Below, piece by piece: positions 1-64,000 of a stretch of DNA of 64,000 nucleotides. Numbering within the stretch: position 1 is the stretch's first letter; every line of letters starts with the position of its first letter. The stretch lies in the IMG/VR virus record IMGVR_UViG_3300023210_000015, positions 1-64,000 of that record, one strand, 5' to 3'. The notes under the pieces were generated by a model. That model made no database searches and was not told the DNA's origin. It saw nothing but the letters and a program-made list of their open reading frames with translations. The DNA is from a virus. A program made the position numbers and the translations under genes.

Positions 1-6
1 AATTGA

Positions 7-177
7 AGTTTCATCCACGAAATAAGAGAAGGCAAGTATAATGTAAAGGAAGGAGTCGTATGCAAAGGCGGCTCCGGTGGTAAAAAAGATTTGTGGATGT
101 GCAAAGTTAAGACGAACGAGTACCTACAAAAACTAAAGGACGTTTTCCACGATAAATGGAGAAATTTTTGGGAGTGA
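7..177 (+). pseudogene. C-terminal fragment of an unrecognised gene
   Basis: An open frame runs from just after an in-frame TGA at 4-6 to a TGA at 175-177, and its product ends in HDKWRNFWE. There is no good start codon: the first ATG lies about two thirds of the way through. The TGA at the very left edge may mean the frame is broken, or that the gene begins at an unusual codon. It stops 4 bases before the next gene, which fits an operon. No function recognised. Confidence 0.25.
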
Positions 178-181
178 TATT

Positions 182-1198
182 ATGGCTAAAGAAATGGGTA
201 AAAACGATTTAGGAGATATTTGGTGTACTCATTTGTGCCATGCTTGTTGGCGAGAAATAAAAGTGAAAAATTGGTTTTCTCCAGCAAGTTTTATATGTGA
301 TGATTGTGTATCTGGAAAAACAAAAATGCCTACAAAAGAATCTATACGACATTGGAACAAAGCAAAAAAAATTGCCAAAGAATTAGACGATAAAAATAAA
401 AGAAAGAGTGATATTATGGCTAAGATAAGCGGAACAAGAGAATGGGCTGTCGCTAATGCCAACTGCGTAAAAGGTTGTGGTCACGGCTGTATTTACTGTT
501 ATGCTAAATACAATGCTGTAAATCGTTTTCATACAGTACAGCCCGGAGAGTGGGAGAATGAAGTCATTGAATGGAATAAAGTCAACAAGATTTATCCCAA
601 AAAGAATGGGGCTATTATGTTCCCAACGCAGCATGACATCACCCCCAACACGTTAGAAGCATGTATCAAATGTATCAAAAACATCTTAGAGCCTGGCAAT
701 AAGGTTTTGATTGTTAGCAAGCCTCACTTGGAATGCGTAAAAGCCATGTGCAAAGCCTTGAGAGGATACAAGAACAATATTTTGTTCAGATTCACAATAG
801 GTTCCATGGAAAACAAGACTTTGAAATTCTGGGAACCTAATGCTCCATCGTTTGGAGAACGTTTTGACTCTTTGCAGTATGCATTCGACGCTGGCTTTGA
901 AACAAGTGTAAGTTGTGAGCCTATGTTAGATGCTTTCGTTGTACAGCTTTTCGATATGTTGTCGCCTTATGTCAAAGATGGAATTTGGATTGGTAAAATG
1001 AATAACATCAGGCAGAGAGTAAAATCTGAAAATTCAGAGGCAGAAAAAGCGATAGCATTGATCGAAGCTGGTCAGACAAAAGCAAAAATCTTTAATATTT
1101 ATGAAACCTTGAAAGACGATCCAAAAGTAAGATGGAAAGAATCTTTCAAGGAAGTATTGGGATTAGAATTGGCAAATGAAGCTGGAACTGATTTATAA
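182..1198 (+). CDS. Radical SAM protein (phage Gp37/Gp68-like)
   Basis: The product is 338 residues. The segment around residues 95-107 holds the Cys-x3-Cys-x2-Cys pattern (NCVKGCGHGCIYCYAK region) that binds the 4Fe-4S cluster of radical SAM enzymes. Phage and prophage proteins of the Gp37/Gp68 (DUF5131) type have the same HGCxYCYA form and a conserved SxEPML-like stretch, seen here as SCEPMLD. An extra N-terminal CxxC...CxxC pair (CHAC, CDDC) looks like a small zinc finger. A GGGAG ribosome-binding site sits 8 bases before the ATG. The substrate is unknown. The gene lies directly upstream of the RNase P RNA, so an RNA-modifying role is possible but unproven. Confidence 0.8.
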   Translation: MAKEMGKNDLGDIWCTHLCHACWREIKVKNWFSPASFICDDCVSGKTKMPTKESIRHWNKAKKIAKELDDKNKRKSDIMAKISGTREWAVANANCVKGCGHGCIYCYAKYNAVNRFHTVQPGEWENEVIEWNKVNKIYPKKNGAIMFPTQHDITPNTLEACIKCIKNILEPGNKVLIVSKPHLECVKAMCKALRGYKNNILFRFTIGSMENKTLKFWEPNAPSFGERFDSLQYAFDAGFETSVSCEPMLDAFVVQLFDMLSPYVKDGIWIGKMNNIRQRVKSENSEAEKAIALIEAGQTKAKIFNIYETLKDDPKVRWKESFKEVLGLELANEAGTDL

Positions 1199-1204
1199 AA
1201 AGTG

Positions 1205-1428
1205 AATAATATTTCGAGCCTACGCTGGCGAAAGCTGGAGGAAAGTCAGGATATCATTGCTCGAATGTGGGAGAGTATAACTCGTTTGAACCACAGAGGA
1301 TACAACACGAACAGACCTAGTGGGTGAGCAGCACTATAATGGTCGGGTAGTGGCAGCGGCGAGAGTCGCCACCGCAAGGTGAGATAAATGTAGGCATAGA
1401 ACAAGATCCTGCTTACGGAAATATTATT
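1205..1428 (+). ncRNA. rnpB: RNase P RNA
   Basis: The ends pair perfectly over 11 bp (1205-1215 with 1418-1428, helix P1). P2 is GCCTAC at 1218-1223 with GTAGGC at 1390-1395. The diagnostic GAGGAAAGTC box (1239-1247) pairs with ATCCTGCTT (1406-1414) to form P4, and T1246 is the universally bulged uridine of that helix. A region-V-like AGATAAATG and the terminal GAACA...GCTTAC box are also present. At 224 nt it is much smaller than the usual bacterial RNA (about 350-400 nt), so specificity-domain or P-helix elements must be reduced. The catalytic RNA would mature tRNA 5' ends, which suits a genome with many tRNA genes. The protein subunit was not found in this window. Confidence 0.88.
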
Positions 1429-1456
1429 TATTTTTTTGTAGTTTCTGGCTATAATG
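1427..1456 (+). promoter_or_regulatory. Predicted promoter (TTTATT-N17-CTATAATG)
   Basis: A consensus TATAAT hexamer at 1450-1455 lies in the recurrent CTATAATG context, 17 bases after a weak TTTATT. It lies directly behind the RNase P RNA and ahead of the HNH gene. Confidence 0.4.
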
Positions 1457-1458
1457 AA

Positions 1459-1533
1459 ATGCGGGTTGGTGACAGACTGGAATGTACCTTGACAAATAAA
1501 AAAGGAAGATTGGCATTTGCGCCGAATGACTAA
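1459..1533 (+). CDS. Possible 24-residue ORF
   Basis: An ATG frame encodes MRVGDRLECTL followed by TNKKGRLAFAPND and a TAA. It resembles the edge of an OB-fold domain but is too short to assign. It may be a remnant of a gene displaced by the HNH insertion. No clear ribosome-binding site is seen. Confidence 0.2.
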   Translation: MRVGDRLECTLTNKKGRLAFAPND

Positions 1534-1560
1534 TGGTAGTCTGCCATTAGGAGATTCAAT

Positions 1561-1989
1561 ATGCCAATTTGCAAGAAATGTGGTGATAAATTCCCAAATG
1601 CGATTTATATAGATGGTCAACGCAAAAAACTTGATACAAGACTATATTGTTTAACGTGTTCTCCGTATAAAAGTTATAATAAAAAAGGTAGCGGAAAGAA
1701 TAAAGAAGAAAAAACAGAATATTTTAAAAAATATTGTAGAAAAAGAAGATTAGAACGAAAACGACAACTTGTTGAACTTTTAGGAGGACAGTGTGAAATT
1801 TGTGGTTATCACAAAAACGATAAAGCCTTGTGCTTTCATCACAAAAATCCTAAGAAGAAAAAATTTGGATTAGCCGGAAAAAATATATGGATGCGTTCTT
1901 GGGAAACAATTGTTGAAGAAGCAGCAAAGTGCCAACTTCTGTGTGCCAATTGTCACACAGAATTACATGATGCGAATGAAACTTATTAG
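1561..1989 (+). CDS. HNH homing-type endonuclease
   Basis: The 142-residue protein has two CxxC pairs near the N terminus, a basic helix (about residues 55-75), and a C-terminal HNH module: CEICGY, then FHHKNP, then CANCHTELH, which are the zinc ligands and catalytic histidines. AGGAG lies 8 bases before the ATG. Its last codons overlap the first bases of a tRNA-Lys gene, so the coding sequence reads into the tRNA acceptor stem. Free-standing HNH genes of this kind are mobile by DNA cleavage and repair, and the position suggests that the tRNA locus is or was the target. Confidence 0.85.
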   Translation: MPICKKCGDKFPNAIYIDGQRKKLDTRLYCLTCSPYKSYNKKGSGKNKEEKTEYFKKYCRKRRLERKRQLVELLGGQCEICGYHKNDKALCFHHKNPKKKKFGLAGKNIWMRSWETIVEEAAKCQLLCANCHTELHDANETY

Positions 1990-2045
1990 GTAAAGTGTTC
2001 GGTTCTTACCCGAAAATATTGAGAGTTCGAATCTCTCCATTCGTA
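1972..2045 (+). tRNA. tRNA-Lys(CTT)
   Basis: The acceptor GCGAATG pairs with CATTCGT (first pair G-T), with discriminator A. The D stem is ACTT/AAGT, the anticodon stem TTCGG/CCGAA with loop TTCTTAC, and the T arm GAGAG-TTCGAAT-CTCTC. The 5' end lies inside the HNH coding sequence that stops at 1989. Confidence 0.85.
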
Positions 2046-2067
2046 GTTTAGTTAACAGGAGTGTAAG

Positions 2068-2499
2068 ATGAAGGATATGTTTGTTGGAATATGGCTTTTA
2101 TTTAAGTGGCATTTTATGGGATGTTATGCTGGTAAGGTTATAGCGTATGACAAAGACGTTTTAGAGGAATTGTTAAATACTGGTATTCATGCTTGTAATA
2201 AAAATGAAGATTGTACTAAAAAAACTGTGCTTGATAAAAAGATCAGGTCTGGCGGTGCCGTATTCCTAAGCAATATGAAGTGGATAGGAGGGAGCGGTTC
2301 TGGACTAATTCCTTACGGCGAAAATGCAAAAAACGTAGAAGGCAGTTATAGGTCATTCGCAGATAGTGAGATAGATAAAGTTAATAAAATTCGCATTTAT
2401 GCCGGTGGGACGATAGTAGTTTTTTCTGTAGTTTTGTTTATATTTTGTTCTGTAATTAGTTCTATAATTAGTTCTTCAATTAGTGTTATGATATTTTAA
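2068..2499 (+). CDS. Hypothetical membrane protein
   Basis: The 143-residue product has a hydrophobic N-terminal stretch (about residues 5-20) and a strong C-terminal transmembrane segment (about 110-140: TIVVFSVVLFIFCSVISS region), so it is probably anchored at the membrane. The middle is soluble and contains two Cys (ACNKNEDC). AGGAG precedes the ATG at good spacing. It sits between two tRNA genes. No family recognised. Confidence 0.6.
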   Translation: MKDMFVGIWLLFKWHFMGCYAGKVIAYDKDVLEELLNTGIHACNKNEDCTKKTVLDKKIRSGGAVFLSNMKWIGGSGSGLIPYGENAKNVEGSYRSFADSEIDKVNKIRIYAGGTIVVFSVVLFIFCSVISSIISSSISVMIF

Positions 2500-2503
2500 A
2501 GTT

Positions 2504-2575
2504 GTCCCTATAGTTCAACGGACAGAATAAATCTTTCCTAAAGATTAGGTCTAGGTTCGATTCCCCGTAGGAGTA
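2504..2575 (+). tRNA. tRNA-Arg(CCT), imperfect
   Basis: The anticodon stem AATCT/AGATT is perfect with loop TTCCTAA, giving anticodon CCT. The D stem is GTTC/GAAT. The acceptor GTCCCTA/TAGGAGT has one mismatch and two wobble pairs, and the T stem CTAGG/CCCCG has two mismatches. The gene may be decaying or need host correction. Confidence 0.6.
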
Positions 2576-2590
2576 TTAAGGAGATTGTGT

Positions 2591-3022
2591 ATGTCTATCG
2601 ATAATTTTTACCCAAGAACCCCTTATTATTTTTTATCAAATTTTTCCACAAGCCCATTTGAGTTTATGGGGATAGAATATCAAACTGTTGAGCATTTCTA
2701 TCAAGCGGCAAAAACCATAACACCAGAAGCGGCAGAAAGTATTATTTCTGCTAGCACCGCTAAAGAAGCCAAAAAACTTGGCAAACATGTTATGATACGT
2801 ACTGATTGGGACGATATCAAATTGGGAGTTATGGAACTTGCTTTACGTTTAAAATTCCAAGATGATTACTTGAGGAAAAAGTTGTTAGATACAGGCGAAG
2901 AACATTTAGAAGAAGGGAACTATTGGGAGGACAGATTCTGGGGAACTGTCGATAATATAGGTGAGAACCATTTAGGTAAGTTGTTAATGAAATTGAGAGA
3001 AGAATATGGACAGGAAAATTAG
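2591..3022 (+). CDS. NADAR/YbiA-family protein
   Basis: The product is about 143 residues and matches the NADAR (DUF1768, YbiA) family along its length: YFLSNF near the N terminus, then GIEYQTVEHFYQAAK, a KLGK segment, a DW...VM..AL..KF stretch, LLDTGEEHLEE, DRFWG and NHLGKLLMKLRE. Family members cleave N-glycosidic bonds of ADP-ribosylated or phosphoribosylated compounds. Some remove ADP-ribose from guanine and so counter DarT-like toxins (established family knowledge). The ATG at 2591 follows AAGGAG at good spacing and is preferred over a TTG six bases upstream. Together with the NAD+ genes at 30-33 kb and the macrodomain at 34 kb it suggests protection against ADP-ribosylation, which is inference. 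Confidence 0.88.
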   Translation: MSIDNFYPRTPYYFLSNFSTSPFEFMGIEYQTVEHFYQAAKTITPEAAESIISASTAKEAKKLGKHVMIRTDWDDIKLGVMELALRLKFQDDYLRKKLLDTGEEHLEEGNYWEDRFWGTVDNIGENHLGKLLMKLREEYGQEN

Positions 3023-3425
3023 AGTTAGAGATCAAGAAGGCAACATTAAGCATATATCGTCAGATGACTTGGAGCAGGGAAAAATTATCCAAGAAGAACT
3101 AGATGAGAATCTTTTAACAAGAGTAGGTTTGGTTTTCGCTGAAATAAAAGATGTCTTAATATCAGAAGCAGAAAAAATAGGCACATTAGAACAATTCGAA
3201 ATGCTTTTTATGCGTAGCGATGATCCCGAAAAAGATATTGAAACATGGGAAGACATTGTTAGGTCGTATAAGCTGGCCCAAAAATATTTTGGTCCGAGAG
3301 AAGAAATTCGCAGGATTATTTTTCGCATTCTTATGTTTTATGTTGTTGATGCCCTTTCAGATGAAGAGAATGAAAGGGAAGATGTGAAATTAATCAAGAA
3401 AATATATGACAACCTGCGAAAATAA
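3006..3425 (+). CDS. Hypothetical protein
   Basis: A 139-residue acidic, mostly helical soluble protein with no recognised domain. Its ATG lies inside the end of the NADAR gene (17-base overlap), and its end overlaps the start of the GT9-sulfotransferase gene by 20 bases, so the three are translationally linked. Confidence 0.6.
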   Translation: MDRKIRVRDQEGNIKHISSDDLEQGKIIQEELDENLLTRVGLVFAEIKDVLISEAEKIGTLEQFEMLFMRSDDPEKDIETWEDIVRSYKLAQKYFGPREEIRRIIFRILMFYVVDALSDEENEREDVKLIKKIYDNLRK

Positions 3426-5439
3426 AGAAACCAAACAACCGACTTTTTACAGACAACAGTTTCCCACTAAATTATCATCTCCGTTTGTTGTTTCAGGGCC
3501 ATCCATTAAGGGTAATGCTCCACCTGTAGCCGCCAGGAGGCAGAATACAGGAAAACAGCAGCAACAACCTAGCATGAAAAGAAAACTCATCCTGGAGTCT
3601 CACCAGAGTCCTGGTGACATTCTGATGTTGTCTGCTGCTATCAGAGATTTGCAAAAAGCATATCCTAATAGATTTCTTATTGATGTGAGAACTTCTGCTA
3701 AAGCAGTATGGGATAATAACCCATATCTTGTAGATATTAGCAAAATGGATACTGGTGCTAAATTTATAGAATGCCATTATCCTTTAGTGCATCGCAGCAA
3801 TCAATCTCCTTATCATTTTATTCATGGATATAGGAAGTTTTTAGAAGATGAATTAGGATTGCGTATACCTGCTACGGCATTTAAAGGCGATATCCATCTG
3901 ACCAAAAGAGAAAAAGGCAATTGTTTATTGGAGGAAAAGGGCATTGAGGGAGATTTCTGGCTAATAGTTGCTGGTGGTAAATATGATTATACTTGTAAAT
4001 TTTGGCCACCTGATTATTATCAAAAAGTTGTTGATCATTTTAAGGGGAAGATACAGTTTGTACAAGTCGGAAAAAAAGAACATTTTCATCCAAAGCTAAA
4101 AGGAGTTATAGACTTGGTTGGGAATACGACACTTCGAGAACTTATTGTATTGACGCATCATGCTTCTGGTGTAATATCTCCTGTTACATTTGCTATGCAT
4201 TTAGCGGCAGCAGTTGAGACTAAACCTGGCAAACCAAAAAATCGTGCTGCCGTTATTATATCTGGTGGTAGAGAGCCTGTGCAATGGGAAGCGTATCCTT
4301 ATCACAGATTCTTAGCAGTTAATGGCTCTTTAAACTGTTGTGATGGCGGTGGGTGCTGGAGATCAAGATGTACGAAGGTTAATGATAAAGACGCAAAGAA
4401 CTGGAGAAAAACGTGTCTTTACCCAGTCGAAATAGGTGAATCAAAAACAAAATATCCTACAGATAAGATTAAAGATGGTTTAAAGATATCGAAATGTATG
4501 TACATGATTAAACCAAAGGATGTGATTAGGGCGGTTGAAACGTATTATGAGGGCAACATGTTAATCTATAAAAATTCGAAAAGAACAGCACATTATCAAA
4601 AATCAGAAAATGAGATAAAAGATGCCATTGATGTCAAACAATTGTATAAATTCTTTGGACTTAGGCGAACTGGTAATCACGCTATCTCGTACTGGATTTT
4701 CCCAATGTTACCTAAAGAAGTTCTTTACGTCAGTAACGCTGATGCTTTTAAAAATCCTTTTGAATATTATTACTTCTTAGAATCATCGAAATCTATTAAG
4801 TCAGATGCTTCCAATGTCGTGAAAATTGATGGAGAGATATACAGAGATCAACTACACGAATACAATGATTTTGTGTTTGTATCATATGAAGATTTTGATG
4901 TGGGAAATCCTCGTATCGATAATGTTATTCCGTATGCTCAATCTGGGATTAATCCGCTGAAAGAAACAAAAATACTTGTTCTACGCGATCATTTCAACTT
5001 AATTGCCAGTAGACTTAAAAACAAAGTTAATTTCATTCGTAATTCTACTGTAAAAGACAGTGCGCGGATATTGAATATGTGGAAGAATTACGCAAGAGAA
5101 TTTTTGAAAGACAAGTCTGATTTCTTGTGCATCAATTATAACACATGGTGTGTCAGTGAGGACTATCGTAAAGAAATTAGCAAAACTCTTGGATTAGATT
5201 TTTGTGATAAAGGACATAAATACGTTGCTCCTCAAGGTGGCGGTAGTAGCTTTGATAAGAGAGACTTTAATGGTAAAGCGAATGAAATGAAAGTGTTTGA
5301 TCGTTGGAAAGTTGTTGCTGATGACTCATTGTTCAAAGAAATCGTTTTTGATGAAGAATGCATTGAATTGAGCAAAAAGGTATTCGGAGACACAATGGAT
5401 ACTGATGCGATTTTGAAAGAACTTGGGTATGGAAAATAA
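3406..5439 (+). CDS. GT9 glycosyltransferase-sulfotransferase fusion
   Basis: The 677-residue protein has two enzyme-like halves. Residues about 58-330 resemble glycosyltransferase family 9 (ADP-heptose transferases of LPS): SPGDILMLSAAIRDL near the start, then a VAGGKYDYTCKFWPP donor-site region and the LRELIVLTHHASGVISPVTFAMHLAAA stretch. Residues about 420-670 resemble a sulfotransferase: FFGLRRTGNHAISYW would be the PAPS 5'-phosphosulfate loop, and ILVLRDHFNLIASRL the 3'-phosphate strand. A Gln-rich linker lies near residues 48-56. An internal ATG at 3574 is an alternative start that keeps the whole GT9 domain. The fusion would add and sulfate sugars on the same glycan (inference). Confidence 0.75.
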   Translation: MTTCENKETKQPTFYRQQFPTKLSSPFVVSGPSIKGNAPPVAARRQNTGKQQQQPSMKRKLILESHQSPGDILMLSAAIRDLQKAYPNRFLIDVRTSAKAVWDNNPYLVDISKMDTGAKFIECHYPLVHRSNQSPYHFIHGYRKFLEDELGLRIPATAFKGDIHLTKREKGNCLLEEKGIEGDFWLIVAGGKYDYTCKFWPPDYYQKVVDHFKGKIQFVQVGKKEHFHPKLKGVIDLVGNTTLRELIVLTHHASGVISPVTFAMHLAAAVETKPGKPKNRAAVIISGGREPVQWEAYPYHRFLAVNGSLNCCDGGGCWRSRCTKVNDKDAKNWRKTCLYPVEIGESKTKYPTDKIKDGLKISKCMYMIKPKDVIRAVETYYEGNMLIYKNSKRTAHYQKSENEIKDAIDVKQLYKFFGLRRTGNHAISYWIFPMLPKEVLYVSNADAFKNPFEYYYFLESSKSIKSDASNVVKIDGEIYRDQLHEYNDFVFVSYEDFDVGNPRIDNVIPYAQSGINPLKETKILVLRDHFNLIASRLKNKVNFIRNSTVKDSARILNMWKNYAREFLKDKSDFLCINYNTWCVSEDYRKEISKTLGLDFCDKGHKYVAPQGGGSSFDKRDFNGKANEMKVFDRWKVVADDSLFKEIVFDEECIELSKKVFGDTMDTDAILKELGYGK

Positions 5440-6436
5440 ACATATTATTTATCCAGGAAGGTCTACAGATATTTCCGAACCTGTTGTTAAAGAGAAATTT
5501 ACAGATTTTGATATAGATTTAGTTTATACATGGGTAGATGGTGATGATGCTGAACACCTGAAAAAACGTAAAAAATGGCAAAATATTTTGCATGGTAGAG
5601 GGGCTACTAGCACTATCAGATTTAGCAATAATGGGGAATTGCGATATTCCATGCGATCTGTTTACAAATTTCTTCCTTGGATTAAGCACATATATATAAT
5701 AACAGATGGGCAGAGGCCACCGTGGTTGAATACAGATCACAACAGAATACGTATAGTCGATCACAAAGAGGTATTTAAGGATCATTCTTGTTTGCCATCT
5801 TTCAGTTCTAATGCTATTGAAGCAAACATAGATAATATCGAAGGGCTTTCTGAATATTTTATATATATGAATGATGATTGTTTTATCAATAAGTTGCAAT
5901 CAAAAAGGCGGTTTTTTTCTGAAGATGGAAAATGTATAATATATACTAATAGGCAAAATGTTTCTAAGGATGGCATATCTAGAAAAACGCCGCCCCATAA
6001 AGCTGCATTACGCAACTCTAATAAATTACTTGATCAACAATTTATAAGAGAAGGACGCAAAAAAGTTATTCATCAAGCCATACCATGCCTTAAAAGTGTA
6101 ATAAAATATTGTAAAAAGGTTTTTGTGGATCAGATTTATAAAAATTGTAAAAGTAAATTTCGTTCTAATGATTCTCTTGCGATGACTAATCTGCTTTATC
6201 CATATGCTTCTATATATATGAATAAAGGAAAAAGGTTAACGCATATCTCGCAAATTTTTTCTAGTCTTAATAGTAACATGCTTAATAATGCAGTGAAATT
6301 ACAAAGAATTGAAAACGAAAACCCAGATTTCTTTTGTTTCAACGATATGATTAGAGGCAATAGAGAAACTGTTATTAAGCAGTTCAATTCCTTTTTGGGA
6401 GAAAAATTTACTAGCCAAGCACCGTGGGAGATGTAA
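5429..6436 (+). CDS. Stealth-family sugar-phosphate transferase
   Basis: The order of conserved regions matches the Stealth family (CR1 to CR4): DLVYTWVDGDD at about residue 30, then the GELRYSMRSVYKFLPWIKHI region with IITDGQRPPWL and a VDHKEVF, YMNDDCF (metal-binding acidic pair), and a C-terminal conserved part. Stealth proteins transfer sugar-1-phosphate units to build phosphodiester-linked capsule polysaccharides and include the catalytic part of GlcNAc-phosphotransferase (family knowledge). The length of about 335 residues is normal. The ATG at 5429 overlaps the previous gene by 11 bases. Finding this family in a phage is unusual and points to envelope or capsule remodelling. Confidence 0.88.
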   Translation: MENKHIIYPGRSTDISEPVVKEKFTDFDIDLVYTWVDGDDAEHLKKRKKWQNILHGRGATSTIRFSNNGELRYSMRSVYKFLPWIKHIYIITDGQRPPWLNTDHNRIRIVDHKEVFKDHSCLPSFSSNAIEANIDNIEGLSEYFIYMNDDCFINKLQSKRRFFSEDGKCIIYTNRQNVSKDGISRKTPPHKAALRNSNKLLDQQFIREGRKKVIHQAIPCLKSVIKYCKKVFVDQIYKNCKSKFRSNDSLAMTNLLYPYASIYMNKGKRLTHISQIFSSLNSNMLNNAVKLQRIENENPDFFCFNDMIRGNRETVIKQFNSFLGEKFTSQAPWEM

Positions 6437-6437
6437 A

Positions 6438-6839
6438 ATGATATTGTACACAGCAGGATACAACAATTGGGTTGATGATGATTTCTTCAAAACTCTACGA
6501 GAATTAAACGAAGACTATGTTGTGATTGATGTGAGATTTTCTCCTTTTTCAAAGATGCCGTGGTGGACCAAGAAAGCATTATCAAATGAATTAGGAGAAT
6601 CTTATATACATATGGGAAAACTCGGCAATATAAACTACAATAGTGTTAACTCTCTTATAAAAATCGCGGATATAGAAACATGTGAAAAAGTAATACAGAT
6701 CATGAATAAAGGGTTTGTTTGTATATTGTTGTGTGCTTGTGATGAATATGATAAATGTCATCGCAAAATTGTTGCAGAAGAAATACAAAAAAGGACTGAT
6801 TGCAAAATAAGACAATTAGAAGAATTACATGAAGATTAA
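6438..6839 (+). CDS. DUF488-family protein
   Basis: A 133-residue protein that begins ILYTAGYNNW and carries DVRFSPFSKMPWW and a LLCACDEYDKCHR stretch, the conserved features of the DUF488 family (Cys-x-Cys...Cys-His near the C terminus). The biochemical role of the family is poorly defined. It starts one base after the Stealth gene stop and overlaps the next gene by 11 bases. Confidence 0.75.
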   Translation: MILYTAGYNNWVDDDFFKTLRELNEDYVVIDVRFSPFSKMPWWTKKALSNELGESYIHMGKLGNINYNSVNSLIKIADIETCEKVIQIMNKGFVCILLCACDEYDKCHRKIVAEEIQKRTDCKIRQLEELHED

Positions 6840-7725
6840 GTTAAAACAACATGTTATTAATTCGGAATCTAATGCGGTTATCTTAGGGGCTAATTCTACA
6901 GGGCTAGGAGGTAAACTCAAAACAATAGCATGGGGATTGGCTTTATCTGAAGTCAGCAATTCTGATTATGTTTTTATATGGAAATTGAATAATGAATGTG
7001 GTGGAAAAGATATGATTCCTGATCGATTAATAAAAAATGTCAATTTCTTTGTTCCTGATGTATTTGACAAAACGGTGGTGGATGAGTTTAAAAAAGAGAC
7101 TCCGGATTGTAAAATCGCTTTTGATTTTGTTACTGGTGTTCACAGGGATCACCCAAATAGAGACATAAAGAAATTTGCACGCGAATACAAAGTGAAAATT
7201 CGTTGCGGTATTGGCAAGGCCGTATATTGTGTATATGGACAAAAAAATCGATGGAAAAAGAGATTTATGGAGTCATTAAGAAAAATACAACCTACAGATG
7301 AAGTTCTTAGCAAAAATAATGCTTTTAAAGAGTATAATGTAGAAGACATGGTTGGTGTCCATGTGCGATCAGGAGATGTTTTACAACTGAAAAAGAACAA
7401 TTTAGTTTATGGGAGAAGATATAATAGAAAATATGTTGGACCTAAGAAGTTCTTTAAATTTATAGATGAAAATTGTGATAAGCAATGTAAATTGTTTCTT
7501 TGTACAGAAGAAAAGTTTATTATAAAGAAATTCCAAAAAAGATACGGAGACAGAGTGATATTCAGGTCGATGTCTGATTATCAAAGGATATCTTTAAACG
7601 ATATACAAACTGCTTATGCCGATATGATTATGTTATCTAAGTGCAAATATATCATTGGTAGTAAAAGCCAGTTTTCTGATATATCTGCGTGGATAGGCGG
7701 CAGGAAAAAACATTTAATATCATGA
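6829..7725 (+). CDS. Fucosyltransferase-like glycosyltransferase, paralog 1
   Basis: The 298-residue protein carries GVHVRSGDV at about residue 168, the GDP-fucose binding signature (HxRxGD) of alpha-1,2/alpha-1,6 and protein O-fucosyltransferases. It also carries a C-terminal QTAYADMIMLSKC...GSKSQFSDISAWIGG region that fits the second nucleotide-sugar contact. The N terminus has a Gly-rich LGANSTGLGGKLK start. Two paralogs follow at 8841 and 14750. It lacks a membrane anchor, so it probably acts in the cytoplasm on a lipid- or nucleotide-linked glycan. Donor specificity is inferred from the motif only. Confidence 0.72.
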   Translation: MKIKLKQHVINSESNAVILGANSTGLGGKLKTIAWGLALSEVSNSDYVFIWKLNNECGGKDMIPDRLIKNVNFFVPDVFDKTVVDEFKKETPDCKIAFDFVTGVHRDHPNRDIKKFAREYKVKIRCGIGKAVYCVYGQKNRWKKRFMESLRKIQPTDEVLSKNNAFKEYNVEDMVGVHVRSGDVLQLKKNNLVYGRRYNRKYVGPKKFFKFIDENCDKQCKLFLCTEEKFIIKKFQKRYGDRVIFRSMSDYQRISLNDIQTAYADMIMLSKCKYIIGSKSQFSDISAWIGGRKKHLIS

Positions 7726-7892
7726 AGCCTAAATCTAAAAAAGAGGCGTGGTTATTTAAGCATTTTAAAGACCCTACAAATGGGGACGATCAGATGCTAG
7801 ATAGGGATGTGCGCCGATTAAGAAAGATGTGGAAGAGGAAAAGGACTAAGATGTTGAGAAGAATACACAAGAGGGTAGATAATGAAAGATAA
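7722..7892 (+). CDS. Small basic protein
   Basis: A 56-residue, strongly basic peptide (many Lys and Arg, LRKMWKRKRTKMLRRIHK region). Its ATG overlaps the TGA of the preceding gene (ATGA), and its end overlaps the methyltransferase gene. It may bind nucleic acid or acidic polymers. No family recognised. Confidence 0.55.
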   Translation: MKPKSKKEAWLFKHFKDPTNGDDQMLDRDVRRLRKMWKRKRTKMLRRIHKRVDNER

Positions 7893-8583
7893 TTTGACTG
7901 ACTATAAAGAATTCCCTGGTCCTAAAGAGTTTTTTGATATAAAAACTCCGGCTGTGTTTAATACCCTTATAGATAAAGGTATGACAGAAAATAGTTTTCT
8001 ACTTGATGTCGGGTGTGGCCCGTTAAGAATCGGTAGGCATTTAATAATTTTTTTATCTCCTAATAGATATTATGGGTTGGAACCTAACAAAAAGATGGTT
8101 AAATTGGGACTGAAGAATGAGGTTAAAAAAAAATATGGATCACATCTTTTACAACACAAAAATCCTCTTTTTACTTATAACAGTGATTTTGATTTAACAG
8201 ATTTTGATGGTGTACTGTTTAACATAGTTTTGGCTCACCAAGTTTTTATTCATTGTGGTCCTCAACAATTACAACAATTTCTTAGAAATATTTGTCCTTT
8301 TTTGGCTCCAGATGCTTCTATATTATTAACTATCAAAATAGGGGAAGAAAATTTTGCAAGAGGAACAAATAAGATGTATAAAGGAGCATCTCATGAAGCG
8401 GTGTGTTATACTGAAAAGGCTTTTCATAAGATATTAAATCAACATGGTTTTTTAGGTATAGTTGTTAAAAGAAAAAAACCTCATTCCATTATTCATAAGA
8501 AAAGAGGCTTAATTCAAACATGGTTTATGTTATCTTCTAAAAGGATAGATAATGAAAAAGAATCCACAGAGCCTATTTCATGA
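7882..8583 (+). CDS. SAM-dependent methyltransferase (class I)
   Basis: The 233-residue protein has the class I Rossmann motif LLDVGCGPLRIGRHL (motif I, SAM binding) near residue 40, followed by YYGLEPN, whose Glu would hold the ribose hydroxyls. GAGGG lies 8 bases before the ATG. It overlaps the genes on both sides and sits among glycosyltransferases, so a sugar O- or N-methyl decoration is the likely product. The substrate cannot be read from sequence. Confidence 0.8.
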   Translation: MKDNLTDYKEFPGPKEFFDIKTPAVFNTLIDKGMTENSFLLDVGCGPLRIGRHLIIFLSPNRYYGLEPNKKMVKLGLKNEVKKKYGSHLLQHKNPLFTYNSDFDLTDFDGVLFNIVLAHQVFIHCGPQQLQQFLRNICPFLAPDASILLTIKIGEENFARGTNKMYKGASHEAVCYTEKAFHKILNQHGFLGIVVKRKKPHSIIHKKRGLIQTWFMLSSKRIDNEKESTEPIS

Positions 8584-8881
8584 GTTGGTAAAGCGAATTC
8601 AGTTTTATGCTGGTTGCAGAACGGAAGAATTCGAAATTGAAATGTATCGTCGTGATGGCAGAGAAATACCTGATAAGTTATTGCCAGGAAGAATGCTTGA
8701 ACGCATGAAAAAAAATATGACAGATGAAGAGAAAAAGGCTTTGAAAGAGATAACTTCTGATATGGCCGCTAATACTTGGTGGCCTAAATGCGAAATATTT
8801 GAAGAAGAAAATTGGGATAAAGAGAATAATAGACCTAGAGATGATTATTGGGACAGATATAAAAAACGTCCTAAAAAGTAA
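8552..8881 (+). CDS. Hypothetical protein
   Basis: A 109-residue charged, soluble protein with no recognised domain. AGGATAGATA precedes its ATG. It overlaps the methyltransferase at its start and the next fucosyltransferase-like gene at its end. It ends in a Lys/Arg/Pro-rich tail. Confidence 0.5.
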   Translation: MKKNPQSLFHELVKRIQFYAGCRTEEFEIEMYRRDGREIPDKLLPGRMLERMKKNMTDEEKKALKEITSDMAANTWWPKCEIFEEENWDKENNRPRDDYWDRYKKRPKK

Positions 8882-9746
8882 ACATAGAAAGATCGTTTTT
8901 GACTATGGGTATTGTGGACTTGGCACGCGACTGAAGCAAATTGCTTGGGGGAAAACCATTGCGAAAGTCAGCAATTCAGATTATCTGTTGATCTGGTTTA
9001 AAACATGGGATTGTGGTGGAAAAGAAATGAATCCACTAGACATTATCACAAATGTCGATTTTTTTATTCCAAAATTAGATTTTAAAGTTTCACGACACAT
9101 ATACAAAAATAATACAAATTTGTTAAGATATTGGGAATCTGCTGAAGAACAGATGAAAGAAAAATACAAGGATGTTTCAGATTTCTTATTTTTTCGTGAT
9201 CGGGTTAGAAAAAATTTGTATAAAGAAAAAGCGAAATTCCCTTTAAGAAATAACATTAAAAAACATGTTAGAGATTTTTGGTTCGCCGACAATCAAGAAA
9301 AAACTTATGATGATTTGTACACTATATTTTTACGAATGTTACAAAACATACAACCATCGAAAACGGTTTCAAAAAAAGTAGAGTCTTATAATGTGGATAA
9401 TTTCATAGGAGTCCACGTAAGGAGAGGGGATGTCATATCATCTGCTTGTCGTGTCAATGTAAAGAAATATTTTGATTTTATTGATTCTCGCACAATATGT
9501 CATGATAAAAAAATCTTTTTATGTACAGAAAATCAAAAAGTTATAAACGGATTTAAAGAACGATACAAAAACAGAATTATTTGTCGTCCTCTGGTAAAAT
9601 TCCACAGAAATTCACTCAAAGGGATACAAAATGCCTATGCAGATATGCTTTTATTGTCCAAATGTGATTTTATTATTGGCGGTAAAAGTCATTTCTCTGA
9701 TATATCAGCGACAATTGGCGGGATTAAAAAGAAAACTTTAGGATAG
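8841..9746 (+). CDS. Fucosyltransferase-like glycosyltransferase, paralog 2
   Basis: It has the same plan as the genes at 6829 and 14750: an N-terminal DYGYCGLGTRLKQIAWGK segment, a shared WDCGGKE block, IGVHVRRGDV (fucosyltransferase HxRRGD) and a C-terminal AYADMLLLSKC...GGKSHFSDIS block. The ATG at 8841 fits the paralogs' length. An in-frame ATG at 8799 would add 14 residues with no homology. The tract 9502-9569 is identical in DNA to 15375-15442 in paralog 3, which suggests recent recombination. It ends with TAG, 3 bases from the convergent sulfotransferase gene. Confidence 0.72.
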   Translation: MIIGTDIKNVLKSKHRKIVFDYGYCGLGTRLKQIAWGKTIAKVSNSDYLLIWFKTWDCGGKEMNPLDIITNVDFFIPKLDFKVSRHIYKNNTNLLRYWESAEEQMKEKYKDVSDFLFFRDRVRKNLYKEKAKFPLRNNIKKHVRDFWFADNQEKTYDDLYTIFLRMLQNIQPSKTVSKKVESYNVDNFIGVHVRRGDVISSACRVNVKKYFDFIDSRTICHDKKIFLCTENQKVINGFKERYKNRIICRPLVKFHRNSLKGIQNAYADMLLLSKCDFIIGGKSHFSDISATIGGIKKKTLG

Positions 9747-9749
9747 ATA

Positions 9750-10319
9750 CTAGAAACTGTATTTGAAATATTCTATATCGTTTTTGAATTTATTACTTAC
9801 CATGTTCATCATTTCGTCATTATAGTATTCTCTATAATGTTTGTGAACGGTTTTATTTTTGTGAGGTAATTTGTCAATGATGTTTAACTTTTTGTAGACG
9901 CACTCGAAGTCTTCATTTATATTCTCAAATCTAACAATAAAATCCATTTTTATATTACCGTTGATAAACATCATGGTTTCTGGTCTTTTTTTTGCAAAGA
10001 AAGATTTTCGAAACTCGTGATTCATGTAATATTTGAATTTTTCTTTGTTGAAAGAATCTGGTGAATTCTTTTTTATCACCCTATCTCTCCATGCGGCCCA
10101 AGACACAGTTGCCGCCCAAGGATTTCTTACAACAGCAAATTTAAAATAATTGTTGAATTCTTTTGGGAATTTTTTCTGATAATATTGAATACCGGCATGT
10201 TTTCGAGGAAGGTGTTGTAATTTTTTTGGGTCTGGATCGGCACCCAGTAAAACAGCTACACTTTCTCCTCCTGTTTTTGGGATATGTATAAAAATGCATT
10301 TGTGTTTGTGTGATATCAT
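9750..10319 (-). CDS. Sulfotransferase (Sulfotransfer_2-like)
   Basis: The 189-residue protein begins MISHKHKCIFIHIPKTGG, where HIPKTGG is the 5'-phosphosulfate loop that binds PAPS. FAVVRNPWAATVSWAAW is the 3'-phosphate binding region (Arg, Ser). This start matches the N terminus of the fusion protein encoded just upstream on the same strand, so it is chosen over an ATG 24 bases earlier. The C-terminal end NDIEYFKYSF also matches the end of that fusion, so the genes are related by duplication. Confidence 0.82.
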   Translation of the reverse strand: MISHKHKCIFIHIPKTGGESVAVLLGADPDPKKLQHLPRKHAGIQYYQKKFPKEFNNYFKFAVVRNPWAATVSWAAWRDRVIKKNSPDSFNKEKFKYYMNHEFRKSFFAKKRPETMMFINGNIKMDFIVRFENINEDFECVYKKLNIIDKLPHKNKTVHKHYREYYNDEMMNMVSNKFKNDIEYFKYSF

Positions 10320-10321
10320 AA

Positions 10322-10921
10322 TTATTTTGGAATCCTTTTGCAACGATGACCTTTAGGTAACAGTCTATTTTTCTGCGGCCCGGCCCCATATATATATTTT
10401 CTTTCAAATCCATGATCAAATAAAATCTTTTCATATTTTCGGTTATAAGCATTCCAAGGATAACAAAAATATTGAGGTCGTAAATTAAATGTGTTTTTAA
10501 ACCATTTCATCATTAATGAAGTATCTTTTTGAAGGAAATCAATTCTTTCTTCTTTTGTTTGCAACTTATCAATTGCGTGGCTTTTTGGCAAATACTTTTG
10601 TTCAGGTTTTGTGCCACGCATTGCGTGATAATATGAATGACCGCCAAGAAAACATCGATATTGAGAAGCGATCTTTTTAATTTGATCTAAATTCATACAA
10701 TGTTCCCATCCATATTTTCCTGGATAAGAGCCATCAAGATGTTCTATTCTACATGGAACAACAAAAAATATTTTATCTGTTTTTATCTCTGAAATTCTAT
10801 CAAAATAGTCATATTGGGAAAGCCTACCGTCATCAAATGTAAGAATATAATTTTCCAAAGGCATTCTAAACAACTCTTCGGTAACTTCATGTATCATCAA
10901 AATGGGTTTGTTAGAATTCAT
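10322..10921 (-). CDS. Polysaccharide deacetylase (NodB/CE4-like)
   Basis: The 199-residue protein contains ILTFDDG (motif 1: catalytic base and metal Asp), GGHSYYH (HSxxH metal ligands, motif 2) and FCYPWNAYN (motif 3-like) in the usual order. CE4 enzymes remove N- or O-acetyl groups from GlcNAc polymers. No signal peptide is seen, so it would act in the cytoplasm. It lies between two sulfotransferase genes on the minus strand with an overlap at its start. De-N-acetylation could prepare amino groups for N-sulfation (inference). Confidence 0.82.
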   Translation of the reverse strand: MNSNKPILMIHEVTEELFRMPLENYILTFDDGRLSQYDYFDRISEIKTDKIFFVVPCRIEHLDGSYPGKYGWEHCMNLDQIKKIASQYRCFLGGHSYYHAMRGTKPEQKYLPKSHAIDKLQTKEERIDFLQKDTSLMMKWFKNTFNLRPQYFCYPWNAYNRKYEKILFDHGFERKYIYGAGPQKNRLLPKGHRCKRIPK

Positions 10922-12854
10922 ATTTAAAATATTCTATATCTTTTTTGTATTTCTCCATAATAATCTTTTGTACATCATCTGTATACGGTTTCTCGAAATG
11001 TCCACATCCCTTTAAGGCATGAGGTAAATCATTTTTTACAATAGGTTTTTCTAATAAATTACACAACTCTTTCCATTGATCGCCAAGACCCCAACATAAT
11101 ACTTTAAATTGTTCTTTTGGCTTATCTTTAAAGAAATCAACAACATCTCTGTTGTGTTTCATATACACATCAATATGTTTTAAGCATATTTCTTTTTTCT
11201 TTTCATCGTTCCATTTTTCGTTGTAAGGCATACTATACCCATATAAATATTTTCTCCATGCTGGACCATTGTATTTAGACCCGTCATTTTTCCAGCAATG
11301 ATTGCACAAACTAGTATACCAAATCAACGGATTTTTCCTGACGGTCAAAGCGAATTTTGCATCTGGGTATTTGGCATATAATTGTTTATACAATAATAGC
11401 CATGGCCAATCTCTTGCCATCTTAAAATTATCTATAGTATTGATTATTTTACTATATTTACCTTTTTTGTATAATTTATATAAATTTGGAGATGTTGCTT
11501 TCGCTGGGCTAAATCCTAATTTTTCACAACATCTTTGCAGGGTGGTAGAGCCGGTTTTGTGAAATCCTATACCAAAAACCTTTTCTTTTGAATTATTTTT
11601 GATGTTTTTTATCCTCACTTCTGTTGGAAATTTTTTTCTACCACTCAACCCGGAAGAAAGATCGAATGCGATTGGTGGACACATTGTAAAATGAGAATGT
11701 TTTTTTGCTACTATAGCGTGAGCATAGATGTCCGAAGTTCCATTTCCGTGGGTTTTTGTGTTATCTAGTGATTCTAGTAGAATTTTTGCCATCTTATCAT
11801 TAATTGCGTAACATGGGTTGGACATTTTATGCGATTGTGTATCAAATTTTGGTGTTCCACTGTATCTCGCGTCTTTTTTAAAATGTTGACTCCAACCAAG
11901 CCTTATCAATATAGGAACATTCATGTCTATTCCGTGTTCTATAAATGCCGCATTTGAAAGTAAATCGTTTGTTACGGCTAAACATTTTTTTGTGAATTTG
12001 ATATCATCTTCACATATTAAACAAAATGAATTAGGTTGTTTTGCGATTGTCTCCCATGTTTTAATGTGGGATAGCCAATTGGCTATTTTGAATGGACCTA
12101 GTGTTTTTTTACTATAACTGAGTTTCGGGTTTTTCACGGCAGCTTTTGCTTCTTGACTGTCTCCGTCAACAGCTTTTATAAATTGGTATCTTTCGGTTCC
12201 CACACGCTTGAATTCTTTAATCATGTGTTCTTTTCGTTCTACGTTTCTTGCAAGATTAATACAATATACTTGATCAAACATTTCAAAACCACGTTTTTTC
12301 TTTTTTCTTTCATCAAATGTATAACTGAATTTTTTTATGTCTTTTGCGTGCATTTTTGCGACAATTTGCTTGGTTTCATCATTATAATATGATGTATAAT
12401 ATTGATGATAACCGATTCTTTGATTGCTGTGTGGCAATGTTATATTTTTGACACCCAATTTATCCAAAAGTGTGTTAAAATCATTTTGTAGATTTTCAAA
12501 TTTTAGAACAAAATCCATTTCATCTCCTATTATTTCACTTTGAACAGCCGCATTTTGTTCGTGTGCAACTAGTGTCGGGTTCGATAAATATTGTTTCCAT
12601 GTTTTTTGTTTTCTACGTCTTCCTCTATGAGAGCGAAAAAGCGAAACCATCCAATCCCACGGATTCCTGACGACAGTAAATTTAAAATATCCTTCCCAAT
12701 TATCTTTGTATAGATTTTTTGCAGTTTTCCAATCAAGATGTTTTGTTTTTTTTTCAACTTTCCACCAATCTGCTTCGGTTAAGGCTTTTTCTATGCTTGT
12801 TCCACCTGTTCGTGGGATATGTATAAAAATGCATTTATGTTTATGTGAAATCAT
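10911..12854 (-). CDS. Sulfotransferase-GT25-sulfotransferase fusion
   Basis: The 647-residue protein has three parts. Residues 1-190 are a Sulfotransfer_2-like domain with IFIHIPRTGGTS and TVVRNPWDWMVSLF. Residues about 190-420 match glycosyltransferase family 25 (LPS galactosyltransferases): FDQVYCINLARNVERKE, AVDGDS and ICEDDIKF. Residues about 425-647 are a second P-loop sulfotransferase-like domain, with FGIGFHKTGSTTLQRCCEKLGF as the phosphosulfate loop. The arrangement suggests one polypeptide that adds a hexose and sulfates it at two sites. No frameshift or internal stop is seen. Its start overlaps the end of the radical SAM gene by 4 bases. Confidence 0.8.
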   Translation of the reverse strand: MISHKHKCIFIHIPRTGGTSIEKALTEADWWKVEKKTKHLDWKTAKNLYKDNWEGYFKFTVVRNPWDWMVSLFRSHRGRRRKQKTWKQYLSNPTLVAHEQNAAVQSEIIGDEMDFVLKFENLQNDFNTLLDKLGVKNITLPHSNQRIGYHQYYTSYYNDETKQIVAKMHAKDIKKFSYTFDERKKKKRGFEMFDQVYCINLARNVERKEHMIKEFKRVGTERYQFIKAVDGDSQEAKAAVKNPKLSYSKKTLGPFKIANWLSHIKTWETIAKQPNSFCLICEDDIKFTKKCLAVTNDLLSNAAFIEHGIDMNVPILIRLGWSQHFKKDARYSGTPKFDTQSHKMSNPCYAINDKMAKILLESLDNTKTHGNGTSDIYAHAIVAKKHSHFTMCPPIAFDLSSGLSGRKKFPTEVRIKNIKNNSKEKVFGIGFHKTGSTTLQRCCEKLGFSPAKATSPNLYKLYKKGKYSKIINTIDNFKMARDWPWLLLYKQLYAKYPDAKFALTVRKNPLIWYTSLCNHCWKNDGSKYNGPAWRKYLYGYSMPYNEKWNDEKKKEICLKHIDVYMKHNRDVVDFFKDKPKEQFKVLCWGLGDQWKELCNLLEKPIVKNDLPHALKGCGHFEKPYTDDVQKIIMEKYKKDIEYFKYEF

Positions 12855-13687
12855 TTGGTATTCTTTTTTTTGAATTTTAACATTTTTTTGACGTTTTTAC
12901 ACCCGCTACATAAAGAATATAATTTACGACCTTTGCTCCTCTTAAGATTTCGACATATTTCAATGTGTTTTTTTGACCACCATATTTGTTCAATCGACTC
13001 ATTAAAGACATTTCCTAATCCAAATTCAGCCTTCATATCTTCGCAACACATCGCAACATTCCCGTCATAATGAATTATTAATCTTTTTGAAGATTCAAAA
13101 CATGGCTGATTGCATGCTGAATCTAATTTCTTTTTTATTTTAGCATCGGATTCATCTATTTGTGACATATCCATGTTCGGTCTTACCTTGAAGTAAGATG
13201 ATTGTCCGCGACAACTAAAGGTAAGTTTGGTATTTTTGAATTTTTTCCTCCAAAACTTTTTTTGAGTATTTAATTGTTTTTGATTTTTGTAGTCATATAA
13301 TCCTACACACACACGATGAAATATACTATCTATGCTTTTGCATAGTTCTGGATTGTCTTTGAGTCTATCGCCATTGGTGTGCATAAATGGTCGCATTCCC
13401 ATAGATTTAGCATCAGTTGCTATATCAATCAATCTGTTGTCCAATGTGGGTTCACTCATATGGTGAAAAGCTATGGGTCCGGCAAAATGCAGTTTTACAA
13501 GTTGATTTAAAATATCATATACCTTATCGGTTGGCAAAAATTGCTGTTTAATCGGATTGCCATTTTTGTCTTTTCTATTCCCAGAACGATCAGAAAATCT
13601 AGGACAGAACCAACAATTTCGGTCGCATGACGATTGTAATTCGAGAAGGACTTTTGAAAATTTTTTCATTTTGTTGTTTTGGTTCAA
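12851..13687 (-). CDS. Radical SAM/SPASM-domain protein
   Basis: The 278-residue protein has SSCDRNCWFCPR near residue 14 (CxxxCxxC binding the SAM iron-sulfur cluster). A Cys-rich C-terminal half (CNQPCF, GNVAMCCEDM, FNESIEQIWW, SLCSGC) matches the SPASM or twitch domain that holds auxiliary clusters. Such enzymes modify peptides or sugars. It heads the minus-strand glycan operon, and its neighbours suggest a carbohydrate or lipid substrate, which is inference. A second Met at residue 7 is an alternative start. Confidence 0.8.
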   Translation of the reverse strand: MNQNNKMKKFSKVLLELQSSCDRNCWFCPRFSDRSGNRKDKNGNPIKQQFLPTDKVYDILNQLVKLHFAGPIAFHHMSEPTLDNRLIDIATDAKSMGMRPFMHTNGDRLKDNPELCKSIDSIFHRVCVGLYDYKNQKQLNTQKKFWRKKFKNTKLTFSCRGQSSYFKVRPNMDMSQIDESDAKIKKKLDSACNQPCFESSKRLIIHYDGNVAMCCEDMKAEFGLGNVFNESIEQIWWSKKHIEICRNLKRSKGRKLYSLCSGCKNVKKMLKFKKKNTK

Positions 13688-13781
13688 TATAGTCGATATA
13701 ATAATGAGTTCGTATAATATATCGTCAATATGAGATAAAAACTGAAGAAAGGTATTATTTTAAAAATTAGAATATAAACGC

Positions 13782-14645
13782 ATGGAGATATTGAAAAGAA
13801 AAATAGAAAAAAAGACCAAATTTGTGAATGGTAAAAGAATTGCATATAAACTAATAACTACTGTTTTTCGAAAAAGAGATAATATATTCTATAAATTTGG
13901 ATTTCCGACTAAAGACCTTGATAGTATTAATGAGTTTGGTACGCGTTCCCAAATCCCAGATAAAAATGCAAAAAAAATTGTTTGCCTTGGTTGTTCGCAC
14001 ACATACGGAAAGGGTTTAGAGCAAGAGGATACATGGCCGTATAAATTAGGCGAAAACATACAGATGAATAAGAAGGAACACTATCAGGTTCTAAATATGG
14101 GGCGAAGGTCATATGGTTCTAAAATTCTTATTGATTGGTATGATTTTTTCGTAGATAAAAACTATAAACCTCATATGTGTATATTTCAGCTTCCTAATTA
14201 TTTTAGACAGCCACATCCTACTATGCAACCTAATAAAATGAAATTTTATACATCATCTATGGGCATAACGGACCTCTATAAAAAAGGAATAATAGGAAAC
14301 ATCAAATTCGAATCACAGTTTAACATTATAATGAATAAGGAGTTGCAAAGATTAAAATGTTTTTTTGCTAAAATACAAAAAAAAGACATAAAACTGGTTG
14401 TCGTATTCTATCTGGCTATCGCAAAATTTATAGAAGAATCAGATGCTCGAAAAAGTCAAATACAATATTTTGATTTGATTGAAGAATTTTGCGATAACAA
14501 TAATATAGATGTAGTCAGGAGTCACAAGTTAGATTATCGTTATTTTCGTGATAATGATATGACTGTCGACTATACTCATCCGAATGAGAAGGGAACAGAG
14601 TTTTTTTCTAATGAGGTTTATAAAACGATAGAGAGATATTTATGA
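13782..14645 (+). CDS. SGNH/GDSL-type hydrolase
   Basis: The 287-residue protein has VCLGCSHTYGKGL at about residue 67 (block I nucleophile Ser), a VLNMGRRSYGS stretch (block II Gly) and a C-terminal DYTHPNEKGTEFFS carrying the catalytic Asp-x-x-His. These are hallmarks of SGNH esterases and acyl hydrolases. Within a glycan island, addition or removal of O-acyl groups is likely. It starts the plus-strand half of the island after a 94-base divergent intergenic region rich in TATAAT-like sequence. Confidence 0.78.
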   Translation: MEILKRKIEKKTKFVNGKRIAYKLITTVFRKRDNIFYKFGFPTKDLDSINEFGTRSQIPDKNAKKIVCLGCSHTYGKGLEQEDTWPYKLGENIQMNKKEHYQVLNMGRRSYGSKILIDWYDFFVDKNYKPHMCIFQLPNYFRQPHPTMQPNKMKFYTSSMGITDLYKKGIIGNIKFESQFNIIMNKELQRLKCFFAKIQKKDIKLVVVFYLAIAKFIEESDARKSQIQYFDLIEEFCDNNNIDVVRSHKLDYRYFRDNDMTVDYTHPNEKGTEFFSNEVYKTIERYL

Positions 14646-14740
14646 AAAAAATGATTAAACGTATTTGGAAAAGAATATGTAAATTGTTTAAGAAAAAATT
14701 TTCTAGTGAACCACCAGAAGATATATATCCAATGTGGTAA
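14642..14740 (+). CDS. 32-residue basic peptide
   Basis: A short frame whose ATG overlaps the TGA of the SGNH gene (ATGA) encodes MKKMIKRIWKRICKLF followed by a Lys-rich segment and an acidic, Pro-rich tail ending IYPMW. The helix is basic and amphipathic. The coupling and position between two genes support translation, but the function is unknown. Confidence 0.45.
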   Translation: MKKMIKRIWKRICKLFKKKFSSEPPEDIYPMW

Positions 14741-14749
14741 TGACAGATT

Positions 14750-15634
14750 ATGATAAAAGATAAAAAACTATCTGAGCGTTCTTGTGATTCTATAATTTTT
14801 AACTATAGTTTTGGTGGTTTGGGGGTGCTGCTAAAGACGATAGCGTCTGGACAAATTATTTCTGAGCAATTAAACTTGCCATATATCTATGTATGGTTTA
14901 ATACATGGGATTGTGGTGGGACCGATATTAATGGCAGTGATTTAATTTCAAATGTGGATTTTTTTGTACCTCGATCATATCCCAAAAAACAACATCCAAA
15001 ACATTTATTCAAAAACAAAAAATATATGTCAGATTGCGTAAAATTTGCCGTTAAAGAAATGCAAAATAAATATAAAAATTGTTTTGATTTCCATGAAATA
15101 GGTAAAAGCATTATTTTTCATGCCACGTATTTTAATAAATTTCCGCCTTGCGGTGAAGTGAAAAAAAGAATTTTTCCTGTCTCTCTTATGATATATAATA
15201 AATTGAGGGAGATATCACCGTCAAATAAAATTAAAGAAATGGTTGAATATTATGAAAAAGATCATAATATGTCCGAATGCATAGGAGTTCATGTTAGGCG
15301 TGGTGATGTCCCAAAACGAAGATTGTTTGGAATAAAAAGGTATTTTAGTTTTTTGAAAAATCATAAAGAATTTAATGATAAAAAAATCTTTTTATGTACA
15401 GAAAATCAAAAAGTTATAAACGGATTTAAAGAACGATACAAAGACAGAGTTCTTTTTCGCCCTCCTATTGAAAATAGTAGAGATTCCATAAAAGGGATAC
15501 AAAATGCTTATACAGATTTATTGTTGCTATCAAAATGTAAATGTATTATAGGAGGGAAAAGTAGTTTTTCTGAAGTCGCTTCGATAATTGGTGGAATAAA
15601 AAAATATACTTTAATTAAAGAAGAAAGGTTGTAA
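14750..15634 (+). CDS. Fucosyltransferase-like glycosyltransferase, paralog 3
   Basis: The 294-residue protein repeats the plan of the two earlier paralogs: FGGLGVLLKTIASGQ near the start, WDCGGTD, CIGVHVRRGDV, and the C-terminal AYTDLLLLSKCKCIIGGKSSFSEV block. It lies between the SGNH hydrolase and a sulfotransferase. A 68-base identical DNA tract is shared with paralog 2 although the flanks have diverged. Confidence 0.72.
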   Translation: MIKDKKLSERSCDSIIFNYSFGGLGVLLKTIASGQIISEQLNLPYIYVWFNTWDCGGTDINGSDLISNVDFFVPRSYPKKQHPKHLFKNKKYMSDCVKFAVKEMQNKYKNCFDFHEIGKSIIFHATYFNKFPPCGEVKKRIFPVSLMIYNKLREISPSNKIKEMVEYYEKDHNMSECIGVHVRRGDVPKRRLFGIKRYFSFLKNHKEFNDKKIFLCTENQKVINGFKERYKDRVLFRPPIENSRDSIKGIQNAYTDLLLLSKCKCIIGGKSSFSEVASIIGGIKKYTLIKEERL

Positions 15635-15644
15635 TTTTTAACAA

Positions 15645-16457
15645 ATGACCACAAAATTTGAAATTATAGAATGGTATGGTAAAGAATATAAAGTTTATGA
15701 TAAATTTCCTAATATTTGTTTTATACATATAGGAAAATGTGGCGGGAGTTTTATGAGAACTGCTATATTTGATAAACAAATTAAATTAAGAATTATTCAT
15801 GGACGTAAAGTGAAATTTGATGATAGATTTCAATACTTTTTATGGATCAGAAATCCATTGAACAGATTTGTATCGGCTTTTAATAGCGTTGTAGAATGTG
15901 TAAATTATGATGTATCTGGCCTACGTGCCGATGAAATAACTTTAAATAATTGCACTGAACCGAAAGTGGTAAGAAGAAAAATTCGAACTGGTTTTGCTTA
16001 TTCTAGAAAAAAAGATCATTTGGTAAATTTATTTAAAACCCCTAATGCTTTAGCAGAATCTCTTGCAAATTCAAATAAAAAAATTAAGAATTTGGCTATG
16101 AAATTGATAACTGGCAAACTAGCAATTAAACATATACGTAAAGGAATAGGTTTTTATTTAAATAATGGGCAATTCATCAAAAAGCATAATAATAACATAC
16201 TTCTAGTCGGTAAGATGGAAAAGATGGAAGATGATCTTAAAAAATTTGCCGACATACTTGGTGTAGACGAGTTGGAAAACAAGAAAGTTAGAGAAAATAA
16301 ATCTAAAAATATTTCTAAATATCTTTCTCCGTTGGCAATAAAAAATTTATATAAATTTTATCGACATACTGACTATAGGGCTTTAAAAGTATTGAAAAAT
16401 AAAGGTTGGATAGATCAAGAAACTTATGAATCTTATCATGGATATTCAAATTTATAG
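15645..16457 (+). CDS. Sulfotransferase family protein
   Basis: The 270-residue protein has ICFIHIGKCGGSFMR (phosphosulfate loop, with GKCGG in place of PKTGG) near residue 25 and FLWIRNPLNRFVSAFN near residue 68 (3'-phosphate binding Arg and Ser). HIGKCGGS loops occur in chondroitin/carbohydrate sulfotransferase relatives. It follows a fucosyltransferase-like gene by 10 bases and ends in TAG. Confidence 0.78.
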   Translation: MTTKFEIIEWYGKEYKVYDKFPNICFIHIGKCGGSFMRTAIFDKQIKLRIIHGRKVKFDDRFQYFLWIRNPLNRFVSAFNSVVECVNYDVSGLRADEITLNNCTEPKVVRRKIRTGFAYSRKKDHLVNLFKTPNALAESLANSNKKIKNLAMKLITGKLAIKHIRKGIGFYLNNGQFIKKHNNNILLVGKMEKMEDDLKKFADILGVDELENKKVRENKSKNISKYLSPLAIKNLYKFYRHTDYRALKVLKNKGWIDQETYESYHGYSNL

Positions 16458-16478
16458 TTTTGTATTGGGTATATCGAT

Positions 16479-17483
16479 ATGATCATAAAACATTTGACAA
16501 AGACAAAGACAAAGACAAAGACAAAGACAAAGACAAAGACAAAGACAAAGACAAAGAGTGTTGGAATAGTTAGTAAAATAACTAAAATAGAATTACCTTA
16601 TTTAAATTCTTTTATTGATTATCATCATAAAATAGGAGTTTCCCAGTTTAGTTTTATCAGTACAAGAATCAATGAAACAAAAGAAATAAAAAAATATTTA
16701 TGTAATTACCCTTTTGTGAGAATTATTGATAAAGGGGTTGATATAAAAGGGCCAAAAAAGTTACATGGATGTCAAAATATACCGCTAAAACATTTAACCA
16801 CAGATTGGGTATTATCATTGGACCCTGACGAATATATTATTTTGCCTGATTACGAAAATTTAAATCAGTTTTTGCAGCATAGTCATATCTCATTGCCCTC
16901 TAGAACCGGAGGACGTTTGTTTACTTTTAATTGGATACTGATAGCTAATGATCAAATTGAGTATACGACTTTATGGGATGGAATTAAGTGCGATAAGATG
17001 TTAAAATATATGGCAAAAAGAGATTATATCAAAATACTTCATGACCACAAGGTAGTATATAATGGTTTTTTAAATTCAAAAAAAGATGTTATTGGCACTT
17101 CCCAGCATGGAGCTTATATAGCACACTATTGGGGTAGGACTATTAATGATATAATATTGAAAAGCATTTACCATACAAGCTCAAAAAAAAAGATGTCTTC
17201 TTTCAAAAATCTTATTCGAGATATTCAATCTGAGATTCTTCCTCCTCGTCTTAAAATTTTAGCTGCTCTTTGTAAAATGGATAAAAATTTTTCAATACAT
17301 AAAAGCCCTTTAAAGGTTGATAAAAAAACAGAAAACAAATATATTTACGAAGCGTTGACTAAAAAAGAATATAAAAAAATTAAAACAGTATTTTACCGAT
17401 ATAAAAACAGCATTAACGGTTGCACCGCTTTACGATCACATATGTTTAAACCGGTGGAATTGTTGAAAAAAATGCCACAATAA
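16479..17483 (+). CDS. Glycosyltransferase (GT2/GT92-like) with a Thr-Lys repeat
   Basis: The 334-residue protein starts with six residues, ten Thr-Lys pairs from a hexanucleotide repeat, and then a GVSQFSF-type strand. LSLDPDEYIIL supplies the DxD metal and nucleotide-sugar motif, and a GRLFTFNWILI stretch and HYWGR follow. The pattern (KIELPYLNSFIDYHHKIG region) is typical of the GT92 / Glyco_tranf_2_4 group. The repeat is a multiple of three, so changes in copy number alter the N-terminal length without shifting the frame. The stop lies within the bidirectional terminator shared with the convergent radical SAM gene. Confidence 0.72.
   Translation: MIIKHLTKTKTKTKTKTKTKTKTKTKSVGIVSKITKIELPYLNSFIDYHHKIGVSQFSFISTRINETKEIKKYLCNYPFVRIIDKGVDIKGPKKLHGCQNIPLKHLTTDWVLSLDPDEYIILPDYENLNQFLQHSHISLPSRTGGRLFTFNWILIANDQIEYTTLWDGIKCDKMLKYMAKRDYIKILHDHKVVYNGFLNSKKDVIGTSQHGAYIAHYWGRTINDIILKSIYHTSSKKKMSSFKNLIRDIQSEILPPRLKILAALCKMDKNFSIHKSPLKVDKKTENKYIYEALTKKEYKKIKTVFYRYKNSINGCTALRSHMFKPVELLKKMPQ
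16497..16556 (+). repeat. (ACAAAG)10 hexanucleotide tandem repeat
   Basis: Ten perfect copies of ACAAAG lie within codons 7-26 of the glycosyltransferase gene and encode Thr-Lys pairs. Perfect repeats of this length are prone to slippage. Confidence 0.95.
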
Positions 17484-17504
17484 TAATATTATTTTGGCAT
17501 TTAA
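17468..17504. terminator. Bidirectional terminator between convergent genes
   Basis: The arms 17470-17485 and 17487-17502 match at 15 of 16 positions (AAATGCCA...TTGGCATTT), with A-rich and T-rich edges on the two strands. Both neighbouring stop codons lie inside or at the edge of the hairpin. Confidence 0.65.
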
Positions 17505-18787
17505 AGTCCTTTATTTATTTTATTGGTATTCTTAAGATAATTTCTAAATTCTATGATTTCATTTTTTACTTCTTTTTGACTTCTTCCGTGTATTTTAATC
17601 ACATTTTTTATTTCATTTTCGCCCTTATTCCCAAAGAAGTAGAAATTATAGTTATCTAGATTCTTATCTAATATTTTTATTCCAAATTTTTCAGGGCATA
17701 CCCAAATTTCGCTACCAGGCAACGGCATAAATATGGTACAAGACACTATATCATAAGGAACTTTTTCAAGAATATTGATATTAGTTTTAACAGTATCTTT
17801 AGTCTGACCTGGCGTGCCGATCATCATAAGCGCTCTGGTTTTAAGTCCTACTTCACGACAGATTTCAAGTGCTTTGATGTTGTCTCGACTTGTCGTTCCC
17901 TTTTTGAGCAATTTTAATACATCATCATCGAAACTTTCTATCCCAAATGACACTTCTTTGCATCCAGCGTTTTTAAGCATACAAGCTATTTCTTTACTGA
18001 ATGGTTTTACTCTGCACGATATCCTCCACGCTATATCTAACGGGGCTACTACATCGCAAAAGTTTTTTACATGCTTGGCGTTTTGCGTAAACATGTCATC
18101 AGAGATACGAAATTGCTGTATATTGAATTCTTCCATGACACTTTCAATCTCATACAGTATATTTTGAGGACTTCGATATCTGATAACCTTTCCACACTGT
18201 CTAGCTCTAGGGGCGCTACAGAACGCACAAGAGAACGCACAACCTCGACTAGTCAAGATAATAGTGGTCTGTCCTTCCTTGTATCTGTGATTGTATGCAA
18301 AGATATTCCCTCCTTGATTATCCCCTAATAAATCTCTAGCCGGTGGTGGTATGGTATCCAAATCTATAACGGGGTCACCGTTATATATCTTTTTGGGTTT
18401 ACCATGCTTGATGTCGCTAACAATGTCTAAAATCGTTTTCTCTGCCTCACCTTTGCATATAGAATCGATAACAGACCAATCGATAAATTCATCACTATAA
18501 GTACCCGGACCTCCGATTATTATATAACTATTTGGGAACTTATCTTTGATGCGTTTAGCAAATCTGTTTGCCTGTAGTAGTTCTACACTTGTAGACGTAA
18601 TGCCAAAGATATCTGATTCTGTCAAGTCATTTATGGCTTCATCTGTAGAAAAAGAAGTGTAATTCTTTATCTGGACATCTATATCGTTATTTCTTAAAAC
18701 AGATGCGAGATACATAAGACCAAGGGGGGCTTGAGAATCTGGTTGACTTAGATATGGATGCGGCAAATATATTAAAGTTGTTTTCAT
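17501..18787 (-). CDS. B12-binding-domain radical SAM protein
   Basis: The 428-residue protein has an N-terminal Rossmann-like cobalamin-binding region (TLIYLPHPYLSQPDSQAPLG and IIIGGPGTYSDE) and a radical SAM core with TSRGCAFSCAFCSAPR (CxxxCxxC) near residue 182. FGIESFDDDVLKLLKKG and MMIGTPGQT are typical of the BchE/methylase class. These enzymes methylate unreactive carbons or rearrange rings; a lipid or sugar substrate fits the neighbours. It is read opposite to the adjacent glycosyltransferase. Confidence 0.8.
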   Translation of the reverse strand: MKTTLIYLPHPYLSQPDSQAPLGLMYLASVLRNNDIDVQIKNYTSFSTDEAINDLTESDIFGITSTSVELLQANRFAKRIKDKFPNSYIIIGGPGTYSDEFIDWSVIDSICKGEAEKTILDIVSDIKHGKPKKIYNGDPVIDLDTIPPPARDLLGDNQGGNIFAYNHRYKEGQTTIILTSRGCAFSCAFCSAPRARQCGKVIRYRSPQNILYEIESVMEEFNIQQFRISDDMFTQNAKHVKNFCDVVAPLDIAWRISCRVKPFSKEIACMLKNAGCKEVSFGIESFDDDVLKLLKKGTTSRDNIKALEICREVGLKTRALMMIGTPGQTKDTVKTNINILEKVPYDIVSCTIFMPLPGSEIWVCPEKFGIKILDKNLDNYNFYFFGNKGENEIKNVIKIHGRSQKEVKNEIIEFRNYLKNTNKINKGL

Positions 18788-18848
18788 TATTATATTTTCG
18801 GAAATTAATAATTTTTATCGTATATAGAATTTTTTTTTTAAAGGAAAG

Positions 18849-18878
18849 TTGTAATTTCTACCGAACAGAACTATAATG
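18849..18878 (+). promoter_or_regulatory. Predicted promoter (TTGTAA-N17-CTATAATG)
   Basis: TTGTAA at 18849-18854 lies 17 bases before TATAAT at 18872-18877. It would drive the tRNA-Leu cluster and the release factor gene. Confidence 0.6.
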
Positions 18879-18994
18879 GCTTGGAGAAGAATTATGATAA
18901 AGAATTATGATAATACGATTAACACTGAAAAGGATGCTCATCCTAATGTAATCGCTCTATCTTTATCACTCCTGTCATCATCGCTATCTAGTTT

Positions 18995-19009
18995 GTGTCT
19001 CTGAGACAC
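18995..19009. promoter_or_regulatory. Operator-like palindrome
   Basis: GTGTCTC-T-GAGACAC is a perfect 7-bp inverted repeat with a single central base. It lies between the promoter and the first tRNA, so it may be a protein binding site or a small hairpin. Confidence 0.35.
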
Positions 19010-19090
19010 GGACCTCGATGGATAGTCCTTTTTGCTTTATCCCGATGTTCTGTGTTTCCGCTTTTTGACAATTAAATATGCTCAAAATAC

Positions 19091-19165
19091 GCTCTCGTAG
19101 GCTAACTGGCATAAGCCGCAGATTTCAAACGTCTGTGTTTGTGGGTTCGACTCCCACCGAGAGTA
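19091..19165 (+). tRNA. tRNA with anticodon CAA (Leu), short variable loop
   Basis: The acceptor is GCTCTCG/CGAGAGT with discriminator A. The D arm is GGCT/AGCC, the anticodon stem CAGAT/GTCTG with loop TTCAAAC, and the T arm GTGGG-TTCGACT-CCCAC. The variable region is only about 5 bases, while bacterial tRNA-Leu normally has a long variable arm. Confidence 0.8.
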
Positions 19166-19168
19166 TGA

Positions 19169-19244
19169 GCCTGGGTAGGCTAATTGGCATTGCCGGTTGA
19201 TTTAAAATCAGCGACGTATGCGAGTTCGAATCTCGCTCCAGGCA
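19169..19244 (+). tRNA. tRNA with anticodon TAA (Leu), short variable loop
   Basis: The acceptor is GCCTGGG/TCCAGGC with discriminator A, the anticodon stem GTTGA/TCAGC with loop TTTAAAA, and the T arm GCGAG-TTCGAAT-CTCGC. The variable region is about 7 bases, so again this is a class I shape for a leucine anticodon. Confidence 0.8.
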
Positions 19245-19250
19245 GTTAAA

Positions 19251-19333
19251 GCGGTTGTGGCGGAACGGTAGACGCGTCAGATTGAGAGTCTGGTAGGTGA
19301 AAGCCTGTGGAGGTTCGAATCCTCTCAGCCGCA
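19251..19333 (+). tRNA. tRNA-Leu(GAG)
   Basis: This is a normal class II leucine tRNA. The acceptor is GCGGTTG/CAGCCGC with discriminator A, the anticodon stem TCAGA/TCTGG with loop TTGAGAG. The long variable arm has an AGGT/GCCT stem, and the T arm is GGAGG-TTCGAAT-CCTCT. Confidence 0.88.
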
Positions 19334-19354
19334 TTGTATAACAAGGAGAATAAA

Positions 19355-20051
19355 ATGAATAAACAGAAAGGCTGTCTTTGATGTTTTATTGGAAGTTCAG
19401 TTTGGCGAAGGCGGAAAGGACTCGAAACTGTTTGTAGGTGATTTGTTTGCAGCATATGCTAGATATGCTATCGCTAATAAATTGAAAATTGAAAAGTTGT
19501 ATGATGGAGATGGATATATTTCTGCTAAAATTACTGGTAGAAATTCTTGGAATCTGTTTGAGAACGAAGCTGGTAAGCATTGCGTCCAGCGTATCCCTCC
19601 GACAGAATCGAAAGGAAGAAGGCATACTTCCATTATAACTGTTGCTGTAATCAAAATGGATTTAGATTTGCCATTGATTAATTTGTCAGATATTGAGTTT
19701 AAAACGCAGGGTGGCCATGGAAAAGGTGGGCAGCATCAAAATAAAACTGATTCTGCTGTTAGAGCTAAACATAAGGTGACGAAAATCGAAGTTTTCATTA
19801 ATGGAAGAAGTCAACACCAGAATAAACAGAATGCCTTGCGGATATTGACGGCCAAGGTTAATAACCACTATGATAAGAAAAGGCGTGAAAGAGTTCGCCA
19901 AGATATACAAAAGCATAGAGGCGGTGGAGGTAGAGGAAACAAAATACGCACTTATAACTTTATTGCATCAAGAGTCGTTGACCATCGTTCTGGTCTAAAA
20001 ACAAGACAAATTGAAAAAATAATGAAGGGCAGATTCGATCTGTTAAAATAA
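19355..20051 (+). CDS. RF1-like peptide chain release factor, +1 frameshift
   Basis: Translation should start at the ATG at 19355, which has a strong AAGGAG at 19343-19348, and read 8 codons (MNKQKGCL) to CTT TGA at 19376-19381. A +1 shift there enters the long frame from GAT at 19380 and gives a protein of about 231 residues. The shifted frame matches RF1 directly: LLEVQFGEGG, VQRIPPTESKGRRHTS (PxT codon-reading motif for UAA/UAG) at about residues 81-83, KGGQHQN (GGQ catalytic loop) at about 124-126, SQHQNKQNAL and RTYNF...RVVDHR. Domain 1 of RF1 (about 100 residues) is missing. An AAAGG lies 4 bases before CTT, as in the internal Shine-Dalgarno of bacterial prfB. The only start in the long frame is a TTG at 19389, which has no ribosome-binding site and loses conserved residues. 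Confidence 0.85.
19367..19381 (+). promoter_or_regulatory. prfB-type +1 frameshift site
   Basis: AAAGGC-TGT-CTT-TGA reproduces the order of the prfB recoding site: a Shine-Dalgarno-like purine run, a short spacer, the slippery CTT codon and an in-frame TGA. The base that follows is T, a poor termination context partly resembling the C of prfB. Confidence 0.7.
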
Positions 20052-20287
20052 TGGGTAAGAAAAAGAAAAATGATAATCAGCGTAGAGAATACGAAACAAA
20101 ACATTATGTAATATATTATCTTCCCATCACGGGAGAAATTATTATTAGACCCAAAAAAAGAAGTATATTTGGGATGCTTAATGATCATCATGATTATATC
20201 AATCATTGTGGACTTTGTGGTCAAAGGGTAAAGCTTTTTATGACTAAGAATAAATCTGTGATTTGTGAGCATTGTAAAAAAGATTGA
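20051..20287 (+). CDS. Small zinc-ribbon protein
   Basis: A 78-residue basic protein with a C-terminal CGLCGQ...CEHC pair of CxxC motifs that would bind one zinc ion. The ATG overlaps the TAA of the release factor gene, so it is translationally coupled and may share a ribosome-related role, which is inference. Confidence 0.65.
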   Translation: MGKKKKNDNQRREYETKHYVIYYLPITGEIIIRPKKRSIFGMLNDHHDYINHCGLCGQRVKLFMTKNKSVICEHCKKD

Positions 20288-20292
20288 TAACT

Positions 20293-20382
20293 GGAGAGTA
20301 GCCGAATATTGGTTTGTCGGGTCTGATTGCTAATCAGATTGGCCTCTAAAGGGTCATGAGGGTTCGATTCCCTTGCTCTCCG
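20293..20382 (+). tRNA. tRNA-Ser(GCT)
   Basis: The acceptor is GGAGAGT/GCTCTCC with discriminator G (usual for Ser). The D arm is CCGA/TCGG, the anticodon stem TCTGA/TCAGA with loop TTGCTAA. It has a long variable arm, and the T arm is GAGGG-TTCGATT-CCCTT. Confidence 0.88.
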
Positions 20383-20390
20383 TCATGTAC

Positions 20391-20462
20391 GGCTAGTTGG
20401 TGAAGTGGAAACATCGGAGTCTGCAAAACTCTGAAGCGAGGGTTCGATTCCCTCACTAGCCT
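20391..20462 (+). tRNA. tRNA-Cys(GCA)
   Basis: The acceptor GGCTAGT/ACTAGCC is perfect with discriminator T (U73, the Cys identity base). The anticodon stem GGAGT/ACTCT has loop CTGCAAA, and the T arm is GAGGG-TTCGATT-CCCTC. Confidence 0.88.
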
Positions 20463-20467
20463 GTTTT

Positions 20468-20554
20468 GGATGCGTGGCAGAGTCTGGTTTATCGCGCCAT
20501 CTTGGAAAGGTGGTTGGCCTTCGGGTCACATAGGTTCAAATCCTATCGCATCCG
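20468..20554 (+). tRNA. tRNA-Ser(GGA)
   Basis: The acceptor is GGATGCG/CGCATCC with discriminator G, the anticodon stem CCATC/GGTGG with loop TTGGAAA. It has a long variable arm, and the T arm is ATAGG-TTCAAAT-CCTAT. Confidence 0.88.
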
Positions 20555-20560
20555 TTTAGT

Positions 20561-20647
20561 GGAGGGTAGTGGGGATAGGTTCCCCGACCAGCGTTGAACA
20601 CTGGACCAGCGTGATGAGCGTTGACGGTTCGAATCCGTTACCCTCCT
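20561..20647 (+). tRNA. tRNA-Ser(TGA)-like
   Basis: The acceptor GGAGGGT/ACCCTCC is perfect, with a T arm of GACGG-TTCGAAT-CCGTT and a long variable arm. The anticodon stem CCAGC/ACTGG has one mismatch next to loop GTTGAAC, which gives anticodon TGA. The discriminator is T rather than the usual G of Ser tRNAs. Confidence 0.7.
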
Positions 20648-20651
20648 TTGT

Positions 20652-20732
20652 GGAAGGCAGCAGGGAATGGTCCCTAACTGGCGTCGAATACCAGGCCAAC
20701 TACGGTTGCCGGTTCGATTCCGGTACCTTCCT
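20652..20732 (+). tRNA. tRNA-Ser(CGA)-like
   Basis: The acceptor is GGAAGGC/ACCTTCC (last pair mismatched), with a T arm of GCCGG-TTCGATT-CCGGT. The anticodon stem CTGGC/ACCAG has one mismatch beside loop GTCGAAT, giving anticodon CGA. The discriminator is T. It resembles the preceding tRNA and is probably a tandem duplicate. A run of seven T follows and may end the transcript. Confidence 0.7.
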
Positions 20733-20752
20733 TTTTTGCCGATATAATAAAA

Positions 20753-21049
20753 ATGAATTGGCAAAAACATATAGAAGATTTAAAAAATAACAATGATATT
20801 GTTATCAAGCCTCGTGGACATTCGATGTCTCCAAAGATCGACAATAAAAATACAGTCACTATTTCTCCCGACATAAATGATATAAAAAAAGGAGATATTG
20901 TCTTTTGTAAGGTCAAAAACAACCATTATATCCATTTGGTTACTGCCGTAAATAAGGACAGATATCAAATTAGCAATAACAAAGGTCGAATAAACGGATG
21001 GGTAGGAAAAAAATGTATTTTCGGAAAGGTTATAAAAATCGAAAAGTGA
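20753..21049 (+). CDS. S24/S26-like peptidase-fold protein
   Basis: A 98-residue protein with PRGHSMSPKI (nucleophile Ser of LexA/UmuD and signal peptidase folds), a TISPDINDIKKGDIVFCK strand-turn (KxGDIV) and YIHLVT. This is the compact S24/S26-like core found in many phages. The general-base Lys is not certain, so it may be an inactive binding domain. No DNA-binding domain is attached. An AT-rich GCCGATATAATAAA precedes the ATG and may serve as a promoter. Confidence 0.65.
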   Translation: MNWQKHIEDLKNNNDIVIKPRGHSMSPKIDNKNTVTISPDINDIKKGDIVFCKVKNNHYIHLVTAVNKDRYQISNNKGRINGWVGKKCIFGKVIKIEK

Positions 21050-21059
21050 ACCTATAATG
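21030..21059 (+). promoter_or_regulatory. Predicted promoter (TTATAA-N17-CTATAATG)
   Basis: TTATAA at 21030-21035 is 17 bases from TATAAT at 21053-21058 and directly precedes the tRNA-Gln genes. Confidence 0.55.
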
Positions 21060-21067
21060 TAATAAGA

Positions 21068-21140
21068 TGCCTCGTAGTTCAACTGGCGGAACACACGACT
21101 CTGAATCGTGAGGTTGTAGGTTCGATCCCTACCGAGGCAG
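21068..21140 (+). tRNA. tRNA-Gln(CTG), copy 1
   Basis: The acceptor TGCCTCG/CGAGGCA is perfect with discriminator G. The D arm is GTTC/GAAC, the anticodon stem CACGA/TCGTG with loop CTCTGAA, and the T arm GTAGG-TTCGATC-CCTAC. Confidence 0.9.
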
Positions 21141-21146
21141 TTATAT

Positions 21147-21182
21147 TCCCCCGTGGTGTAGTGGTAGCACGGAAGACTTTTA
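21147..21182 (+). pseudogene. 5' half of a tRNA-Lys(TTT), broken in the anticodon loop
   Basis: The segment TCCCCCG-TG-GTGT-AGTGGTA-GCAC-G-GAAGA-CTTTTA matches positions 1 to 37 of a tRNA with anticodon TTT. It then runs directly into the acceptor of the second tRNA-Gln, without the 3' anticodon strand TCTTC. A T arm with a mostly complementary acceptor (6 of 7) occurs 0.9 kb downstream, after an HNH gene. Confidence 0.6.
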
Positions 21183-21255
21183 GGGGAGTAGCATAACTGG
21201 ATAATGCCTCGCACTCTGAATGCGAAGATTGCAGGTTCGAATCCTGCCTTCCCTG
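21182..21255 (+). tRNA. tRNA-Gln(CTG), copy 2
   Basis: The acceptor AGGGGAG/CTTCCCT has one G-T pair and discriminator G. The D arm is GCAT/ATGC, the anticodon stem TCGCA/TGCGA with loop CTCTGAA, and the T arm GCAGG-TTCGAAT-CCTGC. Its first base is the last base of the broken tRNA-Lys half. Confidence 0.85.
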
Positions 21256-21331
21256 ATATTGTGACACCCGAACATAAAAATAAAAAGGAATGTTACCATT
21301 TATGTTGAATTGATAGAACGAGGAGATATAA

Positions 21332-22045
21332 ATGGTAAAAAAATCTAGAAAAAAAACAAGCGTAATATGGAGCATAGACAGAAACATCTTATCTGATATC
21401 GTGAAGAAAAGTGATAGTCTGTCTGCAATATTAAGGCATTTTGGGCTTGTTAATAAAGGCGGTAATAGCCACACGCTTAAGCGTAGGCTAATAGAAGAAA
21501 ATATTGTTTTTTCTCATATAAGACTAGGATCGAATAGTAATATCGGAAGGAAATTCAATGTTCCGAAAAAAACACTTTCCGAAGTGATGGTTAAAGATTC
21601 TACTTATAGTAGGCGGTATCTTAAAAAAAGATTGATTGAGGAAAATATTATTCTTTATCGGTGTGATATGTGCGGTAGTCAACCCGCCCATAATGGAAAA
21701 GAACTTATTTTAGTTTTAGATCATGTTAATGGAATAAGTGATGACAATAGAAAAGATAATTTAAGATTTTTATGCCCTAATTGCAATAGTCAAACTGAGA
21801 CTTTTGCTGGGAGAAACAAAAAAAGAAAAAGAGAAAAATATTATTGTGAGTCTTGTGGAAAACAAAAAAAGACAAAGAATAGTGATTTTTGCACAGTATG
21901 TGCTGGAAAAAAAAGGCGTAAAGTAAAAAATAGACCTTCTATAGAAGAATTAAAGAAACAAATTAAGGACATCGGGTATTCTGCTTTGGGTAGAAAATAT
22001 TGCGTGTCTGATAAGGCGATAAAAAAATGGTTAAAGGATAAATAA
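21332..22045 (+). CDS. HNH homing-type endonuclease
   Basis: The 237-residue protein has repeated helix-turn-helix-like segments in its N-terminal half (AILRHFGLV; RRLIEENIVF and KKRLIEENII). An HNH core follows: CDMCGSQ, LDHVNGISDDNR and FLCPNCNSQT (zinc Cys pairs and catalytic His-Asn). A second zinc knuckle (CESCGK...CTVC) and a C-terminal DNA-binding tail follow. It lies between the two halves of a broken tRNA-Lys, and its stop is 2 bases before the stranded T arm, which points to insertion at a tRNA gene. Confidence 0.85.
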   Translation: MVKKSRKKTSVIWSIDRNILSDIVKKSDSLSAILRHFGLVNKGGNSHTLKRRLIEENIVFSHIRLGSNSNIGRKFNVPKKTLSEVMVKDSTYSRRYLKKRLIEENIILYRCDMCGSQPAHNGKELILVLDHVNGISDDNRKDNLRFLCPNCNSQTETFAGRNKKRKREKYYCESCGKQKKTKNSDFCTVCAGKKRRKVKNRPSIEELKKQIKDIGYSALGRKYCVSDKAIKKWLKDK

Positions 22046-22047
22046 GA

Positions 22048-22072
22048 CCAGGTTCGACCCCTGGCGAGGGAG
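22048..22072 (+). pseudogene. 3' tRNA fragment (T arm and acceptor)
   Basis: CCAGG-TTCGACC-CCTGG is a complete T arm followed by CGAGGGA and a G discriminator. The acceptor strand pairs at 6 of 7 positions with the tRNA-Lys 5' half at 21147-21153. The anticodon 3' strand is absent. Confidence 0.55.
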
Positions 22073-22109
22073 TTGAAGGAGTACATAGGTTTTTTAGGAA
22101 TAAGTAAGT

Positions 22110-22349
22110 ATGGAAAAAATGCATTTTACATGTCCATGCTGTAATCAAAGACTCTTTGTAAGTGTTCCTGGTAATTTCTTTCCAGTAGACACAAGATTGC
22201 GATGCCATAAATGCAACGCTGTTTTTGCATATCGCACAAAAATCATCAATAAATCAGATTTGTTAGGCGATGAAGTATTAGAAGCCTGGAATCAAGATGA
22301 TGCAATCGCAGAACTTGCAGAGGCAATGAAAAAACAACCTAAAGAATGA
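22110..22349 (+). CDS. Small zinc-ribbon protein
   Basis: A 79-residue protein with CPCCNQ and CHKCNA, two CxxC knuckles that form a zinc ribbon in the N-terminal half, and an acidic helical C-terminal tail. Similar small ribbons occur in transcription or translation factors. No specific function can be given. A second ATG three codons later is an alternative start. Confidence 0.6.
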   Translation: MEKMHFTCPCCNQRLFVSVPGNFFPVDTRLRCHKCNAVFAYRTKIINKSDLLGDEVLEAWNQDDAIAELAEAMKKQPKE

Positions 22350-22379
22350 TTTTAAGAAGCATATCACTGCTCTATAATG
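22350..22379 (+). promoter_or_regulatory. Predicted promoter (TTTTAA-N17-CTATAATG)
   Basis: TTTTAA at 22350-22355 lies 17 bases from TATAAT at 22373-22378, about 50 bases before the next gene. Confidence 0.6.
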
Positions 22380-22428
22380 ATGTGTATGGCGAAAGCAGTA
22401 TTTTTAGAAAGGAAAAGATAGGAATATT

Positions 22429-22863
22429 ATGGACACAAAATTGGTTAATTATCGAGAATCAACGATGTATATGTCGGAAGATGGACGAAAAATTGAAGGA
22501 TGGAAGAAAATAGGACAAATACCTATTCATGTAGATGAAGGTACAGACGAAAATGATTTTGAATCTTCACAAGAAGAGTTGTTATTTTATGGGTTTGTCA
22601 TAGCCCCAGTGTATGGTCTTGGAGAAGGACCACAAGGGCCGCAGTTAGTACAAGCCGGTATTAAAGAATTTCGTTTCCCCATTGTGGGAGCGACAACTTT
22701 AGAAGAGGCATTTGAGAAATACCCTGAATCACGACAAACACTTCTTGACGAGATGAATAAACATAGAGAAGAAGCACAAGCCGAATTAGATTCTCAAATC
22801 GTTACCGCTGGCGAAGGCGTACTTAATCAGATCGATAAGGCCAGTGGTATTGTGACTCCATAA
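22429..22863 (+). CDS. Hypothetical acidic protein
   Basis: A 144-residue acidic protein with a YGFVIAPVYGLGEGPQGPQ segment and a helical C-terminal third (TLEEAFEKYP onward). No family recognised. GAAAGGAAAAGATAGGAATATT precedes the ATG. It has its own promoter and a terminator, so it is a single-gene unit. Confidence 0.6.
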   Translation: MDTKLVNYRESTMYMSEDGRKIEGWKKIGQIPIHVDEGTDENDFESSQEELLFYGFVIAPVYGLGEGPQGPQLVQAGIKEFRFPIVGATTLEEAFEKYPESRQTLLDEMNKHREEAQAELDSQIVTAGEGVLNQIDKASGIVTP

Positions 22864-22864
22864 T

Positions 22865-22891
22865 AACCAGGTATAAAAACCTGGTTTTTTA
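22865..22891 (+). terminator. Rho-independent terminator
   Basis: AACCAGG-TATAAAAA-CCTGGTT is a 7-bp stem followed by a T run, starting 2 bases after the stop codon of the preceding gene. Confidence 0.8.
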
Positions 22892-22927
22892 GTTTATCAG
22901 CATAATTATTTTTAATAGGAGTTTACA

Positions 22928-23299
22928 ATGCAGTATCGTAGAATGTTTAATCTACTAAATGATTTAGAAAAATTGGATAATAATTTACAAGGACAACTAC
23001 TAGCGAATCAAAAACTCATATCTCTTCTAGAGAACAAATATTTTGAATTTAGTGAATATAACTATAATAATATTTGGCAAAAAGCACATGAAATAGATAG
23101 AGATATTAAGGTCGTCCGCAGACAAATCGACTTGTTGGCAAATAGTGCTTACAATTTTGAGTTGGACTGTGGAGTGCCGCAAACAATGATAGATTGTTTC
23201 ATTGGAGTTTTATCGATGACAGATCAATGTGATGGTAAATGGTCTGTTTTTTACAAAGAAGTAGGGCAAAATATATGCAATAAATATTCTGTTCACTAG
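22928..23299 (+). CDS. Hypothetical helical protein
   Basis: A 123-residue protein with heptad-like repeats in the first half (LLNDLEKLDNNLQGQLL region, then KVVRRQIDLL), suggesting a short coiled coil. AGGAG precedes the ATG. It ends in TAG. No family recognised. Confidence 0.55.
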   Translation: MQYRRMFNLLNDLEKLDNNLQGQLLANQKLISLLENKYFEFSEYNYNNIWQKAHEIDRDIKVVRRQIDLLANSAYNFELDCGVPQTMIDCFIGVLSMTDQCDGKWSVFYKEVGQNICNKYSVH

Positions 23300-23311
23300 A
23301 AGGAGATAAAG

Positions 23312-23587
23312 ATGCCATATATACCGCAGGAAAATAGACCAGCTTATGAAGAAGCAATTGAGAAGATTGTTGATCAATTAGTTCAGTTGGACAATGAAAA
23401 TGATGTAGAAGGTCACTTCAATTATGTTGTCTCATCGATTATTCATCGTTATATGAAAAAAACGGGACCTAGATACTATAAAATTAATAAGTTTATTGGT
23501 GCCTTACATTGTATCTCTGATGAATTCTATAGAACAAGTGCCAGTCCTTATGAAGATTGTGCGAGAGAAAACAACGGAGACATTTAA
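23312..23587 (+). CDS. DUF6899-like small protein
   Basis: A 91-residue protein beginning MPYIPQENRPAYEEAI, with GHFNYVVSSIIHRYM, YYKINKFIGALHCISDEFYR and a YEDCARENNGDI end. These features match a conserved small phage and bacterial family (DUF6899), whose function is unknown. GAAGGAG precedes the ATG. Confidence 0.7.
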   Translation: MPYIPQENRPAYEEAIEKIVDQLVQLDNENDVEGHFNYVVSSIIHRYMKKTGPRYYKINKFIGALHCISDEFYRTSASPYEDCARENNGDI

Positions 23588-23593
23588 ATTAGG

Positions 23594-24580
23594 ATGTCTG
23601 ATCATAAAAAATATTTAAAAAATGGTTATTTCTTTGACACGAATCGTCAAAGTAAAATGAATAATGAATCGAAAAAAGACGATTACAAGAAAAAAATTAG
23701 TTTTTCAAAAAACATGACTTCGAAATCGTCTCATGATTTAATTGAGAAACGAGGTCTGGTTTTGATAAAAATACCAAAGACAGGAACCGAAACATTTAGA
23801 CATTTGGTTCAAAAGTCATTTGGATTTTCAAAACAAGGTGACATATCATCCAACAATATATTAAACAATATTTTATGCTGGAAGCTATGGCCTAACCTAT
23901 ATATGTTGCCGAGAGAAAACAATAGAAGTCCATGGGTTGTGGGCGGAAAAACATTCATGCCTGAACAGCTTCTTATTATAGAACATCATTTTTCATTATC
24001 GAATCCTAGTGTCAACCTGAAAAATAAGTCATTGGGATATCATAAATTTAAAATGTTGATGTCTCATTGGCCTTGGCGGTATGACCCATCGATATACGAA
24101 CGAATCATGATCAGTAAAACTCCTTTTGTAGTTACTATATTACGTGACCCAGCCCGTCGAGCATTGTCTTCTTACTTTTATAATTTGACCCGCAGGGGTA
24201 TTAATGTGTCTACTGCTACTATAAGTGAATTTGAATTATTTATTAGGGAAAAATATGATGAGGATTTTTATTGTCGTTGGTTTTCATATCCACAGTCTGC
24301 GAACAATCCCAATTATGATAATGCGATAAAGAATATACAATCAGAAATAGATTTGGTTGGGATCACCGAAAAATATCAACAATTTATCGAGATTTGTAAT
24401 AAAAAATTTGGAATGTTTAACCAGAATGTCAATGTTAATAAACAAAAAACTCCTTTTTCTTATTCGGACCTTCCAAATAGTGTATTAAAATTATTAATGG
24501 AAAAAACAAAGAAAGACAGGATTCTTTATGATGTCGCTGTCAAGCGTTTTGAGCAAGATTGTAATAAATACGGAGTGTAA
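23594..24580 (+). CDS. Sulfotransferase family protein
   Basis: The 328-residue protein has GLVLIKIPKTGTETFRHL (phosphosulfate loop, PKTGTE) near residue 52 and TPFVVTILRDPARRALSSYFY near residue 180 (3'-phosphate binding RDP...S). This matches carbohydrate sulfotransferases of the galactose/heparan type. It lies apart from the main glycan island. It converges with a small minus-strand gene 4 bases away. Confidence 0.78.
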   Translation: MSDHKKYLKNGYFFDTNRQSKMNNESKKDDYKKKISFSKNMTSKSSHDLIEKRGLVLIKIPKTGTETFRHLVQKSFGFSKQGDISSNNILNNILCWKLWPNLYMLPRENNRSPWVVGGKTFMPEQLLIIEHHFSLSNPSVNLKNKSLGYHKFKMLMSHWPWRYDPSIYERIMISKTPFVVTILRDPARRALSSYFYNLTRRGINVSTATISEFELFIREKYDEDFYCRWFSYPQSANNPNYDNAIKNIQSEIDLVGITEKYQQFIEICNKKFGMFNQNVNVNKQKTPFSYSDLPNSVLKLLMEKTKKDRILYDVAVKRFEQDCNKYGV

Positions 24581-24584
24581 ATTT

Positions 24585-24848
24585 TTAACGTCCACACCCG
24601 CACCCGCCTCGTCTTTTTTTCTTTTTTGACGCGTTATAGACTTTTTTGCGCGGTGCTTTTCTGACATTTTTTCCTGTTGTATAATTTTTGTATTTTATTC
24701 TTATCATTTGCCAATCATCCCCTTCTGTATCAAAGTAGAAAATATTACCTTCTTTTTTGATGGCTATACTTATCAGTTCTTGAAAATAGCCTTTAGGTCT
24801 GTTCTTCGATTTCTTTCTTATTTTTTGTTTAGAAAACTTGATGATCAT
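24585..24848 (-). CDS. Small basic protein with a CGCG tail
   Basis: An 87-residue, strongly basic protein that ends in KKKKRRGGCGCGR. The central GNIFYFDTEGDDWQMIRIKY looks like a short beta structure. No family recognised. It is read opposite to its neighbours. Confidence 0.45.
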   Translation of the reverse strand: MIIKFSKQKIRKKSKNRPKGYFQELISIAIKKEGNIFYFDTEGDDWQMIRIKYKNYTTGKNVRKAPRKKVYNASKKKKRRGGCGCGR

Positions 24849-24861
24849 ACCTATGATTCAG

Positions 24862-24890
24862 TTTTATTAGTCAATGACCTCTCTATAATG
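24862..24890 (+). promoter_or_regulatory. Predicted promoter (TTTTAT-N16-CTATAATG)
   Basis: TATAAT at 24884-24889 follows TTTTAT by 16 bases. The ASCH gene ATG is only 5 bases downstream, so the transcript would be leaderless or nearly so. Confidence 0.5.
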
Positions 24891-24894
24891 TACC

Positions 24895-25266
24895 ATGAAG
24901 GCATTAACGATAAGACAACCGTGGGCGTGGCTAATCATGGAAGGTCGCAAAAGGATTGAGAATAGAACATGGCAGGCTTCGTACCGAGGTCCACTTTTGA
25001 TCCATGCCGGTGTCTATTATAAAAAGAAAGAATACAACGATATTTGTGAAAGAGTAAAAAGACTACGCGATATCGACATACCGATAAAAGATGATTTGGA
25101 TTTTGGAGGAATAGTTGGGAAAGTCAATTTGGTTGGTATAGTTGCTCCGCAATTCGAGGGAGAGCCATTCGAGGAAGGTCCGTATTGTTGGTTGCTTTCT
25201 GATCCCGAAAGAATTTCATTCGTACCGTTCAAAGGAAAATTGGGTTTATTTGATGTATTAATTTAA
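24895..25266 (+). CDS. ASCH-domain protein
   Basis: A 123-residue protein opening with KALTIRQPWAWLIMEGRKRIENRTW, then RGPLLIHAG and a C-terminal YCWLLSD...FKGKLGLF. These are the conserved parts of ASCH (ASC-1 homology) domains, which fold like PUA and bind RNA or modified nucleosides. It fills the whole protein, as in many phage ASCH genes. Role inferred only from the fold. Confidence 0.85.
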   Translation: MKALTIRQPWAWLIMEGRKRIENRTWQASYRGPLLIHAGVYYKKKEYNDICERVKRLRDIDIPIKDDLDFGGIVGKVNLVGIVAPQFEGEPFEEGPYCWLLSDPERISFVPFKGKLGLFDVLI

Positions 25267-25267
25267 T

Positions 25268-25855
25268 ATGAATAAAGAAAAGATCAAATTGATTCATTGT
25301 ATGAATAAAGAAAAGTCTAAAGGCATAGATAGCATAGGTAAGAATTGTCAACTTCTTGGAGATATAGATAAACATAACAGGCATCTCGTTAAAATGGGCA
25401 ATAATGTTATTTTAGGTATAGAATCTTTAATTGTGTTGCATGGCCCAGTTCGCCCTCACAAAAAAAACAATAAAGTTATTATAGAAGATAGTGTTTGGAT
25501 AGGAAGAAGAGCGTTAATTCTATGTGGGGTTAAAATAGGAAAAGCTTCTATCATTGGTGCAATGAGTTTAGTTTGTAGTGATATCCCACCATATACTGTT
25601 GCTGCTGGCAATCCATGCAAACCCATAAGGAAGATTAAACCATTAGAGCTTTTGCTTATATTCGCTTCAAATAAAGAAAGATTTATTGTTACACGAAAAA
25701 AGAGATCAAAGAAATATAAAAAATGGTCAGTTCTAACCATAGACGACATTAAATACCTTTTTAGTTATAAGACAAATAAATGTTATGATTCGGAATTAGA
25801 CTTAGATAATATGACGGTAAATGATGTGTTAGATTTTTATCAGATAAAAAGATAA
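25268..25855 (+). CDS. Hexapeptide-repeat acyltransferase
   Basis: The 195-residue protein shows left-handed beta-helix repeats (VIIEDSVWIGRRALILCGVKIG, ASIIGAMSLVCSDIP) and the terminal YTVAAGNPCKPIRKI of LbH O-acetyltransferases. It would transfer an acetyl group from acetyl-CoA to a sugar hydroxyl. The DNA at the start is duplicated (ATGAATAAAGAAAAG at 25268 and 25301), so either ATG could serve. It is a likely partner of the glycan island. Confidence 0.78.
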   Translation: MNKEKIKLIHCMNKEKSKGIDSIGKNCQLLGDIDKHNRHLVKMGNNVILGIESLIVLHGPVRPHKKNNKVIIEDSVWIGRRALILCGVKIGKASIIGAMSLVCSDIPPYTVAAGNPCKPIRKIKPLELLLIFASNKERFIVTRKKRSKKYKKWSVLTIDDIKYLFSYKTNKCYDSELDLDNMTVNDVLDFYQIKR

Positions 25856-25863
25856 TAAAAATA

Positions 25864-25894
25864 TTGTAAAAAATCTAATATGATTACTATAATG
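25864..25894 (+). promoter_or_regulatory. Predicted promoter (TTGTAA-N18-CTATAATG)
   Basis: TTGTAA at 25864-25869 and TATAAT at 25888-25893 precede an AAGGAG and a tiny ORF. Confidence 0.55.
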
Positions 25895-25910
25895 TTGTAA
25901 GGAGTTTAAT

Positions 25911-25967
25911 ATGTTTAGAAATTATACAAACGATTATGAGTATACCAAGGGGCTTATTGCCGCTTAA
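25911..25967 (+). CDS. 18-codon leader or truncated ORF
   Basis: The ATG has a good AAGGAG 8 bases upstream and a promoter close by, but the frame encodes only MFRNYTNDYEYTKGLIAA. The stop lies in the left arm of an inverted repeat. It could be a leader peptide or the 5' end of a gene cut by the HNH insertion. Confidence 0.35.
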   Translation: MFRNYTNDYEYTKGLIAA

Positions 25968-25999
25968 TCGTTTTATGTTTCTACACAATTAAGCCGCAA
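25957..25999 (+). repeat. Inverted repeat in the leader of the third HNH gene
   Basis: TTGCCGCTTAAT at 25957-25968 pairs with ATTAAGCCGCAA at 25988-25999 at 11 of 12 positions. A third related copy, TATGCCGCTTG, lies at about 26019. No poly-T follows, so regulation or a recombination scar is as likely as termination. The surrounding stretch 25968-26129 holds no other gene. Confidence 0.5.
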
Positions 26000-26129
26000 T
26001 TCTGCAAGACCCCACTCAATTATGCCGCTTGTTCCGCATTGAAGTCTGTAAACACTGAAACACACTAATATGCGGATCAGGTTTTTCCGAAATATTATAT
26101 GGCAAATTAATATTTAAGGAGAAATCTAT

Positions 26130-26708
26130 ATGATACACAAAAAATGCAAAGAATGTAATAAAGATTTTACAGCCAGAGGGAATAATAGAAAATTTTGTAG
26201 TCGTCATTGTGCCGGAAAATATAATTATAATAAATTCAATAAACTCAATACTAGAGATTCGAGAGAAAAACAACGCACAGTTATGAAACAGAAATTTGCA
26301 AAAGACAAAGTTTTTAGGCAAAAAACAATTGATAAACTTAAAAAATGGAGACAAGAAAATCCTGATAAAATATTGCGTGGAGAAAAATTGTCAAAGCTTG
26401 TTGGAAATGCAACGAAGGGAAAGTATAATCTTTTTCCTAAAAATATTTATGATATGAGTGGTCGTACTCGTCAAAAAGTTATTCAACGTTTGAGATTGTC
26501 GTGTTTCAGATGTGAATGGAATGAGGGAACATGCGATTTACATCATATTCACGGCAAAAAAATTGAAGACTGTGACAATCACTGTAACCTAGTTGTTTTA
26601 TGTCCTAATTGTCACCGTTTGGTACATAATAATAAAATTATACTTGATAAAATAAAAACCTTTGAAGAATTAGTTGGAACAAAGTGGTTAGAATTTTATT
26701 ATGGTTAA
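26130..26708 (+). CDS. HNH homing-type endonuclease
   Basis: The 192-residue protein starts with a zinc finger (CKECNK...CSRHC) typical of NUMOD3-like or HNH-associated knuckles. A basic linker follows, then the HNH core CFRCEW, LHHIHGK and VLCPNCHRLVH. AAGGAG precedes the ATG. A degenerate tRNA-Tyr-like gene begins about 10 bases after the stop, as for the other two HNH genes near tRNAs. Confidence 0.85.
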   Translation: MIHKKCKECNKDFTARGNNRKFCSRHCAGKYNYNKFNKLNTRDSREKQRTVMKQKFAKDKVFRQKTIDKLKKWRQENPDKILRGEKLSKLVGNATKGKYNLFPKNIYDMSGRTRQKVIQRLRLSCFRCEWNEGTCDLHHIHGKKIEDCDNHCNLVVLCPNCHRLVHNNKIILDKIKTFEELVGTKWLEFYYG

Positions 26709-26718
26709 TGATGTACTC

Positions 26719-26810
26719 GGGAGGCGTTCCTGTTACGAGATTGTAAATCTCGCGCCCATTATCAATAAGACAGGTCGGTTGGGCAAGTGGTTCGAATCCT
26801 CCGTCTCCCA
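26719..26810 (+). pseudogene. Degenerate tRNA-Tyr(GTA)
   Basis: The acceptor GGGAGGC/GTCTCCC, the anticodon stem CGAGA/TCTCG with loop TTGTAAA, and a long variable arm (GCCCA/TGGGC) are present. The D arm is shortened to about 11 bases and the T stem AGTGG/CCTCC has mismatches. The following bases 26811-26878 contain a second T-arm-like GTGGTTCAATTCCTCC, so this is a decaying tRNA locus. Confidence 0.5.
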
Positions 26811-26878
26811 TTGTCCCGTAGCCCATTATAATGATGTGCGGTGGTCGGGCGGGTGGTTCAATTCCTCCAGCCAGCATT

Positions 26879-27484
26879 TTAATCGCCATTCAGATGAATA
26901 ATCTGACCGGGTTCTTCTTCATGAAATTCGAATTTGAATCCATAATCGCCTGCTTGAGAGCCTATATTCTCTATCTCTATTAGTCCTTTTGAAGAAGGTT
27001 TAAATACTCGATAGGCCAAACCGCCCACACCGGCTGCTCCCTTTTTGGTTCCAGCAGGAATTAATATTTCTGCCGCAGCAGAACCAATACTATTTATCGT
27101 TGGGGTATGATAAAATATGGCTTCAGCATCATTGGAATAATTACTATTCATGTTGCTAGACGCAACTAGAGTGCCATCATTTGTATATGTTGTGCCTCCG
27201 TATAAAGTGACTTTAGCGGCCATCGTTGCAGATATTTCTAGATTCATGTGCAAATCAACATCTGAACCAGCAACAAAACGCATATATACTTTTCCTCCAG
27301 CCGCTACACCTTCGAATATTTTATATACTGCGTATTCTAGTCCTCGCAAGATATGCCATTGATCAGCCTCGACTACAGGATTCAGAGCAGTTACAGCATG
27401 AATGAGTTGGGTGATGATATCGTTCTGCTTATCTTCGGTTGCAGGATTGACTACTAATCCGGATTTATTCTGCGACTGGGCCAT
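26879..27484 (-). CDS. Putative virion or surface protein
   Basis: The protein is about 201 residues, beginning MAQSQNKSG. It carries LVVNPATEDKQNDIITQLI, a phrase common near the N terminus of phage virion and tail-associated proteins. The rest is beta-rich and Gly/Ala/Thr-rich (AAGGKVYMRFVAGSD, TLYGGTTYTNDGTL), which fits an extended structural protein. It is isolated on the minus strand. An ATG 24 bases upstream is possible. Confidence 0.5.
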   Translation of the reverse strand: MAQSQNKSGLVVNPATEDKQNDIITQLIHAVTALNPVVEADQWHILRGLEYAVYKIFEGVAAGGKVYMRFVAGSDVDLHMNLEISATMAAKVTLYGGTTYTNDGTLVASSNMNSNYSNDAEAIFYHTPTINSIGSAAAEILIPAGTKKGAAGVGGLAYRVFKPSSKGLIEIENIGSQAGDYGFKFEFHEEEPGQIIHLNGD

Positions 27485-27557
27485 ATTATTACATACGGTT
27501 TTTTGCAAAAAAAACTTCTATGGTATCGAAAAAATTTTTTGGCAATATAATTAAGTG

Positions 27558-27624
27558 TTTTTTATTCCTATTTTTCTTTGCTATAATGTATTGACTATGC
27601 GGTGACAACAAATCTATTATAATG
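27558..27624 (+). promoter_or_regulatory. Two predicted promoters ahead of the VWA gene
   Basis: CTATAATG at 27581-27588 follows TTTTAT by 16 bases, and a second TATTATAATG lies at 27615-27624. An AAAAGGAG ribosome-binding site and the ATG at 27650 follow. Confidence 0.55.
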
Positions 27625-27649
27625 TAACTCAGAAAAGGAGATCAATCCA

Positions 27650-28390
27650 ATGGCTAAAAATCAGATTACAGAAGTTAAGAACAAGTTACAAAAGAATTAT
27701 TATCTTTTAATTCTTGACAAGAGCGGTTCGATGCACTGCGTAAAAGATGCCACGATAGATGGTTTCAATGAACAAATTCAAACAATTAAAGAACTATCTG
27801 GCAAATTCACAGATCAAGAGTTCTATGTTTCTCTTCTTACGTTTAACTACAATGTTGACACTGTTATGTTTAACGTCAAAGCGGAGGAAGCACAAGAATT
27901 GGGGCGAAATGACTACCTCCCAAGCGGTTCTACTGCATTGTATGATGCGATTGATTAGGGTATCGCAAATATGCAAAAAGATATTGCAGACGATCTAAAA
28001 GATGATTATGTCGATGCGATGGTCAATGTCGTTATCTTCACTGATGGCGAAGAGAATCATTCTAACAGAGAAAGCATTGAGTCTATCCCTGGCAGAATCA
28101 AAGAATTGCAAGAAGGCAAAAAGTGGGTATTCTCTTTGGTAGGCACAAATCATGACGTATTTGGTGCTGCTGCAAAATTACATATCAAAAAGGGTAACAC
28201 AATGCATTATGCAAATAGCCTTGTCGGTACTCGTGCTGCCCATAGTAGTCTTGGGAATGCGACACGAGGTTTTGCTGCAAAACGAGCCTCTGGCATGGAC
28301 ATGATGCAAACTAATTACTTTGAAGATGAGAATGGTGTCAGCGTCATTGAAGAAGATGCTTTAGATGCCAGTCAAAAAGACAAGGAATAA
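27650..28390 (+). CDS. VWA-domain protein interrupted by an in-frame TAG
   Basis: One continuous frame of 246 codons is broken only by TAG at 27956-27958. The first part has the MIDAS motif LILDKSGSM (DxSxS) and SGSTALYDAID (MIDAS Thr). The part after the TAG continues GIANMQKDI, then VNVVIFTDGEEN (MIDAS Asp). Both halves are needed for one von Willebrand A fold, so this was a single gene. The residue at the stop would naturally be Gln, Lys or Glu. An ATG 12 bases after the TAG has no strong ribosome-binding site. Either the gene is inactivated, or the amber codon is read through. VWA proteins of this kind bind metal and partner proteins, often beside AAA+ ATPases. Confidence 0.75.
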
Positions 28391-28393
28391 AAT

Positions 28394-28765
28394 ATGATAG
28401 AAAAAAGAGTTTATTTGATTTGTCCTGTTAGGAATTGTGATGAAAAGACATTGGCAGATATGGATGATTATGTTGCACAATTAGAAAAAGGTGGTTACAT
28501 AGTTCATTACCCGCCAAGAGATGTTGATCAAACTCAAACTGGCATGAGCATCTTAAAGGCTCATAGAAAGGCTATGAGTAAATGTAATGAAGTTCATATT
28601 TGGTGGGATGGAGATAGCAAGGGAAGTCATTTCGATTTAGGAATGGGATTTATGTTGGCCCATCTTCGTGATTTGCCTGTCAAGTTTGTTTCTGCTAATT
28701 CTCTTGAAAGAACGGAAGGTAAGAGTTTTGTTAATGTGATATTGGATTTGGAAAAATATGAATAA
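28394..28765 (+). CDS. Nucleoside 2-deoxyribosyltransferase-like protein
   Basis: A 123-residue Rossmann-like protein with KRVYLICPVRN at the start, HYPPRDVDQT, and CNEVHIWWDGDSKGSHFDLGMGFML. This matches the nucleoside deoxyribosyltransferase-like superfamily, which also has SLOG and TIR-like relatives that handle NAD+ or nucleotides. The Asp/Ser segment is in the position expected for substrate binding. The exact reaction is unknown. Confidence 0.65.
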   Translation: MIEKRVYLICPVRNCDEKTLADMDDYVAQLEKGGYIVHYPPRDVDQTQTGMSILKAHRKAMSKCNEVHIWWDGDSKGSHFDLGMGFMLAHLRDLPVKFVSANSLERTEGKSFVNVILDLEKYE

Positions 28766-29054
28766 ACCAGACATAGATCACAACAGAGAAAACATGTTTA
28801 AAGGCGAAGATGTAAGGGCAAAAACACCAGAAAGTCTTTCAAAGCATGTAAAAGATTATCAGTATAGGTCTTGGGATAACTATACCATAATGGAATTAGG
28901 GTCATTTATTCATCTTCTTTGCAAGAGAGCGAAGCATAGATCAAATAAACAAAAGACTGAGAAAGATTTATATGACGCTCAGAATTATATGAATATGATG
29001 CAATCCAAGCTAGATGCTTTGAAAGAAAATTTGCCAGCCAGATTTAGCGACTAA
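28758..29054 (+). CDS. Hypothetical protein
   Basis: A 98-residue charged, helical protein (SFIHLLCKRAKHR, MMQSKLDALKENL) with no recognised domain. It overlaps the preceding gene by 8 bases and converges with the lysozyme gene with a short overlap. Confidence 0.5.
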   Translation: MNKPDIDHNRENMFKGEDVRAKTPESLSKHVKDYQYRSWDNYTIMELGSFIHLLCKRAKHRSNKQKTEKDLYDAQNYMNMMQSKLDALKENLPARFSD

Positions 29055-29943
29055 CGATTTGTTGGAATGAGAATCCCAGTGAAGTTAACCAACTAAGATA
29101 TGCTTCTTTCGACATTAAGCCTTGTTCGTAGGCCCACTTTGCGAATGCAGCAGCATTTTTGTTCATTCTTCCTATAATGCCAGGTACGTTGAGTTTCTTG
29201 GCATTTTTGTAATCATATCTGTTTAAATATTCCGCAGGGACATGTGCCCAATTTCCGTTATTAATAAGAGAAATTGTTTTTGGCCCTGTGTCTCCGCGAT
29301 AAACGGAATCCAATAAGGCTTCTTGCAGATAATATGGATATGAGTCAAAATCTTTGAAAGTTTTTTGTGCCCTTTTTAAATGTTCATCTACATCATATTT
29401 AGCAAGTTGATACACCTGTTCATCTGTGAGGGCTTGTTGGCTTTCCATGATAGAATCAAAATTCACTAGATTACCGAATAATTTTTGAAATAACTCTCTG
29501 TCATCGTCTTTTAATAAGTGTCCAATACCGATTGTTGGATTACCACGAGGATCGTTATACATCCTATTTGCAAAACCTTCGTATTTTCTTATGTGTTTAG
29601 CAAATCTGGCTAAATCAAATTCATCATCAGGTGGCGTAGTATCGCCTGGTTGGCCTACAGTCACTGGTTTGTCCATTTCTACATAGCCAGCGTTACTTCC
29701 ATCGATAGGTTGAACATAATCGGCTGTAGGCTGACTGGTGCTTCTTTGGACTTCTCTAATTACTTCACTTTTAATCGCTTCTGGGTTATTCGGGTTTCTA
29801 TCTACTATATCGTTGATCGCACGAAGACCAAGAATACTAATATATGGTATCAAAACAGCTAGTCCCAAAGCCAGTAATTTACTTTTAATTGAAGCTGTTT
29901 TAATCGTTTGTTGTTCTGTGTGTGTGTTTTTATACCAATTCAT
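29044..29943 (-). CDS. Membrane-anchored T4-type lysozyme (GH24)
   Basis: The protein is about 299 residues with the start at MNWYKNT, which follows a GAGG. A transmembrane segment lies at about residues 22-40 (SKLLALGLAVLIPYISILG), then a Pro/Thr/Gln-rich linker, and then a GH24 domain with RKYEGFANRMYNDPRG and TIGIGHLL, carrying the Glu, Asp and Thr of the T4 lysozyme active site. It would cleave peptidoglycan during lysis (a signal-arrest type endolysin is possible) or act in the virion. A KTAS motif near the N terminus is shared with virion candidates at 48-60 kb. Confidence 0.82.
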   Translation of the reverse strand: MNWYKNTHTEQQTIKTASIKSKLLALGLAVLIPYISILGLRAINDIVDRNPNNPEAIKSEVIREVQRSTSQPTADYVQPIDGSNAGYVEMDKPVTVGQPGDTTPPDDEFDLARFAKHIRKYEGFANRMYNDPRGNPTIGIGHLLKDDDRELFQKLFGNLVNFDSIMESQQALTDEQVYQLAKYDVDEHLKRAQKTFKDFDSYPYYLQEALLDSVYRGDTGPKTISLINNGNWAHVPAEYLNRYDYKNAKKLNVPGIIGRMNKNAAAFAKWAYEQGLMSKEAYLSWLTSLGFSFQQIVSR

Positions 29944-30018
29944 AGAAGAAGACCTCAAATTATTCCGATATATTATACTGCGAATATATCTAATATCCTT
30001 GTTATCGGAGAAAAAAAT

Positions 30019-30354
30019 ATGAAACAATTAGATGAGGAGACAAAAAAACTTGCGATAGATTGGGCAGAAAAGATATTCAATGATATTGAAAGGGCTTCTC
30101 ACGATCCGTTAGCGAAACTTGAAGGTGACTCATTAAAGGTATATGAGGAATTAAAAACATGGGGCTGGTTCGATAGAATGCCTCTTGATGTAGATGGCGA
30201 TAAAACCGTTGCCGATTCTCATATGATTTATATTCAGATGTTAGCTATGGATAAATATCGCCGTATTGATTGGGCCAAAAAGCATCCTCCAAAGGAAAAG
30301 CCTTCAAGGTGGGAATTTTTTACCAGGCGCACAAGCGGTATCAAAAAGTCTTAA
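30019..30354 (+). CDS. Hypothetical protein
   Basis: A 111-residue acidic protein with several Trp (DWAEKIF, KTWGWFDRMPLDVDGD) and no recognised family. GGAG lies 9 bases before the ATG. The upstream bases hold a TATATTATACTGCG promoter-like stretch shared with the divergent lysozyme gene. Confidence 0.5.
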   Translation: MKQLDEETKKLAIDWAEKIFNDIERASHDPLAKLEGDSLKVYEELKTWGWFDRMPLDVDGDKTVADSHMIYIQMLAMDKYRRIDWAKKHPPKEKPSRWEFFTRRTSGIKKS

Positions 30355-31151
30355 AAACTCCAATCTTCTTCTCCGTAAGGATTATAGATAGGCGGATATT
30401 GTAATTTGTGCTTATTTTTTTTGTGCATATTTCCTACTTTTTGTAGTACAAATTTTTGTCTTTCTGTCATACCTTCTGGCAACGGCCCTTCTGGAGCATC
30501 GATAGCCCATTTTACTTCATCATATGTCATGCCTAATTCGTCTTCATCTGTTTGTCCTTCCCACAACTCAGCAGTAGGAACAGCATTAATGATAGAATCT
30601 GGCACATCTAATATCTTTGCCATTTCATAAACAACAGATTTGTGAATTGCAGAAATCGGGCAAATATCCACTAAACCATCCCCGCCCTTAGTAAAATAAC
30701 CAATATAATCTTCGTCTAGATTACCAGTTCCAACAACAATCCCATTGTGTTCAGCCGCTTTGTCATAAAGGATATTGGCTCTGATTCTAGAACGAAGATT
30801 TCCTTCATTCAATTTTGTTGAGCCTATTTGTTCTTTTTTATATGCTTCTACAATGAAACCAATAGAAACAGTGTTGAAGTGAATATTTGGCCTTAATTCG
30901 ACACCTTTATTAACGGTGCAGAGTTCTATGGCTCTTGTTGTAGATTCTGGCCAATTGTTGATATCTCCCATTGGCATTGAATAACAGTATACTTGTCTAT
31001 TCGTCTTTTCACATAATCTTGTAATAACGGCAGAATCAATTCCACCAGAGACTCCAACTATAAGATTTTTGATATAGCTCTTGTCACAATAACCCTCGAT
31101 CCATCTTGCCGCTCCGTCAATTATTTGCCTAATCGTTTTTTCTTCCTTCAT
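30351..31151 (-). CDS. nadE: NAD+ synthetase (NH3-dependent)
   Basis: The 266-residue protein has GVSGGIDSAV (residues 33-42, the PP-loop SGGxDS that binds ATP), GNLRSRIRANILYD (deamido-NAD+ contact), VVGTGNLDEDYIGYFTKGGDG, and PTAELWEGQTDEDELG. These are the landmarks of NadE without a glutaminase domain. It makes NAD+ from nicotinic acid adenine dinucleotide, ATP and ammonia. It ends an operon with pncA and pncB and overlaps pncA by one base. Confidence 0.93.
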   Translation of the reverse strand: MKEEKTIRQIIDGAARWIEGYCDKSYIKNLIVGVSGGIDSAVITRLCEKTNRQVYCYSMPMGDINNWPESTTRAIELCTVNKGVELRPNIHFNTVSIGFIVEAYKKEQIGSTKLNEGNLRSRIRANILYDKAAEHNGIVVGTGNLDEDYIGYFTKGGDGLVDICPISAIHKSVVYEMAKILDVPDSIINAVPTAELWEGQTDEDELGMTYDEVKWAIDAPEGPLPEGMTERQKFVLQKVGNMHKKNKHKLQYPPIYNPYGEEDWSF

Positions 31152-31906
31152 TACTTAATCCCTTCAAGAATAACATCTAAATTATAAAACATTTCGTCAT
31201 CAGTATCACAATCGCGTGTCTCTTTTCTTTCTTTGAGAACTTTTAGAACGATAGAGATTATTTCAGAGAATTCATCTCTTTCATCTGTTTCCACTGTTGT
31301 AAAATTCACACCCAAGTAGGCCCATTCCTTGATCAACGGCTCAAGAGGCAAGCCAGGTAGTTCTTTGATGGCATCGACAACAACGTATATATTCTTGTGT
31401 TGATTAGCAAGTCCCTTTACTGCCGCGTCGACACACACGTTAGCTGCAACTCCGTACACAAAAATTGCATCCATCTCATCGATATTAATTGCGTTTAAAG
31501 CCGCTTGAGTGTGAGGATTTCCTTCCCAAGCATCAAAACGGTCTTTGAGAATGGTAATTTCATCCGCATCTTCAATCGACTGCATATCTTCGATGGAGAA
31601 CTCTGGAACATCCCAATCAACAATAAAGGCGAAAGGCGACTTAGTTTCGTCAATTAATTCTGCCCCATTAGTCCCCCTAATACAGTGGGTGGGGAATGTG
31701 GTCATGAAGTTAGGAGTATCAGACAATTCTTCTGAATCTTCGTTGTGCCAATCTGACGTATTAACGATGCGGAAATTTTTGCTTCTTGCTAGATTCGTTA
31801 GATGCTCAAGATGATTTCTGATAACTTTTGCGTTTGGGACTGCAAGTAAACCATCTTCGTCCATAAAATCTTTTTGAGTGTCAACACACCAAAATAATAC
31901 TTTCAT
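31151..31906 (-). CDS. pncA: Nicotinamidase (PncA-type isochorismatase fold)
   Basis: The 251-residue protein has the catalytic Asp9 (CVDTQKDF), Lys121 (ILKDRFDAW) and Cys158 (VYGVAANVCVDAA) triad, and a DWHNED segment that fits the metal site. It would convert nicotinamide to nicotinic acid, which feeds the pncB product next in the operon. The gene context supports nicotinamidase over other isochorismatase-fold hydrolases. Confidence 0.88.
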   Translation of the reverse strand: MKVLFWCVDTQKDFMDEDGLLAVPNAKVIRNHLEHLTNLARSKNFRIVNTSDWHNEDSEELSDTPNFMTTFPTHCIRGTNGAELIDETKSPFAFIVDWDVPEFSIEDMQSIEDADEITILKDRFDAWEGNPHTQAALNAINIDEMDAIFVYGVAANVCVDAAVKGLANQHKNIYVVVDAIKELPGLPLEPLIKEWAYLGVNFTTVETDERDEFSEIISIVLKVLKERKETRDCDTDDEMFYNLDVILEGIK

Positions 31907-31916
31907 TGTTTTTCTC

Positions 31917-33119
31917 CTATTTAAGCGGCATTGTTTTATCTGCCAGAAATTCTTTTCGGTGAATGTATTTCATAACTTTAACCATCTTAGGATCGCCACT
32001 CTCTTTGCCCGGCGTATCAGACAGTTTTACTACTGGGATTTCATTGACGTACCATAGTTTGATAACCATGTTTAAAGCCTTGCTACTGTCAAAGTCGTTT
32101 GTCAGATTTGTGCCGATACCAAACGCACATTTAATTTTTCTGTCACAATATTCGGCAATTTTATAGGCCGTTTCTGCGTCAAGGCCATCGCTAAAAACAA
32201 TAACTTTTGACATGGGATCGATATTTAGGCTCTTATAGTGGTTGATGATTTTGTCTGCGAACTCATAGGGACAACCACTGTCATGTCTAACTCCATCGTA
32301 GAGTTTTGCAAATCGTAAATTGAAATTTTCAAGAAAACTATCCGTTCCATATGTGTCAGTCAAAGCAATTCCCAAATCTGCATTGTAAATTTTGACCCAA
32401 TTTTGTAGCATGTGATAATTTGGGTGATTCATGCTTTCCAATGCTGCCATTGCTTGACATAATTCGTGTGCCATTGTACCAATTGGTGTGATGTCATGCT
32501 TCATAGCCAAGTGGACATTGGATGTGCCAACAAAGAAAGGCTGGTCTTTCCATGTTTTGATAAGTAGGTCTTGCACTTCAAAACTGCGTCTTCGGCGTGT
32601 ACCAAAATCAGCCAATTTCATCATGGTTTTGAGATTAAATTTTGGACCATAGGCGTTGAAAACAGATGCTTTGGATTCCATTTTTTCTAGTTGACCATCC
32701 GTATTCCAATCCGTATCGATAGTCTGGAAGTACAATTCAGAGATAGTCGCCATCAAAGGAACTTCCCAAAGGATCGTAGAGTGCCACGGTCCTTTAATTG
32801 TGATATCTAGTTTACCTTCTACGTCTACATTAATAGCAACTTCGTTAGGATTAAAACGATAATTTCTGAGATATTCTAGATAGTTAACTTTGAAGTATGG
32901 GCACTTTTTTCTCAACCAGTCATATTCTTCTTGAGTAAGTGTTAATTTGGGAAATTCCTTGTCAATGATTTTTCGTAGATTGTCTACAAATTCAGGTGTG
33001 AAACCGTGTTTGCCACGATTTGTGAAACGATATTCTGTTATTGAATCTGGGAATAGTTCCAATGCCAACTGTTGCATCGTTAGCTTGTACAAGTCAGTGT
33101 CTAAAATACTTTTGATCAT
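31917..33119 (-). CDS. pncB: Nicotinate phosphoribosyltransferase
   Basis: The 400-residue protein opens with SILDTDLYKLTMQQ and has EYRFTNRG, FGTRRRRSFEVQ, FVGTSNVHLA, GTMAHE, the Asp pair HDSGCP, and FSDGLD, in the order found in PncB. It joins nicotinic acid to PRPP to give nicotinate mononucleotide. The second ATG of a double Met is used, with AAGGAG about 10 bases upstream. It is the first gene of the NAD+ salvage operon and has its own promoter. Confidence 0.92.
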   Translation of the reverse strand: MIKSILDTDLYKLTMQQLALELFPDSITEYRFTNRGKHGFTPEFVDNLRKIIDKEFPKLTLTQEEYDWLRKKCPYFKVNYLEYLRNYRFNPNEVAINVDVEGKLDITIKGPWHSTILWEVPLMATISELYFQTIDTDWNTDGQLEKMESKASVFNAYGPKFNLKTMMKLADFGTRRRRSFEVQDLLIKTWKDQPFFVGTSNVHLAMKHDITPIGTMAHELCQAMAALESMNHPNYHMLQNWVKIYNADLGIALTDTYGTDSFLENFNLRFAKLYDGVRHDSGCPYEFADKIINHYKSLNIDPMSKVIVFSDGLDAETAYKIAEYCDRKIKCAFGIGTNLTNDFDSSKALNMVIKLWYVNEIPVVKLSDTPGKESGDPKMVKVMKYIHRKEFLADKTMPLK

Positions 33120-33143
33120 CATCTTATTCTATCTCCTTCATTT

Positions 33144-33172
33144 CATTATAGCCCTTCTAAAATAAGTAAAAA
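33144..33172 (-). promoter_or_regulatory. Predicted promoter of the NAD+ operon
   Basis: On the minus strand, CTATAATG (33151 down to 33144) follows a TTTTTA/TTTTAC by 16 bases. An AAGGAG and the pncB start codon follow. Confidence 0.6.
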
Positions 33173-33324
33173 GGAAAAAATATATTTTTGTTGAAAGATA
33201 TACAGATAGTCTTGGTCTATTTATAAATTGGTGATAATGTTTTTGTTATACTGTTATTCGATGATGAACGTCGTTTTGAAGCACTGCTAAGGAAAACCAT
33301 TAAAAGAATATTAGAGAGATACGT

Positions 33325-34149
33325 ATGCAAACCAAAGAACTTGATCAAATCTGGAAAAAATACTTAAAAGATCGTGATAATGATTCTATGCAAAAGCTAG
33401 TAGCTCATTATTATATTGCATTGGTTCAAAAAATAGCTTCCAATTTAGTGAGAAAGTTTAGATATAAGGTCACTAGGGACGAATTGGCTTCACACGGCGT
33501 TGGAGGGCTATATAAGGCACTCAAAGCATTTGACCCCCTCAGAGGGGTAAAGTTCGAGACATACGCTTACCCGCGAGTCTGGGGGTCAATAATAGACTGT
33601 ATACGTGAAGAAGATTGGGTTCCACGTAGCGTAAGAACACGACAAACGAAAATAGAAAATGCCAAAAAAGAACTAGAATCACGTAGAGGACATAAAATAG
33701 ATGTCGGCGAAGCAGTCAAACATGCCGGTTTCGACGGCCAAGAGTTTCATGTCAAACAGTCTAAATTTCATGCTATGGGTTTTTCCAGCATAGAAACAGG
33801 AACTGGTGAATTCGCTTCTGAAGACAATAAAAAAGATTGTAATAAATATTTGGTTTCTAAAAATAGTTCCTCTCCTGACAGCAAATTAATACGAGAAGAA
33901 TTCCTTGGGAAACTGATTGGTCGTGATTTTACGCCATTAGAACGCAAAATTATTTATTATTATTACTATGAGAGGCTTTCTATGCGAGAGATAGCCAATA
34001 CTCTTGGTGTTTCTGAATCTCGTATCAGCCAAATCCATCAGGGAATCTTGGATCGACTTAAAACACGCATCGAAGTGAATCCCGAATATTTTGGATCAGA
34101 CATATTAGAGTTGATTAATAGCTGTAATGATGCTGACCCATTGAAATAA
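33325..34149 (+). CDS. RNA polymerase sigma factor (FliA/sigma-28-like)
   Basis: The 274-residue protein has region 2 (LVQKIASNLVRK, DELASHGVGGLYKALKAFDP, GVKFETYAYPRVWGSIID) followed by EDWVPRSVR, which is typical of FliA/WhiG. Region 4 (FTPLERKIIYYYYY, LSMREIANTLGVSESRISQI) is a helix-turn-helix for the -35 element. Region 1.1 is absent. It would direct host RNA polymerase to a phage promoter class, probably late genes (inference). The upstream 200 bases carry a TTGTTATACT promoter-like element and no gene. Confidence 0.9.
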   Translation: MQTKELDQIWKKYLKDRDNDSMQKLVAHYYIALVQKIASNLVRKFRYKVTRDELASHGVGGLYKALKAFDPLRGVKFETYAYPRVWGSIIDCIREEDWVPRSVRTRQTKIENAKKELESRRGHKIDVGEAVKHAGFDGQEFHVKQSKFHAMGFSSIETGTGEFASEDNKKDCNKYLVSKNSSSPDSKLIREEFLGKLIGRDFTPLERKIIYYYYYERLSMREIANTLGVSESRISQIHQGILDRLKTRIEVNPEYFGSDILELINSCNDADPLK

Positions 34150-34157
34150 TTTTTTTG

Positions 34158-34188
34158 TTTAAAAAATCATTTCTTATCGCCTATAATA
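34158..34188 (+). promoter_or_regulatory. Predicted promoter (TTAAAA-N17-CTATAATA)
   Basis: CTATAATA at 34181-34188 lies 17 bases after a TTAAAA and about 40 bases before the macrodomain start. Confidence 0.45.
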
Positions 34189-34228
34189 CACTGTGTATGA
34201 AGTGTTTTTATTTTTTGGAGAAAAATCA

Positions 34229-34738
34229 TTGGTAAATGCTGAAGTCGGAGATATTACAAAGTCAAGACAAGACGCGATTGTAAATGATGCAAATAGTTGT
34301 GGTGTTATGAGTTATGGCGTATCTGCACTAATATGCAATCGTGGTGGCGTTGAGATACAAGATGAAGCAAAAGGTTTTTGTCGTAAAAATAAAAATATTG
34401 AGTTAGGAAGTTGCTTTTCAACACAATCAGGTAAATTGAAGAGATATGGGACTGAAACAATTTACCATGCGGTGATCAGCAGAACACCTAAAGACTTAGC
34501 AAGTATACATTTTGTAAAAAAAGTATTAAATGAGGTTTTAGCAACAGCGGTAAATGATGGAATAGAGTCGATTGCTATTCCTTCTATTGGTTTAGGAGGA
34601 GGTTTGGACAAAACAGTAGTCGCTATGGAAATGGCTAGGATTGCTAAAAATTTTTGTAATAAAATAGATATTCGTATTATTGATGTGGATAAAGAATTTA
34701 TTGAAAATGTACGAAAAAATCTTTTGAAAGGAAATTAA
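34229..34738 (+). CDS. Macrodomain protein (TTG start)
   Basis: The protein is about 169 residues. The start is TTG at 34229, 8 bases after GGAG, and places VNAEVGDITKSRQDAIVND at the N terminus, as in macrodomains. ANSCGVMSYGVSALI replaces the usual Gly-rich loop, and IAIPSIGLGGGLDK matches the second ADP-ribose phosphate loop. Macrodomains bind or hydrolyse ADP-ribose derivatives. The altered first loop could change activity. It fits the ADP-ribose theme of the NADAR and NAD+ genes. Confidence 0.82.
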   Translation: MVNAEVGDITKSRQDAIVNDANSCGVMSYGVSALICNRGGVEIQDEAKGFCRKNKNIELGSCFSTQSGKLKRYGTETIYHAVISRTPKDLASIHFVKKVLNEVLATAVNDGIESIAIPSIGLGGGLDKTVVAMEMARIAKNFCNKIDIRIIDVDKEFIENVRKNLLKGN

Positions 34739-34740
34739 TT

Positions 34741-35373
34741 ATGACTACAAAACTCAATCATCCAACATTAGTTCTCAACAAGGGCTGGATGCCTTTAACA
34801 ATCGAGACAGCCAGAGAGTCTCTAATAAAGGCATTTACAGGTTCTGCTAAAATTGTGGATGAAAATTACATCCAATACAATTGGGAAGAGTGGTCTGAGA
34901 TATCCGAGTACGAATATGAGGATAGCAAGGAAGATGACAAGTTCATTCTCACTGCTAACTATCAAAAGATCAAGATTCCTGAAGTCATTGTTTTGCTTAA
35001 TTACAATCGTTTGCCTAATGTAAAAGTAAAATTGACTCGTCGTAACCTATTGATCAGAGACAAGTTCACCTGTCAATATACTGGTCAAAAGCTTTCGATG
35101 TCTGACGCGACTATTGACCACGTTGTGCCTAGAACTCAAGGTGGTTTGACTACATGGGACAACGTTGTTATCTGTTCTTTCGAGGCAAACGTTAAAAAGG
35201 GCGGAAGAACTCCTGAGGAAGCAGGGCTTACATTGAAGACAGTGCCTCGTAAGCCTTCGTGGAGTTTGATGTTCGCAAAATACGTTACTCGTATTCCTAA
35301 GTCTTGGGAGAAGTTCATCAAGACAGATAAGTGGAACGAGATAGGGTATTGGGATGTCGAACTCGTAGACTAA
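34741..35373 (+). CDS. HNH nuclease (HNH_5 type)
   Basis: The 210-residue protein has an N-terminal LVLNKGWMPL segment and a C-terminal HNH core: RDKFTCQYTG, ATIDHVVPRTQGG, WDNVVICS. The second zinc Cys pair is reduced. This is the free HNH family widespread in bacteria and phages, unlike the zinc-knuckle homing genes beside the tRNAs. A DNA repair or restriction-like role is possible. It starts 2 bases after the macrodomain stop. Confidence 0.8.
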   Translation: MTTKLNHPTLVLNKGWMPLTIETARESLIKAFTGSAKIVDENYIQYNWEEWSEISEYEYEDSKEDDKFILTANYQKIKIPEVIVLLNYNRLPNVKVKLTRRNLLIRDKFTCQYTGQKLSMSDATIDHVVPRTQGGLTTWDNVVICSFEANVKKGGRTPEEAGLTLKTVPRKPSWSLMFAKYVTRIPKSWEKFIKTDKWNEIGYWDVELVD

Positions 35374-35390
35374 GTTCGATTAACAGTTTA

Positions 35391-35434
35391 TTAATTTAAA
35401 GGGCAGAATCGCAAGATTCTGCCCTTTAAATTAA
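35391..35434. terminator. Perfect 20-bp hairpin, bidirectional terminator
   Basis: TTAATTTAAAGGGCAGAATC is followed by GCAA and its exact reverse complement. The core GGGCAGAATC-GCAA-GATTCTGCCC with T-rich flanks is a strong intrinsic terminator in both directions. It ends the sigma-macrodomain-HNH transcript. Confidence 0.88.
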
Positions 35435-35454
35435 TCTGTGCCGATTATATATCT

Positions 35455-36213
35455 ATGATCCGTCGTAGATTAAAACACACTCACACCCGCAAAAGGGCTT
35501 CTGTACGCTTTTGGAATAACGCTCTAAAAAATGTACCATGCTTTCTTGTAGGTTGTGGTCCATGGTTAGAAAATCAACCCACTGGGCTATTAAAAGATTT
35601 TTTTACTATTGGAATTAATAGCTGTTATCTTAAAATAGACCCTACTGTTTTGCTTTGGCAAGATATAGAATTTTGGTATAGTGCGAAAAGAGATATACCG
35701 AAATTATCTGCATTGAAATATTGTCGTGACACTTCTGATCCATCTGGTACTTATTATTCATATCGATTGACACCCGGTTTTTATAAAATACCGAAAGACG
35801 CATCTCAATTGCACGGGAGAGGGAATTCAGGAGCATTAGCATTTGAATTGGCTTATATTCTAGGATGCAATCCCATTGTTTTAGTTGGATTTGATTGTAG
35901 ATATCAAGGCACCAAAACAGATTTCTATGGGGCAAATCCGCATCATAAACAACATACGCTAAGACAATGCCAGAATGCTCTAAAGTGGATAAGAGATGAA
36001 AGCAGTAAAAGCCAACAAAAACAGAGAAAAATAGATATCATTAATTGTTCTAAAAATACAGTATTTGATGTTAAATATAAATTACGTGATGCTGTGGACA
36101 TGGTGCAGGAAAGATACTCTATGCTAGGTCGTGATTATTTCGTATCTAAAATTTTAGATAATGCTGCGCGGAAGAGGGAGAAAGAGATGAATAAAAGAAA
36201 AAACTCGTCTTAA
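35455..36213 (+). CDS. DUF115/MptE-like Rossmann protein
   Basis: The 252-residue protein has PCFLVGCGPWLENQP near residue 28, FTIGINSCYLKIDP, and RGNSGALAFELAYILGCNPIVLVGFD near residue 122. This is the Gly-rich nucleotide-binding layout of the DUF115/MptE-like and Maf flagellin glycosylation group. A sugar-related transferase role is plausible. A GCCGATTATATA lies just upstream after the terminator and may be its promoter. Confidence 0.6.
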   Translation: MIRRRLKHTHTRKRASVRFWNNALKNVPCFLVGCGPWLENQPTGLLKDFFTIGINSCYLKIDPTVLLWQDIEFWYSAKRDIPKLSALKYCRDTSDPSGTYYSYRLTPGFYKIPKDASQLHGRGNSGALAFELAYILGCNPIVLVGFDCRYQGTKTDFYGANPHHKQHTLRQCQNALKWIRDESSKSQQKQRKIDIINCSKNTVFDVKYKLRDAVDMVQERYSMLGRDYFVSKILDNAARKREKEMNKRKNSS

Positions 36214-36269
36214 CAGTCGGTGAAAGTTCAAGTCCTATAATTGCCAATTAAAAATAGAAAGGTTTGTTT

Positions 36270-37745
36270 ATGAGTAAGGATAAAGAGTCTAAAGTCAAGG
36301 AGTTGGAAACATCTCTTTCGGAATGCAGTGGAGAAACAGATACTACGGGTTTTAACGAGTTGCAAATTGTAGCTCGTAGTTTGGCGTATTCACCAGTCAA
36401 TAAGCTTCACGATGGAGAAAATGATATCAAAGTCAAAGATTCCACCTTGGGTCAATTCGCCAGATTGTTTGAACGATTTGATAAGAGAGATTTTAGGATT
36501 AGCAAATTTTTCGCCGGATATAAACATCAAAGTCTTTATGCCTTTTTGACACCTTATAGGAATGGTGTTTTGCAATATGTCTTAAGCGATTTTTTGGAAT
36601 TGAAAGGATACAAGATATTGCAAACTATGAGTTCTGCGTATGCCGACGAAGAAGAGACAAAAGTTGCTGAGATCAAATGCGATGTCGATGAAACATTCAA
36701 TGTATATCTAGATGCAACCATTTTGTGTTATAATCCAGAAAATGAAGGACGCATTTGCATTGAAATCACTCTAGATCAACATCGTGGTGGTGTGTCTTTA
36801 ATGATATTCTTTAATGATATTGCAAAAAACTTTTGGAGCGAATGGCAAGAGTACGGAAAAAAGAAGAATTTTTACAAAGGCAAAAAAATCAATGCTATGT
36901 GTGATTTTCTTGAGTTGAATAAGGAAATCACTTGGGAAGATGTGATTGTTCAAGATAAAATAAGGAATAAAATTAAACAAAACGTAGAGAATCTTTTTAC
37001 GTATATAGACATTTTACAAAAAAACAAAGTCACGGTAAAAAGAGGAGTTATATTAGCTGGTCCACCAGGAGTAGGAAAAACTCTAATTTGTAAGGTATTA
37101 ATTCAGGCTATTAAGGACATTACAGTATTATATGTTCTTCCATCTCACTTGAAAAGCGCTATGGATGTTTCTATGGTGTGTGAGATGGCAAGAGATTTAT
37201 CTCCTACATTGATGGTAATAGAAGATATAGACTTTTTGGCAGAAAGCAGAAATACCAATCCGTTTGGTGGTCTTACTGTAGAGTTGATGAATCAGATGGA
37301 TGGTGTTGAGAGTTTCGACGGTGTTGTTACGTTGGCTACAACTAATATGCCAGAGAAAATCGAAGAAGCCATCAAGAATCGCCCTGGCAGATTTGACAGA
37401 GTAATACAAGTAGACTTGCCAGATTCTAAAGACAGATTGAAGATGCTTAAGAAGTTTACACAACGATTTATATTAAAAGATGTGGATTTAGAATCTATTG
37501 CAGAAGAGTGTAATGATATGAGCGGAGCATACATTTATAATCTCTGCGAGACTGCCGCTATCTGTGCCGTGGATGAAAATAGTATTGATAAAGATGAGAA
37601 AATTATCATTAATAGCAAACACCTGAAAGAAGCCATAGCGGAAATCAAGGATAAAGATTTTTCTCAGTGGGCAAACACCGAACGATCTGGTGGATTCGGT
37701 TTTGGTAAAAAGGGAGAAGATGTGCCAGAAGAACCGTATGACTAA
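36270..37745 (+). CDS. AAA+ ATPase (FtsH/BCS1-like)
   Basis: The protein is about 491 residues. The N-terminal 250 residues are a lineage-specific region. The AAA+ core has GPPGVGKTL (Walker A, about residue 264), LMVIEDIDFL (Walker B), VTLATTNMPEKI (sensor 1) and NRPGRFDRVIQVDLPD (arginine-finger and second region of homology). It would remodel a protein complex using ATP. An ATG after AAAGG is used rather than a TTG six bases upstream. The VWA protein at 27.6 kb could be a partner, but the genes are far apart. Confidence 0.85.
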   Translation: MSKDKESKVKELETSLSECSGETDTTGFNELQIVARSLAYSPVNKLHDGENDIKVKDSTLGQFARLFERFDKRDFRISKFFAGYKHQSLYAFLTPYRNGVLQYVLSDFLELKGYKILQTMSSAYADEEETKVAEIKCDVDETFNVYLDATILCYNPENEGRICIEITLDQHRGGVSLMIFFNDIAKNFWSEWQEYGKKKNFYKGKKINAMCDFLELNKEITWEDVIVQDKIRNKIKQNVENLFTYIDILQKNKVTVKRGVILAGPPGVGKTLICKVLIQAIKDITVLYVLPSHLKSAMDVSMVCEMARDLSPTLMVIEDIDFLAESRNTNPFGGLTVELMNQMDGVESFDGVVTLATTNMPEKIEEAIKNRPGRFDRVIQVDLPDSKDRLKMLKKFTQRFILKDVDLESIAEECNDMSGAYIYNLCETAAICAVDENSIDKDEKIIINSKHLKEAIAEIKDKDFSQWANTERSGGFGFGKKGEDVPEEPYD

Positions 37746-37905
37746 AATTTTTTTTCAATCACAAGTTTGAATAGAGTATCGAGTTACATAAAGCAATTTT
37801 TATTGTTGTGTTAACCAAGAAGGAATCTTATCGAGACTGTTAAATAAATCGTTGTGAAGCAGACTCAAAGTTTCTATCTCAAATTTAATGCAACAAGGAG
37901 ACATA

Positions 37906-40900
37906 ATGGATCACCCCGAAATTTATACGCACAAACAGGCATTCAATGCCTCTAAAGAGTATTTTAATGGCGATGAATTGGCTGCAAAAGTGTTTGTTGA
38001 CAAATACGCGCTAAGAGATGGCAAAAAGAATTTATTAGAACCTACACCTGACTATATGCACAGGAGAATAGCAAGAGAGCTTGCAAAAATAGAAAGCGAG
38101 AAATTCAAAAACCCGCTTTCTGCTGAACAGATATTTGAATATTTAGATCATTTCAAGAGAATAATTCCACAAGGATCGTTGATGTATGGCGTAGGAAATA
38201 CATATCAAATAGTTAGTCTTTCAAATTGTTATGTTATACAATCTACGCCTGATTCATATGGTGGAATCTGCAAATCTGATGAGGAAATAGTCCAAATTTC
38301 CAAGAGGCGTGGCGGAAGTGGTGTTGATATTTCTTTCTTGAGGCCAGATGGTACAGCGACTACGAATGCGGCAAGAACAAGTACAGGTATCGAATCATTT
38401 CTTCAAAGATTTTCTAACGCAGCACGAGAAGTAGGACAGGGAGGACGCAGAGGCGCTCTTATGGTTTCTCTTAGTGTGCATCATCCAGAGATATTGAAAT
38501 TTGCAAAAGTCAAAAGGAATTTAACAAAAGTTACTGGGGCCAATATTTCTGTAAGATTGTCTGACGAATTTCTTAATGCAGTTGATAAAAATGAACAATA
38601 CGAACAAAGGTGGCCTGTTGATTCCAAAAAACCAAAGATTTCCAGAATGGTTAATGCTAGAAACGTTTGGAGACAAATCATTGAAAATGCTCATGCTATG
38701 GCTGAACCTGGTCTTTTGTTTTGGGACAATATAATAAGAGAATCTCCTGCTGATTGCTATAGCGAGTTCGGTTTTAAGACGGTTTCCACAAATCCGTGCG
38801 TCACTTCTGATACGTGGGTGTTGACGAACAACGGCCCAAAACGAGTTGTGGATTTAATAGGAAAAAAATTTATAGCTGTTATAGACGGGAACCTCTACGA
38901 TTCCACCAATGATGGTTTTTTCTTAACAGGTACGAATAAAAATCTTCTATTAATTGAGACTAAAGAAGGTTATTGTTTAAAATGCACACCAGAACACAAA
39001 ATTAAAGTCATTGAGTTTGTTAATAGAAAAAAAAGACAAAAATGGGTTGAGGCTAAAAATTTGCAATCTGGTGACGATATTTCGCTTGGCAATCATAAGG
39101 GTTTTACTTGGAAAGGCGAAGGAACTAAAGAAGAAGGATGGTTGATAGGAAGTCTTCTTGGAGATGGAGTTTTTTGCGAGAATACATCCAAGTTGACATA
39201 TTGGGGTGAAAATAAGTTCGAGATGCTAGAAGAGGCGACCAGTTTGGCAAAACAAAGTTTTAATTGCAGATCAGATATCGGAACTGCATCTGCAAATTCT
39301 ACAAATGTAATCAACAGGGATTTAGTTTCTATAAAATGTAAAGCTTTATCGGAAACTTCACAAAAATATGGATTAGAAAAAAACAAGGATTTGCTTAAAA
39401 CAATAGAAGAAAAAAGTAGTGATTTCTATAAGGGATTTTTATCCGGCTGGTTTGATGCGGACGGAACGGTTTTAAACCAAAAAAAGAAAGGTTTTTATGC
39501 GGTTCGTTTGTCTTCTGTGAAATTAGAAAATCTTGTTATAGCCCAAAGAATGTTACACCGTTTGGGTATGGCATCGACCATATACAAAGATAGAAAAAAA
39601 GCTGGACCAAGGGAACTTCCAGATGGAAAAGGTGGTTATGCTTTTTATGAATGCAATGCGAATCATGAACTTCAAGTAACAAAAGATAATTTGAAAGAAT
39701 TTTCATCATTAATAGGATTTAGGGACAAAAACAAACAAAATAAATTGGATGATATTATATCATCTTTTACGAGAGGTCCATACAAAACTGCTTTTACAGG
39801 AAAAATAAAATCTGTCACAAAGGTAGAGAATGAGGATGTTTATGACTGTACTATTCCTGAGATATCTGAGTTTGATGCGAATGGGATACAGGTCCACAAT
39901 TGTGCGGAACTCCCATTGAGCGAATTCGACAGTTGCCGATTGTTATTGCTTAACGTCTTCAGTTATGTCAAAAATCCATTTATGTCTAATTCATATTTTG
40001 ACTATGAAGAATTTACTGCTGATGCTAAAATCGCTCAACGACTGATGGACGATATTGTGGATTTGGAGCTAGAACATATTGAAAGAATTATCAATAAAAT
40101 AGAAGCAGACCCAGAGGAAGATGACATAAAACATAGGGAATTGACTATATGGAAGAAAATTTATAAAACGTGTAAAGCCGGAAGACGCACTGGTACTGGT
40201 GTGACAGCCATTGGTGATACTTTGGCTGCTTTGGGAATTCCATACGGAAGCAGAAAAGGGATTAACGCTGTTGAGAAAATTTACAAAACACTTAAATTGG
40301 CGTGTTATAGAAGTTCAGTGGATATGGCTAAAGAACTTGGGCCGTTTAGCGTATGGGATGCCAAATTGGAGCGTAAAAATCCATTCTTATTACGCATTAA
40401 AGAAGAAGACCCGGTACTATACAAGGATATGCAGATATGTGGCAGACGCAATATAGGCATCAATACAACCGCTCCTGCTGGTAGTGTAAGTATTTTGACT
40501 CAAACGACTTCTGGCATCGAGCCTTTGTATGAAGTCGGGTATAAGAGAAGGAAAAAGATTAATCCAAATGATAAAAATGTCAGAGTCGATTTTATAGATA
40601 AGAGTGGAGATGCGTGGGAAGAATTCAGAGTATATCATGCCAAAGTCAAGGACTGGATGAATATTATGGGCAAAGAAAATGCTGAAGGTTCTCCGTGGGA
40701 GGGGTCTTGTGCCTACGATATCGATTGGAAAAATAGGATAAAATTGCAAGCTGCCGCGACAAAGCATATTGATCATAGTATCTCTTCTACAATTAATTTA
40801 CCAGAAGACGTTACAGTAGAAACAGTTGCTTCTATTTATGAAATAGCGTGGAAAAGTGGGTGCAAAGGAATTACCGTGTATCGTAAAGGTAGTCGTGATG

Positions 40901-41466
40901 GTGTTCTAATAGACGACACCAATGGCTGTTCTGTTGATAACGAAAATACAATACAAACTCACAATGCTCCAAAGCGCCCAAAAGAACTTCCTTGCGACAT
41001 ACACCATTTAACTGTTTTGGGAAAAGGGTATTTGGTTTTTGTCGGTTTGCTGTCTGGCTATCCATACGAAGTATTTGCCAAAGAAAACGGACAATTACCA
41101 CGTTCCACCAAATTTGGAGTTATCAAAAAAGTAAAACGCGGACAATATAAAGCAATTATTGAAGGCGGCAAATATGTTATTGAAAATATAATGGAAGGCG
41201 GGGGTGCCATGGAAGAAGCTGTCACTAGACTTACTTCCGCTTCATTGAGACATGGTGCTGACATTTCATTTATTGTGCATCAATTAGAAAAGGCTCATGG
41301 AGATTTCTTATCATTTGAAAAAGCTATCGCTAGAGCATTAAAGAAATATGTTAAAGACGGTACAGAAGTTACCGGCGAAGGATGTGAAGAATGCGGCAAT
41401 GACGAATTGATCCGCGAGAATGGATGTAAAATTTGTAAGAACTGCGGCTGGACCGCGTGTTCATAA
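37906..41466 (+). CDS. nrdJ: Class II ribonucleotide reductase with intein
   Basis: The ATG at 37906 follows AAGGAG closely; an in-frame ATG 18 bases upstream lacks a site. The extein parts match adenosylcobalamin-dependent RNR: NCYVIQ, RRGGSGVDIS, REVGQGGRRGALM, STNP|CAELPLSEFDSCR, NTTAPAGSVSIL, a GCKGITVYR stretch, and a C-terminal zinc ribbon ECGNDELI...CKNCG with final Cys. The intein sits at the thiyl-radical Cys (NPCAE). The enzyme reduces ribonucleotides for phage DNA synthesis and needs vitamin B12. The following gene is dUTPase. Confidence 0.92.
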   Translation: MDHPEIYTHKQAFNASKEYFNGDELAAKVFVDKYALRDGKKNLLEPTPDYMHRRIARELAKIESEKFKNPLSAEQIFEYLDHFKRIIPQGSLMYGVGNTYQIVSLSNCYVIQSTPDSYGGICKSDEEIVQISKRRGGSGVDISFLRPDGTATTNAARTSTGIESFLQRFSNAAREVGQGGRRGALMVSLSVHHPEILKFAKVKRNLTKVTGANISVRLSDEFLNAVDKNEQYEQRWPVDSKKPKISRMVNARNVWRQIIENAHAMAEPGLLFWDNIIRESPADCYSEFGFKTVSTNPCVTSDTWVLTNNGPKRVVDLIGKKFIAVIDGNLYDSTNDGFFLTGTNKNLLLIETKEGYCLKCTPEHKIKVIEFVNRKKRQKWVEAKNLQSGDDISLGNHKGFTWKGEGTKEEGWLIGSLLGDGVFCENTSKLTYWGENKFEMLEEATSLAKQSFNCRSDIGTASANSTNVINRDLVSIKCKALSETSQKYGLEKNKDLLKTIEEKSSDFYKGFLSGWFDADGTVLNQKKKGFYAVRLSSVKLENLVIAQRMLHRLGMASTIYKDRKKAGPRELPDGKGGYAFYECNANHELQVTKDNLKEFSSLIGFRDKNKQNKLDDIISSFTRGPYKTAFTGKIKSVTKVENEDVYDCTIPEISEFDANGIQVHNCAELPLSEFDSCRLLLLNVFSYVKNPFMSNSYFDYEEFTADAKIAQRLMDDIVDLELEHIERIINKIEADPEEDDIKHRELTIWKKIYKTCKAGRRTGTGVTAIGDTLAALGIPYGSRKGINAVEKIYKTLKLACYRSSVDMAKELGPFSVWDAKLERKNPFLLRIKEEDPVLYKDMQICGRRNIGINTTAPAGSVSILTQTTSGIEPLYEVGYKRRKKINPNDKNVRVDFIDKSGDAWEEFRVYHAKVKDWMNIMGKENAEGSPWEGSCAYDIDWKNRIKLQAAATKHIDHSISSTINLPEDVTVETVASIYEIAWKSGCKGITVYRKGSRDGVLIDDTNGCSVDNENTIQTHNAPKRPKELPCDIHHLTVLGKGYLVFVGLLSGYPYEVFAKENGQLPRSTKFGVIKKVKRGQYKAIIEGGKYVIENIMEGGGAMEEAVTRLTSASLRHGADISFIVHQLEKAHGDFLSFEKAIARALKKYVKDGTEVTGEGCEECGNDELIRENGCKICKNCGWTACS
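38797..39900 (+). mobile_element. Intein with LAGLIDADG endonuclease in nrdJ
   Basis: The 368-residue insertion starts with Cys (CVTSDTWVLTNNG, block A) and ends QVHN before a +1 Cys (block G). Block B is CTPEHKI. LIGSLLGDGVF and FLSGWFDADGTV are the two LAGLIDADG helices, so it is a full homing intein. Splicing restores the catalytic NPCAE motif. Confidence 0.92.
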
Positions 41467-41491
41467 CTGATTTAGAGAAAAGGAGATAGAG

Positions 41492-41989
41492 ATGATTTTA
41501 AAGTTTAAAAAGTTACACGAGGATGCAGTTATACCAAAATATCAAAAACCTGGTGACGCAGGATTCGATTTTCATGCACTTATTAAACAGGACTATGACG
41601 GCAGTTGGAATAAAGCAGTAGACAATGGTAATGGTCCTGAGTTTGTGGTGGCCATACCACCTAAATATCAATTTGTTATTAAAACAGGTTTAGCATGTGT
41701 CGTAGAAGAAGGCTATGAAATGCAAATTAGACCTAGAAGTGGACTTGCATTTAAAAAATGCATTACAATTACCAATAGTCCGGGAACTCTTGACAGTGGA
41801 TATCGCGGGGAAATTATGATAATTTTATATAATCTTGGCGAAGAGACATTTTATATAAAAAACGGAGACAGAATTGGCCAAGGGGTTATTTCCCCTGTTG
41901 TGCAACCAGATATTATACAGATCGATGAATTTAGTCGAGAAGACATGGATACTGATCGTGGTGGAGGTTTGGGTAGCACCGGCGTATAA
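41492..41989 (+). CDS. dut: dUTP diphosphatase
   Basis: The 165-residue protein has the five trimeric dUTPase motifs: PGDAGFDFHA (1), RPRSGLAFK (2), GTLDSGYRGEIMIILYN (3), NGDRIGQGVI (4) and the C-terminal DRGGGLGSTG (5). It hydrolyses dUTP to dUMP, which keeps uracil out of DNA and supplies dTMP synthesis. AAAGGAGA precedes the ATG. A long insert between motifs 1 and 2 (VDNGNGPEF region) is slightly unusual. Confidence 0.95.
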   Translation: MILKFKKLHEDAVIPKYQKPGDAGFDFHALIKQDYDGSWNKAVDNGNGPEFVVAIPPKYQFVIKTGLACVVEEGYEMQIRPRSGLAFKKCITITNSPGTLDSGYRGEIMIILYNLGEETFYIKNGDRIGQGVISPVVQPDIIQIDEFSREDMDTDRGGGLGSTGV

Positions 41990-42069
41990 TAAATGCCTAA
42001 AATTAAAGGGTTCTCAGTTTATATGACGAATAAATAATTGGTTATATATAATTTGAGAATTCTTTTTTT

Positions 42070-44961
42070 ATGGCATTAGGAGCTAGCAATACAGTCTTTT
42101 TCTATCGAGACGGTGACCCCGACAGTTTAGCTGTCGCGGAATATTATCGTGATTCTCGTGGTCTACCAGCAGATCAAATCGTTCCCATTGTTTGTTCAGA
42201 TATAGAGATATTAAATAGTTATGACTTGTTTAGAGCGGAAGTTGAATTGCCTATTTTCAATTCTTTGAATTCTGCTCCATTAAATGCTAGAGATATTTAT
42301 GTCTTGATTCTTGGTTATAATGTGCCTGGTGGATTTTATGAACCAGGAATACCACCAGTACCACCAGAACCAAGCAGCAGTTCGTCTAGTTCTTCTACCG
42401 GTCCAATTGAAAGTAGTTCGTCTATCACCAGTTCTAGTAGTTCTGCTGTCGCTGGGAGTTCTAGTAGTTCTGCTGCCGCTGGGAGTTCTAGTAGTTCTGC
42501 TGCCGCTGGGAGTTCTAGTAGTTCAGGAGGTTGTATCGGTGATAAAGAAGTTACAGGCGATTTGAATGAACCGGAAGCTATTGGTTGTTATGACGAAGCT
42601 GGCACTATTGATGGGAAAGATTATTTTGCCGGTGGTGGAACACCACAATGGTTTATCGTCTTTAATAGCGGTGCTGATGCATGGTTTATATCGACCAATA
42701 CGACTGATCCGGACACTGTTGGCAGATATTGGATGGGCGATGATCCACCAGGCACAAATGCTAGTCCGAATGGCACTTATAATCCAGGCGGTACGGCAAC
42801 CGGAGTTGCAACCGTGACAGACGGAGCGCTGCCTCTAATCGTTGACCCAGGAAGTGGCTTTACTAGTTCTGGCGATATAATATCTTCAGTTTCACGAATC
42901 ATGAGAATAAATGCCCCACTTCTTCCAGATGAAGAAAACTATTTTTATGGTCATAAAACCAGTACATTATTCCAAGATGGCGATGAGGACTATGCTTACG
43001 TAGTTTCCAGAATTGATGCCCCAAGTGTTGCTTTGGCAGAAGAGATGATTGATAAGGCCGCTGAGATAGAAAATCAAGGCGTTATTAATGGCAAATTTTT
43101 CTTAGACCCATTTTTTGGGATTTCTAGTAATTCATATTTGACTTATCAAAACAATCTTTTGACTTTCGCTGCTCATACGTTTCCTAATCTGCATCTGCCG
43201 TTAGTGATGACGAATCTCGAAGACCCTTACGTAGATACTGTTTTTGCTTGTATAGAACAAGATAGCTTCTATTGGGGCGGCATCGCAGATTATGCTAATA
43301 ATATTTTCTATGGTACAGATACAAGCAGAATGTTCTTCTACAATACTGATACCAATCCAGCTTTGACTGTAAGAACATTAATTGAAAACTATTGGGTTGT
43401 AGATGCTCTTAATAATGGTTATGCTGCTGCGGCAGGAGCGATGTCTAGCATGATCCCAAGTAGGTTCTTAGATGCTACTGTATTCTTCGAAACTCTATTA
43501 ACGCAACACGGAACAATTGGAGAAGCATTCTTATTCGCTTCACATTATGTTCAAACTCCACTGACATTTATCGGTGATCCGTTAACAACAGTTGTATTCC
43601 CGGCTTCTAATCGTGATCCGTCTGGTGTTCCTAATCTGTACTGTAGTTTCTTTGGTGGCGAAAAAGCACCATATCAAATGACATTGGATTTCTCTGACAT
43701 TGAGATATCAGATGATTGTTTGACTGACCCATCCACTGGTGATAGATTTTATGTTAGTTCTGTTAATGCTGATATCAATTGGATACATTCTGTATCTTGG
43801 GTCAGCAACTGTAGATGGGAAACTACAATTCCTAAAGCAGTTACTACTGTAAGATGGTTTGCTCCTATAACTGAGTCTGACCCATGTAGTAATTTGCCAA
43901 GTACGTCTTTTGATGGAGAAGTCGTAGAACACGATTTAATTGTTTCAGCAGAGATACAAAAAGTTCTCTCATCTGATAAAAGTTATTATTTAACAATTAA
44001 AATACAAAGTAGTGATGGGAATATCACATTCTTTGAGGGTGGTAATTATTATACGTTGGGACAAGATTTAAAAGGATTTGTATTAGAGAATATCAATAAT
44101 ACCGCTTCTATAGATGGGAACACGATTATTATAGGCATCGGCGGTGATATCGATCTAAATGATACCTATTTCATCGGAGATATTGAGGGATATGCATTTG
44201 AGCCAACGGAAGCAGACATATGGCTTCAAACCAGCATAGAGTTAGCAAAAGCCGTCGCTAATTTCAATGAAAAAACAGAATTGACGGCTGAAGCATTCTA
44301 TAAAATAACTTTGAGCATGGACATCCCAACAGAAGTAGATATGCTCTACCCATCGCAGAGATTGGCTATAGGAAATAATACTGATAGGAGAAAGTCTTGG
44401 TTCTATGCCATGACGGAATATCTATTGACGTATGGAAAACAAAGATTTATAGAAGATTATTTGAAAGTGAATCCTGATGAAAACAAAAACATATTAACAA
44501 TGAATGAATTTCTTGGAATGGAAGGATACAAAATCAGTGAACAGTTATTGGATGTATTAGGGGAGGACAGAGAGGAAATAGAAGAGAAATACATATATCC
44601 TGAAGGATTTTGGACTTATGAAACTCCTTTGGCAGATGCGGCTGCTGCTGTTGCCTATTATTATTTTGAATTGGATGTAGCCACAGATACCGATTTCAAT
44701 AATATTATATTCTCGTTTGATAGTGCAGCCAATAGAGTAGGATGGAGATATCAAACAGGAATAGATGAAGATGGGCAACCTATATTCGACATTGTTCCGT
44801 TATCAGGTGTGCCATACAGTGAAATAGGTTCCATGATTAAATTCGAAAGTCCAGAACAGTATTATCTGGATAGAAATGTTATATATTATTATAGATTTAG
44901 ACAAAAAACAAATACAACCAATTACCCATACACAACATGGAATGGTGTAATTTATACTTAA
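42070..44961 (+). CDS. Large virion-module protein with TIGR03790-like domain
   Basis: The 963-residue protein begins SNTVFFYRDGDPDSLAVAEYYRDSRGLPADQIV and has VLILGYNVPGGF, resembling TIGR03790 proteins. These are bacterial secreted or surface proteins of unknown role. A Ser-rich linker (residues about 105-155) is encoded by 27-base repeats. After it come a second part of the TIGR03790-like domain (DPFFGISSNSYL, FFETLLTQHGTIGEAFLFASHYVQTPLTFIGDPL) and about 400 residues of unrecognised sequence. It opens the long virion operon just upstream of the terminase, so it may be an external structural protein. No signal peptide is seen. Confidence 0.55.
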   Translation: MALGASNTVFFYRDGDPDSLAVAEYYRDSRGLPADQIVPIVCSDIEILNSYDLFRAEVELPIFNSLNSAPLNARDIYVLILGYNVPGGFYEPGIPPVPPEPSSSSSSSSTGPIESSSSITSSSSSAVAGSSSSSAAAGSSSSSAAAGSSSSSGGCIGDKEVTGDLNEPEAIGCYDEAGTIDGKDYFAGGGTPQWFIVFNSGADAWFISTNTTDPDTVGRYWMGDDPPGTNASPNGTYNPGGTATGVATVTDGALPLIVDPGSGFTSSGDIISSVSRIMRINAPLLPDEENYFYGHKTSTLFQDGDEDYAYVVSRIDAPSVALAEEMIDKAAEIENQGVINGKFFLDPFFGISSNSYLTYQNNLLTFAAHTFPNLHLPLVMTNLEDPYVDTVFACIEQDSFYWGGIADYANNIFYGTDTSRMFFYNTDTNPALTVRTLIENYWVVDALNNGYAAAAGAMSSMIPSRFLDATVFFETLLTQHGTIGEAFLFASHYVQTPLTFIGDPLTTVVFPASNRDPSGVPNLYCSFFGGEKAPYQMTLDFSDIEISDDCLTDPSTGDRFYVSSVNADINWIHSVSWVSNCRWETTIPKAVTTVRWFAPITESDPCSNLPSTSFDGEVVEHDLIVSAEIQKVLSSDKSYYLTIKIQSSDGNITFFEGGNYYTLGQDLKGFVLENINNTASIDGNTIIIGIGGDIDLNDTYFIGDIEGYAFEPTEADIWLQTSIELAKAVANFNEKTELTAEAFYKITLSMDIPTEVDMLYPSQRLAIGNNTDRRKSWFYAMTEYLLTYGKQRFIEDYLKVNPDENKNILTMNEFLGMEGYKISEQLLDVLGEDREEIEEKYIYPEGFWTYETPLADAAAAVAYYYFELDVATDTDFNNIIFSFDSAANRVGWRYQTGIDEDGQPIFDIVPLSGVPYSEIGSMIKFESPEQYYLDRNVIYYYRFRQKTNTTNYPYTTWNGVIYT
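42451..42525 (+). repeat. 27-base coding repeats (Ser/Ala/Gly linker)
   Basis: About three near-identical units of GCTGGGAGTTCTAGTAGTTC plus TGCTGCC encode the AAAGSSSSS linker of the preceding protein. Confidence 0.8.
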
Positions 44962-44972
44962 GGATTTTATTA

Positions 44973-45353
44973 ATGATTAGCAGTTCTGATTACAAATATG
45001 TTTCTGATCGAGTTTCAGATAACTATACTTTTAATGAAAAGATTAGAGATGCTCTTTTGGCGGCTCTTGGTCAATTGAATCTTTCAGATCGACCTGGGTT
45101 AACTCAAGATGGTTTTGTTCTTGAAGCATTGAAAACAGAGATATCAAACACGTTATATACATACGTTGTTACTGATAGAATTGAGGTATCTGATTTATCA
45201 TTGGATTTAGTATCTGCTATGCAATTGCATGTGACAACCCATTATGGCTCTGTAAATGGTTTTTTAAGCGATAGTGGAGTAAAGGTCAAGCAGGATTTTG
45301 CTGATCTTTCGGAAAGGGCCGGATACACTATAGATTCCGGCAATATAGAATAA
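44973..45353 (+). CDS. Hypothetical virion-module protein
   Basis: A 126-residue helical protein starting at the ATG after TAAGGATTTTATTA. It lies directly before the terminase large subunit, 2 bases from its start, the usual place for a small terminase subunit or a neck protein. No helix-turn-helix is obvious. The function remains open. Confidence 0.5.
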   Translation: MISSSDYKYVSDRVSDNYTFNEKIRDALLAALGQLNLSDRPGLTQDGFVLEALKTEISNTLYTYVVTDRIEVSDLSLDLVSAMQLHVTTHYGSVNGFLSDSGVKVKQDFADLSERAGYTIDSGNIE

Positions 45354-45355
45354 AT

Positions 45356-47275
45356 ATGCCAAAAAAACAATATACAACTATAGGAGATATGCTACAAGAG
45401 GCTAAAGATGATATAGCTGCCAAAATGGATTTGTCTTCCAGCAAAAGCATACCTGATATCGTAACATTTTGTGAAGATCAAAAATATCTTGGATTAAGAA
45501 AATGCGATGAAGATGGAAATGAAATTGCCAATTTGTATCCTATGCAAATGCTTATTTTAAAAGTATTTTATCGTGGGACGCTTGGTAATGAGGATTTGGT
45601 TTTGACGGACGAAGACATAGAACTATTAAAAGAACTTAATTTAGAAGATAATGACCATGGCGATGTCTTAGGAAAATACAATTCAAAGGCTATTTTTAGA
45701 GAATTAGTTTTGGTATGGGGAAGACGTTCAGGTAAAACTTTCTTATTCTCTATTATCGCTTTGTATGAAGCCATGAAATTATTAGAAACACCTGGCGGTG
45801 ATCCTAACGTACTTTATAGACTTGGTGGTGGTGCTGAAATTTCTATTTTAACTGTTGCTATGTCATCTGACCAAGCACACTTGGCGTTTTTGGAAATCAG
45901 AGAGAAATTATTACACAGTAAATATTTTGAAGATAAGTTTATGAGGCCAGATGGTATTACTGCTGATTCTATTTATCTGCTTACTCCAAAAGACAAAAAA
46001 GATAATGAAGACTGTAAAAAGAAGAATATCCCTCAGAAAAAGGGATCGATAGTTATCGAAGTGGGTCACAGTAACTCTAGTACACTTAGAGGTAAATCTA
46101 TTTTCGTTTTGCTGTTTGATGAGATTGCTGCCTACAAAACAACTTCTGGCCCTTCTTCTGATGAAAACATTTATGCTTCTTTAATCCCTTCTGTTAATAC
46201 TTATTTCCGTATATTTCCTGCGTTGGATAAAGATGGTAATCAAAAGGTTGATGAACGCGGAAAAAAAGTGTTCGATAAAATATTTGATGGAAAAATAATT
46301 TGTATTTCAACTCCAATGGGCAAAGAAGGTAAGTTGTATGATTTATACAGTAAAGCCCCAGCCGCAAAACACAGGCTGACTTGCAGATTATCGACATGGG
46401 ATGTAAATCCATTTTTAACAGAAGATGATTTAAGAGCAAATGCGGATTTGCCTGAAGACAAGTTCATGCAAGAGTATGGCGCTGAATTCTCTGGTACTGC
46501 TGGTGAAAACTTCTTCCCAAGAGAATGTGTAGAAGAAATTTTCAAGAAAGGTTATTCCAAGAAAATGAAAACGCATGGCGAACCAGGCACTGTCTATTTT
46601 GCTCACTTAGACCCTGCTAGTACAAGCCATAACTATGCACTAGCCATCGTGCATAAAGAACTTTCGTATAATAAAGAAACAAAGCAAATAGATTTTAGAG
46701 TTGTTGTTGACCATCTTAAATACTGGCAACCTCTGCCGAATAAGCCAATCAATGTAGATATGGTAGATGAGTATCTCATCAAAATGAAGAGTTTCTTCTT
46801 CTTCGGATTAGTGACATACGATCAATGGAATAGCGCTTCTAGTATACAAAAAGTGCGTAAGCACGGATTGCCAGCAAAATGCACAAGGTTTAATAACAGA
46901 TTTAAGATGGCAATTTATGATGAATTATACAATTTGGTTGTTGGTGGGAAAATAGTAATTCCATATAATGACTTATTGATGAATGAAATGATTAATTTAC
47001 AGAGGAAAATGACCCCTACTGGATGGCGTGTAGGACCGAAAAAAGCTGGTGGCACACAAACAGACGATTGCGTGGACGCATTGGCTGGTGCTTGCTATCA
47101 TGCAGTACAAGCCACGTTTAATAGGCTTCCAACAGGTCAAATAGTAGCTACTACAAACGGGACAGCAGGCAGAAGAATGTGGAATTCGATGCAAGGTCCA
47201 ATAGGATACGGAACAGGTAGAGAGGTTTCTAGTAACTTAGAACGCCTTAAATCGTGGCCAAGCCGTTTAAGATAA
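45356..47275 (+). CDS. terL: Terminase large subunit
   Basis: The 639-residue protein has the ATPase motifs WGRRSGKT (Walker A, residues 121-128), SIFVLLFDE (Walker B, 248-256) and ISTPMG (coupling motif, near 318). The RNase H-like nuclease acids follow: AHLDPAST (Asp419), VTYDQWN (Asp489) and QTDDCVDAL (570-574). It pumps DNA into the prohead and cuts the concatemer. No intein is present here, unlike in the portal. Confidence 0.95.
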   Translation: MPKKQYTTIGDMLQEAKDDIAAKMDLSSSKSIPDIVTFCEDQKYLGLRKCDEDGNEIANLYPMQMLILKVFYRGTLGNEDLVLTDEDIELLKELNLEDNDHGDVLGKYNSKAIFRELVLVWGRRSGKTFLFSIIALYEAMKLLETPGGDPNVLYRLGGGAEISILTVAMSSDQAHLAFLEIREKLLHSKYFEDKFMRPDGITADSIYLLTPKDKKDNEDCKKKNIPQKKGSIVIEVGHSNSSTLRGKSIFVLLFDEIAAYKTTSGPSSDENIYASLIPSVNTYFRIFPALDKDGNQKVDERGKKVFDKIFDGKIICISTPMGKEGKLYDLYSKAPAAKHRLTCRLSTWDVNPFLTEDDLRANADLPEDKFMQEYGAEFSGTAGENFFPRECVEEIFKKGYSKKMKTHGEPGTVYFAHLDPASTSHNYALAIVHKELSYNKETKQIDFRVVVDHLKYWQPLPNKPINVDMVDEYLIKMKSFFFFGLVTYDQWNSASSIQKVRKHGLPAKCTRFNNRFKMAIYDELYNLVVGGKIVIPYNDLLMNEMINLQRKMTPTGWRVGPKKAGGTQTDDCVDALAGACYHAVQATFNRLPTGQIVATTNGTAGRRMWNSMQGPIGYGTGREVSSNLERLKSWPSRLR

Positions 47276-47355
47276 ATAAAGGTAAATTTTTGTTTATTCG
47301 GAATGAAAAAAGTAAGTATCGGTATATCGATTAACATAATGTTCGGAGAATAATA

Positions 47356-48243
47356 ATGGTTAAATACAACCAACAGAAACAAAAAAAAGAAGCACAGATC
47401 AAGCCTTATGAAAAAATGTTGCTAGATAATCAAAATAAGTATGATACAGATGTTAAAGGCGACAAGATTGAAGATAAACTTCTCGAAGACGAGAGAGGCA
47501 CCGATGGTGCAAAAGGTGATAAAATTTATGAGAAGTTACAAGAGGATGTAAGAACTGGCTCTCCAGATAAAAATACAGAAGGACAGCTTAATGAAGGTTC
47601 GACCAAATATAATGACGCTGAACATCGCAGTGATGGTGGAGAACCATTGATGGATTATCATAAAAAGACGGAGAATGAAGAAATAGCTGATTTTACTAAG
47701 GCTAATTCTGGTATGAAAAGAGACAAGATGTTTTGGGATAAATACGTTAATTCTCAGATTCCCCCAAAGGGTGGGAACGAAAGTCTCAATGAATTAACCA
47801 AGATTGTTGACAATGATCAGTCAAGTCAGCTTTTGTCCAATTATGATACGAGAGAAGAGATGAGAGAGGCCACACCAGCCGTAAAATCGGCTTCTGCTGA
47901 CCTCAAAGACGCTGATGCTATCTTATACCATATTTACAGAGAAGCGGCTGAGAACGGCAGGGAATTGACAGACCAAGAAAAACAAGCAACTGAAGAAATC
48001 AATAGTTATAAAACAAATACATTGGTGGAGTTGCAAAAAGAAGCTGTTTACTTTCCTCCCGGTGGCGAGCAAATGCCCACTTCACCTAATGGCGATATAA
48101 ATTGGGCTTATTTCAGAGAACAGAAAAAGAAAGAAAAAGCACTAAAAGATAAAATTAAACGTGGGCCACCAAAAAAGGGGGAAGAAGACGAATGCGAACC
48201 TGGATCGCGTAAAAATCCATGCAGAGGACCGAATGTAAAATAA
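47356..48243 (+). CDS. Hypothetical virion-module protein, charged
   Basis: A 295-residue, highly charged and probably partly disordered protein (GDKIEDKLLEDERG and GDKIYEKLQEDVR form an imperfect internal repeat). It ends in a Cys-containing basic tail (ECEPGSRKNPCRGPNVK). GGAG precedes the ATG. No family recognised. Its location suggests a scaffold or internal head role. Confidence 0.5.
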   Translation: MVKYNQQKQKKEAQIKPYEKMLLDNQNKYDTDVKGDKIEDKLLEDERGTDGAKGDKIYEKLQEDVRTGSPDKNTEGQLNEGSTKYNDAEHRSDGGEPLMDYHKKTENEEIADFTKANSGMKRDKMFWDKYVNSQIPPKGGNESLNELTKIVDNDQSSQLLSNYDTREEMREATPAVKSASADLKDADAILYHIYREAAENGRELTDQEKQATEEINSYKTNTLVELQKEAVYFPPGGEQMPTSPNGDINWAYFREQKKKEKALKDKIKRGPPKKGEEDECEPGSRKNPCRGPNVK

Positions 48244-48473
48244 TGAAAATCATTAAATCAAAAAAAGTTGCTCAATATATTGATGAAGGTATCAAAAGAC
48301 CGTTACATAGGGATGAAAAATTTAGAGCCACTGTTTATCTTGATGTGTTTGCAAAAGATAAAGTTGATGCTCAATCTAAATTGAATCAAATGCTTGAAAG
48401 TTTATACCCTGATTTAGATTTATTTACTATTGTTGACGTTAAATCTTGGACTGAAATTAAAAACATTGGATAA
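48243..48473 (+). CDS. Small hypothetical protein with KKVAQ motif
   Basis: A 76-residue protein whose ATG overlaps the previous stop (TAATG). It starts MKIIKSKKVAQYIDEG, sharing the K-x-A-Q motif seen in many proteins of this operon. The rest is a plausible alpha/beta fold (ATVYLDVFAKDKVDAQSKL). Confidence 0.55.
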   Translation: MKIIKSKKVAQYIDEGIKRPLHRDEKFRATVYLDVFAKDKVDAQSKLNQMLESLYPDLDLFTIVDVKSWTEIKNIG

Positions 48474-48474
48474 A

Positions 48475-49002
48475 ATGAATTGGTATCATCAGATTAAAAC
48501 TGCTATAAGGGGCAATCTGGAAAGAATGAACGATCCAGATACATATCCTTATCAACATTCTAAGCCCGGCGAAATTAGCGACGGGCAGCTTTCTTATTTG
48601 ACACAATTCGGGGATGAAAGCGGGAATTCTGGCTCTGCATCTATTGGAGGTCGTAGATTCAGAAACAAAAAAGCCCCTCGTGATTGGAGTTCAAAATCGA
48701 ATGAATATGACTGGGACGGTACTTCATCTTGGAAAATGGAAGATTTACCAGAATCCGATCATATGTTTGTTACAGATGATGATTCAACAATGATGGGGAC
48801 AGGCAAGGGTGTAGACAGTACAACTAGACAAGATTTTACCGATAGTAGAGATAGATTGCCAACAGATAAAGAAACTTTTGGCCCTGACCCTCGTGGTCCA
48901 CACAATATGTGGAAACCGTGGGGCGATAATCAGAAAAGAAAAAAAAGTTTATATGACAAAACGAGAGAGAGAGTGAAAGGAGCATATCATGGCCGAATAT
49001 AG
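48475..49002 (+). CDS. Hypothetical virion-module protein
   Basis: A 175-residue protein starting MNWYHQIKTAIRGN. The MNWY start and KTA motif recur in the lysozyme at 29 kb. The middle is Ser/Gly/Asp-rich and probably disordered, and the end is basic. It overlaps the next gene by 14 bases. Confidence 0.5.
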   Translation: MNWYHQIKTAIRGNLERMNDPDTYPYQHSKPGEISDGQLSYLTQFGDESGNSGSASIGGRRFRNKKAPRDWSSKSNEYDWDGTSSWKMEDLPESDHMFVTDDDSTMMGTGKGVDSTTRQDFTDSRDRLPTDKETFGPDPRGPHNMWKPWGDNQKRKKSLYDKTRERVKGAYHGRI

Positions 49003-49711
49003 AGTTAAAGTAAATCCAAACTTTTTAGGAGAGTTGACGCTTCCGTTTTTGGATGTACCAGTTACAGCGAATCAAAGGATTGTGTTAAATGAGCAGCAAT
49101 ATCGTGATGGTCTAATTCAGGGAGCGATCAAAAGGAATTATCTTATTGATGACACTCCGCAAGAAGCTGTTGTGGAAGAAGTCGTAGAGGAAGTTGTGGA
49201 AGAAGTCGTAGAGGAAGTTGAAGCTGTTCATCCAACAGAAGATATCGAAGAAGTTGAGATAGAGGAAGATATTGATCCCACGTTAGGCGAACCTGAAACT
49301 ACTCCTATCGTTTGGGATGCTGAAGAGCAAGTGGCTGTAGATGCCAAAACTGGCATGAAGAAAATGCTAAAACAATTGAAAGGCGTAGAAATGGATGTCG
49401 CAGTTGGCGATATCGATTTTGATAAAGTCGAAGAAGAAAAAAAGGTTGCAAAGAAAACTCGAAAGAGGACAGTGAAGAAAGCTGCGAAGAAAACCAAAAG
49501 AGTTAAAAAGGCCAAGAAGGCCAAGAAAACAGCTAAAAAGGTAAAAAAGGGTAAAACCCTTCCATTGCCATCTTCTGGAGATATCGAATTTATTGATAGT
49601 CCAGCCAATGATGGTGAGATTTCTTTTGTCGATGAAGAGCAACGAATCGAAAAGATTAAAAAGCATCCTGTTCTAAATAAGAAATTAGAAAATAACGAGG
49701 AAGTTGGTTAA
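48989..49711 (+). CDS. Acidic/histone H1-like mosaic protein
   Basis: The 240-residue protein has a beta-rich N-terminal domain (residues 1-55, VKVNPNFLGELTLPF region), a VEEVVEEVVEEV repeat (about 60-78), and then an H1-like Lys/Ala-rich stretch (about 158-190, KKAAKKTKRVKKAKKAKK). The basic stretch could bind packaged DNA and the acidic part another protein. No enzymatic motif is seen. Confidence 0.5.
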   Translation: MAEYRVKVNPNFLGELTLPFLDVPVTANQRIVLNEQQYRDGLIQGAIKRNYLIDDTPQEAVVEEVVEEVVEEVVEEVEAVHPTEDIEEVEIEEDIDPTLGEPETTPIVWDAEEQVAVDAKTGMKKMLKQLKGVEMDVAVGDIDFDKVEEEKKVAKKTRKRTVKKAAKKTKRVKKAKKAKKTAKKVKKGKTLPLPSSGDIEFIDSPANDGEISFVDEEQRIEKIKKHPVLNKKLENNEEVG

Positions 49712-50295
49712 TGATATTTATTGATTCCGCAAAAAGCAAGAAAAAGAATAAAAAAAAAGATGATTTTTTCAAAGTATACTGGAAGCTCCTTGAGCCGCCA
49801 GCATACGTTGATTTAATGGTTGCGGATATTTTGTGGAATTCGACATTAACTAAATTAGCAAATAAGAATTTAAAAGAAGTATCACTAAAAGGCACATTAC
49901 ATAAGAATGATAGTGGATTTGTTTATGTAAAAGTAGATGATGATGTGATACACGGAATGTATACGCTGATTGATGAAGAAGGTATTAGTGAACCTCCTTA
50001 TTTTGGTAAGGGCGACAAAAAAATTGGGGCACATATTTCTGCTATTTCTCAAGATGAACTTGAAGAAAAAGATGTTGACATCAAAGACATTAAAGAAATA
50101 GGTGATGAAGTTAATTTCACTTTAGGTGAAATGTATTCTACTAACCCTGACGGATGGGATGAAATGAAGAAGGTATATTTCATTTCTGTAGACGCTCCTG
50201 AACTCAAAGAGATAAGAAAAAGTTATGGGTTGCCAGCGACGTACAAAAATAAAGGTCATGATTTTCATATTACAGTAGCAGTTGAAAAGGCGTAA
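49711..50295 (+). CDS. 2H phosphoesterase-like protein
   Basis: The 194-residue protein has two short motifs of the 2H superfamily: GAHISAI (HxS) near residue 108 and DFHITVAVEK (HxT) at the C terminus. 2H enzymes act on 2',3'- or 2',5'-phosphodiester bonds, and phage members include anti-CBASS cyclic-nucleotide nucleases. The spacing and the hydrophobic-H-x-T/S-hydrophobic form are right, but the rest was not matched to a known subfamily. The start overlaps the previous stop. Confidence 0.5.
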   Translation: MIFIDSAKSKKKNKKKDDFFKVYWKLLEPPAYVDLMVADILWNSTLTKLANKNLKEVSLKGTLHKNDSGFVYVKVDDDVIHGMYTLIDEEGISEPPYFGKGDKKIGAHISAISQDELEEKDVDIKDIKEIGDEVNFTLGEMYSTNPDGWDEMKKVYFISVDAPELKEIRKSYGLPATYKNKGHDFHITVAVEKA

Positions 50296-50297
50296 AA

Positions 50298-51128
50298 ATG
50301 GATAACGTTTGGGACATTTTGACAAAAGAGTTAGCATACTATGGAGTTAACCTCACAAATTCTAGTGAATGCTCTGTCGCTTTTGGTAACAAGATAAAGA
50401 AAGCTCCAACAAAAAATGTCATAGGGAGTATTGAGAAACGTATTAGACATAACGGTTTGCTTTTGGAAGAACTGTTTAGCGAACTGATAGAACTTCTGGG
50501 ACAAACACAACCAATATCCACAAAAGACCCACTCGATGAAATCACAATAAAGTTTTTTGTAAACTCTCTCAAAGCAACATGCGATTTTGTTGGTTTTTTA
50601 TGCCATGAATGCGACTTTGTAGATAACGCTATAAAAAAGAGATTAAGTTCTGAATTACCGCAAGCTTTAAATAGAGATTATACAGAATTTCCAAAAGAAG
50701 TGATCTTATCATTGCCAGACTTAAAGATCAATATTGATTGGGTATATAGGAATATGTCAATCTTAAATTACATTAGATCGCTTTTGGAGTTCGCAAGACT
50801 TGGCCCTAACAGTATCCAAAAAATGAATATCAAAATAGCCAGAGGTATTTCTGGTCCTTGGGCCAATCTAGACTTGCCTATGTTGGAAAGAAAATTTCCA
50901 TATGCAGATATTGCTGAAGAGATGTCAGGAAGACGCAGAGATATCCGACACCAATTAAGATACGAAAAAGGCTTTATGCATTACAACGATCCTTCTGGTA
51001 AGGTGGGAGAAGGTCATTATTGGCGTGAAATACGCAACGAACCTTTCTCTTGGTCTGCCGGAAACACAGAGAGTCCATATCCATCTAGACATACCCTTTC
51101 CCGTTGGGGTTCACGTTCTTCACAGTAA
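50298..51128 (+). CDS. Hypothetical virion-module protein
   Basis: A 276-residue mostly helical protein (LLLEELFSELIELLG, FFVNSLKATCDFVGFLC, LNYIRSLLEFARLG) with a C-terminal tail rich in Arg, Tyr and Trp. No recognised family. It is transcribed with the packaging genes. Confidence 0.5.
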   Translation: MDNVWDILTKELAYYGVNLTNSSECSVAFGNKIKKAPTKNVIGSIEKRIRHNGLLLEELFSELIELLGQTQPISTKDPLDEITIKFFVNSLKATCDFVGFLCHECDFVDNAIKKRLSSELPQALNRDYTEFPKEVILSLPDLKINIDWVYRNMSILNYIRSLLEFARLGPNSIQKMNIKIARGISGPWANLDLPMLERKFPYADIAEEMSGRRRDIRHQLRYEKGFMHYNDPSGKVGEGHYWREIRNEPFSWSAGNTESPYPSRHTLSRWGSRSSQ

Positions 51129-51172
51129 AGGAATTACTCTAGAATATCAGAATTATATTCTTGGAGAATTCT

Positions 51173-51652
51173 ATGTTTAAAATTTTTATCTTAGAAGATA
51201 ACCATGAACGCATTGAGTGGTTTAAAGATATGTTCAAGGGAAATGAACTAGATATAACGAAAAACGCAAAAAAGGCGATTAAGCAGATGTCTAAAAATCG
51301 TTATGATATCATTTTCCTAGATCATGACTTGGGTGAAGAGGACTTGGCATTAACTGGCCGTGAAGTAGCTAGACAAATGAAAAAACGCAAGATTGCTAGA
51401 GATACTCCTGTAGTCTTGCATTCAAAAAATCCGCATAATAGAAGAAAAATGTTAAGACATTTATTAGAGTATAAAAAGGATATTGTACGAACTATTTACT
51501 CTGATTTAAGGAAATACACATTGGCCGAAATATACGAAAAAATTAGAGTCAAGTGTGTGAGTAAAAAAGTTCGGAGGAAGTTTAGGAAAACAATTAGAAA
51601 TCTTGTAAAAGATGATAATTCTTCCGAAATTAAAGATAGGATAATAACATGA
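51173..51652 (+). CDS. Receiver-like domain protein (cREC type), copy 1
   Basis: The protein is about 159 residues, with the start after GGAGAATTCT. KIFILEDNHERIEWF and YDIIFLDHDLGEEDL match the receiver-like fold called cyclic-phosphate processing receiver (cREC). The domain has the acidic pair and phosphorylation-site Asp position, followed by TPVVLHSKNP. The basic C-terminal tail (KKVRRKFRKTIRN) is added. A second copy follows with 4 bases of overlap. Confidence 0.75.
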   Translation: MFKIFILEDNHERIEWFKDMFKGNELDITKNAKKAIKQMSKNRYDIIFLDHDLGEEDLALTGREVARQMKKRKIARDTPVVLHSKNPHNRRKMLRHLLEYKKDIVRTIYSDLRKYTLAEIYEKIRVKCVSKKVRRKFRKTIRNLVKDDNSSEIKDRIIT

Positions 51653-52467
51653 CTAAAATATTCGTATTAGAAGATTGCCCCGAAAGAACAGAGTGGTTTA
51701 AAAAGACATTCAGCGAATGTGATCTTTGTATTGTGCAGACTGTGAAACAAGCATGTTCTGAATTAGAGAACAATGAATTTGATTTTATCTTTCTAGATAG
51801 GGATTTGGGAAATCCGCACGAGAATGGTGAAGATGTAGCGTGGCATATGATGGAAAATAAATTGGCAGAAAAAACACCAGTTATCATTCACTCTGTAAAC
51901 AAACGTGGACAAAGAGTAATAAGCCGTTATCTTGGAAGATATAAAGATAATGTCGAAGTGTTAGATTTCAACCGTCTCAAACACCATTCCGCTGACGAAA
52001 TTCTGAAGACATCACAAACTGATACAAAAACCGTTAAAGAAAGTCAATCTGTTGTTGATTTCCTTGTTAATAATTTGTCCATAGTTACAGACAAAAGTAT
52101 AAATGGTGATGTGTTCCAGAGTCGCAAGGCTCGTGCCGCTGCTGCTGTTTTTTGTATATGGAAAAACGGTAAAAACAAAATCAGTTCTAATGTATATAGA
52201 AAACCTTTACAAATATCTGAAAAAGACATACAGATTATGGAAAAAGAGAATTTTATTAAATGTATAGGTAATAATTTGAAAATTACTCCTGAAGGTTCTG
52301 AAATTATTAAAACTATGATTTTGGGAGATGATCGTTCTAGTTTCGAGAAAAAAGGAAATGAATCTATCAGCTTACACCAAGCGGAATCGAACATTAAAAA
52401 GAAAAAGAAACACAAAGAAGGTCAACGGTTGGCATCGACCAATTGGTGGGACAGATTTGAGAAATAA
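51649..52467 (+). CDS. Receiver-like domain protein (cREC type), copy 2
   Basis: The N-terminal 120 residues of this 272-residue protein match copy 1: KIFVLEDCPERTEWF, FDFIFLDRDLGNPHENGEDVAWHM and TPVIIHSVNKRGQ. The middle region (about 130-230) has a helical, winged-helix-like part (AAAVFCIWKNGKNKISSNV, EGSEIIKTM), and the end is Lys-rich. The tandem pair probably arose by duplication. What it senses or processes is unknown. Confidence 0.75.
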   Translation: MTKIFVLEDCPERTEWFKKTFSECDLCIVQTVKQACSELENNEFDFIFLDRDLGNPHENGEDVAWHMMENKLAEKTPVIIHSVNKRGQRVISRYLGRYKDNVEVLDFNRLKHHSADEILKTSQTDTKTVKESQSVVDFLVNNLSIVTDKSINGDVFQSRKARAAAAVFCIWKNGKNKISSNVYRKPLQISEKDIQIMEKENFIKCIGNNLKITPEGSEIIKTMILGDDRSSFEKKGNESISLHQAESNIKKKKKHKEGQRLASTNWWDRFEK

Positions 52468-52908
52468 ATGAATAGAGTACGCATAACAGTTTATAAGCCA
52501 ATAAAAAACATAGAAGAGAAAAAAGACATTAAACAACCTCTTCTTTGGTATGATACTTTTTATAAGAAAATGCTTAATTTTGATGCGACAGCTTTAGATT
52601 TCGACTATAGACCTGAAAAATATATAGAGTTGAACGACGGATCACGGGTGCCGGAATCAGAAGCCACAGACCAGCAAAAAAAGGAATTTGCCGTACAAGA
52701 GATTTATCTATCGAGGCCAAAACCAAGAATCGAACAAAGAATTATTCGTCGTAAAGAAATTGACAATGATGTTTTGTCTGATGTGACTAGAGATTTTGAT
52801 CCAATAGATGAGACTAAAGAAACAATGGTTTTTAGTATACCAAAAAATGAGGAAGATGATTTGGTTTTCATCCTAGAAAGAAAAAGACTTAATTACGAGA
52901 TAAAATAA
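52468..52908 (+). CDS. Hypothetical protein
   Basis: A 146-residue charged protein (FDYRPEKYIELNDG, IEQRIIRRKEIDND) with no recognised domain. It starts directly after the previous stop and overlaps the DUF192 gene by one base. Confidence 0.5.
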   Translation: MNRVRITVYKPIKNIEEKKDIKQPLLWYDTFYKKMLNFDATALDFDYRPEKYIELNDGSRVPESEATDQQKKEFAVQEIYLSRPKPRIEQRIIRRKEIDNDVLSDVTRDFDPIDETKETMVFSIPKNEEDDLVFILERKRLNYEIK

Positions 52909-53324
52909 TGAAAAAGACAACATTATATGTAGAAGTCGCCGACACTCCAACAAAACAAGCGAATGGTTTGATGTTTCGTAAAGAACTAGAACCATATTCT
53001 GGTATGTTGTTCAGATTTGGTAATCCAAAAGTTCTAAGTTTTTGGGGATTAAACACTTATATTCCTCTTGATATCGCTTTTATTTCACCAGAAAATAAGA
53101 TAGTTAAAATTAGTAGAATTAAACCTTTCTCTAAGGATGGTGTATGCAGCGATGTAGATTGCACAATGGCCGTTGAAGCTAATGATGGGTTTTTTGCGTC
53201 TCATGGCATTAAAGTCGGAGATGTAATGAGATTATCTGATGATGATAATTGTGATGCGGTAATTTTTGGTAATGAAAAGGATATTGATGAGCATGAATTT
53301 ACATTGAAAGATATATTTAGCTAA
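52908..53324 (+). CDS. DUF192-family protein
   Basis: A 138-residue protein with TPTKQANGLMFRKELEPYSGMLF, FWGLNTYIPLDIAFIS and VKISRIKPFSKD...AVEANDGFFASHGIKVGD, the full conserved pattern of DUF192. These small beta-barrel proteins are of unknown function and occur in many large phages near structural genes. It lacks the usual signal peptide of bacterial members. Confidence 0.85.
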   Translation: MKKTTLYVEVADTPTKQANGLMFRKELEPYSGMLFRFGNPKVLSFWGLNTYIPLDIAFISPENKIVKISRIKPFSKDGVCSDVDCTMAVEANDGFFASHGIKVGDVMRLSDDDNCDAVIFGNEKDIDEHEFTLKDIFS

Positions 53325-53554
53325 TGAAAACAATAAAAACTGCAAGATTTTCATCAAGAAGAGAACGTTTAACGGGTTTGCATGAACAAGCGACTGAAAA
53401 GTTCGAAGATTTATGTAATCGATTGGGGCTAAATAGATTGGATGTTATTGGGGATTTTCGGTTAGGAAAAAAACCTGAAAATGAAGAACTTGCTTTAGCT
53501 ATAGATGATGTCATAAAATTACAAAATTTATTAGATATAGGTGATGAAATATAA
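53324..53554 (+). CDS. Small hypothetical protein with KTAR motif
   Basis: A 76-residue protein starting MKTIKTARFSSRRERL, then a helical region (ATEKFEDLCNRLGL; ELALAIDDVIKLQNLL). The ATG overlaps the DUF192 stop. The N-terminal K-T-A motif is shared with other virion candidates. Confidence 0.5.
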   Translation: MKTIKTARFSSRRERLTGLHEQATEKFEDLCNRLGLNRLDVIGDFRLGKKPENEELALAIDDVIKLQNLLDIGDEI

Positions 53555-53558
53555 TTTA

Positions 53559-54194
53559 ATGAAAACATTTTTAGGAAAAAAAGTAGCTCAGACCATGGTT
53601 AGTTGGGACGACCCCGAAGGGGAGCCTGAATCTATGTATCTATTTGACGATTATGGTCGAGCGGTTTACGATAAAGATGGAAGACAGGCAAGGACTGATG
53701 AAGTGCCAGAATTGAAAGGTGGGACTACTCAATTCGGTGGAGATTTGCCCACTTTAACACCTTCTGATGTTATGGATAGCGATTATTTAGTTGACAAAAA
53801 AGAAGGAGAATTGCCTTCTGAAGAGGAAGAAGAGATAACGGAACCTGAAGAGATTCCTGAGTTTGGCTCTCTATTTCAGGCTTTCAGATGGGCTAAACAC
53901 GAACAAAAAGTAATTAGGTTGTACTATGTGACAATTAATGGTGCTTATATCATTCGTGATATAGAACCTCATGGAGACTTTTGGGCGAGAACTACGCTCA
54001 AGAGAATTCTTGTCACTTGGGATGAAACAGTAGGTGACATTAGAGCTTTTAGATTAGAGAATGTGCAAAAATATGAATTCACAGGAAAGCCGTTTGAACC
54101 TAAATTCAATTTTTCACAACGTCAGCATACTTACCGCAAACGAATGAGACGCAGAAAAGAAAGAAGGGAAAAAGCTCAACAAGGACTAATATAA
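53559..54194 (+). CDS. WYL-like domain protein with KKVAQ motif
   Basis: The protein is about 211 residues starting MKTFLGKKVAQTMVSWDD; an ATG at 53541 is an alternative start. The N-terminal half is acidic and Pro-rich. The C-terminal half (VIRLYYVTINGAYIIRDIEPHG, RILVTWDETVGDIRAFRLENV) resembles a WYL ligand-binding domain, followed by a basic tail. WYL domains usually sense nucleic acid or nucleotides in regulators, but no DNA-binding domain is attached here. Confidence 0.55.
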   Translation: MKTFLGKKVAQTMVSWDDPEGEPESMYLFDDYGRAVYDKDGRQARTDEVPELKGGTTQFGGDLPTLTPSDVMDSDYLVDKKEGELPSEEEEEITEPEEIPEFGSLFQAFRWAKHEQKVIRLYYVTINGAYIIRDIEPHGDFWARTTLKRILVTWDETVGDIRAFRLENVQKYEFTGKPFEPKFNFSQRQHTYRKRMRRRKERREKAQQGLI

Positions 54195-54223
54195 ATATAG
54201 CACAACAATAGGGATAAATAAAT

Positions 54224-55675
54224 ATGGATTCTGCAATTAAAAAATTGGCAAAAATATCTACTCATTTAGATAAAATGGGTCAAGTCAAGGTTGCTGATAA
54301 ACTTGATAAAATTTCAAGAAACATCTTAAATATTAAAACTGCTCAATATGTTGGAGTACAAGGATATTGGATGCGTAATCAGCGATGCTGGGGCAACTGC
54401 TATAGGCAAAAACGTTCCAACGAGCCGAACAAGACAGCTCAAGAAGTCTGGATGTCATGTCATGATGAATATCTTAAATACATTAATGATCCTGAAAGCC
54501 TAAACAAAGAACATAGTTGGAATAAATATGCTGATGAAGACGTTATTATAAAAACAGCCAGTGAAGAGGTTAAGGCAGCTTTAAAGTCTGAAGATGAGCG
54601 TTTCCATAAAGAATTACAAAAAAGAATTGCTCAAGGGGAAGAAATTCCTGTTGCTGTTTTCTCGTTAATTGATGAAAACCTTGATAAATATTCTTCAGCC
54701 ATCATGGATGAAGTTGAAGAAATGTTAAAAGTCGCTAAGGTATTGGATAATCATGGCGGTAAGAAAATTGCAAAAGCTATTACCGATACTGCAAATGAGA
54801 TCATAGAAGCTCAAGGCGGAATACGAAATTGGTTTGGGCGCCAATACCAAAAAGGAAAAGACGCATTAACCTGGAGGGGGGAAAAGGGACAAACAGTTAG
54901 GGCTAGGGGCTTAGTCAACCAAACTTTGAAAATGGTTCAAAAAGCAGTAAAATCTTATACCGGTGGAGATCGTTCTGCTGGTGCAAAACTAAAAAATGAT
55001 TTATTGAAACTTTTACCACAAATGGTAAAAATAGTTCACCCATTGCCTAACGGTGCGGATTTCGTTAATGCTGTTAAGGCGGTTGCCCAATCTTCTGGAA
55101 CTGAAGGTATGAGGGCCGCTTTGAAATCCATGAGAGAAAAAGCTACTAATTTTACGGCTCAGTTAGCAGGATTAGAAGCTAAAGAGAAAGCAGCACCAAG
55201 ATCAAAACCTGGGGCACCAGCGTTTCCAAGAAATAGACCAGCACCGACAGAGGCACCAGCAGGAACAGCGGCACCAGCAGGAACAGCGGCACCAGCAGGA
55301 ACAGCGGCACCAGCAGGAACAGCGGCACCAGCAACAGGAGCAACTACCGTAGATGATCATATCAAGAATCTGATAGCCATACGTACTTATTTCGCAAATA
55401 TGCCGACAGGACTTGGTGGTTTAGAAAAACCGATACAAATGATTATCGAATCATTGAGAGGAAAAAAGAATGCGACACCAGCGAAACCAGTGTCACCAGC
55501 GTCACCAGCGTCACCAGTAGCACCAACAACAGCACCACCAGTGGCAGGTGTGGGTATACCAACTAAATCAGAACCGAAGCCAGCACCGGCAGAAAAACCA
55601 TCAGGTGATTCGATGTACAAAAATCTGAGCAAAGAATTAAAGAATACTCTCAAGAAAATGGGAATAAATATATAA
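54224..55675 (+). CDS. Large virion-module protein with Ala-Pro repeats
   Basis: The 483-residue protein has an N-terminal helical part with ILNIKTAQYVG and KTAQEVW, a Cys-containing QRCWGNCYRQKR segment, central helices (residues about 110-320), a Pro/Ala linker with four APAGTA repeats, and a C-terminal helix (MYKNLSKELKNTLKKMG). The layout suggests an internal or structural protein. The KTAQ motifs recur in the neighbouring genes. No enzymatic motif seen. Confidence 0.5.
   Translation: MDSAIKKLAKISTHLDKMGQVKVADKLDKISRNILNIKTAQYVGVQGYWMRNQRCWGNCYRQKRSNEPNKTAQEVWMSCHDEYLKYINDPESLNKEHSWNKYADEDVIIKTASEEVKAALKSEDERFHKELQKRIAQGEEIPVAVFSLIDENLDKYSSAIMDEVEEMLKVAKVLDNHGGKKIAKAITDTANEIIEAQGGIRNWFGRQYQKGKDALTWRGEKGQTVRARGLVNQTLKMVQKAVKSYTGGDRSAGAKLKNDLLKLLPQMVKIVHPLPNGADFVNAVKAVAQSSGTEGMRAALKSMREKATNFTAQLAGLEAKEKAAPRSKPGAPAFPRNRPAPTEAPAGTAAPAGTAAPAGTAAPAGTAAPATGATTVDDHIKNLIAIRTYFANMPTGLGGLEKPIQMIIESLRGKKNATPAKPVSPASPASPVAPTTAPPVAGVGIPTKSEPKPAPAEKPSGDSMYKNLSKELKNTLKKMGINI
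55253..55324 (+). repeat. Four 18-base tandem repeats (APAGTA)
   Basis: GCACCAGCAGGAACAGCG is repeated four times in the linker of the preceding gene. Confidence 0.85.
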
Positions 55676-55751
55676 GGTACATAAAGGATTTTTAGGAAAA
55701 GATAGACAATATAGTAAATTAGTAAAGAAAAATTACTATAAGGAGTTAGAT

Positions 55752-56420
55752 ATGGACGCAAAGTTCTATACAAACAAGATTAAAGTAGCGCAAGACCCAG
55801 ATGGATTCCAGAATTTCGTCAAAAAGATTCTTCATAAAGACGAAGAGGTTGTAAAGACCGCTTCTGCTGAAGAAGTCAAAACTGCCGAACAGGATGAAGC
55901 TGACAGTAGCGGTCAACCAGAAGCTGAAGCAAAATTAGTTAACACCCCTGAAAAGGAAGGTGGCAAAGGTAAGGGAAGCGCCGCTGGCGGCAAATGCTGC
56001 GAAGAAGGCGAAGATAGTGGACAACCTAAAGCCGAAGCCAAGTTAGTTAACCATCCTAAAGTAGAGTGTGAAGGCGAAGAAGAAGTGAAGACTGCTAAAG
56101 CCAAAGATGAGGACGAAGAAGAAGACGAAGATAAAGAAGAGAAGACCGCCGAAGTCAAAGAAGCTGGCGAATTGCCAGAAGCTTTGAAAAAGCATCAGTT
56201 TAAAGCTAAAGGCGATAAAGATGATGATGACGACGACGATGACGACGATGATAAAGATGACGATAAGGATGACGACGAGAAGGAAGACAAAGAGGCTAAA
56301 AGCGTTATTAAGATCGAAAAAGTAGCTAAATTGAATTCGCCTACCCGCGAAATGTTGAAAGAATATTGGCTTAACATCTTCCCTCCTGAATATGTAGAAG
56401 CAATGCTTGCTGAAAAGTAA
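55752..56420 (+). CDS. Acidic virion-module protein with poly-Asp
   Basis: A 222-residue acidic protein. The N terminus has KIKVAQDPDGF and VVKTASAEEVKTAE; a GQPEAEAKLVN segment occurs twice (with GQPKAEAKLVN); and a DDDDDDDDDDD tract lies near residue 165. The C-terminal 35 residues are a conserved-looking helix (REMLKEYWLNIFPPEYVEAML). AAGGAG precedes the ATG. The acidic body is typical of scaffold or core proteins. Confidence 0.5.
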   Translation: MDAKFYTNKIKVAQDPDGFQNFVKKILHKDEEVVKTASAEEVKTAEQDEADSSGQPEAEAKLVNTPEKEGGKGKGSAAGGKCCEEGEDSGQPKAEAKLVNHPKVECEGEEEVKTAKAKDEDEEEDEDKEEKTAEVKEAGELPEALKKHQFKAKGDKDDDDDDDDDDDKDDDKDDDEKEDKEAKSVIKIEKVAKLNSPTREMLKEYWLNIFPPEYVEAMLAEK

Positions 56421-56463
56421 GAACAAATAGTTATACATAGTCAGGTAATTTTGGAGAACAGTT

Positions 56464-57225
56464 ATGCCTATTCTTCCTAGCGGCAAAAAACGAATTATGG
56501 AAGCTCAGTCCTCATTGGGGCTTGGGAACGAATGGGGCACCCAAGAGTTGGGTGCGCCTAGCGATTATCCTATGCCACAAAAGGAAGTGAAACCAGACTT
56601 GGATACGGATTTGGATATAAATCAAGATGATGGAGGAGTTGATATTACTAAAAATGTAAAAGATTCTCCCCCTCAAGTTGAAGAGTATATTTTTAAAGTC
56701 CTTGAAGGTTGGGGTTATCCTCCTCGCCGTATCGAAGAGTTTTCTGATGAATTTATTACTGAGGAAATGTTTCCTGGCGGTGCAAAAGAAGTTACTATTA
56801 CACTGCCTGATCGTCTTTACGGCACTAAGAAAAGATTGCCTGACGGTGAAATATCGAAAATGGTTAATAAGATTCAAGAGCAGTTCGGCCTTGTGCTGAC
56901 AAAAGCTTCGAGAGCGAAAAAGAAAGTCATTATGGACTTTACTGCTTCTGTAGAAAATGAACAACCTGGAGCCGAAGAAGAGGAAGCCATGATGGGCGAT
57001 GATCTCGATGAAATTTTTGGTGGCGATCATAAAGGACCAGGCGGAAAAAAGGTAAGAGAGAAAGAGAATAAAAGAAAAGCCTCAACAATTCAAGAGATCA
57101 TGAAGATGGGGCGAAAAGATTTAGTAGACAAATTGGTGCAGATTGCTGATGATGCTGGTTTTACAAGTAGATTGAATGATAAACGCCATGCAATGCTAGA
57201 TTCTTTATTTCAGGAGAATAAATAA
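56464..57225 (+). CDS. Hypothetical virion-module protein
   Basis: A 253-residue protein with a disordered N-terminal third, a folded middle (VEEYIFKVLEGWGYPPRRIEEF; ITLPDRLYGTKKRLPDGEISKM) and a helical end (TIQEIMKMGRKDLVDKLVQIADD). The next gene begins at its last base. No family recognised. Confidence 0.5.
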   Translation: MPILPSGKKRIMEAQSSLGLGNEWGTQELGAPSDYPMPQKEVKPDLDTDLDINQDDGGVDITKNVKDSPPQVEEYIFKVLEGWGYPPRRIEEFSDEFITEEMFPGGAKEVTITLPDRLYGTKKRLPDGEISKMVNKIQEQFGLVLTKASRAKKKVIMDFTASVENEQPGAEEEEAMMGDDLDEIFGGDHKGPGGKKVREKENKRKASTIQEIMKMGRKDLVDKLVQIADDAGFTSRLNDKRHAMLDSLFQENK

Positions 57226-57908
57226 TGATTCAAAAGAATAAAAATTCCGAATCCATTAACTTCTTATTTAATGCTGTTACTGGTGGCGATCAAGAAGAAA
57301 AGATTGCTGAAAACGAAGAGAAACCACCAGTTAAGATAGAAAAGGCAAAGAAACTAGATAACAATGAAGCTGTTGCTTCTAGATTCAGTAATGCTATTTT
57401 GTCTGCTGGTCAAGGGAATATCACCAATATGGGTGGGCCACAGAAACAAATAGGTTCTGAGACGAACAATAGCATTTGGGATTCAGGAATTCTTGAAAAA
57501 CTTGCGGGGACACCAAGTAATAAAGAAAAGACTATCGAATCGAAAGAGGAAATAGAAAATTTGCGTAATTCTATGAAATCTGGAAGAATAGACGAAATGG
57601 TAGAATCTCTAAAAGAAACAGATCAGCGCAAAGACGCTACTGTTACTGGAATGTCAGAGTATACCGAAAGAGATACAAGAGATTATAAGCTTCCTTCCAG
57701 AAATATTAGCATATTTGATACTAAAGAGGAAATGGATTTTCGCAGAGTGCCTGAGAAAACGGCTGGCGAACTGTCTATAGAAGAAGCCGGTATCCCAAAA
57801 GAAAAAGATGAATCTTGGAAAGATATCAAAGGCGCCCCTAGACTGAAAAATACATTAGATACATTATTTGACAATTTAACAAAAGAAGATGATCAAAATC
57901 AGCAATAA
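57225..57908 (+). CDS. Hypothetical virion-module protein
   Basis: A 227-residue charged, largely disordered protein with an EKTAGELSIEE segment. The ATG overlaps the previous stop (TAATG), and its end overlaps the next gene by 20 bases. No family recognised. Confidence 0.5.
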   Translation: MIQKNKNSESINFLFNAVTGGDQEEKIAENEEKPPVKIEKAKKLDNNEAVASRFSNAILSAGQGNITNMGGPQKQIGSETNNSIWDSGILEKLAGTPSNKEKTIESKEEIENLRNSMKSGRIDEMVESLKETDQRKDATVTGMSEYTERDTRDYKLPSRNISIFDTKEEMDFRRVPEKTAGELSIEEAGIPKEKDESWKDIKGAPRLKNTLDTLFDNLTKEDDQNQQ

Positions 57909-59133
57909 CTTAGAGCAGATTGAAATCGCTAATGCCGCATTACAAGCGATTCAGCCTGAAAATGTACCGCCTGAATTTGAACAAGCAGGCAATGCAGCAG
58001 TTGCAATCGATTTTCTGCAAAGACAGGTAACAGAATTGCAACAAGTAGAAAATACTATTCAGGCCACATTGACTAATGCTAATGCCGTGTTGATAAATAA
58101 GCAGAATTTAATGAATCAACAACAGGCTGGCCAAACTGCTCCGATTGCACCTGTTATGTCGAAATCGAAAAGATTTAATTTAAAGATTGCTCAAATGGCA
58201 CCGCCTTTGGCCCCGCCGCTTGAACAACAAGAATTAAAAACCGACATGAATGTACCGATGGAACCCACAATGTCTGATATGAATTTGAGGACAGCGAATG
58301 ACTTAAAAAATTGGATTGATAGTTTTGAGGATCGTTCAGAGGCTGAAAGAGAATTGATAGAGTTGGTACCTGACAATCAAAAAGAAATTGTTGTTGATGC
58401 GTTGGAAGAATACTTTGAAAGTGATTTAACCGAAGAACAAAGATTGGAAATCGCAGTAAAATTATGGCCGATACTTCCTGATATTATAAAGGAAGATAAC
58501 CCTGATATACAGGAGAATATTATGGAATTTCCTTATGTGAAAGCTGAAGACATAGAGAAATTGGTGAAAGAAACCGATAGCCAAATTAAAAAAATGGCTT
58601 CTCAAGATGTCAAAACATCGAAAAAATTTAATCTACAAAAAACCGCTCAACAAAAGTCTATGGAAAATGTGATCCTTTTTGGCCCACAACAGACATATGT
58701 TGACCCGTTCCTAAGACAGCCTGCTTCTGATTGGAGTCTTATAGAGCGTAATAAAGGCTTTGGTCTTGTTGTAGACGATGTTTGGAATATCGATTGGGAA
58801 TCTGTTTGGCGCGGTAATATTATGGACAAATATTCTCGTCCTTATAGGGATAAGGATGGCAAATGGGTTGGTGGCTATATTCAAAAGCGTTTTGAAGTAG
58901 ATAAATGGATACCTGAAAAGAATAATATGCAATTATTGCCTGGTCAGCGGAGAAAACCTCGTTTGCCAGAGCAAGGCGTTATAGAAGGCCGTTTAGAAGC
59001 CATGAGAGCGAAGAACGAAAGAGGGTATGAACCTAATTCTACTGGCGAACCTTATGACTGGGATAAAAAAGAACAGTTTGCTCCTATTTCAAAAACTGCT
59101 AGTTTCAACCTAAAAAAAAAACTGAGCGCGTAG
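57889..59133 (+). CDS. Virion-module protein, upstream part of a -1 frameshift gene
   Basis: The zero frame encodes 414 residues, with helical N-terminal repeats (FLQRQVTELQQVENTIQ), RFNLKIAQ, KFNLQKTAQQ and a SKTASFNLKKK just before the end. At codon 409 it runs into ten A residues (59112-59121) and stops 12 bases later after KLSA. The -1 frame stays open there and continues with TERVAQLAPLQDPF for another 157 codons. The repeated FNLxK-AQ motif is completed only in the shifted frame (FNLKKKTERVAQ), which supports a fused product. Confidence 0.7.
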   Translation: MIKISNNLEQIEIANAALQAIQPENVPPEFEQAGNAAVAIDFLQRQVTELQQVENTIQATLTNANAVLINKQNLMNQQQAGQTAPIAPVMSKSKRFNLKIAQMAPPLAPPLEQQELKTDMNVPMEPTMSDMNLRTANDLKNWIDSFEDRSEAERELIELVPDNQKEIVVDALEEYFESDLTEEQRLEIAVKLWPILPDIIKEDNPDIQENIMEFPYVKAEDIEKLVKETDSQIKKMASQDVKTSKKFNLQKTAQQKSMENVILFGPQQTYVDPFLRQPASDWSLIERNKGFGLVVDDVWNIDWESVWRGNIMDKYSRPYRDKDGKWVGGYIQKRFEVDKWIPEKNNMQLLPGQRRKPRLPEQGVIEGRLEAMRAKNERGYEPNSTGEPYDWDKKEQFAPISKTASFNLKKKLSA

Positions 59134-59192
59134 CTCAATTAGCGCCTTTACAAGACCCTTTTGCTGACAAATCTCGTAGGCCAAAAGGGTCT
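59112..59192 (+). promoter_or_regulatory. Putative -1 frameshift signal: A10 and stem-loop
   Basis: Ten A (59112-59121) contain A-AAA-AAA in the zero frame. A short GAGC/GCTC hairpin follows at once (about 59124-59136), and a perfect 11-bp stem AGACCCTTTTG/CAAAAGGGTCT (59153-59163 with 59182-59192) lies 31 bases downstream. Confidence 0.5.
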
Positions 59193-59591
59193 GAGTATTT
59201 CGAGGGAAAAAAACCAGATGTAAAAGCACAATATATGTGTAGTGCTTGTGACGCTCAAAACCCATCTCCTTCTGACGGTGTAATTCCAACTACATGTTCG
59301 TGTGGAAAATACCCGTGGTCCGAAGTCGCCGTTTTAACAACAGGCAAGAACGCACCTGATCAGCCTGGTTCTGGAAATGGTGGTAATAAGGAGATGTTGA
59401 TTAGACCAATTATGCCGTTAGCTGGCAAAAAGAAAAAGCATGATATTCCACCAGAATATACTGATTGTGGAGTTGAGGAATGTAAAACTGATGAATTTAA
59501 GATGATGAAAAATCCAAAATCCGATAAGAAAAGGGAAGATTTTTGGAAAGATATTTTGAATAGTTCCGATTTTCTTGCTATCGATGGATAA
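59121..59591 (+). CDS. -1 frame extension: zinc-ribbon domain
   Basis: This frame has no convincing start between the previous stop and an ATG at 59235, yet the conserved-looking sequence begins earlier (VAQLAPLQDPFADKSRRPKGSEYF). It therefore reads best as a continuation of the gene at 57889. It contains a CSACDA...TCSCGKYPW zinc ribbon and a Lys-rich tail with a CGVEEC pair. Slippage on A10, or a -1 ribosomal shift on A-AAA-AAA, would join the two parts into about 570 residues. A true one-base error in the sequence is the main alternative. Confidence 0.6.
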   Translation, partial: TERVAQLAPLQDPFADKSRRPKGSEYFEGKKPDVKAQYMCSACDAQNPSPSDGVIPTTCSCGKYPWSEVAVLTTGKNAPDQPGSGNGGNKEMLIRPIMPLAGKKKKHDIPPEYTDCGVEECKTDEFKMMKNPKSDKKREDFWKDILNSSDFLAIDG

Positions 59592-59604
59592 AGGAAAATA
59601 AAAA

Positions 59605-62600
59605 ATGCCTATAAAATTTTCAATGAATGATAGAAAGCCCCAAAACACAGGGCACTCTACGACTTCTCGTGGATATCATTCTGCCGGTTCGCCATCATCT
59701 GTTGTGGATAATGGTCGTTATGTTAGCGGCATGGTTGCTCAAACACCAATCACACAATCTTTTTCTTCCAAAACTGCACAAACGATGTCAAGCGGTGGTG
59801 GAAGCGCTGCGAATGTTATGTATGGACAACCCATGTTCTTCTCTCCTTTGCATACTCCGCAAAACTGGCAAATCGCCAGTAAAAGACGAGAGATTTATCA
59901 GTGGGCTAGATTCTACTACGAAAATGAACCAAAGATTTCCGCAGGCATAGATTTCTACTCGCAATTCCCTATGAATGGGTTTACTCTTGAATGCAAAGAC
60001 AAAAAGATACTCAACTTCTTCAACAGAACTTCAAAGAGAGTGAAACTAAATTATTGGGTAAAGGCCATAAGCTTTGAAAACTTCCTGTTGGGTGATGTCT
60101 TCCCATTTGTGGAATACGAATGCGAACATTGTGGTGGCTCTGGTTACAAATCCAATGGGGAAGTGTGTAATCACCCTGGCGGAACTATTAAATCGATTAA
60201 GATATTGAACCCTGATTGGATTACAGTTCACAGTTCTCCAATGGCTTCTGACCCTGTATATGTACTAGAACCTGATGATGAACTGAAAAGCATTGTCGCT
60301 TCTAAAAGACCTGTAGAGATTTATGAAAAAATGCCACCAGGACTAATTCAAGCAATTTCTTCTGGTCAGCCAATTCGTTTGTCTAATAGATGTATCAGTC
60401 ATGTAAAGCATCAAGGTAGTACATACGGAACATATGGTACATCGTTGGTCAGAAGAAACTTCACTTACTTGGCATATAAAACCAAATTGATGACAGCCAA
60501 CTGGATTGTAGCAGAAAGACTAGTGTTGCCAGTTAGAGTTGTTAAAATCGGTAGTGAAAATCGTCCAGCCACTCAAGCGGATATCGCAGATGTTTCTAAC
60601 CAAATCGCAGCAGTTGTAAACGATCCGAACCTAACACTTGTAACTCACCACAACTTTGAATACGAGTGGTACGGGGCCTGTTATGATCAAAACACTAAAG
60701 TATTGACAAATAAGGGGTTACAAAAATATACCGACATCATACACGAAGAAGTAGGCATTGATGGAGAAATAGTTAAAAAAATTAATGACGATGTGGACAT
60801 TATGGTTTTTGATCCAAAAACTGGTAAAATGAGACTGGAAAAACCAATTGAATTTCATGAATATGATTATAATGGATGGATGAATCATATTACAGGTAAT
60901 AAAGTAGATATGTGTGTTACACCAAATCATACCATGTTAGGTTATAAACGTGATAAAAAAACCGCTTATTCTATGGAAGCAAAAGATTTTTATAAACTTA
61001 ATGAATGTGATAGGTATGTAAGATGCTGTGGAGATTTTGCGACAGATACTAAAAAAACAATTAAAATAGGTGATTACGAATTCGATACTGATAATTTTTT
61101 GAAATTTTTAGGATATTTTCTTTCTGAGGGGTATACGACCTACAATACAGAAAAATTTCAATATGTTTTATCTGTTTCGCAGAGCAATATCAAAAATGCT
61201 AATATTTGTAAAGAAATTGATGACTGTTTTAATGGTTTGAATATGTCATTCAAAAAATATGATAATAAAAAAGGCATGTATGCATGGAACATTATGTCAA
61301 AAGATTTTGTTAAGGAAATGAAAAAATATTTTGGTAAAAATGCTTATACGAAAAAAATTCCAGACTTTATTAAGAATTTACCACCACGACAACTAAAAAT
61401 ATTAATTGATGCTTTTTGCAAAGGAGATGCCACTTATTACAACTATAAACACGGTACGACTGGCGTTCAAATAGGAACGGTAAGTGAACAATTGTCGGTT
61501 GATTTACTTGAGATATTGTTTAAAGCCGGTTTCAGCCCGATATTAAGCAATTATAAAAAGAAAAATCCTTCAGGTAGCATTTCTCATATGATATACTGTA
61601 ATTTGTCTGAAGAAAGCAAGGGTAGATTTCCAAGAATTAAAGATAAACATTGTCAAACAGAATATTATGATGGAAAAGTGTGGTGTTTTGAAACATCAAC
61701 TGGTTTTTTTGTCACAGAAAGAAATGGAAAATTTGCCATTCAAGGTAATACTGGCAAGATTCATCAAATTACTAATGAGTTAGAACAAATTGGTAAAGAA
61801 ATATTAGATGGCTTCATGCTGAACCAAGCTATCTTAAACGGTGAAATGGGAGGTTACAGTAGTGCCCAAGTCGGTATCGAAGTAATGATACATCGCCTAG
61901 AAAGCTGGCGTAACAGTTTATCTGAGTGGGTTGAAAATAACATCTTCTTACCTATTGCTATGATGCAAGGATTTAAGGATGTTGACGAAAGCAAAGAAGC
62001 TGGCGAAACAGTATGGTTATATCCTAAACTGAAATGGAATGATCTCAATTTGAGAGATCGTACCAGCTATAGACAGGTTCTTATTCAATTGCATGACAAA
62101 GGATTGATTTCTACTCAAACCTTACTTGAAGAATTTGATATTGATTATGATCAGGAAATTCAGAGAAGGAGAGAGGAAACTGCATTGGCTACAGAAAGTG
62201 GTCAGTTCTTAGGCCAGCCTCCTGCCGCTGGCGGTATGGGCGGTATGCCACCTATGGGCGGCGATTTAGGCGGCGGTATGCCACCTATGGGCGGCGATCT
62301 AGGTGGCGGTATGCCTCCTGCGGGCGGTGAAATGGGCGGAATGCCAGGCGGTGAAATGGGCGGAATGCCAGTGGCACCAGCCGGTGGGGCTGTAGCTGCC
62401 GCTGCTCAACCAGTTTCTCCACCACCTAATTTTATGGTGCAAAAACGAGGTAAAGGACAATCTGCTCAAGAGCAAATGCAACCTGTACAGCCGAATATCA
62501 AACCAATGCCATTGACTACGTTAGAACAGTCGATGTTGAAGGCTCTACGCAATATGTCTGATAAGATTCCATATCAATTGTTTGGTCAATATAAGGTAGC

Positions 62601-63000
62601 TATGCCGAATCAGCCGCAACCTTTCGTGATTGATTTCGCCTATCCAGATGTTGGGGTTGGCGTTGAGACTGATGGAGAAATTTGGCATGAACAGGCAACG
62701 TCCAGAGCTAGAGATCAGCAAAGAGATCAAAAACTTGCCAATGTTGGATGGCGTATATTGAGATTCAATGAAACTGCGGTTAATGACCATATAATTGATG
62801 TCTCTAAAATTATTTATAATAATGTGATGCAGGCAACAAAAGAAAGAAATGCCAGAAATAAAAAAGCTGGTAAAGATGAAAAGTTGATTAAAGAAGCCCA
62901 ACAGCTATTAACATTTGAAAACATAAAAGAGGAAGATTTGAAATTTCAAAGAATAGACATGGAGAATAATCTAGGTTATATAGTTTTGGTTGGGGTATAA
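59605..63000 (+). CDS. Portal protein with intein and C-terminal nuclease-like domain
   Basis: The 1131-residue protein has an N-terminal portal region (residues about 65-358: WQIASKRREIYQWARFYYENEP, FYSQFP; a CEHCGGSG...C zinc-like knuckle; YGTYGTSLVRR). An intein occupies 359-715 and the portal then resumes (LILNQAILNGEMGG-like and VEVMIHRLESW-like helices). A Gly/Met/Pro-rich linker (about 870-930) leads to a domain at about 1000-1075 resembling DUF559/Vsr nucleases: VIDFAYPD (Asp1010), VETDGEIWHE (Glu1021, Asp1023) and WRILRFNE. The portal forms the DNA gate of the head. A linked nuclease fold is unexpected. Confidence 0.85.
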   Translation: MPIKFSMNDRKPQNTGHSTTSRGYHSAGSPSSVVDNGRYVSGMVAQTPITQSFSSKTAQTMSSGGGSAANVMYGQPMFFSPLHTPQNWQIASKRREIYQWARFYYENEPKISAGIDFYSQFPMNGFTLECKDKKILNFFNRTSKRVKLNYWVKAISFENFLLGDVFPFVEYECEHCGGSGYKSNGEVCNHPGGTIKSIKILNPDWITVHSSPMASDPVYVLEPDDELKSIVASKRPVEIYEKMPPGLIQAISSGQPIRLSNRCISHVKHQGSTYGTYGTSLVRRNFTYLAYKTKLMTANWIVAERLVLPVRVVKIGSENRPATQADIADVSNQIAAVVNDPNLTLVTHHNFEYEWYGACYDQNTKVLTNKGLQKYTDIIHEEVGIDGEIVKKINDDVDIMVFDPKTGKMRLEKPIEFHEYDYNGWMNHITGNKVDMCVTPNHTMLGYKRDKKTAYSMEAKDFYKLNECDRYVRCCGDFATDTKKTIKIGDYEFDTDNFLKFLGYFLSEGYTTYNTEKFQYVLSVSQSNIKNANICKEIDDCFNGLNMSFKKYDNKKGMYAWNIMSKDFVKEMKKYFGKNAYTKKIPDFIKNLPPRQLKILIDAFCKGDATYYNYKHGTTGVQIGTVSEQLSVDLLEILFKAGFSPILSNYKKKNPSGSISHMIYCNLSEESKGRFPRIKDKHCQTEYYDGKVWCFETSTGFFVTERNGKFAIQGNTGKIHQITNELEQIGKEILDGFMLNQAILNGEMGGYSSAQVGIEVMIHRLESWRNSLSEWVENNIFLPIAMMQGFKDVDESKEAGETVWLYPKLKWNDLNLRDRTSYRQVLIQLHDKGLISTQTLLEEFDIDYDQEIQRRREETALATESGQFLGQPPAAGGMGGMPPMGGDLGGGMPPMGGDLGGGMPPAGGEMGGMPGGEMGGMPVAPAGGAVAAAAQPVSPPPNFMVQKRGKGQSAQEQMQPVQPNIKPMPLTTLEQSMLKALRNMSDKIPYQLFGQYKVAMPNQPQPFVIDFAYPDVGVGVETDGEIWHEQATSRARDQQRDQKLANVGWRILRFNETAVNDHIIDVSKIIYNNVMQATKERNARNKKAGKDEKLIKEAQQLLTFENIKEEDLKFQRIDMENNLGYIVLVGV
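60679..61749 (+). mobile_element. Intein with LAGLIDADG-type endonuclease in the portal gene
   Basis: The 357-residue insertion begins with Cys (CYDQNTKVLTNKG, block A) and has VTPNHTML (block B). FLGYFLSEGYT and LIDAFCKGDATY are the two LAGLIDADG-like helices. It ends AIQGN before a +1 Thr. The penultimate residue is Gly where His is usual, a known variation. Confidence 0.9.
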
Positions 63001-63001
63001 T

Positions 63002-63427
63002 ATGTCTTTCAATTTAACAAAACAGGCTGGTGGTCCAAAGCGGATCAGAGATCGCGGTATTCGATGGCACGAAGCATATCACGAAAAGTCTAAAGGTGTG
63101 AAGAAAAAATTTAACAAAGAACTTGGTGAAGGTTCTTATTATCGCTGGGAAGGTCACGACTATACTACATTTAGTGATTATTTTGTAGTTGTTGGACCAG
63201 CCAAACAAAGATATGGTCAAAAATCATATTTCGCTGGTATTAAAAAATTACCGCCACGAGGAAGTCGTAAAAAAGTTTATGCACCATCTGGTGAGTATTT
63301 TTCTACAATTCTTTCTGCTCTAAGTCATGCTAGTAAAATGTGGGGTCTTCCTTTTCCTAAAAATCAGCACAATTATACTGCCGATGATTTGGAAAACATT
63401 TATATCCCACGACACGTTAAAGGATAA
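63002..63427 (+). CDS. Hypothetical virion-module protein
   Basis: A 141-residue basic protein starting MSFNLTKQAGGPKR, close to the FNLxK motif of the neighbouring gene products. It contains GSYYRWEGHDYTTFSDYFVVVGP and a YFSTILSALSHASKMWGLPFP helix. The chosen ATG overlaps the portal stop; a TTG four codons upstream lacks a ribosome-binding site. No family recognised. Confidence 0.55.
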   Translation: MSFNLTKQAGGPKRIRDRGIRWHEAYHEKSKGVKKKFNKELGEGSYYRWEGHDYTTFSDYFVVVGPAKQRYGQKSYFAGIKKLPPRGSRKKVYAPSGEYFSTILSALSHASKMWGLPFPKNQHNYTADDLENIYIPRHVKG

Positions 63428-63456
63428 AAAATCCCGCAAACAAAAAGAGGATTTTT
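63427..63456 (+). terminator. Weak hairpin after the portal operon
   Basis: AAAAATCC and GGATTTTT form an 8-bp stem around a 14-base loop just after the stop codon. The T run is part of the stem, so termination would be weak. The rest of 63457-63638 holds no gene, only a purine-rich leader ahead of the next start. Confidence 0.4.
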
Positions 63457-63638
63457 CTATCATCTTGTGTAATATGGAATTAAGCGAGACGCCCGAATTG
63501 TAATTATGCACTAGAACGAAAAGGGAACAAATAGTCCTTAAAGTTTGATTAAATAGCAGATTTAAGCCCTTTTAAGAAATCGCAGTCAAGATGAACAGTA
63601 AACACGAAACTATTTTTTACACTGCGAAAGGGTAAAAT

Positions 63639-63998
63639 ATGATAGGGGCAACTAAAAAAACAGAGCCTAAAAATAAAAAGGGAGTCAAAGGAACTAGTGG
63701 TAATGGAGATTCCTTTAGACTTTCCGGCGGCGGTATGAAATTTGTTACATTAGTCATTGTGTGTATTTTAGCTATTGGAAGTACAGTTTATAATATCGCT
63801 AGTGCTTATGGCCAAATCGATACAATAAAAAATCATCAAGAAATACATTGTAAAAAATTTGATGATGTCGATAAACATGTAGAAAGAAATGAAAACAAAA
63901 TAGATCGTATGGCTGAAAAACAAGCAGAGATGGCTGGCGACGTAAAAGTTATTAGAACTTTATTAGAACAAGCCACGAAACCAACACCTAATAAATAA
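63639..63998 (+). CDS. Single-pass membrane protein with coiled coil
   Basis: The 119-residue protein has a basic, Gly-rich N-terminal tail (about 30 residues), one transmembrane helix (about 34-55, KFVTLVIVCILAIGSTVY) and a heptad-rich C-terminal part (FDDVDKHVERNENKIDRMAEKQAEM). The layout fits a membrane-tethered tail or lysis accessory (holin/spanin-like), but no family is recognised. AAAGGG precedes the ATG. Confidence 0.55.
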   Translation: MIGATKKTEPKNKKGVKGTSGNGDSFRLSGGGMKFVTLVIVCILAIGSTVYNIASAYGQIDTIKNHQEIHCKKFDDVDKHVERNENKIDRMAEKQAEMAGDVKVIRTLLEQATKPTPNK

Positions 63999-64000
63999 GG

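What the first reader, a model, noticed from the sequence alone, without database searches (positions are those of the whole stretch)
19343..20051. Phage release factor gene split by a prfB-type CTT TGA frameshift site
A strong ribosome-binding site and ATG lead into 8 codons ending CTT TGA, and the RF1-like frame starts only one base later. An AAAGG precedes the CTT as in bacterial prfB. In bacteria this recoding regulates RF2, which reads UGA. Here the protein carries the RF1-type PPT motif (UAA/UAG) and lacks RF1 domain 1, so an RF1-type factor is placed under a UGA-sensing switch. The phage could make its factor when host RF2 activity falls. The frame and motifs are seen directly; the regulation is inference.
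Basis: partly seen in the sequence, partly recalled or inferred. Interest (0 to 1): 0.92.

Follow-up and report, generated by a model that had tools for sequence, protein, structure and literature searches.

The report
Phage release factor behind frameshift checkpoint
A large phage carries a shortened copy of the bacterial protein that ends translation (RF1 type), and ribosomes should only be able to make it by slipping one base at an early stop codon; related phages keep the same slip site, often with the stop codon that RF1 itself reads and sometimes twice in a row, so the phage probably measures how well stop codons are being read before making its own factor.

Summary
In detail: ATG at 19355, eight codons, CTT TGA, then an RF1-type body (19380-20051) in the +1 frame. 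It is not a sequencing error. 32 loci (phage contigs from many samples, plus five Obscuribacterales MAGs) have a CTT-stop +1 join before or inside the same kind of body; 39 sites: 19 TGA, 18 TAG, 2 TAA. Seven loci need two successive shifts (e.g. TAG then TGA). TAG is absent from 8,164 surveyed prfB shift motifs, and that survey found no programmed shift in prfA (PMC12421855). The protein is RF1 domains 2-4 (PPT, GGQ; domain 1 missing).

Best reading: an RF2-style frameshift checkpoint placed on a phage RF1-type factor. Where the stop is UAG it can be autoregulation, the mirror image of RF2; in this window the stop is UGA, so it would sense host RF2. Frameshifting is strongly supported by comparison; sensing is inferred. 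The window's own site has a weak SD-like element and T after the stop. Closest precedent: the Mimivirus/Megavirus release factor. In passing: a sister phage clade has one invariant in-frame UGA at a tryptophan codon conserved in bacterial RF1.

The parts
19343..19348 (+). Shine-Dalgarno sequence AAGGAG of the leader ORF
   Evidence: sequence
19355..19381 (+). leader ORF of 8 codons (MNKQKGCL) ending in TGA
   Evidence: sequence; L046 has the same layout (MKTNRRCL then TGA)
19367..19371 (+). weak internal SD-like element AAAGG
   Evidence: -3.2 kcal/mol, 19% of random positions as strong
19376..19382 (+). +1 shift site CTT TGA T (CTT_T re-pairing to TTT)
   Evidence: CTT-stop conserved in 31 traced loci
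19380..20051 (+). RF1-type class-I release factor, domains 2-4, in the +1 frame; stop TAA
19389..19391 (+). internal TTG, the only in-frame alternative start; no SD in front; falls inside the first strand of domain 2
19596..19604 (+). PPT (PxT) stop-codon recognition motif of RF1 type
   Evidence: alignment A1, P73 P74 T75 invariant
19725..19733 (+). GGQ catalytic motif
   Evidence: alignment A1, G116 G117 Q118 invariant
20051..20287 (+). next ORF (78 aa), start overlaps the RF stop (TAATG), possibly translationally coupled; no Pfam or PHROG match
19091..21256 (+). tRNA cluster that holds the RF gene (Leu x3, Ser x3, Cys, Gln x2)

Best explanation
The gene encodes an RF1-type class-I release factor reduced to domains 2-4. 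It is made only when a ribosome on the short leader shifts +1 from CUU to UUU in front of the leader stop. The stop is a checkpoint: if a release factor reads it quickly the leader peptide ends; if termination is slow the ribosome slips and finishes the factor. In relatives with UAG or UAA the factor's own expected specificity covers the stop, so this is RF1 autoregulation, the mirror image of prfB. In this window the stop is UGA, which a PPT factor should not read, so the input would be host RF2 activity and the output a UAA/UAG-reading phage factor. Shown here: frame layout, RF1-type domains and motifs, conservation of the shift site, avoidance of UAA. Inferred: that the shift occurs in vivo, that it answers to release-factor levels, that the factor is active, and that it serves the phage when host termination is overloaded.
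For: 31 distinct loci traced with a CTT-stop +1 join plus L284 by homology. In frame-broken loci the codon before the stop is CTT except in L076. Flanks have drifted while CTT-T-stop stays, e.g. L087 and L088. C after the stop in 28 of 38 sites, SD-like pairing in the top 5% in 17 of 38 with KS p 1.6e-6. UAA avoided: 2 sites against 16.3 expected from local stop usage, P 3e-8, as expected if the stop must report on one factor. TAG in 18 of 39 sites against 0 of 8,164 in prfB (PMC12421855). Residues between the site and the internal TTG are conserved hydrophobics of the first strand of domain 2. RF1 fold and motifs. Standard code in the window.
Against: No expression data. The window's own site has a weak SD-like element and a T after TGA, which should favour termination. 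Several conserved sites lack any SD-like element (L044, L079, L083, L242). L045, L089 and L091 manage without a break, so the checkpoint is not essential. For UGA sites the loop does not close on the factor itself.
Confidence: 0.72

Rival explanations
1. The shift is a fixed translational brake that keeps expression of a potentially harmful factor low; the stop identity carries no information and nothing is sensed.
For: Stop identity changes often on the tree (10 changes); PMC12421855 reports that release-factor overexpression lowers fitness, RF2 more than RF1.
Against: UAA, the commonest stop in these genomes, is nearly absent at the sites, as in prfB; a brake without sensing should accept it.
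Confidence: 0.15
2. The phage factor has altered specificity and reads UGA as well, so the window's site is simple autoregulation.
For: TGA sites are as frequent as TAG sites; specificity was not tested.
Against: The PPT motif is invariant in TGA-only and TAG members alike and similarity is to RF1, not RF2.
Confidence: 0.08
3. Sequencing or assembly error, decayed gene, or direct initiation at TTG 19389.
For: A TTG lies in frame; the window's SD-like element is weak.
Against: The same CTT-stop break recurs in more than 30 independent loci with intact bodies and invariant PPT and GGQ; the TTG has no SD and would cut a conserved strand.
Confidence: 0.04

Closest known systems
Bacterial prfB (RF2) autoregulatory +1 frameshift (PMC12421855, PMC5009743)
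   Same: CTT-stop slip site, +1 shift, short leader peptide, SD-like element upstream in many members, C after the stop in most, class-I release factor downstream, UAA avoided
   Different: Product is RF1 type (PPT) and lacks domain 1; stop is TAG in about half of the sites (never in prfB); two tandem sites in seven loci; site may lie inside domain 2; mostly phage genes
Mimivirus/Megavirus eRF1-like release factor with frameshift plus readthrough (PMC3521657)
   Same: Virus-encoded class-I release factor made through two recoding events at internal stops; CUU UAG C or CUU UAA C shift motif
   Different: eRF1 family, not homologous to bacterial RF1; eukaryotic host; combines UGA readthrough with one shift instead of one or two +1 shifts
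RF1 carried by phages that read UGA as tryptophan (code 4), as cited in PMC10746230; LR7565xx and LR745206 loci here (L037-L040)
   Same: Phage RF1-type factor without domain 1
   Different: Those genes start at ATG without a shift and hold in-frame TGA codons; the window phage uses the standard code
PrfH (RF-H) release factor homologue
   Same: Class-I factor without domain 1
   Different: Only weakly similar (E about 1e-9 to 1e-10, mainly the GGQ part); the phage factor keeps the PPT motif

Membership tests
RF1 (prfA) class-I release factor | PxT motif and GGQ motif | tested here: met
   PPT and GGQ invariant in A1
RF1 (prfA) class-I release factor | full length with domain 1 | tested here: not met
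   PCRF matched only from position 101 of 194; body begins at domain 2
RF1 (prfA) class-I release factor | releases peptides at UAA and UAG, not UGA | not testable with these tools
   needs a biochemical assay
prfB-type +1 programmed frameshift | CTT directly before an in-frame stop, with the body in the +1 frame | tested here: met
prfB-type +1 programmed frameshift | internal SD-like element about 3 nt upstream of CTT | tested here: inconclusive
   weak in the window; in the top 5% of random positions in 17 of 38 sites
prfB-type +1 programmed frameshift | C after the stop | tested here: not met
   T in the window; C in 28 of 38 sites
prfB-type +1 programmed frameshift | downstream product is RF2 and reads the leader stop | tested here: not met
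   product is RF1 type; reading of UGA not assayed
prfB-type +1 programmed frameshift | frameshifting rises when the release factor falls | not testable with these tools
   needs reporters
PrfH | no RF1/RF2 tripeptide motif; partner rtcB next to it | tested here: not met
   PPT present; downstream neighbours are a 78-aa ORF without match, tRNAs and an HNH endonuclease
UGA-recoded phage | TGA read as tryptophan in phage genes, UCA suppressor tRNA | tested here: not met
   long table-11 ORFs, 93% coding, TGA as the stop in 6 of 72 ORFs; no UCA tRNA in the window

The most novel reading that the evidence does not exclude
Phage RF1-type factors form a lineage whose synthesis is gated by termination capacity. 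Single UAG sites would give RF1 autoregulation, the missing counterpart of prfB. Tandem UAG+UGA sites (L042, L151) would need both RF1 and RF2 to be limiting, an AND gate. Single UGA sites, as in this window, would sense RF2 and supply an RF1-type factor. A sister clade would do the same by UGA readthrough at a fixed tryptophan codon.
Probability: 0.5. Interest if true: 0.9.

Novelty: new variant of a known kind. Interest (0 to 1): 0.82.

Why it matters
RF2 frameshifting is a textbook autoregulatory circuit known only for RF2 in bacteria; a 2025 survey found no programmed shift in prfA and no UAG in prfB motifs. UAG-bearing and tandem sites in RF1-type phage genes, and in a few bacterial MAGs, suggest that the circuit was re-used for the other factor. 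They offer candidate natural RF1 sensors and double-shift genes in which two-factor sensing can be tested directly. Such genes are easily missed or called pseudogenes by ordinary gene callers. If the sensing is right, termination capacity is something large phages monitor.

Tried and rejected
UGA suppressor tRNA next to the gene: on a first reading the tRNA at 19091 looked like anticodon UCA, but ARAGORN and the stem pairing give CAA. Recoded genome: rejected for the window. tRNA-Leu(GAG) beside the gene (it reads CUU and has A37) as part of the circuit: among the shift-site loci whose flanks were scanned it was found near the gene only in the window and L005, and A37 is not shared, so it stays an idea. 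Terminase comparison gave only distant hits (about 24% identity, Microcystis and Streptomyces phages), so the host is unknown. Paper searches for a phage RF frameshift found none; the library lacks most subscription papers and preprints, and one wanted paper was not held, so the novelty claim is bounded by that.

Full report
What is there. On the + strand, AAGGAG (19343-19348) and ATG (19355) start an eight-codon leader, MNKQKGCL, that ends CTT TGA (19376-19381). One base into the stop, at GAT 19380, an open frame of 223 residues runs to 20051. It is the only match to the RF-1 family in the 109 kb record and lies in a tRNA cluster (19091-21256). It is an RF1-type factor: solved RF1 chains match at E about 1e-45, RF2 at about 1e-28, PrfH at about 1e-9. 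Pfam finds the second half of PCRF and the RF-1 domain. The predicted structure has mean pLDDT 89 and its best fold matches are ribosome-bound mtRF1a and RF1 at TM 0.82-0.86. Domain 1 is absent. The phage uses the standard code: 93% coding under table 11, ORFs up to 1192 aa.

Is the break real? The nearest homologues have it too, at about 50% protein identity and with unrelated flanks. Scans of IMG/VR and of bacterial genomes and a frame-tracing script gave 31 distinct loci with a CTT-stop +1 join; L284 adds one by homology with L153. The 39 sites are 19 TGA, 18 TAG, 2 TAA. Seven loci have two joins in series: L042 and L151 TAG+TGA, L004 and L081 TAG+TAG, L036 TAA+TGA, L002 and L086 TGA+TGA. 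Departures: L076 (GTT TGA), L075 and L082 (in-frame TGA just after the start), homologues without a break (L045, L089, L091), and L073, which starts at an ordinary ATG but has an in-frame TAG in domain 2. As a control, 74 homologues with a long upstream frame, nearly all bacterial full-length factors, are continuous (that tally was not split into RF1 and RF2). In the window only 1 of 58 long frames has such a join with an upstream ATG frame.

Where the site lies. In the main clade (31 rows, SH-aLRT 97 in a quick tree) it usually precedes the first strand of domain 2. In L154 and in L118 it lies inside domain 2. In a second group (L005, L240-L244) it lies inside domain 2, after about 36 codons where the start is visible, in all six. 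So the device has moved or arisen more than once; the tree is too weakly resolved to say which.

Fine structure. C follows the stop in 28 of 38 sites, TGT precedes CTT in 18 of 38, and pairing with the anti-SD is in the top 5% of random positions in 17 of 38 (KS p 1.6e-6). UAA is avoided: 2 sites against 16.3 expected from local stop usage, P 3e-8. Near-identical bodies in L087 and L088 carry leaders that differ widely but keep TGTCTTT, with TAA in one and TAG in the other. L036 and L042 (84% identical) differ TAA/TAG at the first site and share TGA at the second. The window's own site is on the weak side: SD-like pairing -3.2 kcal/mol and T after TGA. Every one of 18 phage records searched has a single RF-1 family match, so these phages do not bring a second release factor, as far as the contigs reach.

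How it probably works. The shift itself, CUU to UUU with slow termination as the trigger, is taken from the established prfB mechanism (PMC12421855, PMC5009743). With a UAG or UAA stop, an RF1-type product would close a negative loop. With UGA, as here, the product should not read the stop, because PPT is invariant in TGA-only and TAG members alike, so the natural input is host RF2. A fixed brake without sensing remains possible, but avoidance of UAA argues against it. Initiation at TTG 19389 is unlikely: it has no SD and would remove half of a conserved strand. None of this has been shown by experiment.

Novelty. A survey of 12,753 genomes found no programmed shift in prfA and no UAG among 8,164 prfB motifs (PMC12421855). 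A large review states that an early in-frame stop with continuation in the same frame is unknown for RF2 and that the counterpart with UAG and RF1 is also unknown (PMC5009743). The closest precedent is the Mimivirus/Megavirus eRF1-like gene with a UGA readthrough plus a CUU UAG C or CUU UAA C shift (PMC3521657). The huge-phage paper names RF1 and RF2 among phage genes and its main text does not mention frameshifting (PMC7162821). I therefore call it a new variant of a known kind; literature that is not held could contain an earlier report.

Beyond phages. Five of 50 genomes in the family of L153 (Obscuribacterales MAGs) hold the truncated RF1-type paralogue, in each case behind CTT TAG C. Neighbours of L150 and L153 look chromosomal. 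In G001 and G004 the RF-1 family also finds two factors of full-length size, in G002 and G003 one; these are draft MAGs and the factors were not assigned to RF1 or RF2. In L149 and L152 the motif is PPT or PPS, in L150 and L153 PAS.

A sister clade. In 53 of 53 aligned loci (44 distinct) of the related IEIRAAEGG phage factors, one in-frame TGA stands where 37 of 37 aligned bacterial homologues have TGG tryptophan; it is the only internal stop in these bodies. Sampled records have 32-59 tRNA matches and no UCA tRNA in the stretches examined; some stretches read well in the standard code (L312), others fit TGA as a sense codon better (L314, L318). Whether this is regulated readthrough or part of genome recoding is not settled.

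Noticed in passing
L093-L148 (RF body, HMM column 35), e.g. L114: A sister clade of truncated phage RF1 genes has exactly one in-frame TGA, in 53 of 53 aligned loci (44 distinct), at a position that is TGG tryptophan in 37 of 37 bacterial homologues; other Trp codons in these genes are TGG. Possible UGA-readthrough checkpoint, or recoding.
   Followed up: partly
L149, L150, L152, L153, L284: Obscuribacterales MAGs hold a truncated RF1-type paralogue behind CTT TAG C; neighbours of L150 and L153 look chromosomal (ECF sigma and anti-sigma factors, MsrAB), not phage.
   Followed up: partly
L075, L082, L073, L076: Variants of the same idea: in-frame TGA shortly after the start (L075, L082), in-frame TAG in domain 2 (L073), GTT TGA instead of CTT TGA (L076).
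   Followed up: partly
L087 and L088, 2850-3000: Two phages with almost identical RF bodies carry quite different leaders that share TGTCTTT; TAA in one, TAG in the other. The leader looks fast-evolving or swapped.
   Followed up: partly
L003, about 3304-5672: The RF gene is interrupted after body residue 146 by about 2.4 kb and continues in another frame; perhaps an intron with a homing endonuclease.
   Followed up: no
window 19251-19333; also 19091-19165 and 19169-19244: tRNA-Leu(GAG), which reads the slip codon CUU, lies 21 nt upstream of the leader and has A at position 37 instead of the G usual for such tRNAs (from general knowledge); the Leu(CAA) and Leu(UAA) genes lack a long variable arm.
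   Followed up: partly
window 37888-41466 and 59605-63000: The ribonucleotide reductase and portal ORFs are unusually long with intein-like inserts (Cys start, HN-Cys or similar end, LAGLIDADG-like stretch).
   Followed up: no
window 16479-17483: ORF begins with a run of Thr-Lys dipeptide repeats (TKTKTK...); a copy-number-variable start is possible.
   Followed up: no
window 3406-17483: Long block of ORFs that look like glycosyltransferases, fucosyltransferases and sulfotransferases, ahead of the tRNA cluster; judged by eye from the translations.
   Followed up: no
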